The notes beneath the pieces were generated by a model that saw only the letters and a program-made list of their open reading frames with translations, had not been told where the DNA came from and ran no database searches. The position numbers and the translations under genes are program-made. DNA of 52,906 nucleotides from positions 1 to 52,906 of the forward strand of contig JAHDWA010000065.1 in NCBI GenBank assembly GCA_023382535.1, read 5' to 3'. Each line of letters starts with the position of its first letter. Within the stretch, counting starts at the first letter, position 1. Shown here piece by piece: positions 1 through 52,906 of the stretch. Source of the DNA: Anaerolineae bacterium. GTDB lineage: Bacteria > Chloroflexota > Anaerolineae > 4572-78 > J111.

Positions 1-425
1 TGGGCGGGCGGCCGGAAAATCAGCACCTGATTGTCGTTTACACCAAAGCCGACCAATTGGCCCAACGTTTTGCCCCACGTTGGACTGACCTGACGTCCTA
101 CTTGGTTGGAGGCTCGGTCGAGGACCTGGCCAAGCCAGACGGATACATGGAGCGCATGCAGCGCATATCTGACCGGCTGCTGGCCTTTACCGAGCAGGAG
201 TTACAGGCGCACGAGTTTATGAATGCAGCCGAGGCAAATTTCAAGAGTATTAGCTTTTCGATCATCTCGGCCCTGGGCACGGAACCCCAGGAGGGCCGGC
301 TGGCCGTCGCCATTGTGCCGCGCCGCATCCTCGATCCTTTACTGTGGGTCATGGAAAAATCATTCTCCGGCTCGGAGCGACTCCTCCACCGCTGGATGAA
401 TTGGTTGGCCGGTGGAAACGATTAA
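1..425 (+). CDS. C-terminal part of a double-GTPase-like (DO-GTPase2) protein, cut by the window edge
   Basis: The frame is open from base 3, so the gene starts outside the window; the internal TTG at 57 is not the start. The first residues include VVYTKAD, which fits the TKxD (G4) base-recognition motif of a GTPase, and IISALG lies where a G5 SA-type motif is expected. The segment RRILDPLLWVME near the end resembles the C-terminal part of the Double-GTPase 2 family as I remember it. If so, the protein is a regulatory TRAFAC-type GTPase. It is followed 55 bp later by the membrane-protein gene in the same orientation, and a GAP1-like gene closes the module, which supports the assignment. The P-loop and switch regions cannot be seen, so the family call is moderate. 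Confidence 0.6.
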   Translation, partial: GGRPENQHLIVVYTKADQLAQRFAPRWTDLTSYLVGGSVEDLAKPDGYMERMQRISDRLLAFTEQELQAHEFMNAAEANFKSISFSIISALGTEPQEGRLAVAIVPRRILDPLLWVMEKSFSGSERLLHRWMNWLAGGND

Positions 426-480
426 TTCCTACGGATTTTGAAAAGATGTTTGGCCGGATTGAGTTGGAGGGGGTTAATCT

Positions 481-2193
481 ATGAGTGAATTAGCTGCCCG
501 TCTGCCGGACGAATCTGAACAGATGGATGAGCTGGAGCAGCCAGCGCAGCAGCGAGATAAACAGGAAATTGTCCCTCTGGGCGATAGCGGCGAATCTTTG
601 CCCCTGGGTAATTCCAGGTGGCAGGACATCATCTGGCGGGAGTGGCGGGCTTCTGAGGATGCGGAATATGCCCGGCAACTGTTCAATCTGGTGGCCAACG
701 AACCGGTCGGCTGGCGGGGTGTAGCCGGTATGGCCCTGCTGGGCACGCTTTACGGCGAGTTAGCCGGGTTATTACTCAGGCTGCTCCTCACTGCTGACCT
801 GTCGCCCTTACAACTCAACGGGGTAAACCTCTCCCTCTTTGTCTGGTTAGGGGGTCTCCTGGGCGGAGTCATCGCTCTGCTTATTAGTGGACTCCGATTG
901 TCCTGGCAAACCTGGTTAGCCTGGCTGACCCCATCTCCTTTTTTCTCCAGAATTGGCAGGTCTGCCTGGCCGGGTGGGGAGTGGTGGGTCGGGGTGCTGG
1001 TCGGCCTCGGCGGGTTAGGCGTGGGGATAGGTGCGCTGATGGGCTTTTTGGTCGCCATCCTGACAGGTCGCAAGGTCGAGGTGGGGCGGGGTAATGAATA
1101 TGCTGTGGGCGCTCTGTTCGGGGCCTTGGCCGGAGTGTTGGGTACATTAGCCGGCAGTCTGGCAGGACAAGGAGACAACCTGGGAGCCGGGTTAGGACTC
1201 CTTCTGGGCGCCTGGGCCGGGGCGGTCTGGGGCAGCGGGCTGATCGGCCTCGTGGCCGGTTGGGCCAGCCTGCTGATTAGCTGGTTGTTTTTTGGAGTGA
1301 ACGATGGAGTGATCGGCTGGCTCGGCTTTAGTCTGGGCTATGGGGTCGGGGTGACGCTCAAGGTATTGGGCGGCCAGCGCGATTGGGCCAATCTCTACTC
1401 ATACCGCTCCTGGTATTTTTGGTGGCGCGGGCAGCCGTCGGTGGCTAAAGTGGAAGCGGCTTTGCAGCGCCTGCTGGCACAAGTTCAACCTGAAACCTGG
1501 CCCGTCTGGAGACAGGCCCTTCATTACTTGCAAGAGCATAAGGACCAACCCGGCGAGCCGGAGCGCTTCATCGGGGCGCTGCAAAGTCCGCATTGGGCCG
1601 ACCGTTTCGCCGCCCGGCATATCCTCGTTGCGCTCGGCGGGGAAGCCGTGGAGCCGTTGCACCAGCTTGCCGCCGAAGCTAACCCCTTGCAGCAAATGGC
1701 CATGTGGCTGCTGGCTCAAATCGAGCAGGAAACGACCAACCGCCTGGGGTGGCGCAGCGCCGACCTGTTATGCCCGCACTGTTTGGCCCGCTTCGGCCCT
1801 CACCCGGTGAACCTGGCCTGGGGTGTTTCTTTTACCTACTATGGCTGCCGTCTCTGCCGCCAGAGCCGCCAGTTTATCGCCTGGCTCAAAGCGGTGGCCG
1901 TGCTGGATACGAATTCGGCTGAGCTGTACCAGCGGCGCGAGGACGAACTGCGGGTCAACTGGATCCAGCGCCGCGCTTTGTTTGACTTTGAGTGGGTCGA
2001 GATCATCCGGGCCGGCGACGAAGCGGTGGAACGTTTTGCCGTGCAGGTCGGCAATGATACCGATCCGTTCCGCAAGCCGCGTTACCAGCAGATGACCTGT
2101 GTGATTGGGCCGGCCTGCCAATTATCTACAAACACGCTGCGGATTTTGCGCCGCACGTTTGGAGAAGTGATGGCTTATGCTCCTCACGTGTGA
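481..2193 (+). CDS. Polytopic membrane protein with HEAT-like segment and C-terminal zinc ribbon
   Basis: Protein of 570 residues; the ATG follows a GGAGGGGG ribosome-binding site. Residues 1-75 are hydrophilic. Residues about 78-295 form a series of Gly/Ala/Leu-rich hydrophobic segments with repeated GxLxGxLxG patterns, probably six to eight membrane helices. Residues about 340-415 look like one or two HEAT-type helical repeats (RQALHYL, FAARHILVALGG, MAMWLLAQI). Two cysteine pairs, C431/C434 and C456/C459, form a likely zinc ribbon, followed by a cytosolic tail. I do not recognise a named family. It lies between the GTPase and FGE-fold genes and overlaps the latter by 17 nt, so it is probably the membrane anchor of that module. 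An enzymatic role is not evident. Confidence 0.75.
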   Translation: MSELAARLPDESEQMDELEQPAQQRDKQEIVPLGDSGESLPLGNSRWQDIIWREWRASEDAEYARQLFNLVANEPVGWRGVAGMALLGTLYGELAGLLLRLLLTADLSPLQLNGVNLSLFVWLGGLLGGVIALLISGLRLSWQTWLAWLTPSPFFSRIGRSAWPGGEWWVGVLVGLGGLGVGIGALMGFLVAILTGRKVEVGRGNEYAVGALFGALAGVLGTLAGSLAGQGDNLGAGLGLLLGAWAGAVWGSGLIGLVAGWASLLISWLFFGVNDGVIGWLGFSLGYGVGVTLKVLGGQRDWANLYSYRSWYFWWRGQPSVAKVEAALQRLLAQVQPETWPVWRQALHYLQEHKDQPGEPERFIGALQSPHWADRFAARHILVALGGEAVEPLHQLAAEANPLQQMAMWLLAQIEQETTNRLGWRSADLLCPHCLARFGPHPVNLAWGVSFTYYGCRLCRQSRQFIAWLKAVAVLDTNSAELYQRREDELRVNWIQRRALFDFEWVEIIRAGDEAVERFAVQVGNDTDPFRKPRYQQMTCVIGPACQLSTNTLRILRRTFGEVMAYAPHV

Positions 2194-2830
2194 CCGGACT
2201 AACTTTCCGCTCATCGCCGTGGAAGAAGTGGGGGTGGAAGTCCACCTGCTGCCGGTGACCAAGCAGCAGTTTGCCCAATTTGTGGCCGATGCCGGCCCGC
2301 TGGAACAGGCCCGCTATCAAAAGCTGCTCGCTCTCAACCCGGCCATCGGGCCGGAGGAGCCGGTGATTGAAGCGCGGGAACGGCTTTTTGTCGGCGGCAT
2401 TTTGCCGGTTGAGGCGCGGGCGTTTGCCCGCTGGCTGGGCGAGGGCTTTGATTTGCCCACCGTCAAAGAGTGGCGGGCCGTCTATCATGCCCTCAAAAGA
2501 ACCTCGCTGCCCCGGCAGGATTTGGCGGCGGAACTGGCCGATGGCCCGGCAGCGGCCTTTGTGGCCGAGTGGGCCAAGCAGATGCCCGGTTATCTCATGC
2601 TCGATCTTTCGCTCATGCGCGGCGGCCTGGTCGAGTGGGCGCGGCAGGGCCGCACATGGGTGGGGTTGGGAGCGCCGCGTCCCGAATTTCAGCCCAATTT
2701 GTGGGACCCGCTCAGCCACGAAATCAAACCTCTCCACCCCAACGAGCGCCTGCCCTACTTCGGCTTTCGCCTTATCCGGCGGGGAGAATGGTACCTGGCG
2801 AACCGGGAAAACATAAGATACCTTGAGTAA
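2177..2830 (+). CDS. SUMF1/FGE-fold protein lacking catalytic cysteines
   Basis: Protein of 217 residues with the signature order of the formylglycine-generating-enzyme (FGE-sulfatase/SUMF1) fold: PVTKQQF at 26-32, PVEARAFARW at 77-86, LPTVKEW at 93-99, MRGGLVEW at 147-154 and YFGFRLIRR at 194-202. Its only cysteine is C5, so the active-site cysteine pair of true FGE is missing. Members of this fold without the pair usually act in binding, as in the C-type-lectin-like variable proteins of diversity-generating retroelements. The start overlaps the upstream membrane-protein gene by 17 nt, which indicates co-translation. In this context it may be a recognition or adaptor subunit of the GTPase module (inference). 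At about 200 residues it is shorter than secreted FGE proteins, and it has no signal peptide. Confidence 0.75.
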   Translation: MLLTCDRTNFPLIAVEEVGVEVHLLPVTKQQFAQFVADAGPLEQARYQKLLALNPAIGPEEPVIEARERLFVGGILPVEARAFARWLGEGFDLPTVKEWRAVYHALKRTSLPRQDLAAELADGPAAAFVAEWAKQMPGYLMLDLSLMRGGLVEWARQGRTWVGLGAPRPEFQPNLWDPLSHEIKPLHPNERLPYFGFRLIRRGEWYLANRENIRYLE

Positions 2831-2949
2831 AGAAAAGGAACTCGACGATTTACGATTTTTGGTATTGGATTTGTACCGCAAGGGTATCCTTTAGGACGAT
2901 TTAATTCCTATGAGTTCCTATGAGTTCCCTTCTTGCCACAGGAGTTTCT

Positions 2950-4590
2950 ATGCCGACCATCCATGCCTGGCAGCATATCTACAGTAACGTCGAGAAAGAG
3001 CAGTCGCCGCAGCGGCGGGGAGGCTTCCAGACGCTGTTCTACACCCTGGCCGGCCTGACCTCCGCCGAGGTGGAAGAAATGGAGAGCCGCCTGCTCTACT
3101 TTCCTTCGGCGGTTGAGCCGGTCAAACGCCTCTTTTTTACCACTTCGACCGGCAAAGGCGTCGTGGCTCAAATCGTCGTCCTGCCCGAACCGGATCAGTT
3201 TGGCCGCAAAGGCCGTTACCTGGCCCACAGCCTGGTCTTTGCGCCTGAAGCATTGGTCCAATTCGAGGTTGACCCTTTCCGGGTCTTTCATCACTTCCGC
3301 TTCATTACCACGCTTAACACAGCTTTGGCCCAAGGTAATTTCCAAACCGGCGACATCCCGGCCATCAGCCTGGAACTGTCCTCCCAGCCAACCCCTCACC
3401 TGGAGGCCGCCCGTTCCTGGTCACGGGCGGAGCTGGCCAAACTGACCCTGCTGGCCCTGCGGGTTAAGGAGCAGGCCCGGCAGCGAGAGGCCGTCACCCT
3501 CGCCGGCGAACCGGCCCAAATTGAAAGCGCCCTGGCGGCTGCTTTTCTGGGGACGCCAACGGCGCTGCGGGCATCCTGCACGTTTGATACCTATTTCTAT
3601 CGCTGCAACCTCATCGCCACTTACTTCTGGGCCGTCGGCCTGCCGGAGCCGCCGGCCAGCCTCAAATTCGCCCTGATTGAAGCGGCCACACGGCAGGTGC
3701 AGGGGACCGGCCCCCTCCAGCCTGAAACGGCTTACGAGCACTGGGTTGTAGCAGCCATCGAAGCTGGGCAGTTGGCAGAACTGGCCCGGCAGCGCGACCC
3801 AGCTTTTGCCCTGGCGGAGTGGCTGGAGGGTCGAGATTATGACTCGTCCCTTCTGGAAGCGGTGTCGCCGGAACTGATCACGGCGATGTTTAAGCTCAAT
3901 CCCGAAAGGGTGCAAGCTCGCTTGAGCCAGCGGGTTGGGGAGCAGATGCCGCCGGCCCTGGTGCAGCGGGTGGCCGATCATCTCTATGGACAAACAGCGG
4001 TTCTGGAGCTATACCGGCAACTCCGGCAGGGGTTCCAGTTGCCCCAGTTGTTGGAGGCGTTGCAGGCCAGCTTTGCCGCCGAAGATTTCAAACAACCCTC
4101 CGGCGCGGAACTCAAGGCCCTGGAAACGGTCTTAGACCAGAGCGAGCAGCCGCTGTTCCGCCTGTTTCTGGCCTATTGGCGCAGTCCGCAGCGCCATCTG
4201 CCCCGGGCGTTAGAACAAGCCGATGAAATACCTTATCGCCAGTTTGGTGAGATCGCCTTGCGGCTTAAGTTAGTCGAGCCGGCTAGTCTGCTCAGGCCGG
4301 GCCGGGTTGACGCCTTTCTCGACCTGTACCTGGCGGGTCACGTCGAAAATCTGGCGGACCTGGTCGAAGCTTTACTGGAGATGAAGGAGCTGGCAGCGCT
4401 CTCTCGCCTGACCGGCCTTGTGCGGGCCTTGCCGCCCAAAGAGCTAAAACGGCTGGCCCGACTTGTCAAGGGTCGCTCCGGCATTCCGGAACCGTTCCAG
4501 ACCGCCGTACAAGAAGCCGTGGCTGTTTTGCCGGAGGAGGGGGGACTCAAGGGCCGTTTACAGGCCGTCTGGCGGCGGATATCAAGCTAA
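2950..4590 (+). CDS. GTPase-associated protein 1 (GAP1)-like protein
   Basis: The preferred start is the ATG at 2950, which has AGGAG about 6 nt upstream. An earlier in-frame ATG at 2920 lies inside a short tandem repeat and lacks a ribosome-binding site. The product is 546 residues. The N-terminal ~150 residues (WQHIYSNV, GGFQTLFYTL, GRYLAHSLVF) resemble the GAP1-N2 domain, a predicted core component of GTPase-centred conflict systems. The middle carries short conserved stretches such as AAFLGTPTALRASCTFDTYF and the rest is Leu/Glu-rich and helical. No enzymatic motif is visible. It is the last gene of the module, 119 bp after the FGE-fold gene. The family call rests on remembered sequence patterns and gene order. 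Confidence 0.65.
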   Translation: MPTIHAWQHIYSNVEKEQSPQRRGGFQTLFYTLAGLTSAEVEEMESRLLYFPSAVEPVKRLFFTTSTGKGVVAQIVVLPEPDQFGRKGRYLAHSLVFAPEALVQFEVDPFRVFHHFRFITTLNTALAQGNFQTGDIPAISLELSSQPTPHLEAARSWSRAELAKLTLLALRVKEQARQREAVTLAGEPAQIESALAAAFLGTPTALRASCTFDTYFYRCNLIATYFWAVGLPEPPASLKFALIEAATRQVQGTGPLQPETAYEHWVVAAIEAGQLAELARQRDPAFALAEWLEGRDYDSSLLEAVSPELITAMFKLNPERVQARLSQRVGEQMPPALVQRVADHLYGQTAVLELYRQLRQGFQLPQLLEALQASFAAEDFKQPSGAELKALETVLDQSEQPLFRLFLAYWRSPQRHLPRALEQADEIPYRQFGEIALRLKLVEPASLLRPGRVDAFLDLYLAGHVENLADLVEALLEMKELAALSRLTGLVRALPPKELKRLARLVKGRSGIPEPFQTAVQEAVAVLPEEGGLKGRLQAVWRRISS

Positions 4591-4739
4591 GGATCGGCTT
4601 GGGAATAGTTGAAGGTGATTATCCGTTAGACCAGCTTTAACCAGGGCGGTATCATTTCCTCACTTGTGTTTTAAGGCGATTCGGGTTAGAATCAATCTCG
4701 ACCCTAGTCGAGAAGCTAACACTATTGTTGGGTTATGGA

Positions 4740-4767
4740 TTGTGTCCCTTACCCGTCATGGTATACT
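4740..4767 (+). promoter_or_regulatory. Putative sigma-70-type promoter upstream of argF
   Basis: TTGTGT at 4740-4745 and TATACT at 4762-4767 are separated by 16 bp and lie about 40 bp before the argF ATG. The -10 element is a good match and the -35 element is weak. The 215-bp gap between the GAP1-like gene and argF holds no other gene that I can support. Confidence 0.35.
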
Positions 4768-4805
4768 TCTCGTGACTTTCAACGAACCGAGGACCCATAT
4801 TCTCC

Positions 4806-5726
4806 ATGCAACACTTTCTCAGCATTGCCGATTTCTCCGCGACTGAATTATGGCAATTTCTGCACAAAGCTAAAGAACTAAAAGACGAATTAAAAACAAC
4901 AGGTCATAACCAGCCCCTGCTAAAGGGTAAAACGCTGGGCATGGTCTTTCAAAAGCCTTCGCTGCGAACCCGTGTTTCCTTTGAGGTGGGCATGCTCCAC
5001 TTGGGCGGTCACGCCCTGTATCTTTCACCTAACGAAATTGGTCTCGGAGGGCGCGAGTCGGTGCCGGATGTGGCCCGGGTGCTGTCGGGTTATGTGGACG
5101 GTATTATGGCCCGTGTTTTTTCCCACCAACATATTTTGCAACTGGCCGAATATAGCAGCGTGCCGGTGATCAATGGACTCAGCGATTTTAACCACCCCTG
5201 CCAGGCGCTGGCCGATGTGTATACCATGTGGGAACACTTTGGCCGGGTTGAGGGCCTTAAATTGGCTTATGTGGGCGATGGCAATAATGTGGCGACCTCT
5301 CTGGTAACGGTTATGGCTAAACTGGGCGGTCATTTTAGTATTGCCACCCCTCCCGGTTATGCCCTTCCGGCTGCAGTGATGACCGATGCGCAGCAGTTAG
5401 CTGGAGAAACCGGTGTAACGATCACGGCCACTCACGATCCAGCAGTGGCTGTCGCCGGGGCTGATGTGATTTATACGGATGTTTGGACAAGCATGGGCCA
5501 GGAAAAAGAAACTCAGGAGCGGCTTAAGTTATTTCCACCTTATCAGGTAAACCGCCGCCTGGTGGCTCAAGCTGGATCACAGGCAGTCGTGATGCACTGC
5601 CTGCCAGCGCACCGGGGCGAAGAAATTACAGACGAAGTGGCCGATGGAGCGCAATCACTCCTCTTTCCCCAGGCCGAAAACCGGCTGCATGCGCAAAAGG
5701 GAATTCTGGCTTTACTCCTAAGCTAA
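4806..5726 (+). CDS. argF: Ornithine carbamoyltransferase
   Basis: Protein of 306 residues, typical for the family. It forms citrulline from ornithine and carbamoyl phosphate in arginine synthesis, in the cytosol. The carbamoyl-phosphate loop is present as PSLRTR at 51-56, a variant of the common STRTR; HPCQ is at 130-133, the ornithine-binding DVWTSMGQE at 225-233, and [10 protein letters not shown], with the reactive cysteine, at 264-273. It stands alone with no other arg genes within the window, so the pathway genes must be dispersed. It could in principle serve the catabolic arginine deiminase route, but no arcA or arcC lies nearby. Confidence 0.95.
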
Positions 5727-5742
5727 CCCATTTTGGATTTAC

Positions 5743-5788
5743 GATTTACGATTTACGATTTCAAATTTCCAATCGTAAATCGTAAATC
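5743..5788. repeat. Perfect 18-bp inverted repeat made of a 7-nt word
   Basis: The arm GATTTACGATTTACGATT at 5743-5760 is mirrored exactly at 5771-5788, with a 10-nt loop. The arms are tandem copies of the word GATTTAC. The same word occurs at about 2845-2857. It can form a strong hairpin between argF and the TPR gene. No T-run follows, so it is not a classical terminator, although it might protect or attenuate mRNA. Confidence 0.85.
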
Positions 5789-5818
5789 TGAAATCTTAAA
5801 TCAAGACGAGGCATCAAC

Positions 5819-8131
5819 GTGGCGGGCGATCAAAACAAATTCCAAACAGCAATGATCCATGCCGAACGGTTTACTGATCAGGGCAACTGGCCTGAAGCAA
5901 TCAAGGCTTACCGTTTTGCTCTGGCCGAATTTCCCAATAATGAGGCGGCTATTATCGGCTTTGGTAAGGCCAATCTGGTCGTGGGTCAGGTTGAGATTGC
6001 CTGGAAAGCCTTCCAGCAGGTCCTCAGGATTAATCCGGGTAACTATCAGGCGCTTAACTTTATCGGTGAAATCCAAGAGCAGCAAGGCCAGGTGGATGCG
6101 GCCGCAGAAACTTATCTGCGAATTGGTAATGTTTTTGCCGGTCGCCAGGATCTTGAAGCGGCGATTGAGGCCTGGCAGCGGGCGATTGAGTTAGTGCCCG
6201 ACAAAGTGGATGCCCACCAAAAACTTGCCCAGGCTTTGGTTCAGCAGGGTCAATCCCGCGTGGCGGCGCGGCAGTACCTGGCCCTGGCTGCCATTTACCA
6301 AAATCGTGACGACAACGAACAGGCTTTGCAGCACCTTCACGAAGCCCAAGCATTGCTGCCTAAAGACCCAGGCGTGGCTGCGGCTCTTTCCGCCCTGGAG
6401 GAAGGGTACCCGATTGACCCTAACGAGATTAGCGAGACGCCGCTGCCTGAGATCGGTGATATGGCTGATTATGGTGAGGATTTCCGGGGCGGCGGCTTTT
6501 TTGAGGAAGAAGATCCCTTCGCTATTGAAACCGACTCTGAACCAACCAAGGGCGTTGTGGGTGGTTTGATAGAAGCAACCCAACAGCGTGCCCTGACTGA
6601 GTTAGCCAATGTTATATTTGAAGACGATAATAAAGCTCTGCCGGCCACTATTTCCAGAGACCAGATCAACCTGCTCATCATTCAAGCCATTGACCTGCAA
6701 CGGCAGGATAAGCTGACCGACGCGATTAACAATTATCGCCAGGTAACTCAAGCGGGGGCGGGACGCCCGTCACTGTATTTTAACCTGGGTGTTTTATACA
6801 AAAATCTGGGCCAATTCAACGAGGCCGCCAAGATGTTTAAGATGTCGGCCCAGGAGCGAGCTTATCAGGTAAGCGCGCAATTTGCCCTGGCCGAAACTTA
6901 CCAGGCCGCTAATAATCTCGAGTTGGCTTTAAAACACTACATTGAGGCATTGAAGATTGTTGATTTACAAAATACCAGCGGTCAGAAAGCCGAAAAGCTG
7001 CTTCAAACCTACGAGGAGTTGAGCGAAAAGTATCTGTCCCGGCCGGATGCCCAAAAAGCCGATGGCTTTATTACGGCAGTCCGGCGGTTTTTTGCCAATT
7101 CAGCCTGGCCGGAGAAAGCGACTGAAGCACGGGCGCGGATGGACAGTGTGACCGAAGACGGTACGGCCATGAGCCTGGTTGAGTTTTTGGAAACTCCCGA
7201 AACCGAAGTGGTCATCACCGCTATGGCCCTGACCGCAGAGTACCTCAAACGCAACTTCCTGATGACTGCGGCCGAAGAATGTTTACGCGCCATCCAAAAA
7301 GCGCCTACTTATCTACCCCTCCATGTCCGTCTAGCGGATATTCTGCTCAAGCAGGAGCACACGGATGAGGCGATAAACAAGTATCTATATATTGCCCGTG
7401 TTTACCTCATGCGCAACCAGCCTGACCAGACGGTCAGCATTTATCAAAGGATATTACGCCTGGCGCCGATGGATGTAACTGTTCGCGCCAAGTTGATTGA
7501 GCTTTATATTAACCATCAAAATACTGAACAGGCGTTGGAACAATATTTGACTCTGGCTGACTCTTACTATCAATTGGCTCAGGTAGACCGTGCCCTGGAA
7601 AAATATAATGAGGCCCTGCGTCTATCGGCCAGCTCGTCCAACGCCCTTACCTGGAAAGCTGACATTTTAAGCCGTATGGGTGATATTTACAGCCAGCGCT
7701 TTGATTGGGCCAGGGCGACGACGGCTTTTGAGGATTTGCTAAAAATTAATCCGCAAGACGAGCGGACCCAGCGCCAGTTGATTGATTTATACTATAAGCA
7801 AAATAAGGTTAACCAAGCTACAAAAACTCTAGATGGTCTCCTTGCAGTTTATCAGAGATATAATCCGCTAAAAGCTTTGGAGTTGCTAAAGGAACTCATC
7901 TCGCTTTACCCTGATGATATGTTCTTGCGCCAGCGATTGGCCGTGGCCTTTGCCCAAAATGGCATGACCCGCGAAGCCATCAAGGAATATGACACGCTGG
8001 GCGAAATGCAGCTAGAAAACGGCCTCCGCAGCCAGGCAATGCAAACTATTCAAGCTATCATCAATCTGGGGCCTGACGATTTGGAAGGCTATCGCCGGCT
8101 GCTAACTCAGATTAGCGGCGGAGCAGCCTGA
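5819..8131 (+). CDS. Tetratricopeptide-repeat scaffold protein
   Basis: Protein of 770 residues starting at GTG, with GACGAGG upstream. Residues about 10-200 hold regular 34-residue TPR units (for example EAIKAYRFALAEFPN and AAIEAWQRAIELVPDK). An acidic linker at about 210-260 follows, then further TPR-like arrays at about 285-400 and 475-765. It has no signal peptide or membrane segment, so it is probably a cytosolic protein-protein interaction scaffold. Partners cannot be named from sequence. It is upstream of cdaA in the same orientation, 127 bp away, and could share a transcript with it. The 127-bp gap contains a GGAGGAGAA box but no recognised regulatory RNA. Confidence 0.85.
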   Translation: MAGDQNKFQTAMIHAERFTDQGNWPEAIKAYRFALAEFPNNEAAIIGFGKANLVVGQVEIAWKAFQQVLRINPGNYQALNFIGEIQEQQGQVDAAAETYLRIGNVFAGRQDLEAAIEAWQRAIELVPDKVDAHQKLAQALVQQGQSRVAARQYLALAAIYQNRDDNEQALQHLHEAQALLPKDPGVAAALSALEEGYPIDPNEISETPLPEIGDMADYGEDFRGGGFFEEEDPFAIETDSEPTKGVVGGLIEATQQRALTELANVIFEDDNKALPATISRDQINLLIIQAIDLQRQDKLTDAINNYRQVTQAGAGRPSLYFNLGVLYKNLGQFNEAAKMFKMSAQERAYQVSAQFALAETYQAANNLELALKHYIEALKIVDLQNTSGQKAEKLLQTYEELSEKYLSRPDAQKADGFITAVRRFFANSAWPEKATEARARMDSVTEDGTAMSLVEFLETPETEVVITAMALTAEYLKRNFLMTAAEECLRAIQKAPTYLPLHVRLADILLKQEHTDEAINKYLYIARVYLMRNQPDQTVSIYQRILRLAPMDVTVRAKLIELYINHQNTEQALEQYLTLADSYYQLAQVDRALEKYNEALRLSASSSNALTWKADILSRMGDIYSQRFDWARATTAFEDLLKINPQDERTQRQLIDLYYKQNKVNQATKTLDGLLAVYQRYNPLKALELLKELISLYPDDMFLRQRLAVAFAQNGMTREAIKEYDTLGEMQLENGLRSQAMQTIQAIINLGPDDLEGYRRLLTQISGGAA

Positions 8132-8258
8132 ACCGGGGTGTAGGCCAAAGAGCTTTAACTTATGGTGTTTGCTTTTGTGTGGCCGCAACTTCATCACCGT
8201 TTGACCCAATCAAGCTCAAACTTCCGCTTGTGGCCGGGAGGAGAACCTACTTGAGTTA

Positions 8259-9176
8259 ATGGCTTGCCTAGCCAGGCAAGATCGTATGTCTGACATCCTG
8301 CCAATTCTATCACGTTTAGATTTAATTAGCATCATTGACATTCTGTTGGTGGCTTTGATTTTTTACTGGATCTTGGTGTTGATCCAGGGAACTCAAGCCG
8401 TCCAACTGTTGAGGGGTGTTTTAATCCTGTCAGTGCTGGCGGCGATCATGGCCAGCGCTTTTACCCGCTTGATTGCTTTTAGCTGGCTTATCGGCAAAGT
8501 TTTGCCGGCTTTGCTGGTCGCTATCCCCATTATTTTTCAACCCGAATTGAGGCGCGCTCTCGATCGTGTGGGCCGCACAAAAATATTCGCTTCACCTGGC
8601 CCCAATACTCAAATTGAAAAAGCAATAGCTGCTGTTAGCGAAGCGGTTATCCCGATGTCGCAGATGAAGCGGGGGGCACTGGTTGTATTTGAGCGCAGCA
8701 CGGGCCTGGAAGCCTACATTGAAACAGGGGTAAGGCTACAGGCACTGGTTAGTCCGGATTTGTTGCTAACTATTTTTACCCCAACAACTCCGTTGCATGA
8801 TGGGGCCGTGATTATTCGGGATGACCGGGTTGTAGCGGCTACGGTGGTTTTGCCTTTAGTTGAGGAGAGCCTGCTGGAGGGACAGCAAGGCTTAGGGACT
8901 CGCCACCGGGCTGCGCTGGGCATCAGCCAGCTTACCGACGCTATTGCCGTGGTTGTTTCCGAGGAGAGCGGGACGATTTCTGTGGCTCATGATGGTCACT
9001 TAATTCGCGGCCTGGATAAAAAGCGGCTAGAACAACTTTTGATCGCCTTTTATCGAACCCAATTGGGCGTCAGCCCATCCGGCTGGGGGCAGACAAGCCA
9101 TGCCCTCCTCAGACGTTTGGGCTTGGCCAGGCCGGCCAAATCTATCCCCCAGACCCGTTCTCAATCCAAGCACTGA
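8259..9176 (+). CDS. cdaA: Diadenylate cyclase CdaA (c-di-AMP synthase)
   Basis: Membrane-bound enzyme that makes cyclic di-AMP from two ATP. As drawn it has 305 residues. About three N-terminal membrane helices (residues ~22-42, 47-68 and 72-92) precede the DisA_N (DAC) domain. The catalytic DGA motif is at 181-183 and GTRHRAA at 213-219. The start is uncertain: the ATG at 8259 lies 13 nt after GGAGGAGAA, while the ATG at 8286 gives the N-terminus more typical of the family but has no clear ribosome-binding site. The cdaR gene follows 12 bp later, the usual pairing. c-di-AMP controls potassium and osmolyte transport and wall homeostasis in other bacteria. Confidence 0.93.
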   Translation: MACLARQDRMSDILPILSRLDLISIIDILLVALIFYWILVLIQGTQAVQLLRGVLILSVLAAIMASAFTRLIAFSWLIGKVLPALLVAIPIIFQPELRRALDRVGRTKIFASPGPNTQIEKAIAAVSEAVIPMSQMKRGALVVFERSTGLEAYIETGVRLQALVSPDLLLTIFTPTTPLHDGAVIIRDDRVVAATVVLPLVEESLLEGQQGLGTRHRAALGISQLTDAIAVVVSEESGTISVAHDGHLIRGLDKKRLEQLLIAFYRTQLGVSPSGWGQTSHALLRRLGLARPAKSIPQTRSQSKH

Positions 9177-9188
9177 TAGGACCACAGG

Positions 9189-10547
9189 GTGCAAAATTTC
9201 TTTAGAAACCTAGGCAGTCTCATATTATCCTTAATTCTAGCCACGTTGGTATGGATTGCGGCGGTGCGAGAACAAAACCCGCCGCGTGAGGCCGATTATC
9301 CACAGACCGTACCTATCCAGGTGATTCCCCCGGTTCCCGGCCTGGTGACAACCGATAAACTGCCCGAAACCGTCCGGCTGCGGTTGCTGGCTCCTGAGAG
9401 TAGCTGGTCAACTCTCACCCCCTCAAAGTTTAAGGCCACCCTTGACCTCTCAAAATTGGGGGAGGGACTCAACGAAGTTCCGGTTCAGGTGGGTATTTCT
9501 GATTCGCAGGTGAAAATTGTCGAGCAAACCCCCAAAGACGTCGGTGTCAACGTGCAGCCTGAGCAGACGATTGCTCTCACGGTCACGACGGTAGTGATGG
9601 ATGAGCCGCCTTTGGGCTATGTCAATCGCCCTCCCATCGCAACTCCGGTCACCGTGACCGTGACCGGGCCAGCCACACTCATCGGACAGGTAGACAAAGC
9701 GGTCAGTGAGATATTCATCCGCAATGCTAAAGAAACCATTAATCGCTCTAATGACGTGACCATCCGGAATCGTGATGAGCAAGTTATTAGCGGGCTTAAA
9801 GTGGAGCCGGCCAAAGTTCAGATAACTTTGCCCATTGAGCAGCGTTTTGGTTACAGAGATGTGTCGGTGAGTGCGGTTATCAGCGGGCAGCCAGCGCCGG
9901 GGTATTGGGTCAGCAATATTTTGGTCAACCCACCTCGGCTGACTGTTGTTGGCAACCCGCAAGTGCTTGGCTCTATCCCCGGTTTTGTCGAGACTACCCC
10001 CATCAATGTCAGCAAAGCGACCGCTGCTATTGTTCAATCGGTTCCTCTGAATCTACCCGACGGCGTGACGGTTGTGTCAGCGGAGAATGAAAGTGGCACG
10101 GCCGGCGGGGTGCAGGTCACGGTCCAGATTGCCGCTATTGAAAGCGGTCAAACCGTACAGCGGCCTATTACCCAGCAGGGAATTGACCCAAATTATGTCT
10201 GGACCGCTTCACCCGAGCGAACCGATGTGATCTTATCCGGGCCAATTCCCCGGCTGCAGACGCTTCAGCCGGACGATGTGAAAGTGGTGGTTGACCTGTT
10301 TGGCCTCCAACCAGGTATCCATAAAGTTCGCCCGACGGTATTTTTGCCCGATGATTTGCGGCTGGAAGCACTCTTACCCGATACCGTTGAAATTACTATT
10401 AGTCTGAATCCCCAGTTGACGATTAGCCCCATTTCGCCGATAATAACCCCCACGCCGAGTGTGCCAACACCCACACCCTCTCCTACCATTACCAGCACCC
10501 CCACCTCCTCGCTGCCAAGAATTACTCCTGTTCCCGATGAAGAATAG
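9189..10547 (+). CDS. cdaR: YbbR-domain protein, CdaA regulator CdaR
   Basis: Protein of 452 residues starting at GTG, 12 bp after cdaA. One N-terminal membrane helix (about 8-26) anchors a chain of roughly four YbbR repeats (about 35-405). The extracytoplasmic tail at 415-452 is rich in TP and SP dipeptides, like the linkers of other surface proteins in this window. CdaR proteins bind CdaA at the membrane and tune its activity. Co-transcription with cdaA is very likely from the spacing. The Pro/Thr tail is longer than I expect for the family and may reach into the envelope. Confidence 0.88.
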   Translation: MQNFFRNLGSLILSLILATLVWIAAVREQNPPREADYPQTVPIQVIPPVPGLVTTDKLPETVRLRLLAPESSWSTLTPSKFKATLDLSKLGEGLNEVPVQVGISDSQVKIVEQTPKDVGVNVQPEQTIALTVTTVVMDEPPLGYVNRPPIATPVTVTVTGPATLIGQVDKAVSEIFIRNAKETINRSNDVTIRNRDEQVISGLKVEPAKVQITLPIEQRFGYRDVSVSAVISGQPAPGYWVSNILVNPPRLTVVGNPQVLGSIPGFVETTPINVSKATAAIVQSVPLNLPDGVTVVSAENESGTAGGVQVTVQIAAIESGQTVQRPITQQGIDPNYVWTASPERTDVILSGPIPRLQTLQPDDVKVVVDLFGLQPGIHKVRPTVFLPDDLRLEALLPDTVEITISLNPQLTISPISPIITPTPSVPTPTPSPTITSTPTSSLPRITPVPDEE

Positions 10548-10564
10548 CTGAAAGAGAGTTTTAG

Positions 10565-11950
10565 ATGAGTCGTCAAAAACCAATTGTTGCTTTGGTGGGC
10601 CGGCCCAATGTGGGGAAGTCAACCCTTTTTAACCGGCTGGTAGGCCAGCGCAAGGCCATCGTCGAGGATTTGGCCGGCACCACCCGTGACCGGCTCTACG
10701 GCGACGCCGATTGGGCCGGACGCGACTTTATTGTGGTAGATACCGGCGGCCTGGAGTTCGATGCTGCCCCTCTGCGGGAGCGGGAAGGGGAGGTGACCGG
10801 TTTTCAAGCGGGTGTGGCCAGCCGCCTGTTTCTCAGGGAGATCCGCGAACAGGCCGAGATTGCCATTGCCGAGGCCGAGGTGATTGTGCTCCTGGTGGAC
10901 GCCGAGACCGGCCTGACCAGTGCGGATCAGGATGTGGCCGCTCTGCTGCGCCGGACCGACAAGCCGGTCTTGCTGGCGGTCAACAAGGCCGACAACCTGA
11001 AACGGCGCAATGAAGCGGTAGACTTTTATGCCCTGGGCCTGGGCGATCCCATCCCGGTCTCGGCTTTGCACGGTACCGGCACCGGCGACCTGCTGGATGC
11101 CATTGTCGAGGCGCTGCCGCCGGTCGAGGCCGAAGACGAGGCCGAGGATGAGACGATCAAAATCGCCATCCTGGGCCGGCCTAACGTCGGCAAATCGTCG
11201 CTGCTCAATCAACTGCTGGGTGAGGAGCGGGTCATCGTCTCCGACGTGCCGGGCACGACCCGCGATGCGATTGATATGCAAATTGAGGTCGAAGGCTTGA
11301 GCCTGATCCTGATTGATACCGCCGGAATTCGCCGGCGCGGTAAAATTGAAGTAGGGGTGGAAAAGTACAGCTTTCTGCGCTCGCTCAAGGCGGTCAGCCG
11401 GGCCGACGTCTGCTTGCTGCTGATTGATGCCACCGATATGGTGACGGCCCAGGATGCCCATATTGCCGGTTACATTTTGGAGGAAGCCAAGAGCGTGGTG
11501 GTCATCGTCAACAAGTGGGACTTGGTTGAGAAGGAGACCAACACCATCAACGAATACACCGCCCGTATCCGCAATGAATTGAAGTTTCTCGATTACGTGC
11601 CGGTGCTCTTTATTTCGGCCAAAACCGGCCAGCGTGTCCCCAAAGTGCTGCCGCTGGCTTTGCAGGTCCAGGAAGAACGGCTGCGGCGCATTCCCACCGG
11701 CGAACTCAACCGGCTGCTGCGCGAGGCCATTGCCAAAAACCCGCCCAAAGGGGGGCAGCGCCAGCGTCTCAAATTTTTCTACATGACCCAGGCCGGGGTT
11801 GACCCGCCGACCTTTGTTTTTTTTGTGAACGACCGGACCCTGGTTCACTTCTCCTACGAGCGCTACCTGGAGAATGTGCTGCGGGAGCAGTACGGCTTTC
11901 TGGGCACGCCGCTTAAGTTGGTGTTCAGGAGTCGCGGAGAGAAGGGGTAA
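10565..11950 (+). CDS. der: Ribosome-biogenesis GTPase Der (EngA)
   Basis: Protein of 461 residues with two tandem GTPase domains and a C-terminal KH-like domain. Domain 1 has GRPNVGKST at 12-20, DTGG at 59-62 and NKAD at 140-143. Domain 2 has GRPNVGKSS at 204-212, DTAG at 251-254 and NKWD at 316-319. An acidic linker (about 187-197) joins them. The switch II side of domain 1 carries a somewhat long loop (63-85). Der acts in 50S subunit assembly. It begins 17 bp after cdaR, so it is likely to be in the same operon. Confidence 0.97.
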   Translation: MSRQKPIVALVGRPNVGKSTLFNRLVGQRKAIVEDLAGTTRDRLYGDADWAGRDFIVVDTGGLEFDAAPLREREGEVTGFQAGVASRLFLREIREQAEIAIAEAEVIVLLVDAETGLTSADQDVAALLRRTDKPVLLAVNKADNLKRRNEAVDFYALGLGDPIPVSALHGTGTGDLLDAIVEALPPVEAEDEAEDETIKIAILGRPNVGKSSLLNQLLGEERVIVSDVPGTTRDAIDMQIEVEGLSLILIDTAGIRRRGKIEVGVEKYSFLRSLKAVSRADVCLLLIDATDMVTAQDAHIAGYILEEAKSVVVIVNKWDLVEKETNTINEYTARIRNELKFLDYVPVLFISAKTGQRVPKVLPLALQVQEERLRRIPTGELNRLLREAIAKNPPKGGQRQRLKFFYMTQAGVDPPTFVFFVNDRTLVHFSYERYLENVLREQYGFLGTPLKLVFRSRGEKG

Positions 11951-11956
11951 TTTAGG

Positions 11957-12166
11957 ATGCAATTTACCATTGAGTATGAACAGGAAGAAGATGGCCGCTG
12001 GTTGGCCGAAGTGTTAGAGTTACCCGGCGTTCTCGCTTATGGGCAGACGGCACAACAAGCTATCGCCAGGGTGGAAGCTCTGGCTTTGCGGGTACTGGCC
12101 GACCGCCTTGAACACGGCGAGGCTGTAGCTACAATGATGACCTTATCCTTCGCCACCGCTGCATGA
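11957..12166 (+). CDS. hicB: HicB-family antitoxin
   Basis: Protein of 69 residues matching the short HicB-like fold: an MQFTIEYEQEEDGRWLAEV beta-sheet start, ELPGVLAYG, and the helix AIARVEALALRVLADRLEHGE. Such proteins neutralise HicA mRNA interferases. It starts 6 bp after der. Its stop codon overlaps the ATG of the hicA remnant in the sequence ATGA, the usual translational coupling of the pair. There is no added DNA-binding domain. The gene is intact although the toxin is broken. Confidence 0.85.
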   Translation: MQFTIEYEQEEDGRWLAEVLELPGVLAYGQTAQQAIARVEALALRVLADRLEHGEAVATMMTLSFATAA

Positions 12167-12373
12167 GTGAATGGCGCTCGACCAAAGCCAAGCGAGTACA
12201 TCTGCCTTGTTGCGGCTTGGCTGGATAATCAAACGCCAGCCGGATCTCATCGAGTTCTGTCCCGTTCCGATTGGCCTGATGTCGTCTTTGCCTTCCACGA
12301 TAAGGAAGAAATTGGGCCGCGTATGTTGGCCCGTTTGGCCAAAGTCACCGGGTTGAGGCCGGAAGATTTGTAG
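12163..12373 (+). pseudogene. hicA: hicA toxin remnant with two single-base frameshifts
   Basis: The expected HicA protein is spread over three frames. Frame 1 starts at ATG 12163 and reads MSEWRSTKAKRVHL. Frame 3 then supplies ALLRLGWIIKRQ. Frame 2 finishes with GSHRVLSRSDWPDVVFAFHD and ends in LARLAKVTGLRPEDL before the stop at 12373. The first shift lies near 12207, where CTGCC reads as one G lost from CTGGCC. The second lies near 12240, where CAGCC reads as one base lost from the Q-S-G codons. Together these restore a normal HicA order, including the SH residues of the active-site region. The toxin is therefore not translatable as it stands. Neither shift is in a long homopolymer, but assembly error remains possible. 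Confidence 0.75.
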
Positions 12374-12379
12374 ACATCC

Positions 12380-13585
12380 TTAGTGGTGCAACTCTTCCCG
12401 CAAAAAGCGTCCCATCAAAGCCAAAGCAGCCAGAAGACAAGCGGCGGCAATCGCGCAGACTCCCCCCAGGCCGAACCTTTCCCAGCCTGTCGCGGCGATG
12501 GGCGTGCCCATGGCCCCGCCGATGGCTGATCCCAGCAAAATGAGCGAAAAGACTGTCCCCCGCGCCTGGGGCGCCTGCTCCGAATAGAGTGGGATCAGCG
12601 AGACAATGGTGAATTCGATAAAGGCGCCGGCGATGACAAGCGTGGCGACGGCCAGGAAAAAAAAGCTCTGGGTTAAGGGAAGAAGTAACAAAATTACTGC
12701 CGCCAGGAAAAGCCCCAGGCCGCTGCCGCGCCGCTTGCCGATGCGGTCAATAAACAGGCTGGACGACGCCGAACCCATTAACTCGGCCAGGCCGATGCCG
12801 GTCGCCACCAGACCCAGGGCCGCCGCATCCAGGCCGTAATCGGCGCTGAGCCAGATCCCCCAAACCGAAATAAAACAATCTACCGTAATAAAAAGCAGCA
12901 AGGCAACGAATATCGAAGCCAGAACATTGGGCCTGAGGCAGAGCTGGCGCATTTCTGTCCACGATAAATTCGTTTGGGTGTGATGGGCCGTGGACGGCAG
13001 GTAGCGCCAGACCACCAGCGCGCCGAGCAGGCTGAAAAATGACACGATGAAAAAGGGGACACGCCAGCCAAAGGCGTCAATCAACCAGCCGATAAGCGGC
13101 AGGAAAACAATAGCGGCAATGGCCCAGGAGGCTTCGACAATCGCCAGCGCCCGGCCGCGCCGCTCGTAGGCGACCTGGTCGCTGATGTAGGCTTGTTGGG
13201 GCGGGATAAAGGCAGTCAGACCCAGCCCAAAAAAGAGCATCGGCAGGATGGCCCACCACTGCCAGGAAAGTGTCAGGCCGACCATACCCAGCGCCTGGCA
13301 GAGCAGCCCCACCGCCATGACGTTGCGCCGTCCATACCGATCTGACCACACACCGAAAATGGGTCCGGCCACGCCGATGATGCCCCGGATAAAGAGCAGC
13401 CAGCTAAAGCCGACAACTGTCAAACCCAGCCCTGCAGACAGTTGCGGAATAAACGGAAAGACGACCCGCGTGCCGATATCCAGGATAAGCCGTGCAAAAA
13501 AGACCACGATCATGACTTGCAGACTGATGCCGAAGAAGGTTCTGAATTTCCCCGGTAGAGAGACTGCTGGGGTTATTGGGATCAA
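12380..13585 (-). CDS. Major facilitator superfamily transporter
   Basis: About 401 residues with roughly 12 hydrophobic helices. The MFS motif A between helices 2 and 3 is present as WSDRYGRRN. The TTG at 13585 is preferred because GGAG sits 6 nt upstream; the TTG at 13591 abuts the ribosome-binding site directly. The substrate is unknown, and a drug/metabolite exporter of the DHA type is possible. It converges with the hicA remnant with only 6 bp between their ends. It lies 96 bp after the maf gene on the same strand and could be read through from it. The gap between MFS and maf holds only repeat words. Confidence 0.85.
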   Translation of the reverse strand: MIPITPAVSLPGKFRTFFGISLQVMIVVFFARLILDIGTRVVFPFIPQLSAGLGLTVVGFSWLLFIRGIIGVAGPIFGVWSDRYGRRNVMAVGLLCQALGMVGLTLSWQWWAILPMLFFGLGLTAFIPPQQAYISDQVAYERRGRALAIVEASWAIAAIVFLPLIGWLIDAFGWRVPFFIVSFFSLLGALVVWRYLPSTAHHTQTNLSWTEMRQLCLRPNVLASIFVALLLFITVDCFISVWGIWLSADYGLDAAALGLVATGIGLAELMGSASSSLFIDRIGKRRGSGLGLFLAAVILLLLPLTQSFFFLAVATLVIAGAFIEFTIVSLIPLYSEQAPQARGTVFSLILLGSAIGGAMGTPIAATGWERFGLGGVCAIAAACLLAALALMGRFLREELHH

Positions 13586-13681
13586 GATCAACTCCTGTTA
13601 AAGTAATATCTTAGTAGCCAGTTATCAGCAGCCAGATTATCTTGGTTGTAGACAATCTATAGCTCTGTAACCTGCGACTTG

Positions 13682-14437
13682 TTACCTGTTATCGGCGGGG
13701 TTGGCCTGGCAGCATGGATAGCCGGTGTAGGGGTGGCAGTGGGGCGCGACGTCGGGTAGTGAAAAACCTAACTCCTGAAAAGCTGCGGCTAACTCACCGA
13801 GAGGTAAACCCATCACGCTGGCAAAACAGCCTTCCAAACGTTGCACCGGGGCAAAAGCCTGGTTCTGGATGCCGTAGGCCCCGGCTTTATCGAGCGGGTC
13901 GCCGCTGGCGACGTAGGCAGCAATCTCGGCGTCGGTATAGGGACGCATCCAGACGGTGCTCCGGTGCAAGCGGGTCACAAACCTGCTGGTTCGATCAGCG
14001 GAGAGCAGGGCCACGGTCAAGCCGCTGTAGACGTGATGGCTCTGCCGGCGTAACTGCTTGAGCATAACAGCGGCTTCAGCCGGGCTGCCCGGTTTGCCTA
14101 GAATCCGGCGGCCTGACGCGACTTCCGTATCGGCAGCAATAATGATAAGCTGGCCTTTAGTCTTATCCAGATGGTTCGCCAGGGACGGGGCCAGCCAATC
14201 CAGGTGGATAGCTACGGTTTCGGCTTTAAGGCGGCTCAACCGCTGTACCAGGGCGGCGGGAGTTTCGCCGGGGAAGGGGGTTTCATCTACGCCGGTATGG
14301 CCCGGTGTTGTAGTGGAAGGAAGGGCCGGCGTGACGACCTGAAAAGATACCCCCAGGCTCTTTAACAGTTCCTGGCGGCGGGGTGAGCCTGAAGCAAGGA
14401 TGATCGGTTGTGAGGAGAAGGCGGGAGAAGTTGTCAC
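13682..14437 (-). CDS. maf: Maf-family nucleoside triphosphate pyrophosphatase
   Basis: Protein of 251 residues. The family hydrolyses non-canonical or modified NTPs, such as dTTP/UTP or m7GTP, to monophosphates. SGSPRR is at 16-21, AADTEV at 101-106 and GKP at 114-116, and a DKAGAYGIQ segment follows. It is longer than the usual ~190-200 residues because of two insertions, at about 40-57 and 79-95. The GTG start overlaps the stop of the upstream receiver-kinase gene in GTGA, so translation is coupled to the signalling operon, an odd place for a housekeeping gene. Which Maf subfamily it belongs to cannot be decided here. Confidence 0.92.
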   Translation of the reverse strand: MTTSPAFSSQPIILASGSPRRQELLKSLGVSFQVVTPALPSTTTPGHTGVDETPFPGETPAALVQRLSRLKAETVAIHLDWLAPSLANHLDKTKGQLIIIAADTEVASGRRILGKPGSPAEAAVMLKQLRRQSHHVYSGLTVALLSADRTSRFVTRLHRSTVWMRPYTDAEIAAYVASGDPLDKAGAYGIQNQAFAPVQRLEGCFASVMGLPLGELAAAFQELGFSLPDVAPHCHPYTGYPCCQANPADNR

Positions 14438-15753
14438 ATCGTCTGCTGGGGTGGGGATTTTAAGGGCAAGAAAACGTAGAATTTGCTGCCGGGGTAGGTT
14501 GCAAGATTGCGCCCCTCGCTCTCCACCCAGACTCGCCCCTCATGCGCAGCGATGATCCCCCGTGTGATAGGTAACCCCAACCCGATGCCGCCCCCCCCAA
14601 AGGCAGTTTTGCTGGAGCTATGATATGAGGTATCGCCGACAACATAAAATTGTTTAAAGATTTCTTTTTGCTCCAGGCGATCAATCCCCATCCCAGAGTC
14701 CTTCACCAAGATGATGATTCCCTCTTCGTCAGCAACGCAGGATGAAGCGGGCAGTTCGGCATCGGCGGGCGCGGAGCTATTGAGCCAGCCTTTAACCCAG
14801 ATAAAGCCCTCATCCGGTGTATATTTTATGGCATTGCTCAAAATATTCCAAAAAGCCTGGCGTAACCGTTCTTTATCACCCATAAAGTCAGGCAAAGTAT
14901 CCAGGCTATCTACAGCAATGTTAAGCCGGCGACCATTTTTGGCCGGGTTTAACTCTTGCAGGGCCGTGTTGATGACTTCAGCCAGATTGACCACTTCTGT
15001 CTGCAAACGCATTTCGTTAGCTTCGATGAGCGAAATGTTGAGAATATCGTTCACCACCTCGTTCAGGCGCTGGACGGAGCGGTAAATTCTACCCGCCAAA
15101 TCCGATACGCCGCCCTCAACAAGCTCGGTCTGACCTGTTTCCTGAGCAACCATTTGCAGGAGGCGGGCGTAGCCGTAAACCAGGGTCAGGGGCGTTCGGA
15201 GTTCATGCGCCGCTACCGTGATAAAGTCCGACTTGACCTTGTCTATTTTCTGCAGGCGGCTGTTCGCCTCTTCCAGTTCAAGCACCTTGGCTTCCAGCCG
15301 CTCCACCAGTTTATGGCTGTAGTGGCCCAGATATAACTGGCGCTCATCACCGGAAATGGTATCTCGGCGGCCTTTAAGATAGGAAATGATTCTGTGCGGA
15401 AAATCATCTATATCAATGGGTTTGGTAATGTACCCATCGCAGCCAGCCGCCAGGGCCAGTTCGCGTTCACCCCGGGCGGCGCGGGCGGTGAGGGCAATGA
15501 TTGGGATGCGCTCCAGCGCCGGGATCGTGCGCATCCGAGTGGTTGTTTCATGACCGTCGAGGCCGGGCATGTTAATGTCCATGAGAATCAGGCTGGGTGG
15601 ATCGTTGCGGGCAATGGTTAATCCTTCCAGACCCGTGGCCGCCTCGATGACCTCAAAATTATAACCGCTAAGCACTCTTTTGACCAGTGTTCTGTTGAGC
15701 GAGTCATCATCAATATATAGTATTTTGGGATTGGTCAGTGGAGTTTCAGGCAA
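14434..15753 (-). CDS. Receiver-histidine kinase (REC-coiled coil-HisKA-HATPase)
   Basis: Protein of 439 residues starting at TTG with GGAGAAG 5 nt upstream. The N-terminal receiver (about 10-128) has the acidic pocket DDD at 15-17, phospho-acceptor D59 and K111. A coiled coil at about 145-172 leads to HisKA with the H-box AAHELRTP (H183). The HATPase has an N-box with NILSNAIKYTPDEG, DSGMGID and GGGIGLGLPI. There is no membrane segment or sensor domain, so its input is probably phosphorylation of its own receiver by a partner kinase. It is downstream of the PLP enzyme-receiver fusion and is translationally coupled to maf. Confidence 0.93.
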   Translation of the reverse strand: MPETPLTNPKILYIDDDSLNRTLVKRVLSGYNFEVIEAATGLEGLTIARNDPPSLILMDINMPGLDGHETTTRMRTIPALERIPIIALTARAARGERELALAAGCDGYITKPIDIDDFPHRIISYLKGRRDTISGDERQLYLGHYSHKLVERLEAKVLELEEANSRLQKIDKVKSDFITVAAHELRTPLTLVYGYARLLQMVAQETGQTELVEGGVSDLAGRIYRSVQRLNEVVNDILNISLIEANEMRLQTEVVNLAEVINTALQELNPAKNGRRLNIAVDSLDTLPDFMGDKERLRQAFWNILSNAIKYTPDEGFIWVKGWLNSSAPADAELPASSCVADEEGIIILVKDSGMGIDRLEQKEIFKQFYVVGDTSYHSSSKTAFGGGGIGLGLPITRGIIAAHEGRVWVESEGRNLATYPGSKFYVFLPLKSPPQQTM

Positions 15754-15819
15754 AGTAACTTCTCCAATTCGATGAGCTAATTTCAGTTTGGATATGGGAT
15801 AAGGTCGGCTAAGTAACAG

Positions 15820-17520
15820 TTACTTAAGCACATCACGAATACTTTCAAATAACTCCTCCTCCATAAATTCGCCCTTCTGGAGGAGAGATTCCACCCGCCC
15901 GGAGAGTCGTTTGTAATCCTTGTTGGTCAGGTCTTTAGCCGTAATGACAATGACCGGAATGTCTCGCAGTTCTACATCGGCTTTCATCATGTCAAGAATG
16001 GTAAAGCCGTCTATCCCTGGCAGCATCAAGTCCAACAGGACCAGGTCGGGCTTTTCGGTGCGGATAAGGTTGATGCCGCTGTTACCGTCAGCCGCTTCAA
16101 ATATATTGTATTTGCGGGTGTACTGTAAAATACGGCGCAGCAAGACGCGGGCATCCAGTTCATCCTCGATAATAACGATACTTTGAACACGGTCATCCAG
16201 CCGCCGCAGCGCGGTCAGGAGTCCTTCCTGGGGTAGCGTTTCACTGGTTCGTTGGCGAGGCTCAGCTTTGTTATCCTCTTCGACCACCTCTTTTTCAAGA
16301 TTCTGGACCCGAATGTGACTCCTGACGATTTCATTTTCCAGAATTTGCTTTTCTACGGGGAAGGTGTGACCGGAGGCGTTGATCACCACCGTCTCGTTAG
16401 GACTAATCAACTGCTCCTGCACCATTTTGATCAATCCGGCGCAAGCCACGGCGGCTGCCGGTTCCATAGATAGGCCCTCCATCTGGGCCATCACTCGCAT
16501 GGCTCTAAAAGAGGCCTGATCGTCCACTTTGACAAAGGCGCCGCCGTAAGTCAATACCAGATTGCGCAGGTAGGGGTAAGCTGGGCCGGGATTGCCCGTG
16601 GCCAGAACATTGATAATACTGGCGGGATTTTGGACAATTTCACAGCTTTCCAGCCCTTTCTGGAAACTGTTGACCATAGGAGCGCAGCCTTCAGTCTGGA
16701 TGATGGCCAATTTGGGGATTTTTTTGATGAGACCCATGCGGTACAGCTCATAAAAGCCTTGCCACACCCCAATCGGCCCCATTCCGCCGCTGACTGCCTG
16801 GATGTACCAATCCGGCGCAGCCCAGCCGACCCCACGAATCCGGCCTATTTGCTCGGCAATCTCAAAAGCCAGCGTTTTCATCGCCTCCCGGGCCGAAATT
16901 CCTTTAACCCCTTTATCCAGAAACAGATTGCGGTACTTGGCAAATTGAGCCGCCACCTGTTTGGTGCGATCGTAGTTGCTGGATACCTTAATGACTTCGG
17001 TGCCGTAAAGCGTCACCTCACGCATTTTTTCGTGAGGAACATTGCTGTCTAAAAAGGCCCACAATTTGATCCCGGAGCGGGCACAGTAGGCAGAGTAGGA
17101 GATAGCCACGTTTCCGGTGGAGGCGACAACCAACTCCTTAATATCGGCTTCTTTCAATACGGAAATAGCCAGCGAGGCTTGTCTATCCTTAAAAGATGCC
17201 GTTGGCCCTTGCCGCTCATCTTTAATAAAGATATTGCGCCGCCCCAACATTGCCCCCAAATTTTCGGCCCGAAGTAAAGGGGTCCCGCCTTCGCCCATCG
17301 AGACAATGTGCTTCTTGTCCAGGATGGGCAGCAGCTCCCAGTAGCGCCACATCGTGCGGTCACGTTGAGGCAGTTCGTGCCGCCAGATGTAAGCTGTTTC
17401 ATTAAGGTTGTAGATTAGCTCAAGCCATTCTCCGCCACACTCGGGGCAAATTCCCACTAGCTTTGTGTACTCATCGGTGTAGCCGCAAGAAGTACATTTA
17501 TAGGAGAAAGATTTGGTCAC
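15820..17520 (-). CDS. Threonine-synthase-like PLP enzyme fused to a response-regulator receiver
   Basis: Protein of 566 residues starting at GTG. Residues 9-28 form a zinc ribbon (C9, C12, C25, C28). Residues about 60-400 are a fold-type II PLP enzyme of the threonine synthase family, with GEGGTPLL at 76-83, SFKDRQ with Schiff-base lysine K111, and STGN at 134-137. A linker of about 50 residues rich in E, Q and R leads to a complete receiver (about 446-566) with the acidic pair ED, phospho-acceptor D497 in LLDLMLPGIDG, and TAKDL. The receiver lacks the usual KP and instead ends in LLQKGEF, like the last receiver of the adjacent 2011-residue kinase. Threonine synthases are normally 350-500 residues without a receiver. 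The enzyme may make threonine or a related amino acid (cysteate synthase is an alternative), with phosphorylation as a possible switch. Confidence 0.9.
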   Translation of the reverse strand: MTKSFSYKCTSCGYTDEYTKLVGICPECGGEWLELIYNLNETAYIWRHELPQRDRTMWRYWELLPILDKKHIVSMGEGGTPLLRAENLGAMLGRRNIFIKDERQGPTASFKDRQASLAISVLKEADIKELVVASTGNVAISYSAYCARSGIKLWAFLDSNVPHEKMREVTLYGTEVIKVSSNYDRTKQVAAQFAKYRNLFLDKGVKGISAREAMKTLAFEIAEQIGRIRGVGWAAPDWYIQAVSGGMGPIGVWQGFYELYRMGLIKKIPKLAIIQTEGCAPMVNSFQKGLESCEIVQNPASIINVLATGNPGPAYPYLRNLVLTYGGAFVKVDDQASFRAMRVMAQMEGLSMEPAAAVACAGLIKMVQEQLISPNETVVINASGHTFPVEKQILENEIVRSHIRVQNLEKEVVEEDNKAEPRQRTSETLPQEGLLTALRRLDDRVQSIVIIEDELDARVLLRRILQYTRKYNIFEAADGNSGINLIRTEKPDLVLLDLMLPGIDGFTILDMMKADVELRDIPVIVITAKDLTNKDYKRLSGRVESLLQKGEFMEEELFESIRDVLK

Positions 17521-17550
17521 AGACTTACTCGCCTTAATCCCAAGGTAATA

Positions 17551-20500
17551 TTAGACAGTCGCTTCATGAATACGTTTTAAAGCCTGACTGACATCTTCTA
17601 ATAATTCATTTTCGGTAAAAATGCCTTTCCGCAGAAGCACTTCGACCTGCCCGGTGAGAGTCACATGTTCTACTGGGCTGAGTTCTTTGGCGCTGACAAT
17701 AATAATCGGGATGCCCCGTGTTTTCTCATTATGCTTAAGCGCCTCGACAACCCTAAAACCGTCCATTTCGGGCATGGTTAGATCAAGGATGATAAGGTCA
17801 GGTTCGACGCGTTGGACCAGTTCCAGGCTCTCGCGGCCATTGTTCGCGGCAAAGATTTTGTAGTTGGGTTGGGCCTCAAGGATACGGCGGATCAGCAAAA
17901 TATCATCGGCCTGATCGTCAACAACTAAAACCTTGACCTGCTCTTTAGATTGGGTCTCCAGGTGTTTAAGGGCTTTGACGAGTTCATTCTCGACAATGGG
18001 TTTTACCAGGTAGTCGGCAGCGCCCAGAGAGAAGCCCCGGTTTTTATCACTGACAATACTACAGATGATAACGGGAATATTCTTGGTCGCAGGGTCATCT
18101 TTGAGCGTTCTCAAAACCCCCCAGCCATCTGTTTCGGGCATCAACACATCGAGCAGAATCGCGGCTGGAGCCAGCTCTTTTATCTGCGGCAAGACATCGT
18201 GGCTGTGATTGATGCCAACCACTTTATAATCTTGTTGTTCCAGGAAGCGCTCATAAAGGGTAATCACACCCGGATCATCGTCTATAGCGACAATTAATTT
18301 TCCATTCCCATCTTTCCGGGCTTCGGCGGCCAGGATAATTGGCCCCTCGACCTCTTGTTGTTCAACCGGTTTGATTGGAATGAAAAAGTTAAAGGTAGAA
18401 CCGTAGCCAAGTTTGCTTTCGACCCAGATTTGACCCTGGTGCATCTCAACAAAGTGGCGGCTAATGGGCAAGCCCAGGCCGGTGCCGCCCACTTTGCGGG
18501 TTGTGCTGGAGTCAACCTGGGTGAACTCTTCGAAGATACTGGTCAAATTCTCTTCGGGGATACCAATACCCGTGTCGCTGACGGTAATTGTAACTTTTTC
18601 CTGATCGGCGTGGGCCGAGATTGTCACCCGCCCTTCATCGGTAAATTTACAGGCATTAGACACCAGGTTAAGGATAATTTGCCGGATCCGGGTCGGATCG
18701 GCCCATACCGGGGGTAAGCTTTCGGAAATATCTTGGTGCAGCGTAATTGGCCTGTCTTTAACCAGGGCAATGGCTGTTGACATGACTCCCTTGATGATGG
18801 GTTCAAGTTCAACCTCTTCAAAATTCAGCTCCATCTTGCCGGCCTCAATTTTGGACAGGTCAAGAATGTTATTGATCAGACCCAGGAGATGTTGTCCGCT
18901 ATTGTGAATCGAGGTCAGGTCCGTTTTTTGCAGCTCGGTTAAAGGTCCGTCAATGCCTTTTAAGATTACCCGTGAAAAGCCAATGATAGAATTAAGCGGT
19001 GTGCGTAACTCGTGGCTCATGTTAGCCAAGAACTGCGTCTTGAGTTTGTCAATCTCTTTGAGACGTTCGGCAGTTTGTTGTTGTTCGGCAAAGGCGCGCG
19101 CGTTTTGAATGGCAATCGCCAGTTGAGCGGCCAGAGTTTCCAGTACAGAAATTTCTTCGCTGGGAAAAGCAGTGGGTGAAGTGCTCTGCACGTCCAACGC
19201 GCCAATGAGTGTATCGCCCACCTGGAGCGGAATTGCCAGTTCAGCCCGGGTTTCGGGTAAAAATTCGTTACGGTGGCGGATCGTGCCCGCTTCGATGGCA
19301 TCTGTATCGCGGACGACGATAGGTTGGCGCTGGTAAATTACCTGACCAATCACGCTCTGACTCCCAACAGCTAATTTATGACCCATTGCCAACAGCTTTC
19401 GACCTGCCTCGCCCGTGCTTTTGTAAAGTATAGCAAACTGCTTGGCTTCGTCAATAAGAAATATCTGGACGTGATAAAAGCCAAAGCGTTCCCGAATCAG
19501 TTCGACAGCCTGGCTCAGCATGGTTTCCTGATCGAGGATGGAGGTGGCGACCCGGCCTACATCCGAACTGGTTTGCAATTGCACGGCTCGCCGCTTGGTT
19601 TCTTCCAGGAGCCAGCGGTTTTGAAGCATAATGGAGAGTTGGTCGGCCATGGCGATAGCCAGGTTAATTTCTCGTTCGCTAAAGATATGTTTTTTGCCAA
19701 TTGCATCGGCCCCGAGAGCACCAATCACTTCGTCATTAATGATAATTGGGACCAATAGCAGTGAAGCAATTCCCAGGGGAATATTGATCTCTCTCACAGT
19801 TGCTAATAAAGGATCATGGGCCGCATCTTCTATGGCTACCGGGCGCTTGGTGGCGATAAGCTTCTCATACGATGGATTACCCTCGACAGGAAAGCGCAAA
19901 CCGGGTTCAGCCGGTTCGCCATTAATGAAGAGGGCATGAAGTTTACCAAATTTTCGGTCTTCCTCAAAGAAGAGGACCCCGCCTTGCAGTAACCCCAGGG
20001 TAGTCAGCATTTCTCGCAGGACGGTGTATAACATTTCTTGCTCATCTTCGGTGGCGACCAGGGTACGACCGACCTGATATAAAGCTTCAGCTTCCTGGCG
20101 GGCAGCCTGGGTTTGCTCAAACTGGCGCACTGCTTCGATCGCTTGGGCCGCTTGGCTGGCTACGGCCTCAATAAGCACCAAATCATCTTCATCAACCTTA
20201 TCCTGGGCAGATACTTCAAAATCAATGGCCCCAATCACGGTTTGCCCATGAAGCGTCAAAGGAGCAAGCAGTACCGACGTTTCCTTTTGCTCAGGAGACA
20301 TATCGTTTTTGCCGTTTGGCCCCTGCGCCTCAAAGAGGGCATCGGGCGTGCTGGTCGGAAGCAGAATCGGCTGCTTCATTTCGATAATTCGCTTAATCTC
20401 ATCGTTAGACCAGGCTGCCTCATCCTGGCTGGTCAGGCCCTTTTCGGTGAGGCGATAACGATGTGCCGCTTGCCGTTCGTTGAGGTAAGTATTCCACTGT

Positions 20501-23500
20501 TCGTTTAGGTAATACTCATGGGTTTTGCGTACTTCTTCCAGTGCTTGCTGCGAAGCCTGGTAAGAACGGGCAGCTTCGATAGCGTTCGCTAACTGATCAG
20601 CCAGAGATTGCAGAATGGTGATATCACTCTCGGTAAAGGCGGCCCGTTGGGTGCTTTGTACATCAAGTGCGCCAATGACCCGCCCACGGGCAATCAGGGG
20701 CAGGGCCATTTCCGAGCGAGTATCGGGCAAAAGAGGATTGTCAAAAGAGACGGCATCTTTGCCCGTATCCAGAGCAATTCGTGGTTTGCCTGTTTCTGTG
20801 ACCGCCCCGACTATGCTCTCGCTACCTACTTTGAGTTTGTGTTTATTAGCCAGCATCTGCCGGCCCACTTCCCCGGTGGAGGCGTGGATAACTGCATATT
20901 TCTGGTACTCGTCTACCAGGAAGATAGAAACATGATAAAAACTAAAGCGGTCCCGAATCAATTCCACGGTTTGGGGCAGTAAGGTTTCCAGTTCCAGGGA
21001 ACTGGTGGCCACTTGCGAAACTTCGGCTACCGTTTGGAGCAAGGTGGCCCGGTATTGGGTTTCTTCAAACAAACGCCGATTCTCCAGAGCACCGGAAATT
21101 TGACGGGCAATATCTTCATAGAGACGGATTCTCTCGGCAGGGAAGAGTTCATATTTCTGGTTGCCAATTAAAATAAAACCGCCCACCTCCCGGTTAAGCC
21201 AAATGGGCACGGCTACCAGGGTATTAATCTGCATAATCATCAGCAGTTGGCGCAACAGGTCAGAAAAGCGTTCATCTGCAGTAGCTCTATTTGAAACTAC
21301 GGTTTGCCCTGTTTTCAATAAGGGGTTTAACCCCAATTCCTCGGTGGAGAAACGAGCGCCGGGTGAAATAGGAGGCCACTGCTGCTGGGGATTATCCCAC
21401 AAGGCAACTAATTCCAATTCAACCCCGCCCTCGATTTGATCGTACATAAAAATCCCTGCCCCTCGGTCGGGATTGGTATCGGCGATGGCTTGCAGCGTCA
21501 GGTTGTAAATCGTTTCGGCGGTGTCGGCTACGAGCAAATCTTGACTCAGGTGAGACAATATTTCTGAGTTATAGAGACTCTGCTTGGTAGCTTCATAAAG
21601 ACGCAAATTCTCGATAGCAGTGATGGCCTGGTCGGTCAGGGTTTGATAAATCCGAATTTCCTGCTTGGTATAATGATGGGGCTGGCGGGTGGAAATGGAG
21701 AGAAGCCCTTTGTAGTCGGTCCCCAGAAACATCGGCGCGGAGAAGAGCGTCACTGCCTTTAGTTTCTCCTGCATAAAGCGCCGAAAAGCATCATCCATGC
21801 GCGGGTCTTGGCCCTCTGCCCGGCTCAGGTCTTCCACGATAAGCGGCTCAAAGGGGGGCTGGGTAAAAGCATGGACCAACGAGTAATCGTTGGCCGAGAA
21901 TTTAGAACCAACGGGTAAGAGCTGGTCAGATTCCCGATCCCAAGTGGCCACGATGGTCACGGTTTCAATTGAGCCTGATTCAGACCGGTCCAGCAATGAA
22001 ATACTGACCCGGTCAACATCGTACACCTTTACGCTTTCGACGATTACGGCGAAGATGTCATCGAGGTCGGTGCTTTCGGCCAGAGAGCGGCTGATTTCAT
22101 ACAGCTTTTGCGTTTCAGAGAGAGCAGTCTGGGTTTGCTGGAAAAGTTGAGCGTTTTCAATCGCAACAGCGACTTGCGCAATGATCGCCTCGGCCAATTG
22201 CAGTTCATTCTTGGTGTACTCACGCCGTTGATTATGATGCTTAACTCTTAAAACACCCATGAGCCTGTTGCGGATCATTAGCGGAAAAGTGGTCAATGTA
22301 TGTAATGCGGCTGTCTCTGCCTGCTCTGGGGCCTGATCTGAAGTAGTGCGGGTGAGCAAGAATGGCAGCGCCGGGTCGGCCAGGTGCTCGATTATGGGGG
22401 TTGGTTGTTTCAAGATTTGCCGGAGCGAAGATGAGTCCTCTATAAATTCAACTGATTGTTTACGATCGCTCTTTTCGCCTTTGGATACCACCTGTTCAAA
22501 GTGAGTTCTGGCCTTGTTGATTAACCAGATCGTGGCCGTATCGGCTCGAAGGTAGTTCTTGATATTGTCGGCCAATATCTCATAGATTTGCTGCAGATCA
22601 ATGGTTTCAGAGAGCTGGCGGCTGGCTTCAAAGAGAACAGAGAGTTCTTTCGTTCGCGCCTGGGTTTGCTGCAACAAGCGGGCATTTTCAATGGCTAAAG
22701 CTACCTGGGCACTCACTTCTTCCAGCAGACTGATCTCGTCAGTTAACGGGTTCTCCCCTGCCGAAGTTTCTTCAATCCCAATAACGCCAATCGTTTCCCC
22801 GTAAAGCTTGATGGGAGTTATTAATTCGGTAAGTGTCCCCTCTTGAAGGGTGCTTGTGCCTACTTGTTCTCTCGCCAGAGCTAATTTGTTTGCCGGGGAC
22901 AGCTTTCCTATCTCTGAAATCTTGATCCGGTCGTACTCATAACCCAGCGGGGCCGTGTCACCGGTCATCTCCCACGGCTTGCCTGAGTCGTCATGGTGTT
23001 GCTGGTTATATAAAATTTTCATCCCTTGTAAGTCGTCTTGGAGTTGCTGCACCGTTTGAGAACCGTTAATCGCCGCTGCCAGCAGGTCAGCCAGACTACC
23101 CAGAAATGCTATATCAATCTTGTCAAACCCGTCTAATTTACAGCTCTGCACACGTAGAACACCCAAACAGGCTTGAGCTGATTGTAACGGTACAGCCAAC
23201 TCTGAATTTACGATTGTTTGTGCCTCGCCTTGTTGAGAATTGGATGAGGATGATCCCTGATTAATATCGGGACGATAAATCAATTCCCTCCGCCTGAAAA
23301 CCTGGCTGACAATATTGTCTTCGTCAATGGAAAAAAGATGCGGGGCTTGAGTCCCAAGTTTATCGCCAAATAGCCACAAATCTTTGCCAGAGGGCGATAC
23401 CCGGTAGATTTGGGCTGCCTGATAACCCAACAAATTGGTCAGAGAGTGCAGCGCCAGTTCCAGTACCGGTTCTACTTTTTCATCCGTGTTGACTTGTTGG

Positions 23501-23586
23501 CTAATCTTCTGGATTGTTTCAAGTTGACGAGCGTATTTGGGGGTAAACCCGGTCAATTTAGTCGCCGAAACTTGTGATTTGCTCAT
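17551..23586 (-). CDS. Giant multi-GAF hybrid histidine kinase with two C-terminal receivers
   Basis: Protein of 2011 residues starting at ATG after GAGGAAG. It is cytosolic, with no membrane helices seen. About nine GAF or GAF-like domains come first, starting near residues 30, 190 (shortened), 320, 500, 680, 850, 1030 (shortened), 1175 and 1340. Next come HisKA with SHELRTPLNS (H1525), HATPase (about 1620-1740; NLVSNACKFTDEG and GGTGLGLPIS), receiver 1 with D1813 in LLDVLMPETDG, and receiver 2 with D1935 in ILDLTMPEMDG. Two GAFs, near 850 and 1340, belong to the near-identical GAF type that recurs in the neighbouring proteins. GAF ligands cannot be assigned. The gene is 62 bp after the 1697-residue GAF/PAS gene and 30 bp before the PLP-receiver gene. 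Confidence 0.95.
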   Translation of the reverse strand: MSKSQVSATKLTGFTPKYARQLETIQKISQQVNTDEKVEPVLELALHSLTNLLGYQAAQIYRVSPSGKDLWLFGDKLGTQAPHLFSIDEDNIVSQVFRRRELIYRPDINQGSSSSNSQQGEAQTIVNSELAVPLQSAQACLGVLRVQSCKLDGFDKIDIAFLGSLADLLAAAINGSQTVQQLQDDLQGMKILYNQQHHDDSGKPWEMTGDTAPLGYEYDRIKISEIGKLSPANKLALAREQVGTSTLQEGTLTELITPIKLYGETIGVIGIEETSAGENPLTDEISLLEEVSAQVALAIENARLLQQTQARTKELSVLFEASRQLSETIDLQQIYEILADNIKNYLRADTATIWLINKARTHFEQVVSKGEKSDRKQSVEFIEDSSSLRQILKQPTPIIEHLADPALPFLLTRTTSDQAPEQAETAALHTLTTFPLMIRNRLMGVLRVKHHNQRREYTKNELQLAEAIIAQVAVAIENAQLFQQTQTALSETQKLYEISRSLAESTDLDDIFAVIVESVKVYDVDRVSISLLDRSESGSIETVTIVATWDRESDQLLPVGSKFSANDYSLVHAFTQPPFEPLIVEDLSRAEGQDPRMDDAFRRFMQEKLKAVTLFSAPMFLGTDYKGLLSISTRQPHHYTKQEIRIYQTLTDQAITAIENLRLYEATKQSLYNSEILSHLSQDLLVADTAETIYNLTLQAIADTNPDRGAGIFMYDQIEGGVELELVALWDNPQQQWPPISPGARFSTEELGLNPLLKTGQTVVSNRATADERFSDLLRQLLMIMQINTLVAVPIWLNREVGGFILIGNQKYELFPAERIRLYEDIARQISGALENRRLFEETQYRATLLQTVAEVSQVATSSLELETLLPQTVELIRDRFSFYHVSIFLVDEYQKYAVIHASTGEVGRQMLANKHKLKVGSESIVGAVTETGKPRIALDTGKDAVSFDNPLLPDTRSEMALPLIARGRVIGALDVQSTQRAAFTESDITILQSLADQLANAIEAARSYQASQQALEEVRKTHEYYLNEQWNTYLNERQAAHRYRLTEKGLTSQDEAAWSNDEIKRIIEMKQPILLPTSTPDALFEAQGPNGKNDMSPEQKETSVLLAPLTLHGQTVIGAIDFEVSAQDKVDEDDLVLIEAVASQAAQAIEAVRQFEQTQAARQEAEALYQVGRTLVATEDEQEMLYTVLREMLTTLGLLQGGVLFFEEDRKFGKLHALFINGEPAEPGLRFPVEGNPSYEKLIATKRPVAIEDAAHDPLLATVREINIPLGIASLLLVPIIINDEVIGALGADAIGKKHIFSEREINLAIAMADQLSIMLQNRWLLEETKRRAVQLQTSSDVGRVATSILDQETMLSQAVELIRERFGFYHVQIFLIDEAKQFAILYKSTGEAGRKLLAMGHKLAVGSQSVIGQVIYQRQPIVVRDTDAIEAGTIRHRNEFLPETRAELAIPLQVGDTLIGALDVQSTSPTAFPSEEISVLETLAAQLAIAIQNARAFAEQQQTAERLKEIDKLKTQFLANMSHELRTPLNSIIGFSRVILKGIDGPLTELQKTDLTSIHNSGQHLLGLINNILDLSKIEAGKMELNFEEVELEPIIKGVMSTAIALVKDRPITLHQDISESLPPVWADPTRIRQIILNLVSNACKFTDEGRVTISAHADQEKVTITVSDTGIGIPEENLTSIFEEFTQVDSSTTRKVGGTGLGLPISRHFVEMHQGQIWVESKLGYGSTFNFFIPIKPVEQQEVEGPIILAAEARKDGNGKLIVAIDDDPGVITLYERFLEQQDYKVVGINHSHDVLPQIKELAPAAILLDVLMPETDGWGVLRTLKDDPATKNIPVIICSIVSDKNRGFSLGAADYLVKPIVENELVKALKHLETQSKEQVKVLVVDDQADDILLIRRILEAQPNYKIFAANNGRESLELVQRVEPDLIILDLTMPEMDGFRVVEALKHNEKTRGIPIIIVSAKELSPVEHVTLTGQVEVLLRKGIFTENELLEDVSQALKRIHEATV

Positions 23587-23648
23587 ACTTCTTCCTCGTA
23601 ACTGCGGATCAGGTAAAAAGGTGATCTTGCCGCCAGGTACTTGACCTT

Positions 23649-26600
23649 TTAATGGGTATCGCCGTTAGCAGGGGCGACTAGATGCACATAAGCGCGTTGG
23701 CTACCCAACGCATCTCCCAGTTCTTTGACCGTTGTTTGGAGGATTGTGTCCACGTTGGTTGAAGCTCTTACTTTGGTGGTAATCTCTTTAATCAGAGCCT
23801 CGCGCCGGGCTGCTTTTTGACTGGCTTCATAACGTCGGGCGTTGTCCAGGGCCAGGGCGGTCTGATCAATAAACGCCCGCAGCAATCTGATCTGAGCCTC
23901 TTCAATGGATTTGTCGGTGCTTTTGTTAAAACCGGCTTCAATCAGGCCGATATTCTCTTGGCGTAGTGTTACCGGCGTAAATATTCTGATCCAGTTGGCA
24001 TGCTGTTCCGCTTCAAAGAGCTCGCGGTCAAAACGGTCATCCCAACCGGTAATAATTTCGGTTTGGCCCGTTCTAATGATATCAGCCATGATATCCTGGC
24101 TATCCAAAGAATGATTGGACCGTTTAATTTGAGACTCCGGCACACCAAACCCGGCCACAGCTTTGACCCGGCCCTGATAGGTATCCACCAGACTAAATTG
24201 AGCATATTCGAAACCCAAAACATCCTCACAGGCTTCAAAGAAAATGCTCATGATTTCCTGAACTTGCAGGGTGCCCGCCAACATTTGGCTGAACTGCTGT
24301 AAAGCCTGGGTGTCTTTCAGGAGGGTTTCAGCTTCATATTGGGCCTGGGTAACACTTTCAAACAAGCGCGCATTTTCGATGGCGTTGGCCAGTTGGTCGG
24401 CCATAGTTTGCAGCAAAGTGATATCTTCAGCCGAGAAAGCGCCGCGCTCGGTGCTTTGTACCGTCAACGCGCCAATCACCTCATCCCGGCTGATCAAGGG
24501 CAGCGCCATTTCCGAATGGGTATCGGGCAAATGCGGGTTATGAAACCGGACCGCTTCTTGGCCCACATCCAGGGCAATGCGAGCCTGGCGGTTTTGAATA
24601 CTCCAGCCGATCATCGACTCGCCGCCGATCTTGAGTTTGTGCTTGTTTTCAAGCTGAATCCGTCCCGCCTCACCGGTACCGGCCCTAAGAACAGCCCACT
24701 CTCTGGCCTCATCCGCCAGGAACAAACCCACATAGTAAAAATCGAACTGGTCCCGGATCAGGTTGACTGAAGTATTGCTCAATTCATTCACGTCCAGAAT
24801 GGAACTGGCAGCGCGAGAAACCTCGGCTGCGGTTTGCAGACGCTCTGAGCGGTATTGAGCTTCGGTGAGCAGTTGGTTGTTATCCAGCCAGATAGCCAAC
24901 TGGTCGGCCAGAACTTTACCAACTTCAATATCCTCGGGCGTAAATCTGTGGCCTTTTTCGGTTGCATCAGCCCCAACAATACCCACCACCTCGCCGCGGG
25001 TGACGATGGGAATGAGCAGCATCGCTTCGACCCGGCCGCGCAGGGTTTGATTGTGCTGGGTCATGGGATGGGTTGACACATTTTCGATGACCAGAGGGAA
25101 GGGGTTTTTTAGTAAATGTTGAGCCACCAAATCTTCTTTAGCCGGGAAAACAAGATGAGGCTCAACAACCTTGTTATCAATGTAAAGCGCTTCCATCATA
25201 TTGTTTTCACCGGCTGGATCGAGTAACATGATCCCACCCCGGTTGAGATTGAGCAAGAGGAGATACTCACCCAGGACCGTTTCAAAAGCAGCCCGCCGGT
25301 TGATCAGCGTGGCCAGAGCTTCGCTAATGTTATAGAGGAGCTGCGTTCTGGCCAAAGCTTTTTCTAAAGCCTCTTCAGCATGTTTGCGTTCAATGGCAAT
25401 CCCGGCTAACTGAACCGCTGTGTCAATCAGCTCCAGATCGGCTGCTGCCGGAGTATGAGGTTCCGCATGGTACATAGCAAAAGTGCCAAGTACCTTGCCA
25501 TCGGTAGCCAGGATAGGAGTGGACCAACAAGCGCGCAGGCCAAAGGTCGAAATAATCCAGTCGGCGTAATCTGCCCACAACGGATCAGTAGCAATATCTG
25601 AAGAGATTACCTGTTCCCCCCGATAGGCTGCCGTGCCACATGAACCAACTTTCGGCCCGATAACAAGGCCATCTATGGCCTGCGTAAAACTTTGAGGCAG
25701 GCTGGGGGCGGCCCCACTACGCAAATGAGTTTCCTGGGCGTCCAGCAGCATAATGGAGGCGTAGAAAGTTTTATCAGACAAACCTTCGATAAATTCGGCC
25801 AAAACGTTAAGTGTAGCCTGTAGTGAGGCTCCTTTGGCAATCATTTCAAAAACTTGCTGCTGGCCGGTTAATAGAGCCTCGGCGTGTTTGCGCTCGGTAA
25901 TGTCCAGGTGGGTTCCGGCCACGCGGAGAGGCTGACCGGCTTCATCCCGCTCCACGATATTGCCGCGATCCAGAATCCATCTCCACTCGCCTGTCTTGGT
26001 TCGCAGGCGATATTCACATTCATAAAACGCTGTTTTACCGGCGAGATGGTCATTCCAGATGACTTGCGCCTGGGGCAGATCATCGGGGTGGGTCCGGCTG
26101 TCCCACCACTCCACACACGGCTCAACTTCATCAAGCAGATAGCCAAGCATGGCGGCTGCCCGCTCATCAACGATGTCCATGCCCGTCTGCACGTTGAAAT
26201 CCCACAAGCCGAGGTCCGCGCCGTGCAAAGCCAGCTCAAGCCGCTGCTCGCTTTCACGCAGCGCCTCCTCGGCTTTCTTGCGTTCGGTGATGTCCCAGAA
26301 GATGCCCTGCGTCCCGACCGCGATGCCGGAGGCGTCAAAAATAGGTGACTTTACCACCCGCACAAATAATTTTTCCCCGTCTTTTGTTTGATGCTCCTCC
26401 ACAGTTTCAAACAGTTGGCCCGTTTCGATGATCCTTTGATCATCCTGTTGATACTTTTGGGCCAATTCGGGGGGGTAAAAATCGAAGTCGGTTTTGCCGA
26501 TCAGCTCCTCCAGAGATAAACCCAGGCTGTCGCAGAAACTCTTGTTGCCAAAGACAAAACGGCCTGTCCGATCCTTGCGCAAGATGTTCTGGGGAATATT

Positions 26601-28742
26601 ATCCACCAACGATTGATAAAGGGCTTCGGAAGTGCGCAGCGCTTCCTCGGCTCGTTTCCGTTCGCCGATCTCCTGCCGGGCCTGTTCGTGTAACTGCGCA
26701 CTTTTGACAGCGTTGGCCAATTGATCGGCCATGGTCTGCAAGACGATAATATCTTCTCGACTGAAAGCGGCTGGCTCGTCGCTCTGAACTGTCAAAGCGC
26801 CGATGGCTTCATTATGATAAATGAGCGGCAAAGCAATTTCAGACCGGGTTAGGGGTAAATCCGGGTTTTGAAAGCGGACAGCTTCCTTGCCGACGTCCAG
26901 GGCAATACGCGGTTGGCGGTGGTAAACACTCCAGCCGATCATCGACTCCCCGCCAATCTTCAAACGGTGCCTTTTTTGCAGTTGAATTTGCCCGGCCTGA
27001 CCGGTGCCGGCTTTTAATACCGCCCATTCTTTGGCTTCATCCACCAAAAAAGCGCCTACGTAATATAGCTCAAAACGGTCACAGATCAAGGCTACGGCTG
27101 AATCAAGCAAGTCTTGCACTTCCAGAACGGAGCTGGCGGCCCGGGCTACCTCGGCTGCGGTCTCCATGCGAGTGGCCCGGTAGGCCGCCTCCTCGATCAA
27201 CTGGCGGTTAATGAGGGCAATATAAACCTGGTCGGCCATGGCCAGCCAGAGGCGCTGTACCTCTTCGGTAAAGATATACGGGCGGGTAAAGTAAACCAGG
27301 ATGGCTCCCAGTTGTTGATTGGCTGCCGCCAAAGGCAAAATGGCTGCCGAACAGGCACCGGTGGGGTGAAAACTGGATCGTTCCGTTTCAGACAGCTTCT
27401 CGGCAGTGGCAATGTCGTCAATAAAAAGCGGCACATTGCTGGTAAGCAGCTTGCTTTGGTCAAATTCCGGCAAATAAAAACGTGTCCCGACCACATAAGA
27501 AGGGGTATTGCGTTTTTGCCAGTTAAATCTCAATTCGGCCCAAATAGGTTCATTATCAACCAGATTAAAGCGAAAGGCCGCAATCTCGCAGGGGTCAGCC
27601 AGGCGAATCTGCTCAAAAATGGCTTCAAAAATTTGCCGTTCGCTCAAGGCGCTGGCGATGGCCCGACTGCCAAAATAGAGGGCTGCCGTTTCGGCCAACA
27701 TCCGCTCCCGTTCAGCCTCTCGTGCCCGCACCTCGGTGACATCATGGGTGATGCCCAGCAGATACTCGGGCTTGCCGGCAGCGTTTGGAATTGGAATGAG
27801 CCGGGTATGACCTATATGTTCCCGGCCATCTCCCCAGATTGTTTTATCTTCAGCTTCGAAGATTTGGTTGGTAGCAAAGATTTCTTTATCGCGCTGGTAA
27901 AATTTTTCGGCCAGGTCCGGGCGTAAAAAGTCGCGATCTGTCCTGCCGAGTAATTCCTGTTGGGGGCGGCCAATCACCTGAGCATTGGCCTGATTCATTT
28001 CCAGTAAAGTGTGGTTCTTATCTTTAATAAAGATGGGATCGGGGATATGCTCGATGACGGTTTTGAGGAAGCGCCGGCTGCTCTCCGCCTGATCAAGTAA
28101 GAGGGCATTTTCGGTTAAGAGCTGGGTGTTTTGAATGGTATTGGCCAGTTGATCGGCCAGAGTTTGAAACAGGGTAATGTCGTCTTGCGAGAAGGCGCCT
28201 GGTTCTGAACTCTGCAAATCCAGCGCCCCAATCACCTGCCCCCGATTGATGAGGGGTAACGTCATTTTGGAGCGGGTATCGGACAAGTAGGGATTTTGAA
28301 AATGCGTGGCGTCCGCGCCTATATCTAAAGCAATCAGTGATTGGCGATGCTGAACAGACCAGCTAACCATTGACTCCTCGCCAATTTTTTGTGGAAACTC
28401 TCGTTGTAACAAGAGTTGTCCTGCTTCGCCGGTGCCAGCCCGCAGCTTGATATACTGGTTTGACTCATCAACCAGATAGATAGCAACATAGTAAAGATCA
28501 AAGTAATCTTGAATCAAATTAATCGCTACCCGGAGCAGATCATCCACATCCAAAATCGAACTGGCTGCATCGGAGATGGCTGCTACTGTTTCCAGCAACA
28601 ATTCTTGGCGCTGAGTATTTTGCGACAGCCCTTCCAATTCGCGCAGGATTTCGGTCCACTGCTCGGTTGTCTGAAGCTGAGGCAGAGTCTGCGCCATTTC
28701 CTTGAGTTTAGTTTGAACGATTTGCAAGGTTTCATTGACCAT
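23649..28742 (-). CDS. GAF/PAS multidomain protein without kinase or output domain (1697 residues)
   Basis: Domain order by pattern: GAF (45-205), PAS (222-340), GAF (355-510), GAF (520-680), PAS (700-820), PAS (835-955), GAF (960-1125), GAF (1130-1290), GAF (1300-1460), GAF (1470-1640), then a helical tail. ITERK and EEAL linkers mark the PAS ends. The tail contains ITTKVRASTNVDTILQTTV and stops shortly after. I find no H-box, N-box, GGDEF, EAL, HTH or phosphatase motif. It is therefore a sensory platform that must act through partners. It overlaps the upstream 1429-residue gene by 11 nt, so the two are probably made together and may pair. GAFs at 520-680 and 1300-1460 belong to the recurrent type. 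Confidence 0.93.
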   Translation of the reverse strand: MVNETLQIVQTKLKEMAQTLPQLQTTEQWTEILRELEGLSQNTQRQELLLETVAAISDAASSILDVDDLLRVAINLIQDYFDLYYVAIYLVDESNQYIKLRAGTGEAGQLLLQREFPQKIGEESMVSWSVQHRQSLIALDIGADATHFQNPYLSDTRSKMTLPLINRGQVIGALDLQSSEPGAFSQDDITLFQTLADQLANTIQNTQLLTENALLLDQAESSRRFLKTVIEHIPDPIFIKDKNHTLLEMNQANAQVIGRPQQELLGRTDRDFLRPDLAEKFYQRDKEIFATNQIFEAEDKTIWGDGREHIGHTRLIPIPNAAGKPEYLLGITHDVTEVRAREAERERMLAETAALYFGSRAIASALSERQIFEAIFEQIRLADPCEIAAFRFNLVDNEPIWAELRFNWQKRNTPSYVVGTRFYLPEFDQSKLLTSNVPLFIDDIATAEKLSETERSSFHPTGACSAAILPLAAANQQLGAILVYFTRPYIFTEEVQRLWLAMADQVYIALINRQLIEEAAYRATRMETAAEVARAASSVLEVQDLLDSAVALICDRFELYYVGAFLVDEAKEWAVLKAGTGQAGQIQLQKRHRLKIGGESMIGWSVYHRQPRIALDVGKEAVRFQNPDLPLTRSEIALPLIYHNEAIGALTVQSDEPAAFSREDIIVLQTMADQLANAVKSAQLHEQARQEIGERKRAEEALRTSEALYQSLVDNIPQNILRKDRTGRFVFGNKSFCDSLGLSLEELIGKTDFDFYPPELAQKYQQDDQRIIETGQLFETVEEHQTKDGEKLFVRVVKSPIFDASGIAVGTQGIFWDITERKKAEEALRESEQRLELALHGADLGLWDFNVQTGMDIVDERAAAMLGYLLDEVEPCVEWWDSRTHPDDLPQAQVIWNDHLAGKTAFYECEYRLRTKTGEWRWILDRGNIVERDEAGQPLRVAGTHLDITERKHAEALLTGQQQVFEMIAKGASLQATLNVLAEFIEGLSDKTFYASIMLLDAQETHLRSGAAPSLPQSFTQAIDGLVIGPKVGSCGTAAYRGEQVISSDIATDPLWADYADWIISTFGLRACWSTPILATDGKVLGTFAMYHAEPHTPAAADLELIDTAVQLAGIAIERKHAEEALEKALARTQLLYNISEALATLINRRAAFETVLGEYLLLLNLNRGGIMLLDPAGENNMMEALYIDNKVVEPHLVFPAKEDLVAQHLLKNPFPLVIENVSTHPMTQHNQTLRGRVEAMLLIPIVTRGEVVGIVGADATEKGHRFTPEDIEVGKVLADQLAIWLDNNQLLTEAQYRSERLQTAAEVSRAASSILDVNELSNTSVNLIRDQFDFYYVGLFLADEAREWAVLRAGTGEAGRIQLENKHKLKIGGESMIGWSIQNRQARIALDVGQEAVRFHNPHLPDTHSEMALPLISRDEVIGALTVQSTERGAFSAEDITLLQTMADQLANAIENARLFESVTQAQYEAETLLKDTQALQQFSQMLAGTLQVQEIMSIFFEACEDVLGFEYAQFSLVDTYQGRVKAVAGFGVPESQIKRSNHSLDSQDIMADIIRTGQTEIITGWDDRFDRELFEAEQHANWIRIFTPVTLRQENIGLIEAGFNKSTDKSIEEAQIRLLRAFIDQTALALDNARRYEASQKAARREALIKEITTKVRASTNVDTILQTTVKELGDALGSQRAYVHLVAPANGDTH
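24360..24900 (-). repeat. Recurrent GAF-encoding block, copy A
   Basis: This block encodes a GAF domain (AEVSRAASSILDV through EDITLLQTMADQLANAIENA) that aligns almost codon for codon with 29520-30060 in the neighbouring gene. By eye the nucleotide identity is high, roughly four bases in five. The similarity extends at protein level into the preceding GAF. It suggests a fairly recent duplication of a two-GAF block. Confidence 0.8.
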
Positions 28743-31700
28743 GATTCTTGCCTTCTCTACTGCTGGCTAAGGCGGGTCTAGGCCCCGAAGTTGGGTTGTG
28801 TTCGGTGGCTGGGCGCTCAGGGGGGTGGATACCGAGAGTAATGCCACCGCGTGGCGAACCCAGAATCTTACTCAATTCCGTCACTGTTGTCTGCAAAATA
28901 TCTTCGACATTCGTCGCGCTTCTGATTTTGCCTGTAATTTCACGGATGATTTCTTCGCGCCGGGCGCGTCGCTGTGATGCGTCTAGTAGTCGCAAATTCT
29001 CCAGGGAAGCAACCATCTGTTGGGCAACTGTAGTGTAAAACTTAACCTGCTGGGGTGTAAAAGTTTTACTTTGGGTTCGATAGGCGACCAATAAGAAACC
29101 CAGCCGGCTTTGATAAGTAGAGAGCGGGAGCGCTACCAGGGATTTAATATTCATCTGGGTTAACTCTCGCCGCAATTGCTCCGTTAAGTAAGGGGCGTCG
29201 CTGTTTGTATCTTCAATAACTAACGCCCCGTGCTGAGGGATTAGGCCTTCAATGACCATGTCGCCGGCATTAAAGCGGGTGCCGTTGGGCAAAGTGGGAT
29301 GTCCGGGAGCAGCCCAAATCACTTTTTGTTCCAGGATTTGTCCGGCTACATTTGGATTTTGGGTATCCAGGTAGGTGTAGACAGAAGCCGAGTCAACCCC
29401 CGATTGAGCAATAGCTTCCATTGCCAGCCGGTAAACGGTTTCTTCATTATGCGCCGAGAGTAGTTCTTGGGTGATGCGGTACAGGTTTTCAGTTTCGGCC
29501 AAAGCTCTTTGAGTTTGTTCAAACAGTCGCGCATTTTGGATCGCATTGGCCAGTTGGTCGGCCATTGTTTGGAGCAAGGTGATATCCTCAGCCGAGAAAG
29601 CGCCCTGCTCGGTGCTTTGCACGGTTACCGCGCCAATCACCTCATCCCGGCTGATAAGGGGCAAGGCCATCTCGGAGTGCGTGTCGGGCAGATACGGATT
29701 TTGAAACCGAACCGCTTCCTGGCCAACATCCAGCGCAATCCGAGCCTGCCGGTTTTCAACACACCAGCCGATCATCGAGCCGCCGCCGATTTTGAGTTTG
29801 TGATTGTTTTCGAGCTGAATGCGCCCGGCTTCTCCTGTACCGGCCCGGAGAACGGCCCACTCCCTGGCCTCATCCACCATGAATAGTCCCACATAGTAGA
29901 AGTCGAATTGGTCACGGATAAGATTGACCGAGGTGTTGATCAATTGTTGTACATCAAGGATCGAACTGGCCGCGCGAGAAACCTCGGCTGCGGTCTGCAA
30001 ACGCTCCGAGCGATACTGGGTTTCAGCGAGGAGCCGGCGGTTTTCCAGCCATATTGCCATTTGATCGGCAATCGCCTCGCCAATTTCGATATTGCTCTGC
30101 GAAAAGATATGTCCTTTTTCAGTTGAGCCAACGGTAATCACTCCGGCTACCGTTTTGCCGAAAACTAACGGTATGGCCAGCATAGCTTCTGTCTCGCGCA
30201 GACTCTCTCGTCTATTTTTGGTCAGCGAATGTTCATGGGTATCGTTAACAATCAATGGGCTGGGATGTTGCTGCAAGTGGTGCAAGATGGTATCTGGTAC
30301 AGCAGGAATAATCAACTGAGGTTCAACTGCCTGTCCATTAACGTACAAAGCCTTAGTCTCGTGGGATTGGCCGGTTTTATCAAGCAGTAAAATAACGCCC
30401 TGATCTAAATTAAGGAGGTCAAGATACTCACCCAGGACAATTTCTGCAACCGCCCGTTGATCGGTCGCCGTAGCCAGGGCGCCGCTGATGCGATAAAGCG
30501 ATTGAGTTCTGGCGAAGGCTTCTTGCAATGCCTCCTCCGCTCGCTTCCGCTCGGTAATGTCGTTGATAATTCCAATGAGATATTCTGGTTTACCGTCAGC
30601 CCCTACCAGGGGAATTTTACGAGTGTAAAGCGTCCGTATATTACCCCTGGCATCAGTAATTGACTCCTCTGTTTCTTGAGTTTCACCGGCTTCGAACAGC
30701 TTGGCGTCTAGCACTCGAGACCGGTCGGCTTCTTCTTTAGGCAGGTAATCATAATCGGTGCGGCCAATAACTTTTTCCTCTGGCAGCCCCAGTAACCCCT
30801 CGGCAAAAGCGCGATTCACCACCACCCATTTATGATCGGTATCTTTAATAAAAATTGGGTCAGGGATCTGGTCAATGATACTCTTCATAAATATCCGGCT
30901 GTCCTGGGCCGTTTGCAGGAGCCGGGCGTTTTCAATGGCGTTGGCCAGTTGATCGGCCATAATCTGCAAGGTATCAATGTCTTCGTCGCTGAAGGCATTC
31001 ACCTCGGTACTCTGCACATCCAGGGCGCCGGTGACGATGCCGCGTGTCAGCAGTGGCAGCGCCATTTCAGAGCGTGTATCAGGCAGAAGCGGGTTCTGGA
31101 AGTGAACCTTATCCTCACCCACGTCGAGGGCAATCCGGGGCTGAGCATTAGCGGTCACATAGCCCACAATCGAGTTGCTGCCAACCTTAAGTTTGTGCGG
31201 CTTTTCGACCATAATTTTACCAACTGCGCCGGTTGAAGCATGGACGACTGCCCACTCGCGGGCTTCATCCAACAAAAAGATAGAAACATGATAAAAACCA
31301 AAGCGGTCTCGAATCAGGTCTACGGTGCTTTTGAAAATCTCCCCCAGGTCAAGCATTCTGGAGACCGATTCGCCTACTTTGGCGACAGTTTTTAAGCGGG
31401 TGGCTCGCCGTTCCGTCTGTTCCAACAGCCGGCGATTTTGAATGGTGATGGCAATCTGATCAGCCATTGCTCGGGCCAGGTCTATTTCCTGTTGGGTAAA
31501 GTTGCGATACTCCTCGACCGAATCAGCGCCAATCCAGCCAATGGTTTCACCCCGGATAATCATGGGAGCTTCCAGCAGCGACTTGGGCATTCCTTGTTTA
31601 TTGAAGCTATAAAACCCTACCAGGCTGGGATCACTTGGCGCATCTACACTGACAAAGGGGCGCCCCGAAAGAAGAACCTGTTGATAGGGAATATTTTCAT

Positions 31701-33021
31701 CTAGTGGGAACTTTAGTTTTTCAACGTTTTGTAGTTGGCCCTCTTGAACATAAGCCATTAATTGGCCATATTGTCTATCGGGGCTAACCAGGGTAACTCC
31801 CCCTTGATCCAGACCCAGACTATAAACATATTCTACCAGGGCTTCCTGTAAAATTTCCTGTAAATCAGCCGCGCCCGCCAAAACCCGACCAGCGCGGTAG
31901 AGGGTTTGCGTTTCAGCTAGGGCGGCCTCAGTACGCTGAACCTGGCGGGCGTGTTCAATGGCAATGGTCGTTTGGTTGCAGATGGTGCGATAGAGCGCCA
32001 ACTCGCGCTCACTAAAGGTATGGTGGGTTCTGTACTCAATAGAGATCAACCCAATCACATGGCCTCGGGTAACCAGCGGATTAACTGCCAGGCTGCACGC
32101 CCCGAATTTTTGTAGAAACTCCCGCTCGGCAACAGCCAAACGATCGTCCGAGGTAACATCGTCAATAATAAGGGTTTCCTGAGTACAAACCAGGTCATAC
32201 AAAGCAGGATAATCATTAATGGAGAAGCGATAGCCCATGCCCTTATTGCGTCTGGCTGGATCAACATCCCCAACAGCAACCACTTCGCTGCGGGTAGGTA
32301 AATTGTTGAGGTCAATTTCATCACAGATATGCAGAGAGCAGCGTTCAGCGCCAATGGTGAGCGCACTCTGGATCAGGACGTTGTAAACATCACTGAGACT
32401 TAGTGCCCCTGAGAGCCTGCGGCTAATATCAAGGATAAGATGGCTTTCGTGCAGACTATTTTTGAGGTCGGTTAGCAGAGTTGTATTTTTGAGAGCGATG
32501 GCAATTTGCATGGCAATCGCTTTTAGTAAGAACAAGTCTTGCTCGTCAAATTGATTGGGCTGAGAGTGAAGAATGGCGAAAACTCCCCGGAGTTGATTAG
32601 TTCCAACCAGGAGGGGCGCACAAATTATGGAACGGGCGGGAGTCGCATATCCGTTTGTACTCTGGTTTATCGGGAAGGGCGCTGATGAGGTCCAGCGTGG
32701 GTCGGTGTTTGCATCTAAGACCAAAACGGCTTGGCCAGTTTGTAAAACTGATGCAGCCAAGCCGCTGGTTAGAGCGGCGCGAACCAGGCTTTGCCACTCG
32801 ACACCGGTCAGGTCATTCTTTTTAGGATGAGAACTCTTGAAATAGACATCACCGTTTTCGGCCTGTAAGTAAATCTCACAAAAGCCATTACCTAGATGGT
32901 CGGTAAATGTTACCGCAGTGCTGAGGATAGAGTCGAGGTCAAGATCGGCATTCAGTGCTACCGTAATTTCGTGAAGCAGACTCATCCAGTCGCGTGGAGC
33001 GACGGTTTCGGCGTTGGTCAT
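28732..33021 (-). CDS. GAF/PAS multidomain protein without kinase or output domain (1429 residues)
   Basis: Domain order: GAF (15-185), GAF (195-365), GAF (375-535), GAF (540-700), PAS (710-830), GAF (835-995), GAF (1000-1165), GAF (1175-1345), and a tail from 1355. The tail contains ITGKIRSATNVEDILQTTV, closely matching the tail of the downstream 1697-residue protein, then a Pro-rich end. There are no kinase, cyclase or DNA-binding motifs. The ATG is preceded by GGGGATGAAGG. The shared tail and overlapping reading frames suggest that the two proteins form a common complex. This is inference. The signals sensed are unknown, since GAF and PAS domains can bind haem, flavins, nucleotides or small organics. 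Confidence 0.93.
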   Translation of the reverse strand: MTNAETVAPRDWMSLLHEITVALNADLDLDSILSTAVTFTDHLGNGFCEIYLQAENGDVYFKSSHPKKNDLTGVEWQSLVRAALTSGLAASVLQTGQAVLVLDANTDPRWTSSAPFPINQSTNGYATPARSIICAPLLVGTNQLRGVFAILHSQPNQFDEQDLFLLKAIAMQIAIALKNTTLLTDLKNSLHESHLILDISRRLSGALSLSDVYNVLIQSALTIGAERCSLHICDEIDLNNLPTRSEVVAVGDVDPARRNKGMGYRFSINDYPALYDLVCTQETLIIDDVTSDDRLAVAEREFLQKFGACSLAVNPLVTRGHVIGLISIEYRTHHTFSERELALYRTICNQTTIAIEHARQVQRTEAALAETQTLYRAGRVLAGAADLQEILQEALVEYVYSLGLDQGGVTLVSPDRQYGQLMAYVQEGQLQNVEKLKFPLDENIPYQQVLLSGRPFVSVDAPSDPSLVGFYSFNKQGMPKSLLEAPMIIRGETIGWIGADSVEEYRNFTQQEIDLARAMADQIAITIQNRRLLEQTERRATRLKTVAKVGESVSRMLDLGEIFKSTVDLIRDRFGFYHVSIFLLDEAREWAVVHASTGAVGKIMVEKPHKLKVGSNSIVGYVTANAQPRIALDVGEDKVHFQNPLLPDTRSEMALPLLTRGIVTGALDVQSTEVNAFSDEDIDTLQIMADQLANAIENARLLQTAQDSRIFMKSIIDQIPDPIFIKDTDHKWVVVNRAFAEGLLGLPEEKVIGRTDYDYLPKEEADRSRVLDAKLFEAGETQETEESITDARGNIRTLYTRKIPLVGADGKPEYLIGIINDITERKRAEEALQEAFARTQSLYRISGALATATDQRAVAEIVLGEYLDLLNLDQGVILLLDKTGQSHETKALYVNGQAVEPQLIIPAVPDTILHHLQQHPSPLIVNDTHEHSLTKNRRESLRETEAMLAIPLVFGKTVAGVITVGSTEKGHIFSQSNIEIGEAIADQMAIWLENRRLLAETQYRSERLQTAAEVSRAASSILDVQQLINTSVNLIRDQFDFYYVGLFMVDEAREWAVLRAGTGEAGRIQLENNHKLKIGGGSMIGWCVENRQARIALDVGQEAVRFQNPYLPDTHSEMALPLISRDEVIGAVTVQSTEQGAFSAEDITLLQTMADQLANAIQNARLFEQTQRALAETENLYRITQELLSAHNEETVYRLAMEAIAQSGVDSASVYTYLDTQNPNVAGQILEQKVIWAAPGHPTLPNGTRFNAGDMVIEGLIPQHGALVIEDTNSDAPYLTEQLRRELTQMNIKSLVALPLSTYQSRLGFLLVAYRTQSKTFTPQQVKFYTTVAQQMVASLENLRLLDASQRRARREEIIREITGKIRSATNVEDILQTTVTELSKILGSPRGGITLGIHPPERPATEHNPTSGPRPALASSREGKNHGQ
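29520..30060 (-). repeat. Recurrent GAF-encoding block, copy B
   Basis: This is the partner of 24360-24900. The proteins are almost the same across the motifs LRAGTGEAGRIQLEN, HKLKIGG, RQARIALDVGQEAVRF and DTHSEMALPLISRDEVIGA. Lower-similarity copies of the same GAF type occur within 17551-23586 (two), 23649-28742 (two more), and 28732-33021 (one more). Confidence 0.8.
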
Positions 33022-33111
33022 CCTTCATCCCCTTGTTATTTTAAAGTGTTTCCCTGTCTGTTTAGCATGAGACTAAACGGGCCTAGTCACAGCCAGGATG
33101 ATGAAGTGGCT

Positions 33112-33558
33112 TTAGTAACCCAGATCCCAAACCATATTACCCTGTAAAATACTAATAATTTGCTCAGGGAATTTATCAGGGTCAATGGGTTTGCCCAGAA
33201 AGCCATCAAACCCGGCCTTTTTAGCCTTTTCCATTGTGCCGGGATTGGAGTCGGCGGTGACGGCAACGACTCGGGTCTCAGCAAAGCGGGAGTCACTGCG
33301 CAGTTTGGCCAGCGCATCATAGCCGTCTTCATAAGGGAGATGAAGGTCCATCAAGACCAAATCAACGCGGGGCATGGTGTCGGCAAATTCTAGCACCTGC
33401 CAGCCAGAGGCTTTCCACTCATAACGACGCACTCCAATAAAAGCCAGGAGCCGGGCAATGAGGACCAAGTTTTGGAGATTATCTTCTACAACCAGAACAT
33501 ACGCATCTTTGGGATCAATTGCTTTTTTGGCCTTTGTATCCGCAATTATTTGTGCCAT
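33112..33558 (-). CDS. Single-domain response regulator (CheY-like)
   Basis: Protein of 148 residues. One receiver domain: acidic pair ED at 25-26, phospho-acceptor D71 in LVLMDLHLP, a TAD segment, and GKPID with the conserved lysine. There is an N-terminal extension of about 18 residues and no output domain. The start overlaps the end of the upstream receiver gene by 13 nt. It probably relays phosphate between the kinases and hybrid proteins of this cluster, or binds a partner directly. Confidence 0.92.
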   Translation of the reverse strand: MAQIIADTKAKKAIDPKDAYVLVVEDNLQNLVLIARLLAFIGVRRYEWKASGWQVLEFADTMPRVDLVLMDLHLPYEDGYDALAKLRSDSRFAETRVVAVTADSNPGTMEKAKKAGFDGFLGKPIDPDKFPEQIISILQGNMVWDLGY

Positions 33559-33935
33559 CGGGATTTACCTTTCAAGAAGTTTTCAATTTGACTGGGAAGT
33601 TCATCAATATCAATAGGTTTGGCAATATAACCATCACAGCCGGCCTGGAGCACATTCTCTCGATCTTTTTTCATAACATTAGCAGTCATGGCAATAACCG
33701 GGATATGGGCTGTTTCTCTGGCTTTTTTAAGCGTATCGGTAATTTCATACCCATCAATATCGGGCAAATTGATGTCGGTGATGATAATATCAGGGCGATT
33801 GCTCATCGCTTTGGCCAGGCCATCACGACCATTACCGGCCTCGATGACTTCATACCCTTCGATTTCCAGAACACGCTTGACCAGGGTCATGTTATCGAGA
33901 TTGTCCTCGATATAAAGGATTTTAGCTTTGCCCAT
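33546..33935 (-). CDS. Single-domain response regulator (CheY-like)
   Basis: Protein of 129 residues, essentially only a receiver: ED at 10-11, D54 in IITDINLPDIDG, TAN, and AKPIDIDELP with the conserved lysine. The ATG has AAGGAGA about 8 nt upstream. It closely resembles the receiver of the receiver-kinase at 14434-15753 (ILYIDD, TLVKRVL, AGCDGYI.KPIDID), so the two may have come from one another by duplication. There is no output domain. Confidence 0.93.
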   Translation of the reverse strand: MGKAKILYIEDNLDNMTLVKRVLEIEGYEVIEAGNGRDGLAKAMSNRPDIIITDINLPDIDGYEITDTLKKARETAHIPVIAMTANVMKKDRENVLQAGCDGYIAKPIDIDELPSQIENFLKGKSRWHK

Positions 33936-33968
33936 AAAGCATCTCCTTAAAGCAAAAATAACTGTTCC

Positions 33969-34415
33969 CTATCGGGCGGAAAAGGGAGGCAGGTTTTGTT
34001 CAGTAACTAAATTGGGGGATGGGGAGCCACTGGCCAGGAAAATTTCCTCGATCATCTCTTGTAATTGGATGGTTGGGAAAGGTTTAATGAGATAGCCGTT
34101 GACTTCAAGCTGTTCGCTTTCATCCTGGACCTCACGAGAACCGTAAGCGGTCATCAAAATAACACTGATATTGGGGTGCAGGGAGCGGGCTACTTCAACC
34201 AGGGTAAAGCCGCTGATGCCGGGCATCTTTAGGTCGGTTATCAGGAGATCATACAGATTGTAAGTCAGCTTGGTCAGCGCTTCTTCACCTGACGATGCGC
34301 CATCAACCAGGTAAGCTCCTGGCGCATCCTGTAACCCCTGTTTGAGAAAAAAAACCAGGGTTGGTTCATCGTCTACAATGAGAATCCGTTTAGGCCGGCT
34401 GTGCTGATTTGGCAT
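33969..34415 (-). CDS. Single-domain response regulator with short tail
   Basis: Protein of 148 residues: DD at 15-16, phospho-acceptor D61 in LLITDLKMPGISG, TAY, and KPFP with the conserved lysine, then a tail of about 20 residues rich in Ser and Pro. The ATG lies 9 nt after AAGGAG. It is separated by 115 bp from the OmpR-type regulator gene, the largest gap inside the receiver series, so a new transcript may start here. A TATATT element is present in that gap, but I see no convincing -35. Confidence 0.92.
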   Translation of the reverse strand: MPNQHSRPKRILIVDDEPTLVFFLKQGLQDAPGAYLVDGASSGEEALTKLTYNLYDLLITDLKMPGISGFTLVEVARSLHPNISVILMTAYGSREVQDESEQLEVNGYLIKPFPTIQLQEMIEEIFLASGSPSPNLVTEQNLPPFSAR

Positions 34416-34530
34416 AATAATCTGCTCCTTTAGCCTAAGAGTTGCTTACTCTTGCTAATATAACACAAAATGATTTAAGTTGTGGTTACAGGATGATTAC
34501 AATTATTAATAACAACTGGATGGGTACGAG

Positions 34531-34548
34531 TTAATCAGTACTGATTAA
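34531..34548. promoter_or_regulatory. Perfect 18-bp palindrome at the end of the OmpR-type regulator gene
   Basis: TTAATCAGTACTGATTAA is a perfect palindrome that covers the last codons and the stop of the regulator gene. It lies 116 bp before the next gene in that direction. The size and symmetry fit a binding site for a dimeric protein. No T-run makes it a terminator. The link to a regulator is inference. Confidence 0.45.
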
Positions 34549-35238
34549 ATATCGCCCTCCAGCAATGGTGGTGACGTATTGAGGGGTGGCTGGATCAGTT
34601 TCCAATTTATGGCGCAGGCGATGAATATGGACACGGGCAATAGCACGTGCATCGGCTTCAGTGGCTTCATATCCCCGGACATGTCTGATTAAGGTGATGG
34701 AGTCCATTGCTACGTTGGGTTGAGCCATCAGTACAGCCAGGATGTCGAATTCGGTTGGAGTTAAATTGATCACTTCACCCCGGCGAGTTACCTGGCGATT
34801 GTGAGGGTTGAGTTTTAAGTCTTTGATTTCCAGAACCAACTCCGCGGGCTTGACTTGGGAGGGGTCTTCCGCCGATTGGCGGGCCAGCCCATCGGCCACA
34901 CTGGCCAGTAATTCGCCGGTGTCAAAGGGTTTGGTCAGATAATCATGGGCGCCCTGGCGCAGAGCTTCAACGGCCGAGTCGAGGGTGGCGTAAGCGGTCA
35001 AGATAATTACACTGGTGGTCGGGGCTAATTGGCGCAAGCGGCGGACAATATCCAGACCATCCATGTCGGTTAGACGTAAATCAACCAGGGCGACATCAAA
35101 ACGCTGCTGCTCAATAAAAGTCAGCGCCGTTTGCCCATCGGCGGCTTCTGTAACCGCATAACCTTGTTCTTGTAGATTAAGCCGTAGAAAGTGGCGCAGG
35201 GTTTTCTCATCATCTACCACCAAAACTCGACCTGTCAT
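34531..35238 (-). CDS. OmpR/PhoB-type response regulator
   Basis: Protein of 235 residues from the ATG at 35238, whose ATGA overlap with the upstream kinase stop decides the start; a longer frame from 35268 is unlikely. The receiver has DD at 9-10, phospho-acceptor D53 in LVDLRLTDMDG, TAY and TKPFD. The C-terminal winged helix has the usual LTPTEFDIL and a RHVRGYEA..ARVHIHRLRHKLE recognition region. It is the only classical DNA-binding regulator of the cluster and is the evident partner of the overlapping kinase. Its targets are unknown. Confidence 0.94.
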   Translation of the reverse strand: MTGRVLVVDDEKTLRHFLRLNLQEQGYAVTEAADGQTALTFIEQQRFDVALVDLRLTDMDGLDIVRRLRQLAPTTSVIILTAYATLDSAVEALRQGAHDYLTKPFDTGELLASVADGLARQSAEDPSQVKPAELVLEIKDLKLNPHNRQVTRRGEVINLTPTEFDILAVLMAQPNVAMDSITLIRHVRGYEATEADARAIARVHIHRLRHKLETDPATPQYVTTIAGGRYLISTD

Positions 35239-37223
35239 ACAGCGGCCCTCCTGGCGACCGGTAGACATATGATAAATCGGGTGCCATGCTCCGCTTCACT
35301 TTCGATGCTGATAGTTCCCCCATGCTCTTCAACAATCCGTCGCGCTATTGTTAAGCCCAGGCCGGTTCCGCGGGTTTTGGTGGTAAAGAAGGGTTCAAAA
35401 ATATGCTGTTGAGTCTCTACCGGGATACCTGGCCCGGTGTCGGCAATGGTCACGATAACCTCATCGGCTGGTTTACGGTTTTGGGAGGGGGCTGCCCGGG
35501 TTTGCAGCGAAAGTTGCCCTCCGTTAGGCATAGCCTGAGTCGCGTTAATAATCAAATTGGTGAAAAGCTGTTCCAGCCGCTGCCGGTCTACACTGAGGCG
35601 GGGTAAATTATTCGCGTAATCAAATACTATCGTCACTCGACTTTCTTCAACCTGGCTGCGAAAACGTTGTAAAACGCCTTCAATAATTTCGGCCACATCT
35701 TCGTTGGATAACTTGAGCCGGGCAGGACGAGCCACAAAAAGGATGTCCTCCAAAATCCGATTGACCCGCTGAATCTCACCCCGCATCATCACTGCCCCTT
35801 CAAACTCCGGCGAGTCTTGGGCTACTTTACGGGTTAGGTAATCAATGCCGGCGGCGATCCCGGCAATGGGATTACGAATTTCATGGGCCACTACCGCCGA
35901 CATTTCACCCAGAGCCGCCAGACGGTCGAGCCGCCGTCGTTCGGCCTCCATTGCTTTGACTTCGCTCAAATCTTCCAGAACAGCCACTACTCCAATTGGC
36001 CTACCAGCCCGGTCAACTCCGCCAAGCGGCGCAGTACTGGCTGAAACAGAGAGGGAGTGCCCTTCCCGATGGCGGACTGTAATCTCCTGGTGGGTGTAAG
36101 TTCTCCCCGTGGTCATTGTTTCATTAAATATCTTGATTAATTCTGCAGATGGTTCGATCATCTGGGTCAGAGGATGATGGAGGGCTTCATCCTGCCGGTA
36201 GCCCAGCATTTGGGAGGCAGCCGGGTTAAAAGCAGTAATATAACCTTCTTGATCCATTGCAATCAAACCGTTGCTCATATTTTGGATAATATCTTCATTA
36301 AAGGTTCGCAGCGCTTCGGTTTGCTGGAAAAGCTGCACATTTTCTAATAGGATAGCCAACTGCCCCGCCAGTACTGAGAGGAGATCAAGACTTATTTGGT
36401 TGAAGGGTGCACTGCGTCCAGAATTGCCGGTTTCGGCAGTAAGTAAACCAACTATCTCCCCGTTAATAATCAATGGCAGCAGGGCGCCAACAATATTGGA
36501 TTGACCTTCCAGCGTTTTGACAGTAGTCCCGTTACCCAAAATCCAGACAGGCTCGCCCTCGCTCATGGCTGCATCGAGCGCTGACGGCGCTAGGCCAGAG
36601 CACTGCAACCCATTCTGGCAAACCACCGCCATTTCTACTATATCGGATTTCGATCTGGAACCAGCACCTGGGGCAAAAGCGGAGAAAGCCGGATGAGGGC
36701 GGCTTAACCAGGCCAGACGAGTTGCTCCGGTTTCCCGCTGGACAATTTCCAGTACCCGGTGGACGAGTGAGGCTTCACTACCGGCGACCTGCAAAATCTG
36801 GTTGATTTCTAACAGAGGCAGCAAGGTTTGCAGCCGTAAACTATCCCGCAGCAGCTCCCGCCGGGCCAGATTATCCTTGATCGTGGCCACCAGCTCCTTC
36901 GGCTCAAAAGGTTTCATCAGGAAACCCTGCGCCCCCAGTCGAATCGCATTGATCGCGTCTTCCATCGTCCCGTAGCCGGTAATCAACACTACGGTCAGGT
37001 GGGGGTCAATCTCTTTGGCCAGGCGGAGCAGTTCCAGCCCATCCAGCCGGGGCATTTTAATGTCGGTTAGCAGCAGGTCAAAGCTCTCTTGCTGGAGTAA
37101 AGTGGGTGCTGCCTGGCTATCGGTTAACCCTGAGACAGTAAACCCCTGTCGTTCCAGGATGCGGACACAGGAATGGACCACTCCTTTTTCGTCGTCAACA
37201 ACTAAAATTCTTTGGTTGATCAC
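35235..37223 (-). CDS. Receiver-GAF-PAS histidine kinase
   Basis: Protein of 662 residues starting at GTG with AGGA 5 nt upstream. The receiver (1-118) has DDE at 10-12, D54 in LLTDIKMPRLDG and MKPFEPKE. It is followed by a GAF (about 140-300), a PAS (about 310-425), HisKA with VVAHEIRNPIAG (H447) and HATPase with NLIINATQAMPNGG and GTGLGLTIARRI. The HEIRNP box is of the NtrB-like type. There are no membrane helices. It is translationally coupled to the OmpR-type regulator gene, the likely phosphotransfer partner. Confidence 0.94.
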   Translation of the reverse strand: MINQRILVVDDEKGVVHSCVRILERQGFTVSGLTDSQAAPTLLQQESFDLLLTDIKMPRLDGLELLRLAKEIDPHLTVVLITGYGTMEDAINAIRLGAQGFLMKPFEPKELVATIKDNLARRELLRDSLRLQTLLPLLEINQILQVAGSEASLVHRVLEIVQRETGATRLAWLSRPHPAFSAFAPGAGSRSKSDIVEMAVVCQNGLQCSGLAPSALDAAMSEGEPVWILGNGTTVKTLEGQSNIVGALLPLIINGEIVGLLTAETGNSGRSAPFNQISLDLLSVLAGQLAILLENVQLFQQTEALRTFNEDIIQNMSNGLIAMDQEGYITAFNPAASQMLGYRQDEALHHPLTQMIEPSAELIKIFNETMTTGRTYTHQEITVRHREGHSLSVSASTAPLGGVDRAGRPIGVVAVLEDLSEVKAMEAERRRLDRLAALGEMSAVVAHEIRNPIAGIAAGIDYLTRKVAQDSPEFEGAVMMRGEIQRVNRILEDILFVARPARLKLSNEDVAEIIEGVLQRFRSQVEESRVTIVFDYANNLPRLSVDRQRLEQLFTNLIINATQAMPNGGQLSLQTRAAPSQNRKPADEVIVTIADTGPGIPVETQQHIFEPFFTTKTRGTGLGLTIARRIVEEHGGTISIESEAEHGTRFIICLPVARRAAV

Positions 37224-37290
37224 GTTGTCCTACCCTTCTGGTGCTGGCTTCTTTTCGAGAGATGGGTTTATCCTTGCGTCTTTAAGAAAT

Positions 37291-40203
37291 TTAGATTTTG
37301 CTTGGAGGTAAAGCCGAGACCGGGAAAACTAAAGTAAAGGTTGTACCTACATCAGGGATACTTTCTACCGTGATTTGGCCGCCGTGTTTCTCCATAATAC
37401 CATAACTAATAGATAAACCTAAACCTGTACCCTGGCCAACTTCTTTCGTCGTAAAAAAGGGATCGAACACTTTATCCAAATGCTGGGGCTGGATACCATG
37501 ACCCGTGTCGCTAATTTTACAGATAACGGTTAATTCACCTTCATCCTCGGTTTTCAATCCTCGGGTGGCGATGCTACTGCTTTTCTTATCCAATAAAGGA
37601 CTGGTTTCGGTCAAGACTTTTTTTCTCTTTTTACGGGCGTTGCCATTTTGACGCGAATTGGTCTGAGATGATGCAACAGGAGACACCAGTGAAGTCGTAA
37701 CGGTTAGAAGAGCGGGTCTGTCCTGGTTGTTTTGCATGGCCTGGATGGCATTATTGAGCAAATTGACAATAACCTGCTTCATCTGGTTGACGTCGAGCAG
37801 CATTTCCGGCAGGGGTTCCAGTGACTTGTGTAGTTCGATTTTATAACTTACGTTTTTAGTATAAACCAAAAAGATGCACTCTTCAATCAGTTGGTTCAAA
37901 TCGGTAATTTCCCGTTTGGGGGTATCGGCTCGGGCAAAGTTCAACAGGCCGCGGACAATATCGCGGGCACGCCGGGCTTCCTGGTTAATCATGCCCAAAT
38001 CTTCGAGGCGCTCATCTTCTGCGGTGGGTACGCTGGTGTCCATCAACAAGCTGGCCAGACCAATGATGGTGGTCAGAGGGTTGTTGATTTCGTGGGCAAG
38101 GCCAGCCGCCAACTCGCCAACGCCGGCCAGCTTCGCGCTTTGAATCAACTGCCGCTGCGTTTCGGCCAGCCGCTTGATGGTCCGGCTCTGGTCTTCGTAC
38201 AATTGAGCATTCTCGATGGCTGCCGCCGCCGGTGCGGCCAGGGCTTGCAGAAGAGCCAGGTCTTCCTTGTTAAAAGCGCCGGTTTTTTTGTTCATTACTT
38301 CAATTGCGCCGATGGTATGGCCCTTGGTTTGCAGGGGGACACACAAAATAGACCGGGTTGTAAAACCGCTAGATTTGTCCATATCAGGGAAAAAGCGTTC
38401 GTCGGCGTAAACATCCGGCACAATTACCGGCTCGCCCTTCTGAGCTACCCAGCCGGCCAAGCCCTGCCCCAGCGCCATGTGCAGTCCGATGACCGCCTCC
38501 GAGCCTTCGCCCGATGCGGCGGCAAACCAAACTTCCCCTGCTTCATCGTCACGCAGCACCACTGAAGCTGCGGCCACATTCATCAGCCGGGTGGTGTGAC
38601 CGGTAATCAAAGTGAGTGTCTTTTGCAGGTCAAGGGTTGAAGTAATAGCCTGGCCAATGTCGTTGAGCGATTGCAGTTCCTTCAGCCGCTGGTTAATTTC
38701 GTCGTAGAGCCGGGCGTTTTCGATGGCGATCGCCAATTGGTCGGCCAATGTTTCCAAAGCCGAGACATGATATTTATCAAATGCCTCCAACTGGGTACTC
38801 TGAATATCCAAAACGCCGATGGTTTTGTTACCCAGCCTGATAGGCATACACAGCTCCGCGCGCACCTCTTTATTGTTTTTACTGAAGATATAGCGCGGGT
38901 CTTGAGTCACGTCATTGGCCACGATTGTTTTATTCGTAGCTGCCGCCCACCCGATTAACCCCTGCCGTAGTTTGTGAGTGATGTGGGGGATCGGTGCGGT
39001 CAGGCTGAAGCGATCCAACGTGTCCCTGGCCCGCAGTTCCACCTGGTGCGTGGCAGCATTATACAAATGGATAGAAACGTTGTAAAAACCAAAGCTGCGC
39101 CGAATGGCCTGCACCACTGTGCGCAGCATTACATCCAGGTTGAGAATGGAGGTGGCCGCCCGGCTGACCTCATTAATGAGCGAGAGCTGGATAGAGCGCT
39201 CCGATTGGTTCTTAAAAAGCATAGCATTTTCAATAGCCATGCTAATTTGAATGATAACTGCTTCCAACAGGGCCAAATCGTCGCTGGTAAAGGAATTGGG
39301 CTGCTTGTGCCCAACCAGGTAAACCCCTTTGGCTCCAACTCGATCCAGAGTAAAGGGTAGGGCTACCACACAATGCTCCGTATCCGGCAAATAAGAGGCC
39401 CGAAACCAGCGCGAATCATTCATCGTGTTGGCTATGACCACCGCCTGATTATGGCGCAGCACCCACCCCTCTATCCCATCTTTGAGCAATCTTTGGGCAA
39501 AACGCCGGCCGGTTAAGCCGATAAGTTCTTCGCGTCCCGGCTGGGTGCTGCGATAGTAAATTGTTTCCTCGCCTTCTTGCACCAGCAGAGCAGCAAAATC
39601 GGCTTTAAGATCAGGAGCCAGGGCCAGGATACACTCAAAAAGTGCATTGACTTCAAGATGCCCGCTCAGAGATTGGGTAATATTAAATAGTAAGGCCAGG
39701 TGTTGGATATTTACCGTTTTAGCGGCAGAATCAAGGGGAGGTGGAGCCATATCGTCAATTAAATGGTCAATAAGTTCCTGGGTATTTTTAGGGTAATGGA
39801 GCAAAAAAACGTGGTCTAAAGTTAATTCTGGTGGAAGTTTCACCGCCTTTTTTTCGGCGAGCACCAAAACTTTAGCCGCTTTGGCAAATTCGCCGGCTTT
39901 GAAGCGGGTCATTACTGCGGCATCCAGGAGTAGTATATCAGTTTTGGAGAGATGCGCCAAAGCTTCGTCAGTATTGTAAAACAGCCGGACGGGATAGCCT
40001 CTTAATTTGAGCGCCTCGTGCAAAGGCCGCAGCCGTTGCTTGTCGCTGTCAATTAAGATTATTTGACTTGACTGTTCCGCCTGTCCAGGCGCTATGAGTG
40101 GAAAATCTTGTTGGTTCACACTCGAAACCACAATCCCAAATTCACCCTCTATTCCAACACGGGCCGGCCAAAGAAAAGTACGGTCAATAAACAAGTATAG
40201 CAC
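37291..40203 (-). CDS. Pseudo-receiver / triple-GAF histidine kinase
   Basis: 970 residues as drawn from GTG 40203. No good ribosome-binding site is visible, and a start near residue 25 or 29 (GTG codons) is also possible. Residues about 46-155 look like a degenerate receiver: the acidic residues and D94 in LLLDAAVM are present, but the lysine end is altered to HYPKN. Then come GAF (165-325), GAF (335-500), GAF (505-665), HisKA with AGLAHEINNPLT (H704) and HATPase (about 770-965). The HATPase has a basic, low-complexity insertion (about 840-885) between NNAIQAMQ and the DTGHGI box. It is first in the minus-strand cluster. Confidence 0.93.
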   Translation of the reverse strand: MLYLFIDRTFLWPARVGIEGEFGIVVSSVNQQDFPLIAPGQAEQSSQIILIDSDKQRLRPLHEALKLRGYPVRLFYNTDEALAHLSKTDILLLDAAVMTRFKAGEFAKAAKVLVLAEKKAVKLPPELTLDHVFLLHYPKNTQELIDHLIDDMAPPPLDSAAKTVNIQHLALLFNITQSLSGHLEVNALFECILALAPDLKADFAALLVQEGEETIYYRSTQPGREELIGLTGRRFAQRLLKDGIEGWVLRHNQAVVIANTMNDSRWFRASYLPDTEHCVVALPFTLDRVGAKGVYLVGHKQPNSFTSDDLALLEAVIIQISMAIENAMLFKNQSERSIQLSLINEVSRAATSILNLDVMLRTVVQAIRRSFGFYNVSIHLYNAATHQVELRARDTLDRFSLTAPIPHITHKLRQGLIGWAAATNKTIVANDVTQDPRYIFSKNNKEVRAELCMPIRLGNKTIGVLDIQSTQLEAFDKYHVSALETLADQLAIAIENARLYDEINQRLKELQSLNDIGQAITSTLDLQKTLTLITGHTTRLMNVAAASVVLRDDEAGEVWFAAASGEGSEAVIGLHMALGQGLAGWVAQKGEPVIVPDVYADERFFPDMDKSSGFTTRSILCVPLQTKGHTIGAIEVMNKKTGAFNKEDLALLQALAAPAAAAIENAQLYEDQSRTIKRLAETQRQLIQSAKLAGVGELAAGLAHEINNPLTTIIGLASLLMDTSVPTAEDERLEDLGMINQEARRARDIVRGLLNFARADTPKREITDLNQLIEECIFLVYTKNVSYKIELHKSLEPLPEMLLDVNQMKQVIVNLLNNAIQAMQNNQDRPALLTVTTSLVSPVASSQTNSRQNGNARKKRKKVLTETSPLLDKKSSSIATRGLKTEDEGELTVICKISDTGHGIQPQHLDKVFDPFFTTKEVGQGTGLGLSISYGIMEKHGGQITVESIPDVGTTFTLVFPVSALPPSKI

Positions 40204-40402
40204 GGGCTAACGGGGGTCGCAACAGGATTTTTCGACTAATAGGTCCATGCTTATCGCTTCCTGAGGGGCTTGGAAAAGAGCGCACCAAACCGGCTCGCCT
40301 TTCAATAGCGAAGGGCAAGCTACCGGATGCAGTAGGTTACAGATACAATAACTACTATATCTAGTGTTAGCTGTGATGTCGCCACATTATGTCGTGTTGT
40401 TT

Positions 40403-40431
40403 TTGTATATTTGTCGGGTTTGTGCTATGAT
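40403..40431 (+). promoter_or_regulatory. Putative promoter of the surface-protein gene
   Basis: TTGTAT at 40403-40408 and TATGAT at 40426-40431 are separated by 17 bp and lie 49 bp before the ATG at 40481. The -10 matches 5 of 6 consensus bases and the -35 matches 3 of 6. The 277-bp divergent gap (40204-40480) should also carry the promoter of the kinase cluster. A TATACTTGT element on the minus strand at about 40200 is a weak candidate that would require the later kinase start. Confidence 0.4.
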
Positions 40432-40480
40432 GGAAGTAGTATTATGTTGAGTTCTCTAAACAGCAAGCGCGGGCGGGCTT

Positions 40481-41575
40481 ATGTCGGTAGATGAACTTAT
40501 TCAGGCAAAAATATATCGCCTAGAAGAGTTAAAAAAGTACCAAGCCTACTACGGTCCCAATACCCCCTACCCCGTCATTATCGAAATTAATGATCTTGAA
40601 GCCGAACTACAGCGCATGGTGAAGGCGGATAAAACCCGTTCGACCCCGCCTGTTAAAAAGAAAGTTGTCAAAAAGAAAAAAGACAAGGTTCCGTTTTGGC
40701 AGTTTTCACACCTGTCGCAATCCACAAAAGATGCGATTGCCACAATTGCCTTTATTGGCCTGGTTTTTTTGTTTGGCTCGATCATTTTTGCCGCTTACGT
40801 AAAAACACATCCGCGCCAGCAGCGGGATACGGTTCTGGCTTACGCAGATCCCGGTAATCTGGTCATTCCAACGCTCCGCCCCACCTTTACCCCTACCCCC
40901 GCCCGCCCAAATGGAGTGTTGCTCACCGAGGGCGCTACTGATAGCACCACCTATCTACCAACACCGGGTGAATTGCCCACCGAAGTTCCGACGCCTGTCC
41001 CCACCTTGACTCCCAGCGCCACACCGCTCCCCACTGAAGCTCCCCTGCCGACTGATACGCCCGAACCCACACCGGTCCCCCCAGCCGCTCCGCCTGCCGT
41101 TGCCCCAGCAGCTATAGATCCGCCGGCAGCCGCTCCGGCGGCGGTCGCGCCAACGGCGGCAGCCCCGACCGAGCCGCCTGCCCCGCCTGCCCCTGAATTT
41201 CCTTTCACTGTGGCCGAACAGGGTAATCGTGAATTCCAACGGACCAATTACCATGTTATCACTATTTACATCGCCGCGGTGAGCGCTGGCAACATTCCGA
41301 TTGGCGGGTTAAAGGTCATCGGCGATCACACCCCTTCTGGAATGCATGCTGAAAGCGGCCTCAGCGATTGGAACTGGAGCGCCGTCAACTGTCTGGATTG
41401 TGATTACGTTAAACAGGGTAATGTTAAATTTGAGCCGGGAACTTTTGAGGATGGGGTTTGGAATATTTATCTGGCCGATCAGAACGGCGCGCGGCTCTCG
41501 CCTGTGGTACCGCTGACCTACTCGGCTGACCCGGAAAAATGGGTTTGGGATTTTATCATTTTTAAACAAAATTAA
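40481..41575 (+). CDS. Membrane-anchored surface protein with Pro/Thr-rich linker
   Basis: Protein of 364 residues, not recognised as a named family. Residues 1-50 form a helical hairpin of the pattern YRLEELKKYQAYYGP..IIEINDLEAEL. A lysine-rich stretch (57-70) precedes one membrane helix (about 85-107). Residues 125-250 are low complexity, rich in Pro, Thr and Ala, as in a wall-spanning linker. The C-terminal ~115 residues look like a compact beta-domain with WNW, CLDC (a possible disulphide or metal pair) and repeated aromatic residues. The N-terminus is predicted to be cytosolic and the C-terminus outside. It converges on the Ser/Thr kinase gene at a shared terminator. Confidence 0.8.
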   Translation: MSVDELIQAKIYRLEELKKYQAYYGPNTPYPVIIEINDLEAELQRMVKADKTRSTPPVKKKVVKKKKDKVPFWQFSHLSQSTKDAIATIAFIGLVFLFGSIIFAAYVKTHPRQQRDTVLAYADPGNLVIPTLRPTFTPTPARPNGVLLTEGATDSTTYLPTPGELPTEVPTPVPTLTPSATPLPTEAPLPTDTPEPTPVPPAAPPAVAPAAIDPPAAAPAAVAPTAAAPTEPPAPPAPEFPFTVAEQGNREFQRTNYHVITIYIAAVSAGNIPIGGLKVIGDHTPSGMHAESGLSDWNWSAVNCLDCDYVKQGNVKFEPGTFEDGVWNIYLADQNGARLSPVVPLTYSADPEKWVWDFIIFKQN

Positions 41576-41576
41576 T

Positions 41577-41613
41577 AAAAAAGGGGCTGGCAGTTTAAGC
41601 CAGTCCCTTTTTT
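41577..41613. terminator. Bidirectional Rho-independent terminator
   Basis: The stem AAGGGGCTGGC and GCCAGTCCCTT, with one G-T pair, encloses a 7-nt loop and is flanked by an A-run on the left and a T-run on the right, so it can work from both strands. It lies between the convergent ends of the surface-protein gene (41575) and the Ser/Thr kinase gene (41618). Confidence 0.9.
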
Positions 41614-41617
41614 GTTC

Positions 41618-43414
41618 TCATTCCAGGGCTACAGTCTGGACTACCTCGCCGCTCTTAGCGTCAATGATGACCGTGTAAACCACCCGAAAATCACCCCCGG
41701 CATAGTTTAGATACCAGGTCAGCCTGGTTTCATCCAGAGGGTACGGCACAACCGCAGCCATGGGCCGGTAACCTTCTGCTGTAAATTTACTGGCCCCGGC
41801 CTTTTCGCCGATGTCATAGAGACGTTTTGTGTCCAGAATCACTTCATCCAGGACAGTGGTTTTGGGCACCGGCAGGTTGGTGGGTGAACTGGTAAATGTC
41901 CCATTAGTAAACATCAGAGTGTTTAATCCTTTGCTCGAAGGCGACCAAAACTTGAGGATCCAATCGGTAGATTTGCCTTCGGCGTCCAGGGGCCCCAGCC
42001 CACTGGTTGCAATTTCGCTGAGGACGGCATCCGCTTGCCACTTTTGCGCTTCGGCCAGGGCCAGGTCGGCTGCTTCTTGACCACTCAGAGCGCTGGCTGC
42101 CTGAGCGGGTGCATCTTCCGGCGGATTCACTTGGGCCTGGCTAACTTCAGGCGTTACCGCTTGGGTGGAAGTCGCTTCCGGGGTAGTCGTGATGGCGATT
42201 GAATCGGACTCGGCTGCGGGCGTGGGAGTAGGTTCTAAGAGCGGTGTAGGGGACGGGGCTTCAGTCGGCGTGGTCGTTGGCGCTGGCGTGGCCGTAGCCG
42301 CGCTGGCGACCTCCTGGGCTTGGGAGGGCGGCGTATTTTGAGTCACCTCATTCTGCGCCGGCGAACGTAGCTGCAAGAAGATCAGGACGCCGATGCCAAT
42401 CAACACCAGGAAAATCAACACCCCGATTGCCCCAAACCCCAGCGCATTGATCGGCAGGCCGGATTTGCTTTCCGCTTTCGTCAGGGGCTGATTGGACAGC
42501 CGGGTTGGCTCCGGTGTCCCCGCCGGGGTCGTTTTGGGAGAAGCCACGATAGTCGGGCTTACGCCGGCCAAAATCTGGTCAGGATGGGGGCCAAACGCTT
42601 CTTTAAGGGCAGCCGCCATTTCACCGGCACTGTCGAAGCGGTGAGTGGGGTCGGTAGCCAGGGTTTTTAACAAGACTCGCTCGACTGCCTCCGGGATATT
42701 GGGATTAATGCTGCGGGGCAGGGGCAGCGGCTCGTTGATCCGGCGCATAACGGTGGCGATGGGCGTTTCGGCACGGTGAGGGACAGAGCCGGTCAGCATT
42801 TCATACAGGATAATGCCCAGGGCATAAATATCGGTGCGATGATCCACTTTTTTGCCCATGCCCTGTTCCGGCGACATGTAAGCCGGTGTGCCCATGCCTA
42901 CCCCGGTGCCGGTCAGCTCCGAGGCGCCTTCAACCATTTTAGCCAGGCCAAAATCACTCAACAAGGCCCACTGCCCATCCAGCAGCACATTGCTCGGTTT
43001 CACGTCGCGGTGGATGATGCCTGCTTTATGCGCCTGGTCCAGTGCCCCGGCAATCTGTCCCATCACCTCGACAATGCGCTCCATTTTGAGAGGAAACTTC
43101 ATCTCATCGCTTAAGGTCCGGGCATGGGGAATATAACGCATGGCAATGTAACTGTAGCCCTTATCCTGGCCGGTGTCATAAACGGGTAAGATATTGGGGT
43201 GGTGTAAATTGCCGATGGCCTGGGCCTCCCGGACAAACCGCTCGACAAAATCCTCTTTTTGAGCGAAGTAGGGGGGTAAAACTTTGAGGGCTACCTCGCG
43301 GTTGAGGCCGGGCTGGTAAGCTTTGAAAACAGCAGCCATGCCGCCTTCGCCAATCTGCTCGATGATCCGGTACTGGCCCAGGGTTTGTCCAATGAGCGCC
43401 TGCAAGCTTTCCAT
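41618..43414 (-). CDS. Transmembrane Ser/Thr protein kinase (PknB-like)
   Basis: Protein of 598 residues; the ATG lies 8 nt after AGGAG. The kinase domain (about 15-280) has GEGGMA at 22-27, K44 in VALK, HRDVKPSN at 135-142 with catalytic D137, DFG at 154-156, and GTPAYMSPEQ. A single helix lies at about 322-350, then a Thr/Pro/Ala-rich linker (to about 445). The extracellular domain of about 150 residues is not a PASTA domain. Its end (VVYTVIIDAKSGEVVQTVALE) resembles PepSY-type strands, but that is a weak call. It may sense envelope state and phosphorylate cytosolic targets. Confidence 0.93.
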   Translation of the reverse strand: MESLQALIGQTLGQYRIIEQIGEGGMAAVFKAYQPGLNREVALKVLPPYFAQKEDFVERFVREAQAIGNLHHPNILPVYDTGQDKGYSYIAMRYIPHARTLSDEMKFPLKMERIVEVMGQIAGALDQAHKAGIIHRDVKPSNVLLDGQWALLSDFGLAKMVEGASELTGTGVGMGTPAYMSPEQGMGKKVDHRTDIYALGIILYEMLTGSVPHRAETPIATVMRRINEPLPLPRSINPNIPEAVERVLLKTLATDPTHRFDSAGEMAAALKEAFGPHPDQILAGVSPTIVASPKTTPAGTPEPTRLSNQPLTKAESKSGLPINALGFGAIGVLIFLVLIGIGVLIFLQLRSPAQNEVTQNTPPSQAQEVASAATATPAPTTTPTEAPSPTPLLEPTPTPAAESDSIAITTTPEATSTQAVTPEVSQAQVNPPEDAPAQAASALSGQEAADLALAEAQKWQADAVLSEIATSGLGPLDAEGKSTDWILKFWSPSSKGLNTLMFTNGTFTSSPTNLPVPKTTVLDEVILDTKRLYDIGEKAGASKFTAEGYRPMAAVVPYPLDETRLTWYLNYAGGDFRVVYTVIIDAKSGEVVQTVALE

Positions 43415-43499
43415 AGATGTCTGCTCCTGAAAGGTAAGGAATAGAGGTCGAACTCCATCCTATCATAAGGTCCATGTCACTGTCAAGACAGCAGCCGAT

Positions 43500-43622
43500 A
43501 CTTTTTAGCCACGTAACGAGGCGAAGAAGCGGGAGGCGAGGAAGCGAAAATCACTGCCCAACTCCTCGCCATATCACGCCATTTTTCTTCGCTTCACCTT
43601 TCCTCGCATCTTCGCATCCTCT
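43500..43622. repeat. Imperfect inverted repeat of CGAGG/GAAGCG words
   Basis: The 255-bp gap between the kinase gene and tRNA-Leu contains words such as GCGAGGAAGCGAA at about 43536-43548 and an imperfect inverse, TTCGCTTC..CCTCGC, at about 43589-43608. No gene is supported in this gap. Confidence 0.55.
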
Positions 43623-43669
43623 TTGACTATCTGTAACATTTGCTGTAATATTTCCGCCGGATTGAAAAT

Positions 43670-43754
43670 GGGCCGGTGGCGGAATGGCAGACGCAGGGGA
43701 CTTAAAATCCCCCGAGGCTTAACCCTCGTGTGGGTTCGACTCCCACCCGGCCCA
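43670..43754 (+). tRNA. tRNA-Leu (anticodon UAA)
   Basis: 85 nt. Acceptor GGGCCGG pairs with CCGGCCC at 43747-43753, with discriminator A. The anticodon stem GGGGA/TCCCC holds the loop CTTAAAA with anticodon TAA at 43703-43705. A long variable arm and the T-arm GTGGGTTCGACTCCCAC are present, as expected for class II leucine tRNA. The CCA end is not encoded. It abuts the end of tex on the other strand with no intervening base. Confidence 0.96.
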
Positions 43755-45941
43755 TTAAACCTCCTTCATGCTCAAGCCGATGCGCCCCCGCTGAGCATCA
43801 ATTTTAACCACCCTGACCTTGACCACATCGCCCACGCTGACCACTTCAAACGGGTTCTTGACGTAGCGGTCGGCCAGTTGGCTGATGTGGACCAGCCCGT
43901 CCTGCTTGACCCCAATATCCACAAACGCGCCGAAATCCACCACGTTGCGGACGGTGCCGGTCAGAACCATTCCCTCCTTTAAATCTTCCAGTTTCAACAC
44001 ATCCTGGCGTAGCAACGGCGCCGGGAGTTCGTCGCGCGGGTCGCGGCCCGGCCTGGCCAGCGACTCCAGGATGTCGGCCAGGGTCGGCTCACCCACGTCC
44101 AGCTTGTGAGCCAGTTCCTTCAGACTGCCCTTGCGTAGGGCTTCGATTTTGGCGGGCAGCTCTTTTTCGTCCCCCCGCACCTTGAGATAGGCAAACAGGC
44201 GCTCGACCACGGGGTAGCTCTCCGGGTGGATGAAGGTGTTGTCCAGCGGGTGGTCGCCGCCGGGGATTTTGAGAAAGCCGACGGCCTGCTGGTAGGTTTT
44301 ATCCCCCAGCCCTTTGATCTGGCGCAGCTCCTCGCGGCGGCGGAAAGGGCCATGCGTCTCGCGGTGCTTGACAATCGCCTCGGCCACCCGCCGGCTGACC
44401 CCGGCCACATAGCTGAGCAGCGGGGCGCTGGCCGTGTTGACATCCACCCCCACATGGTTGACTGCACTTTCGACGACCGTATCCAGGGTGGTAGCTAACT
44501 GTTTCTGGTTGACATCATGCTGGTACAGCCCCACGCCAATGGATTTAGGGTCAATCTTGACCAGTTCGGCCAGCGGGTCTTGCAGGCGGCGGGCAATGGA
44601 GACAGCCCCGCGCATGCTCACGTCGAGGTCGGGGAATTCGGCCCGGGCCAGGTCGCTGGCGGAATAGACAGAGGCGCCGGCCTCGTTGACCATAACGTAA
44701 GAGATTTTAGATTTTAGACTTTCGACATCGTGCCCTTTGGGTATTTTCGATTTGGCTTCGGCGATAACCTCGGCGGCCAGCGCCTCGGTTTCGCGGCTGG
44801 CGGTGCCGTTGCCGATGGCCAGGACGTCGGCGCCCTGCTCGATCAGCTTGAGCAGGATCTGTTTGGCTTCAGCCCACTTTTTTTGGGGTTCGTGCGGATA
44901 AATGGTCGTCCCGCCCAAAAATTTGCCGGTCGGGTCAACCAGGGCCACCTTGCAGCCGGTCCGAAAGCCGGGGTCAATGCCGATGACCGTTTTGCCCCGG
45001 ATGGGTGGCTGGAGCAGTAGCTGGCGCAGGTTGGCGGCAAAGGTGTCAATGGCGTGCTCGTCGGAGGTACCGGTCAGTTCGCCGCGCAGCTCATTTTCGA
45101 TGGAAGGGGCCAGCAGCCGCTTGTAGCCGTCGGCAATGGCCTGGCGCAAATGGTCGGTGAAAACAGATTTGGGATTTTTGACCAGCCGGGCCTGAATACT
45201 CTGGATCAGCGCCTCATCCGGCCCGTCCAGCCTGACCTTGAGAATACCCTCGCGCTCGCCCCGGTTGAGGGCCAGCAGCCGGTGCGGCGGGATGGCGCTT
45301 AACTTCTCGCGGTAGTCGTAGTAGATTTCGTAGACGCCGCGCTCGTCCTTGGTTTTGTCGGCCAGGCTGACCACCAGCCAGGCTTCCTGGCGGGTCCGCT
45401 CGCGGACGCCGGCCCGGGTGTCTGCATCTTCGGCTACGGTTTCGGCAATAATGTCGCTCGCTCCGGCCAAAGCGTCCTCTACTGTTGGCACGTCATCACT
45501 CAGGTAAGCCGCCGCAATTTCGGCCAAGTTGCCCTGGGTCAACTCCTGGGCCAGCATGGCCTGGGCCAGTGGCTCCAGCCCGCGCTCACGAGCAATGGTG
45601 GCGCGGGTGCGGCGCTTGGGTTTGTAGGGCAGGTACAGATCTTCGACCGCCTGTAACGTGTCGGCAGTCTCGATACGGCTGCGCAGTTCGTCGGTCAGCT
45701 TGCCCTGTTCGGCGATGCTGTGCAGCACGGTTTCCTTGCGGGCTTCTAGATTACGCAGATAAGTCAGCCGTTCCAAAATGGCCCGCAGTTGGGCCTCGTC
45801 CAGCCCGCCGGTGACTTCTTTGCGGTAGCGGGCCACAAAAGGCACCGTGTTTTCACTGTCAAAAAGCTCAATCGAGCGGGCCGCTTGCGGGCGCTGAATG
45901 CCCAGTTCGGCGGCAATGATTTGGGCAAAATCAATGGGCAT
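43755..45941 (-). CDS. tex: Tex-family RNA-binding transcription accessory protein
   Basis: Protein of 728 residues; the ATG follows GGAGAAAG. Tex_N helices and coiled region at about 1-250 ([28 protein letters not shown]), YqgF-like RNase-H fold at about 315-440 ([28 protein letters not shown]), helix-hairpin-helix at about 490-560, and C-terminal S1 domain at about 650-725 ([20 protein letters not shown]). Residues about 398-411 carry an extra segment, [12 protein letters not shown], not seen in the Tex proteins that I remember; its DNA consists of ATTTTAG-type words. Tex acts in transcription and rRNA-related processes. The gene is otherwise complete. Confidence 0.96.
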
Positions 45942-46086
45942 ATGTCTTTCTCCAAAAAAGGTGAACGCCGGTCAAACAAACTTATGAGTTTTGAATTTCA
46001 AAATCGGTAATAACTTGGAAGATTGGAAGGCTGGAGGACTGGAAAAAGAGACCCCATCCAACATTCCTTATACACCGGATTTGGTG

Positions 46087-46107
46087 GTCAAACTTCATCA
46101 GTTTGAC
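46087..46107. repeat. Small perfect hairpin upstream of tex
   Basis: GTCAAACT and AGTTTGAC form an 8-bp stem with a 5-nt loop in the 292-bp divergent gap between tex and the small plus-strand gene. That gap also holds GGAAGATTGGAAGGCTGG-type words at about 46018-46040. There is no T-run, so its role is unclear. Confidence 0.4.
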
Positions 46108-46233
46108 GGGCCAAGCTTAATAAATCTAGCATAGCACGGAATAACATCAGGGGCAAAGCCTTCTGACCGGGGCAGTGGTTTTGACCGGCGGGCTAAACGG
46201 TGGTAAGGTTGTAAATACCAGGCAAGATTTACA

Positions 46234-46485
46234 ATGGCGGAGGTTGAAGTGATAAAAATTTATGATCTGAGCAACAATATGCCGGTCGGCGAGCTGACCG
46301 AAGCCCAGTTTCAATTTCTGCACGATCATTTTGAGGAAGAATCGCTGGAGGATCGTGATTATTACCTCAATCAGGTTACCGTTGACGCGCTGGAAGCGCA
46401 GGGCAGCGATCCCGGCCTCGTTGCTGTGCTGCGCCAGGCCCTGGGCGGCCGGGAAGAGATGGATATTCGTTGGATTAGAGAATAA
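46234..46485 (+). CDS. Small conserved hypothetical protein
   Basis: Protein of 83 residues. The sequence is acidic and looks like a small alpha/beta protein: IKIYDLSNN..VGELTEAQFQFL, then LEDRDYYLNQVTVDALEAQG, then DPGLVAVLRQALGGREEMDIRW. I recall similar unannotated small proteins in Chloroflexota but cannot give a function. Codon use is like that of the neighbours. It is divergent from tex and convergent with the Atg22-like gene. An in-frame GTG at 46249 is an alternative start. Confidence 0.65.
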   Translation: MAEVEVIKIYDLSNNMPVGELTEAQFQFLHDHFEEESLEDRDYYLNQVTVDALEAQGSDPGLVAVLRQALGGREEMDIRWIRE

Positions 46486-46532
46486 GACAAGAGAACTAGG
46501 GGAACTTATAGAAACTCAAGGATTTAGCTCTC

Positions 46533-46565
46533 TGAGTTCCTATGAGTTCCTGCCAGTTCCAATGA
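46533..46565. repeat. TGAGTTCC word repeat
   Basis: TGAGTTCCTATGAGTTCC at 46533-46550 is identical over 18 bases to 2911-2928 and is followed by further degenerate copies to about 46568. Both lie at gene borders. Confidence 0.85.
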
Positions 46566-46568
46566 GTT

Positions 46569-47927
46569 CTACACCACCGCCGGTAATTCATTGCCCGCTT
46601 CGACAATCGCCTTCTTCACGTCGGTCAGGTAAAGCAGCACTAACCCAACCACAAAAAAGACAATCAGCATCACCATGGAGACGCGCTGCGTGCCGGTCAA
46701 CTGTAAGGCCAGGGCAAAAACTACCGGCCCCAACCACGAGGTGCCCCGCTCGCTGATTTCATACAGACTGAAATATTCAGACTCCCGGTTCTTGGGGATC
46801 ATCTGCGAGAACAGGGAGCGGCTGAGCGCCTGCGACCCGCCCAGGACCAGGGCCAGGGCTGCCCCCAAAATCCAAAATTGCAGAGCGGTGTATAAAAAGC
46901 CGTAGGCATAAATCACCAGCCCCGACCAAATTACCAGGCTGATCATGATCGCTTTTTTCGCGCCCATCCGTCCAGCCAGGAAATTAAAAAACACAGCCCC
47001 CAGGGCCGCCACAAACTGGATCATCAGCACCACCTGGACCAGTGTGCTGGTAGACAGGCCCAATTCGCTGGATGCAAAAATAGTGGCGACGGTATTGATG
47101 GTTTGGATTCCATCATTGTAAACCAAATAGGCAATCAGAAAGCGCAGCGTCGTGGGGTATTTATGGAAAAGCTCTTTTAGCGTGCGGCCTAGCTGTTTGA
47201 AACTGTGGGTGAGATACGTTTCGCCGGGCGGCAACTGGTGGGCCGGGTCGCGCTGCACCAGGCGGCGCTGGGGAAAAAGGATGGTAAAGACCAGCCACCA
47301 CAGGCCGGCGCCGGCCAGGCTGAGCCGCACGGCCAGGCCCCGATTTTCCTCGCTGACCCACCAAAGCAAGACCAGGGTCAGCAGCAGGGCCAATCCGCCG
47401 CCGACATACCCTAGCGCAAACCCTTTGGAACTGACGGCATCGCGCTCATCCGGGCCGGCAATATCGGGCAGGAAGGCATTATAAAAAACAAGGGCTGCCC
47501 CAAACGAAAGGTTGGCGATGATAAAGAGCAGGCCGCCCAGCAGAATCAGGTTGCTCGTCACCAGAAACAGCAGGATGGTGGCTATTGCGCCGAGGTAGGC
47601 AAAGACCAGCATCAGCGTTTTTTTCAAATGAGAGTAGTCGGCAATGGCCCCCAGAATGGGCAGGACGAAGACCTGCAACCCCACCGAGATAGAGACACAC
47701 AGCGGATAAAACCCGGCTCCCTCCAGCGGATATCCCAGCAGGTTGACCGTGCCCCCGTTCGCTTCGGCCAGGGCAGTTAAGTAGGGTCCCAGGAAGGTGG
47801 TGACGACAATGGTGCTGAAAGCCGAATTGGCCCAGTCGTACATGCCCCAGCCAAAAACTTCACGCTGGCTGCCTGCCGATTTTGGATTTTCGACTGTCTC
47901 GCTGGGTATAGATTCAGGATTGTGCAT
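46569..47927 (-). CDS. Atg22/UMF1-type MFS transporter
   Basis: The ATG at 47927 is preferred: it has CGAG 5-8 nt upstream and avoids overlap with the upstream amidohydrolase, giving 452 residues. The N-terminal signature WGMYDWANSAFSTIVVTTF is typical of the Atg22/UMF1 branch of MFS. About 12 hydrophobic helices follow, with YNAFLPDIAGPDERDAVSSK in the first half. Relatives are proposed amino-acid or other metabolite effluxers, and the substrate here is unknown. The extra N-terminal part (VENPKSAG) is encoded by GATTTTGGATTTTC words. Confidence 0.88.
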   Translation of the reverse strand: MHNPESIPSETVENPKSAGSQREVFGWGMYDWANSAFSTIVVTTFLGPYLTALAEANGGTVNLLGYPLEGAGFYPLCVSISVGLQVFVLPILGAIADYSHLKKTLMLVFAYLGAIATILLFLVTSNLILLGGLLFIIANLSFGAALVFYNAFLPDIAGPDERDAVSSKGFALGYVGGGLALLLTLVLLWWVSEENRGLAVRLSLAGAGLWWLVFTILFPQRRLVQRDPAHQLPPGETYLTHSFKQLGRTLKELFHKYPTTLRFLIAYLVYNDGIQTINTVATIFASSELGLSTSTLVQVVLMIQFVAALGAVFFNFLAGRMGAKKAIMISLVIWSGLVIYAYGFLYTALQFWILGAALALVLGGSQALSRSLFSQMIPKNRESEYFSLYEISERGTSWLGPVVFALALQLTGTQRVSMVMLIVFFVVGLVLLYLTDVKKAIVEAGNELPAVV

Positions 47928-47938
47928 ATTATCTCGAT

Positions 47939-49552
47939 TTAAGCCTCGTACACAACGCGCCCGGCGCATATCGTCAGGACGGGGTGCACCTGGTCAATTT
48001 CATCTATGGGTGTGGCAAACAGGTCGGCGGACAGCAGGACCATGTCCGCCAGCATGCCAGACTTGAGCTGGCCTTTGGCCTGCTCTCGAAATTCGGCGTA
48101 GGCCGCGTCACGGGTGTAGGCGGCAACGGCATCGGCCAGACTTTGGCGCTGCTCAGGCAGGCCGGGCTGCCACGGGCGGCGATTGAGGGCAGCATGCACG
48201 CCACGCAGCGGGTCTTGCGGCGCGACCGGCCAGTCGCTGCCGAAGGCCAACCTGGCCCCGGCCTGGCGCAGTGTTTGCCAGGCGAAGCTGTGCCCCCACC
48301 GCTCCGGCCCAACCCGCGCCGGCCAGACGTCGGGGTCATCGGGTGTTTGCAAGGGAACGTGGGCCGGCTGCATGGAGGCGATGACACCTAACCCGGCAAA
48401 GCGAGGGACATCGTCAGGGTGGATTAACTCGATGTGCTCAATCCGGTGGCGGCTGTCACGCCGGCCGTTTTGGCCCTGGACCGCCTCAAAGCCGTCCAGG
48501 GCGCGGCGAACGGCGCCATCGCCGGTCGCATGGACAAAGATTTGCAGCCCCAGGCGGTCGGCCTCAGCCGCCATGGCCTCAAAGTGTTCGGCGCTGAACA
48601 AGGCCCCACCACAATTGCCCGGCAACCCGGCATAATCGTCGAGGAGCAGGCCGGTGTAGGTTTCAATCACCCCATCCATAAAAAATTTTGCACAGCCGCC
48701 GCGCACCATGTCGCTTCCAAACGTCCGGCGCATGGCCACGGCTTCGGCCAGGGCTTCCGGGGAGGTATCGGGCGTAACACTGTAGGGGCAGTAGACACGC
48801 AGGGTCAATTCCCCCCTCTCTTCCAGGGCAGCATAAAGTGTTACCTGCTCCATGTCCCCGTCCATGTTGTGGACGCTGGTCACACCGGCCCTGGCTGCTT
48901 CAGCCAGACCTCGCCGGAGCATCGCCCGCTTTTTGACCTTATCCGGTTGGGGAATCAGGTCCAAAAGAGGACGGTACGCGCCCGGCTCGCGCAGCTCGCC
49001 GCTGGCCTGGCCGTCGGCAGCCCGCACGATCTCGCTGTTCGGCCCGACGGTCTTGCCGTCCACAAGAATATTGGCCTGGCGCAGGGCGGCGGTGTTGGCC
49101 CAGGCGGTGTGAACATCATAGGCGAAAACCAGCAGCGGCTGGCCGGCAATGATCGCGTCAAGGTGGTGGCGGGTGAGGGATTGCTGGTTGGGGACAATAC
49201 TGTATCTCAATCCGCGCCCAACCAGCCAGGGATTATCGGGGTGTTCGCCGGCAAAATGGTGAACCGCGGCAGCCAGGCTGTCGAGCGAGGTCACCGCACC
49301 CAGTTGCATATCGGCCAGCTCCATCGAACCGGCCAAAAGGTGAAAGTGGCTGTCAATAAAACCGGGCAGCAGGGTGCTACCCTGGCCGTCAATCACCCGC
49401 GTGGCCGGACCCTGCCAGGCTGCGGCATCGGCGGCACTGCCGACAAAGACGATCTGTTGGCCTCGAACAGCTACAGCTTCGGCGTGGGGATAAGCCGGGT
49501 CAACTGTGTAAACTTTGGCCTGGGTAATAATCAAGTCGGCGGGTTGGGGCAT
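47939..49552 (-). CDS. YtcJ-like amidohydrolase
   Basis: Protein of 537 residues from the ATG at 49552 (AAGGAG 10 nt upstream); the TTG one codon earlier is also possible. It belongs to the Amidohydrolase_3 family. The N-terminal beta-part has ADLIITQAKVYTVD and GFIDSHFHLL, with the metal-binding HxH. Later come FVHATGDGAVRRALDGFE, HRIEHIELIHPDDVPRF, and FGSDWPVAPQDPL, with the last metal-site aspartate. There is no signal peptide, so it is cytosolic. The substrate is unknown; the family includes enzymes acting on N-substituted amides and cyclic ureas. It lies 11 bp before the Atg22-like transporter, so import/export and hydrolysis may be linked. Confidence 0.92.
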   Translation of the reverse strand: MPQPADLIITQAKVYTVDPAYPHAEAVAVRGQQIVFVGSAADAAAWQGPATRVIDGQGSTLLPGFIDSHFHLLAGSMELADMQLGAVTSLDSLAAAVHHFAGEHPDNPWLVGRGLRYSIVPNQQSLTRHHLDAIIAGQPLLVFAYDVHTAWANTAALRQANILVDGKTVGPNSEIVRAADGQASGELREPGAYRPLLDLIPQPDKVKKRAMLRRGLAEAARAGVTSVHNMDGDMEQVTLYAALEERGELTLRVYCPYSVTPDTSPEALAEAVAMRRTFGSDMVRGGCAKFFMDGVIETYTGLLLDDYAGLPGNCGGALFSAEHFEAMAAEADRLGLQIFVHATGDGAVRRALDGFEAVQGQNGRRDSRHRIEHIELIHPDDVPRFAGLGVIASMQPAHVPLQTPDDPDVWPARVGPERWGHSFAWQTLRQAGARLAFGSDWPVAPQDPLRGVHAALNRRPWQPGLPEQRQSLADAVAAYTRDAAYAEFREQAKGQLKSGMLADMVLLSADLFATPIDEIDQVHPVLTICAGRVVYEA

Positions 49553-49587
49553 CAAGACAAGCTCCTTGTCAGGCCGTGAGTATAACC

Positions 49588-50223
49588 TTAAACCGTTTTT
49601 CTAGCTAACCGGCTGCGAGCATAATGCCGTTTGGCTTTGGCCCGATTCCCACAATCATTCATATCGCACCAGCGGCGGCTGTGATTCCGGCTGGTATCTA
49701 TGAAAAGCCAGCCGCAATCATCGCCGGCGCACTCACGCACGCGGTGTAAGTCGGCCGAGGTCAGCAATTCCCCGGCCGAGCGGACAACCGGCCAGAGCAT
49801 GCCGTCCAATGCCTCAGGCTCGCTCCGCCAATTCCAGGTAAAACCGGTTTCGGTTGGCGTTACCTGCAATTTAGCCAAAACTTCCGCCAGGGCTTCATTC
49901 AACAGCCCCAGATCAGCCGTCTCCGGCGTTCCACCCGCCGCAATCGCCGAAAAGATGCGGTAAATTGTCTCGCGCAGAAAAATAGCCCGCTCAAAGACGC
50001 GGGCCGCCTCCCGCGGGCGGCGCATGGCTTCGGCCAGCAGGCGCTGGGCTTCACTCGCCGCGATCAGACCAGCGTGCCGGCCCCAGGCCAGGAGGTCGGT
50101 ATAATCATGGAGGTACTCGTGCTGAGCAGCCTGGCGGCTGCCCCCCACGGTATTGGCAAAGATCAAACATGGCTGCTCCCCAATCAGGTCGGGATTGCTC
50201 GGATACGGACTTATTTCACTCAT
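49588..50223 (-). CDS. CGNR zinc-finger transcriptional regulator (ABATE domain)
   Basis: 211 residues from the ATG at 50223; a longer frame from TTG 50253 is less likely. The N-terminal ABATE region has GEQPCLIFANTV and helices to about 145. The C-terminal CGNR finger has CAGDDCGWLFID, then RRWCDMNDCGNRAKAKRHY, which supplies four cysteines and the basic DNA-contact segment. Members are putative ligand-responsive transcription regulators. It is divergent from the small gene at 50377 and the symmetric repeat between them is the evident candidate operator. It lies 36 bp upstream of the amidohydrolase, so it may control that gene and the transporter. Confidence 0.9.
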   Translation of the reverse strand: MSEISPYPSNPDLIGEQPCLIFANTVGGSRQAAQHEYLHDYTDLLAWGRHAGLIAASEAQRLLAEAMRRPREAARVFERAIFLRETIYRIFSAIAAGGTPETADLGLLNEALAEVLAKLQVTPTETGFTWNWRSEPEALDGMLWPVVRSAGELLTSADLHRVRECAGDDCGWLFIDTSRNHSRRWCDMNDCGNRAKAKRHYARSRLARKTV

Positions 50224-50267
50224 CGTTTTCTTACTGCGACATACTGATTCCAAAATTCAAACTTCTC

Positions 50268-50346
50268 TATAACCACTAAAAACGTCTTGACAGGTTAGAA
50301 TTTTTGTGCTATACTCTAACCACTATTTTAATTATAGTAGGTTATA
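50268..50346. promoter_or_regulatory. Nested symmetric operator-like repeat
   Basis: Four half-sites share one centre at 50307: TATAACC at 50268-50274, GGTTAGA at 50293-50299, TCTAACC at 50315-50321, and GGTTATA at 50340-50346, with 18-, 15- and 18-bp spacers. Two have the extension CCACTA. The inner pair overlaps the -35/-10 region of the plus-strand promoter. The geometry fits repression by a dimer or tetramer, most likely the adjacent CGNR regulator (inference). Confidence 0.65.
50287..50315 (+). promoter_or_regulatory. Strong sigma-70-type promoter
   Basis: A perfect -35 (TTGACA, 50287-50292) and a 5-of-6 -10 (TATACT, 50310-50315) with an optimal 17-bp spacer. It reads toward the small gene at 50377 and then the DinB-fold gene. 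It is overlapped by the symmetric half-sites. Confidence 0.75.
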
Positions 50347-50376
50347 AGGCATTGTCAAGCAAGGGTGGAGCTGCCC

Positions 50377-50592
50377 ATGGTGAACACCTATTATTTAGAG
50401 AAATATGCCCGGATGAGGCATGATGAGTTTTTAGTCGAGGCGAGCCAGGAACGATGGGTTCGGCTGGTTAAGAGCCAGCAGCCGAGCCTCAGCCAAAGAG
50501 TCCGCTGGCAGGTCGGCAATTGGTTTGTTGTTTGGGGGTATAAATTGAACCCCCAGTCAACGTGGGTCGCCTGTGAACAGGGAGGTAAATAA
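50377..50592 (+). CDS. Small basic hypothetical protein
   Basis: 71 residues from the ATG at 50377, 12 bp inside a frame that opens at 50365. It contains NTYYLEKYARMRHDEF, a hydrophilic basic middle, then VGNWFVVWGYKLN, a Trp-rich amphipathic stretch. I do not recognise the family. Small proteins with a YYLEKYA..RH.E pattern occur upstream of unrelated genes in Chloroflexota, as far as I recall. It lies behind the strong promoter and 6 bp before the DinB-fold gene, so the two are probably one operon. Confidence 0.6.
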   Translation: MVNTYYLEKYARMRHDEFLVEASQERWVRLVKSQQPSLSQRVRWQVGNWFVVWGYKLNPQSTWVACEQGGK

Positions 50593-50598
50593 AAAGCT

Positions 50599-51105
50599 AT
50601 GGCTCATCCCCTGGTCTTACAACTTCGCTTTACCCGCAGTGAGTTCAAGCGGGCCCTGGCTGGCCTGAGTGACGCCGAAGCCCGCCGCCGCTTTCCACCG
50701 CTGAACTGTATCAGTTGGAACATCGGCCATTTGGCCTGGCAGGAGCAGCGCTATTGGTTGACCCGCTTGCAAGGCCAAATATTGTTACCTCACCTCAACG
50801 AATTGACCGGCTATGGCCAGCCGGCCAGCACACCACCCCTCGCTGAGATGTGGGCGGCCTGGCAGACGATCATCGCCGCGGCCGATCCTTTTCTTGACAC
50901 CCTGACCACGGCTAAGTTGCAGGAACCGATTTTCCTTGATAATCAGCAAACCGATTACACCGCCGGCTCGCTGCTCCAGCGAGTCATTTACCATTATTGG
51001 TATCACACCGGCGAGAATATGGCCATCCGGCAGATGCTCGGCCACACCGGTCTGCCCGAATTTGTGGGCGATATTGACACGGAAGCGCCCTATTTGCCAC
51101 ATTGA
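50599..51105 (+). CDS. DinB-fold (DinB_2) four-helix protein
   Basis: Protein of 168 residues with the metal-binding histidine triad of the DinB/YfiT-like fold: H44 in NIGHLAWQE, and H132 and H136 in YHYWYHTGEN. The helix pattern matches a four-helix bundle. GGAGG lies 13 nt before the ATG. Such proteins include thiol-dependent S-transferases and hydrolases, but the substrate is unknown here. It shares the operon with the small basic protein and probably lies under the CGNR operator. Confidence 0.85.
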   Translation: MAHPLVLQLRFTRSEFKRALAGLSDAEARRRFPPLNCISWNIGHLAWQEQRYWLTRLQGQILLPHLNELTGYGQPASTPPLAEMWAAWQTIIAAADPFLDTLTTAKLQEPIFLDNQQTDYTAGSLLQRVIYHYWYHTGENMAIRQMLGHTGLPEFVGDIDTEAPYLPH

Positions 51106-51144
51106 CTCTGATGCGGAACATCTTGAAAGCGAGATCTGACAGCC

Positions 51145-52080
51145 ATGGCGAAAAGCGCGACTTTGGGTACCCCTCCTGTTCTGAGTGCGACCCCGGCTAA
51201 GAAAGCGAATCACTTGGCCCTGGCCGCTTTATTTGCCGGCGCCGTGGCGATTGCTTTTGCCCCTATCTTTGTCCGCTTGAGCCAGGTAGGGCCAAGTGCG
51301 ACCGGCTTCTGGCGTCTGGCCCTGGCGCTGCCGGTCCTGTGGCTCTGGCTCTATCTCGAAGGGCGCGGGCCGGTTGCGCCGCGCCGGCCCGCCAATCTGG
51401 CGGATTACAGCCGTCTCGCCCTGGTCGGCCTGTGCCTGGCCGGAGATTTGGCAGTATGGCACTGGTCTATTAAATTTACCTCGGTAGCCAACGCGACCCT
51501 GCTGGCTAATTTTAGCCCGGTCTTTGTCGCCCTGGGCGCCTGGTTGTTTTTCCGGCAGCGTTTCGGTCTGCCCTTTTACCTGGGCATGGTCGTGGCGATG
51601 ACCGGCGCAGCCATCCTGATTGGTTCGGGCTTTAGCCTGGGCGGCCAGCATTTGCTGGGCGATGGTCTGGGGGTGGCGGCGGCGGTGCTCTACGCCGGCT
51701 ATATGCTGGCGGTCGCCCGCCTCCGCCGTGACTTTTCGACGGCGACGATTATGAGTTGGAGCGGGTTGGTCACTTGTGTCGTCCTACTGCCGGTCACCAT
51801 GCTGTCCGGCGAAACGCTGCTGGCGGCGACGCTGGGGGGCTGGGCCGTGTTGCTGGGCCTGGCTCTCGTTTCGCAGGTGAGCGGCCAGGGACTGATTACC
51901 TTTGCCCTGGCCCACTTACCGGCCCCCTTCTCATCCGTCAGCCTGCTGCTGCAGCCGGTGATTGCCGCCGTGCTGGCCTGGTTTATTCTCAGTGAGCCGC
52001 TCGGCCTGTGGCAGGCGGTGGGCGGGATCATTGTCCTGGCCGGCATCTTTGTGGCTCGCTGGAGCAGCCGGGCGGCGTAA
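51145..52080 (+). CDS. EamA/DMT-family transporter
   Basis: Protein of 311 residues with ten hydrophobic helices in two EamA repeats (about 28-160 and 172-305). Repeat 1 has AFAPIFVRLSQVGPSATGFWRLALALP and repeat 2 ends in ..SEPLGLWQAVGGIIVLAGIF. It is an inner-membrane metabolite exporter of the drug/metabolite superfamily, substrate unknown. It is 39 bp after the DinB-fold gene. Nothing more specific can be said. Confidence 0.9.
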   Translation: MAKSATLGTPPVLSATPAKKANHLALAALFAGAVAIAFAPIFVRLSQVGPSATGFWRLALALPVLWLWLYLEGRGPVAPRRPANLADYSRLALVGLCLAGDLAVWHWSIKFTSVANATLLANFSPVFVALGAWLFFRQRFGLPFYLGMVVAMTGAAILIGSGFSLGGQHLLGDGLGVAAAVLYAGYMLAVARLRRDFSTATIMSWSGLVTCVVLLPVTMLSGETLLAATLGGWAVLLGLALVSQVSGQGLITFALAHLPAPFSSVSLLLQPVIAAVLAWFILSEPLGLWQAVGGIIVLAGIFVARWSSRAA

Positions 52081-52210
52081 CTGATCTCAGAGGAGTGTTC
52101 ATGAGGGTGCTCTGTACACTACCGATAATGAAAAGGTAACAGGTTAGCAAGGTCGCAGAGTTGTATGATTTCCTGTCTACCGTCTACTATTTTTTAGGAG
52201 CAATATCGAG
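52081..52210. repeat. Intergenic gap with a word shared with 13670-13690
   Basis: GTAACAGGTTAGCAAGGTCGCAG at about 52135-52157 resembles, in reverse orientation, the gap after the MFS gene near 13670-13690 (TAACAGGTAACAAGTCGCAGG on the minus strand). No gene or terminator is seen here. Confidence 0.5.
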
Positions 52211-52723
52211 ATGAGCGAAGAGGTACTACCCCCAACCAAAACAGACCTGTTAGCCCGGATGGCCCAGGCGCGGGCCGCCCTGGAACAGGCCCTGGGCCAG
52301 CTTAGCGAGGCGCAGTTGACCCGGCCTGGTCCCGCTGGCGGCTGGGCGATCAAAGACCACCTGGCCCACCTGGCCGCCTGGGAACGAGGCATCGCCGCGC
52401 TGCTGCAGCGCCGGCCGCGCTGGCCGGCGATGGGGCTGGACGAAGCCGCCATTTCAACTTACGATGAGGCTGGCATTAATGACCTCATCTATCAGCAGCA
52501 CAAGGACCGCTCCCTGGCCGAGGTTCTGGCCGATTTTCACGAGGCCCACCGGCAGATGCTGGCGGCGCTGGACGGCCTTTCCGATGCCGAGTTGTTCAAA
52601 CCCTATGCCTACTACACCGGTGAGGCAGCCGGCGACGACATGCGGCCCATTATTGGCTGGATCATCGGCAACACCTACGAGCACTATGCCGAACATCAAG
52701 CCTGGATCGAGGCTATGCTCTAA
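52211..52723 (+). CDS. ClbS/DinB-like four-helix protein
   Basis: Protein of 170 residues; AGGAG lies 11 nt before the ATG. Helix 1 is TKTDLLARMAQARAALEQAL, helix 2 has WAIKDHLAHLAAWERGI, helix 3 holds HKDRSLAEVLADFHEAHRQML, and the last has GNTYEHYAEHQAWIEAML. This order fits the DinB superfamily, specifically the DfsB/ClbS-like group. Metal-site candidates are the His of KDHLAH and the HYAEH pair. Some relatives protect DNA by hydrolysing electrophilic toxins; whether this one does is unknown. A DNA glycosylase-like gene follows at once. Confidence 0.8.
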   Translation: MSEEVLPPTKTDLLARMAQARAALEQALGQLSEAQLTRPGPAGGWAIKDHLAHLAAWERGIAALLQRRPRWPAMGLDEAAISTYDEAGINDLIYQQHKDRSLAEVLADFHEAHRQMLAALDGLSDAELFKPYAYYTGEAAGDDMRPIIGWIIGNTYEHYAEHQAWIEAML

Positions 52724-52724
52724 C

Positions 52725-52906
52725 ATGTTGACGATTTCATTGGCCGAACCGGTCCCAACACCTTTTGATTTTGAAGCGGCCGCCCGCTCGCACGGCTGGT
52801 CGGCCCTAGTCCCTTTCACCTGGGACGCGGATACAAAAACCCTCTCCCGCGTTCAGCGGCTCCAGAGCAGCGGCCAGGTGGTCCGCCTGCACCTGCGCGA
52901 GGGCCA
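52725..52906 (+). CDS. N-terminus of a putative HhH-GPD DNA glycosylase, cut by the window edge
   Basis: The ATG at 52725 lies 1 bp after the stop of the ClbS-like gene and the frame stays open to the end of the window (60 residues). The sequence FDFEAAARSHGWSALVPFTWD..TKTLSRVQRL resembles the N-terminal beta-part of AlkA/OGG-type DNA glycosylases in related bacteria. No catalytic HhH or Asp is within the window, so this is a likely but unproven call. Confidence 0.5.
   Translation, partial: MLTISLAEPVPTPFDFEAAARSHGWSALVPFTWDADTKTLSRVQRLQSSGQVVRLHLREG

Follow-up and report, generated by a model that had tools for sequence, protein, structure and literature searches.

A kinase-linked fusion of a fold-type II PLP enzyme and a receiver domain forms a conserved family in Chloroflexota

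Results

A receiver-bearing PLP enzyme between two histidine kinases

The window, by which we mean the whole stretch of 52,906 nucleotides that was analysed, contains a gene which in the window's frame list appears as a single open frame of 566 residues without interruption, and which specifies a zinc ribbon, a fold-type II PLP domain, a linker and a receiver domain (Table 1). The original prediction that a zinc ribbon, a PLP enzyme and a complete receiver are fused in one protein was borne out by Pfam matches to both PALP and Response_reg, and by the presence of K111 and D497 in all 64 sequences that were aligned. In the same alignment C9, C12, C25, C28, N137, D453 and K549 were likewise invariant and residue 527 was T in 63 sequences and S in one, and the response-regulator residues E/D452, D453, D497, T/S527 and K549 were found in 64/64. 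The four cysteines of the ribbon are predicted from the sequence to bind metal. The fold-type II PLP domain, Schiff-base lysine and STGN loop expected of a threonine synthase are all present in the window protein, and its PLP domain has been kept better than its receiver among the fusions, the median identity to the window being 0.59 for the former versus 0.53 for the latter. The fold comparison bears on the PLP domain, matches to which filled its list, and hardly probed the receiver.

The fusion gene starts 30 bases after the gene for the 2011-residue hybrid kinase and ends 66 bases before that for the 439-residue REC-kinase, and thus lies between a giant hybrid kinase and a receiver-kinase as had been proposed at the outset. 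The 1697-residue GAF/PAS protein is the probable sensor of the cassette, while the Maf-like gene is probably not part of the mechanism. Elsewhere in the window, positions 23649-33021 encode two giant GAF/PAS proteins (1697 and 1429 residues) in which Pfam recognizes no kinase or other output domain, positions 8259-9173 encode a 305-residue protein, likely a diadenylate cyclase, whose nucleotide-binding domain is of the DisA type (DAC), and three long frames (481-2193, 2920-4590 and 40481-41575) gave zero Pfam matches at E 1e-5.

Table 1. Coordinates of the fusion gene, its encoded parts, its neighbours in the window, and the two-receiver proteins of relatives.
Feature	Position	Strand	Remarks
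PALP-REC fusion gene	15820..17520	minus	566 aa; GTG start 17520, stop 15820
Zinc-ribbon cysteines C9, C12, C25, C28 (residues 9-28)	17437..17496	minus	Identical in 64/64 sequences
Fold-type II PLP domain (residues 73-384), lysine K111	16369..17304	minus	Pfam PALP E 2.5e-62; fold matches
Linker (residues 385-445)	16186..16368	minus	Weak prediction at 388-430; conserved E432/G433 close to its end
Receiver domain (residues 448-561), phospho-acceptor D497, K549	15838..16179	minus	Pfam Response_reg E 1.7e-18
2011-aa GAF hybrid histidine kinase (GAF-HisKA-HATPase, two receivers)	17551..23586	minus	Upstream partner; Pfam; relatives arranged alike
439-aa REC-histidine kinase (REC-HisKA-HATPase)	14434..15753	minus	Downstream partner; Pfam; relatives
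1697-aa GAF/PAS protein, no Pfam kinase domain	23649..28742	minus	GAF/PAS gene upstream in many loci
Maf-like gene	13682..14437	minus	Overlaps REC-kinase end; conserved neighbour; Maf after REC-kinase in 8 loci
PALP with two receivers, own kinase cassette	L125:9816-11984, L126:9990-12149, L127:9690-11834, L128:9065-11191		

The fusion is an old family of Chloroflexota

The receiver and linker, used as a protein query, returned 1566 matches, the best 120 of which contain both domains, and a scan of species genomes returned 433 relatives, the best 80 of which were inspected and proved to consist of PALP plus one receiver in 80/80 cases (one fusion, L059, is truncated inside the receiver by the end of its contig). 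Neither a stop between the domains nor an absence of the fusion from all relatives was therefore encountered, and an assembly or frameshift artefact is ruled out by the occurrence of both domains in one frame at all of these 80 loci. Both domains were also present in 118 of the 120 matches listed for a search with the PLP region of the window protein, and in 120/120 among those listed for a search with the Herpetosiphon protein. As regards the two listed proteins for which Pfam reported no receiver, P0138 looks like a frameshift, as a receiver begins and is followed by unrelated sequence, and P0140, which ends straight after the PLP domain, may represent a true receiver loss or a cut gene. Open frames of 1157 and 1784 residues that surround two fusions do not, on the evidence at these loci, represent larger proteins, as the upstream kinase occupies another frame of the same stretch.

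The titles of the best 80 of 433 relatives all refer to Chloroflexota or to groups placed therein, and the closest loci, L001 and L002, show 98% and 94% identity to the window in their best segments. Of 121 sampled genomes of the phylum, 20 gave 25 matches of at least 582 bits, every match spanning both domains, and the next score below, 232 bits, belonged to a receiver-free enzyme. The family was found in two Chloroflexota classes: at E 1e-100, a match was obtained in 46 of 150 sampled genomes of the class that includes Bellilinea (a few of the 46 being partial at contig ends) and in 6 of 101 sampled genomes of the class of genome G049, the fusion protein of which is identical to a Herpetosiphon giganteus record. 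The fusion is present in H. giganteus, Bellilinea caldifistulae and Thermanaerothrix daxensis, and a search of plasmid records for the window protein was negative at E 1e-60.

For a tree of PLP domains, 12 rows (11 repeat fetches and one fragment) were removed, the 80 fusions and the window were thinned to 34, and the second copies at L169-L175, described below, were left out. In the resulting 101 rows the 59 receiver-bearing domains were split from the 42 receiver-free domains by a branch of length 1.76 with an SH-aLRT of 100, this being the sole support measure of a quick tree search. The fusion is thus an old and stable family of Chloroflexota with a single origin on the tree.

The original prediction had also held that the fusion may have arisen by local duplication of a receiver of the adjacent kinase. 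The receiver of the window fusion shares 39% identity with the last receiver in the neighbouring giant kinase, versus 79% with the receiver of the L004 fusion. In a tree of receivers (123 rows after thinning, few columns and many weakly supported forks) the 44 first-type fusion receivers form a group with a support of 84, which is joined by 11 second-type fusion receivers with a support of 89, leaving one long-branch receiver, that of L143, outside. The two trees and the identities argue for an old fusion and leave the recent local duplication unsupported, and that part of the prediction was abandoned. The last receivers of the giant kinases are nearest to the fusion receivers (support 87), which is compatible with a remote common origin of the two.

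Fusion loci are linked to histidine kinases

The domain pair and its neighbouring kinases were looked for in other Chloroflexota, and it was established that a histidine kinase is encoded on the same strand within two genes of the fusion in 71 of the best 80 of 433 loci, flanking it on both sides in 19 loci and lying only upstream in 31 and only downstream in 21; among these 80, genes abut or overlap at 18 loci. Seven of the nine loci without such a kinase are of the Thermoflexus type and retain the receiver (L039, L040, L043, L044, L045, L051 and L056, with L045 counted here by the likeness of its end), and the other two are situated at contig edges (L037 and L059). In a control restricted to flanks of approximately 1.5 kb, 21 of 22 distinct fusion loci had a kinase (24/25 in the raw count, three being repeat fetches) versus 1 of 39 receiver-free PALP loci, a set that leaves out five receiver-free genes adjoining second-type fusions; at a looser threshold, a second control locus, L110, shows a kinase frame.

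The gene order in close relatives is a GAF/PAS gene, a giant GAF kinase with receiver, the fusion, a REC-kinase and Maf. The wiring varies by lineage, with two flanking kinases as in the window, the upstream hybrid only in the Bellilinea type, and the REC-kinase only in others, which fits the notion that either kinase may serve the same receiver. In Bellilinea and Thermanaerothrix an EamA-family transporter gene follows the fusion in place of the REC-kinase, and at 14 of the 77 loci with a visible downstream gene, among the best 80 of 433, the next gene on the same strand is an EamA gene. At 7 further loci an EamA-family transporter gene comes after the REC-kinase, likewise on the same strand; the transporter genes of both placements are those of L054-L080 and other loci. 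At L064 (5002-5808) a gene for a ParA/MinD-like ATPase, identified in a Pfam run confined to that locus, separates the GAF/PAS gene from that of the giant kinase, and genes similar in size and place occur at L054, L061 and L065.

A second cassette with one or two receivers

Behind a GAF kinase, four relatives additionally encode a PALP-REC-REC protein of 708-722 residues (Table 1), which in three of the four is followed by a lone receiver. The set examined for this second type comprises 17 loci (L125-L128 and L163-L175) with one or two receivers on the fusion, and is laid out as kinase, PLP-receiver(-receiver) and lone receiver. The kinase is directly upstream in 16/17 (the exception being L165) and the lone receiver is next in 16/17 (the exception being L128), forming the end of a longer frame in L169. 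A receiver-free PALP gene adjoins the fusion in five of the 17 loci (L164, L169, L170, L171 and L173); the four that were scanned scored 566-580 bits against PRK08197, for which the cut-off is 303, while the fifth was typed by pocket positions only. The co-occurrence of a PRK08197-type gene, the fusion and a lone receiver hints at a two-enzyme unit. The two genes upstream at L126 encode NMT1-type binding proteins, and the kinase in Herpetosiphon possesses dCache_1 and HAMP domains, dCache domains reportedly including an amino-acid sensor family (PMC10104139). A Hydrolase match at L163 fell below its cut-off.

The PLP domain departs from canonical threonine synthase

The window protein scored below the cut-offs of both threonine synthase models, with 149.5 bits against TIGR00260 (cut-off 167.1) and 248.8 bits against PRK08197 (cut-off 303). 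Receiver-free genes above the TIGR00260 (thrC) cut-off are present in 15/15 relatives' genomes searched, and 13 of the 15 fusions from these genomes fall below it, those of G007 and G014 exceeding it with 177.6 and 175.2 bits. The fusion is therefore probably, as far as sequence comparison can indicate, not the house-keeping threonine synthase of the cell.

The PLP domains were aligned to the Thermus enzyme (1uim) and compared at positions 61, 84, 85, 87, 88, 154, 155, 160, 164, 188, 191 and 317. At these twelve pocket and PLP positions canonical ThrC proteins read KSTNTNSRQNNT in 13/13 cases, like Thermus, and the window fusion reads KSTNVKGAMGGS. Five canonical pocket positions, T88, N154, S155, R160 and N188, which we take to be substrate contacts in the Thermus enzyme, were kept in 13/13 canonical ThrC proteins and replaced in 59/59 fusions. 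All of these fusions carry G at 155, 188 and 191 and M at 164, with V or A at 88; N was never seen at 154, nor R at 160, and the residues at 61, 84, 85 and 87 do not change. These positions mark the fusion PLP domain as a distinct subfamily; they do not name or settle its substrate, as other receiver-free 'threonine synthase' subfamilies likewise deviate from the canonical pocket, at one or more positions in 29/29 rows (at just one in L095).

No canonical-pocket ThrC was found among the rows examined for the Thermoflexus genome G007, the best match of which, L094, has another pocket, so that in this genome the fusion could still serve threonine synthesis. A thrB gene (TIGR00191) above the cut-off was detected in 8 of the 15 genomes; none was matched in G001-G005, though ThrC-type genes are present there, possibly owing to another type of homoserine kinase, and the thrB result is neutral with regard to the main reading.

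Discussion

The fusion is real and conserved, and it is genetically tied to histidine kinases, which makes direct control of a PLP enzyme by phosphorylation the leading reading. We consider it reasonably probable that the protein is a response regulator with a PLP enzyme as its output, switched by the kinase of its cassette. The cassette histidine kinase would phosphorylate D497 of the C-terminal receiver, and the phosphorylated receiver, carried on a flexible linker, may then raise or lower the activity of the PLP domain or alter its subunit contacts, an allosteric effect by which sensory input would be converted into amino-acid chemistry without a transcription step. The PLP domain belongs to a subfamily of its own that has the PLP machinery of threonine synthase but lacks the canonical ThrC pocket, from which it follows that it most likely acts not on O-phosphohomoserine but on a different amino acid or an amino-acid ester. 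The original prediction, that a phosphorelay directly controls a biosynthetic enzyme, thus stands with respect to a conserved, kinase-tied fusion, whereas the threonine-biosynthetic identity of that enzyme is not supported, in view of the curated cut-offs, the pocket of 59/59 fusions and the ThrC-type genes in 15/15 genomes.

Several other explanations were weighed against this response-regulator reading. The protein might be a second, signal-controlled threonine synthase isoenzyme, producing threonine or something closely analogous while the kinase is active, as its top sequence and fold matches are threonine synthases, two of 15 fusions pass the thrC cut-off, a PRK08197-type gene adjoins the fusion in five second-type loci, and EamA-family transporters, a family that includes threonine exporters, are often next. 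We regard such an isoenzyme as doubtful given the scores of the window protein below both cut-offs, the five altered pocket positions and the other ThrC-type genes in every genome searched. The PRK08197-type neighbours would also suit a fusion that acts as a regulatory subunit, joining a receiver-free PLP enzyme and relaying the phosphorylation state to it, but no such neighbour occurs in 12 of the 17 second-type stretches or in the window, and the catalytic residues of the fusion itself are intact, rendering this very improbable.

It is also conceivable, if unlikely, that the PLP domain serves as input and the receiver as output, with ligand or turnover tuning the uptake or drain of phosphate by the receiver, such that the protein would be a metabolic sensor or a phosphate sink. 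A kinase cassette accompanies the fusion always, the Thermoflexus type aside, the adjoining lone receivers and REC-kinases would suit a branched relay, and receivers with sensor-like partners are known (PMC5847659); however, the catalytic lysine and STGN loop are invariant, which goes beyond the needs of binding, and the PLP domain is better conserved than the receiver. That the receiver is an unphosphorylated structural wing, as in the extended AAT-fold decarboxylases, has a precedent in a PLP enzyme with a receiver-derived wing (PMC8503589), yet it is hard to reconcile with the conservation of the acidic pair, Asp, Thr/Ser and Lys in 64/64 sequences and with the kinase linkage of the fusion loci, and we give it hardly any credence.

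The response-regulator reading can be extended to a closed loop, which we put forward as a speculation that is itself quite unlikely to hold in full: kinases would control a PLP enzyme whose small amino-acid-like product would exit via the EamA-type transporter that is often encoded nearby and be sensed by such kinases, so that in Chloroflexota a response regulator would make the messenger. The product-sensing part is suggested by the dCache domain of the Herpetosiphon kinase and by the NMT1-type binding proteins before one second cassette.

DNA, protein partners and cyclic nucleotides are the usual targets of response regulators. With threonine synthase (ThrC; TIGR00260 and PRK08197; 2c2b, 1uim and 2zsj) the fusion shares the fold-type II PLP fold, the SFKDR lysine and the STGN motif, and it differs in its scores under the curated cut-offs, its replaced pocket and its attached receiver. 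It is also distinct from cysteate synthase (CapA2, 9k3c; TIGR03844), against which the window protein scored 118.2 bits with a cut-off of 324.9; we know of no cysteate synthase with a receiver. As in response regulators with enzymatic output, a receiver with a complete phospho-acceptor site is joined to an enzyme, and bacterial receivers attached to standard metabolic enzymes are known, according to PMC5847659. The archaeal outputs named in its section on them (KaiC-like, glycosyltransferase, thioredoxin reductase and PPDK) are of narrow distribution and no fold-type II PLP enzyme is among the outputs named there, whereas the fusion has a C-terminal receiver and its family spans two classes. 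The extended (winged) AAT-fold arginine, ornithine and lysine decarboxylases resemble it in combining a PLP enzyme of amino-acid metabolism with a receiver-derived domain; in the passages of PMC8503589 on them this domain is N-terminal, the enzymes are acid-inducible and no kinase link is described. The fusion falls outside these decarboxylases, as it comprises a PALP domain of fold-type II and carries its receiver at the C-terminus. A literature search of open-licence papers retrieved no paper on a kinase-linked receiver joined to a fold-type II amino-acid enzyme; precomputed Pfam assignments do already pair PALP and receiver domains.

Some databases label these fusions as threonine synthase despite the separate ThrC-type genes in relatives and the differing pocket, which is of consequence for annotation. 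As the family occurs in named organisms, among them Herpetosiphon giganteus, Bellilinea caldifistulae and Thermanaerothrix daxensis, it is amenable to testing. If the response-regulator reading is true, a widespread and old family with a PLP output of the amino-acid type would represent a direct wire from sensing to metabolism.
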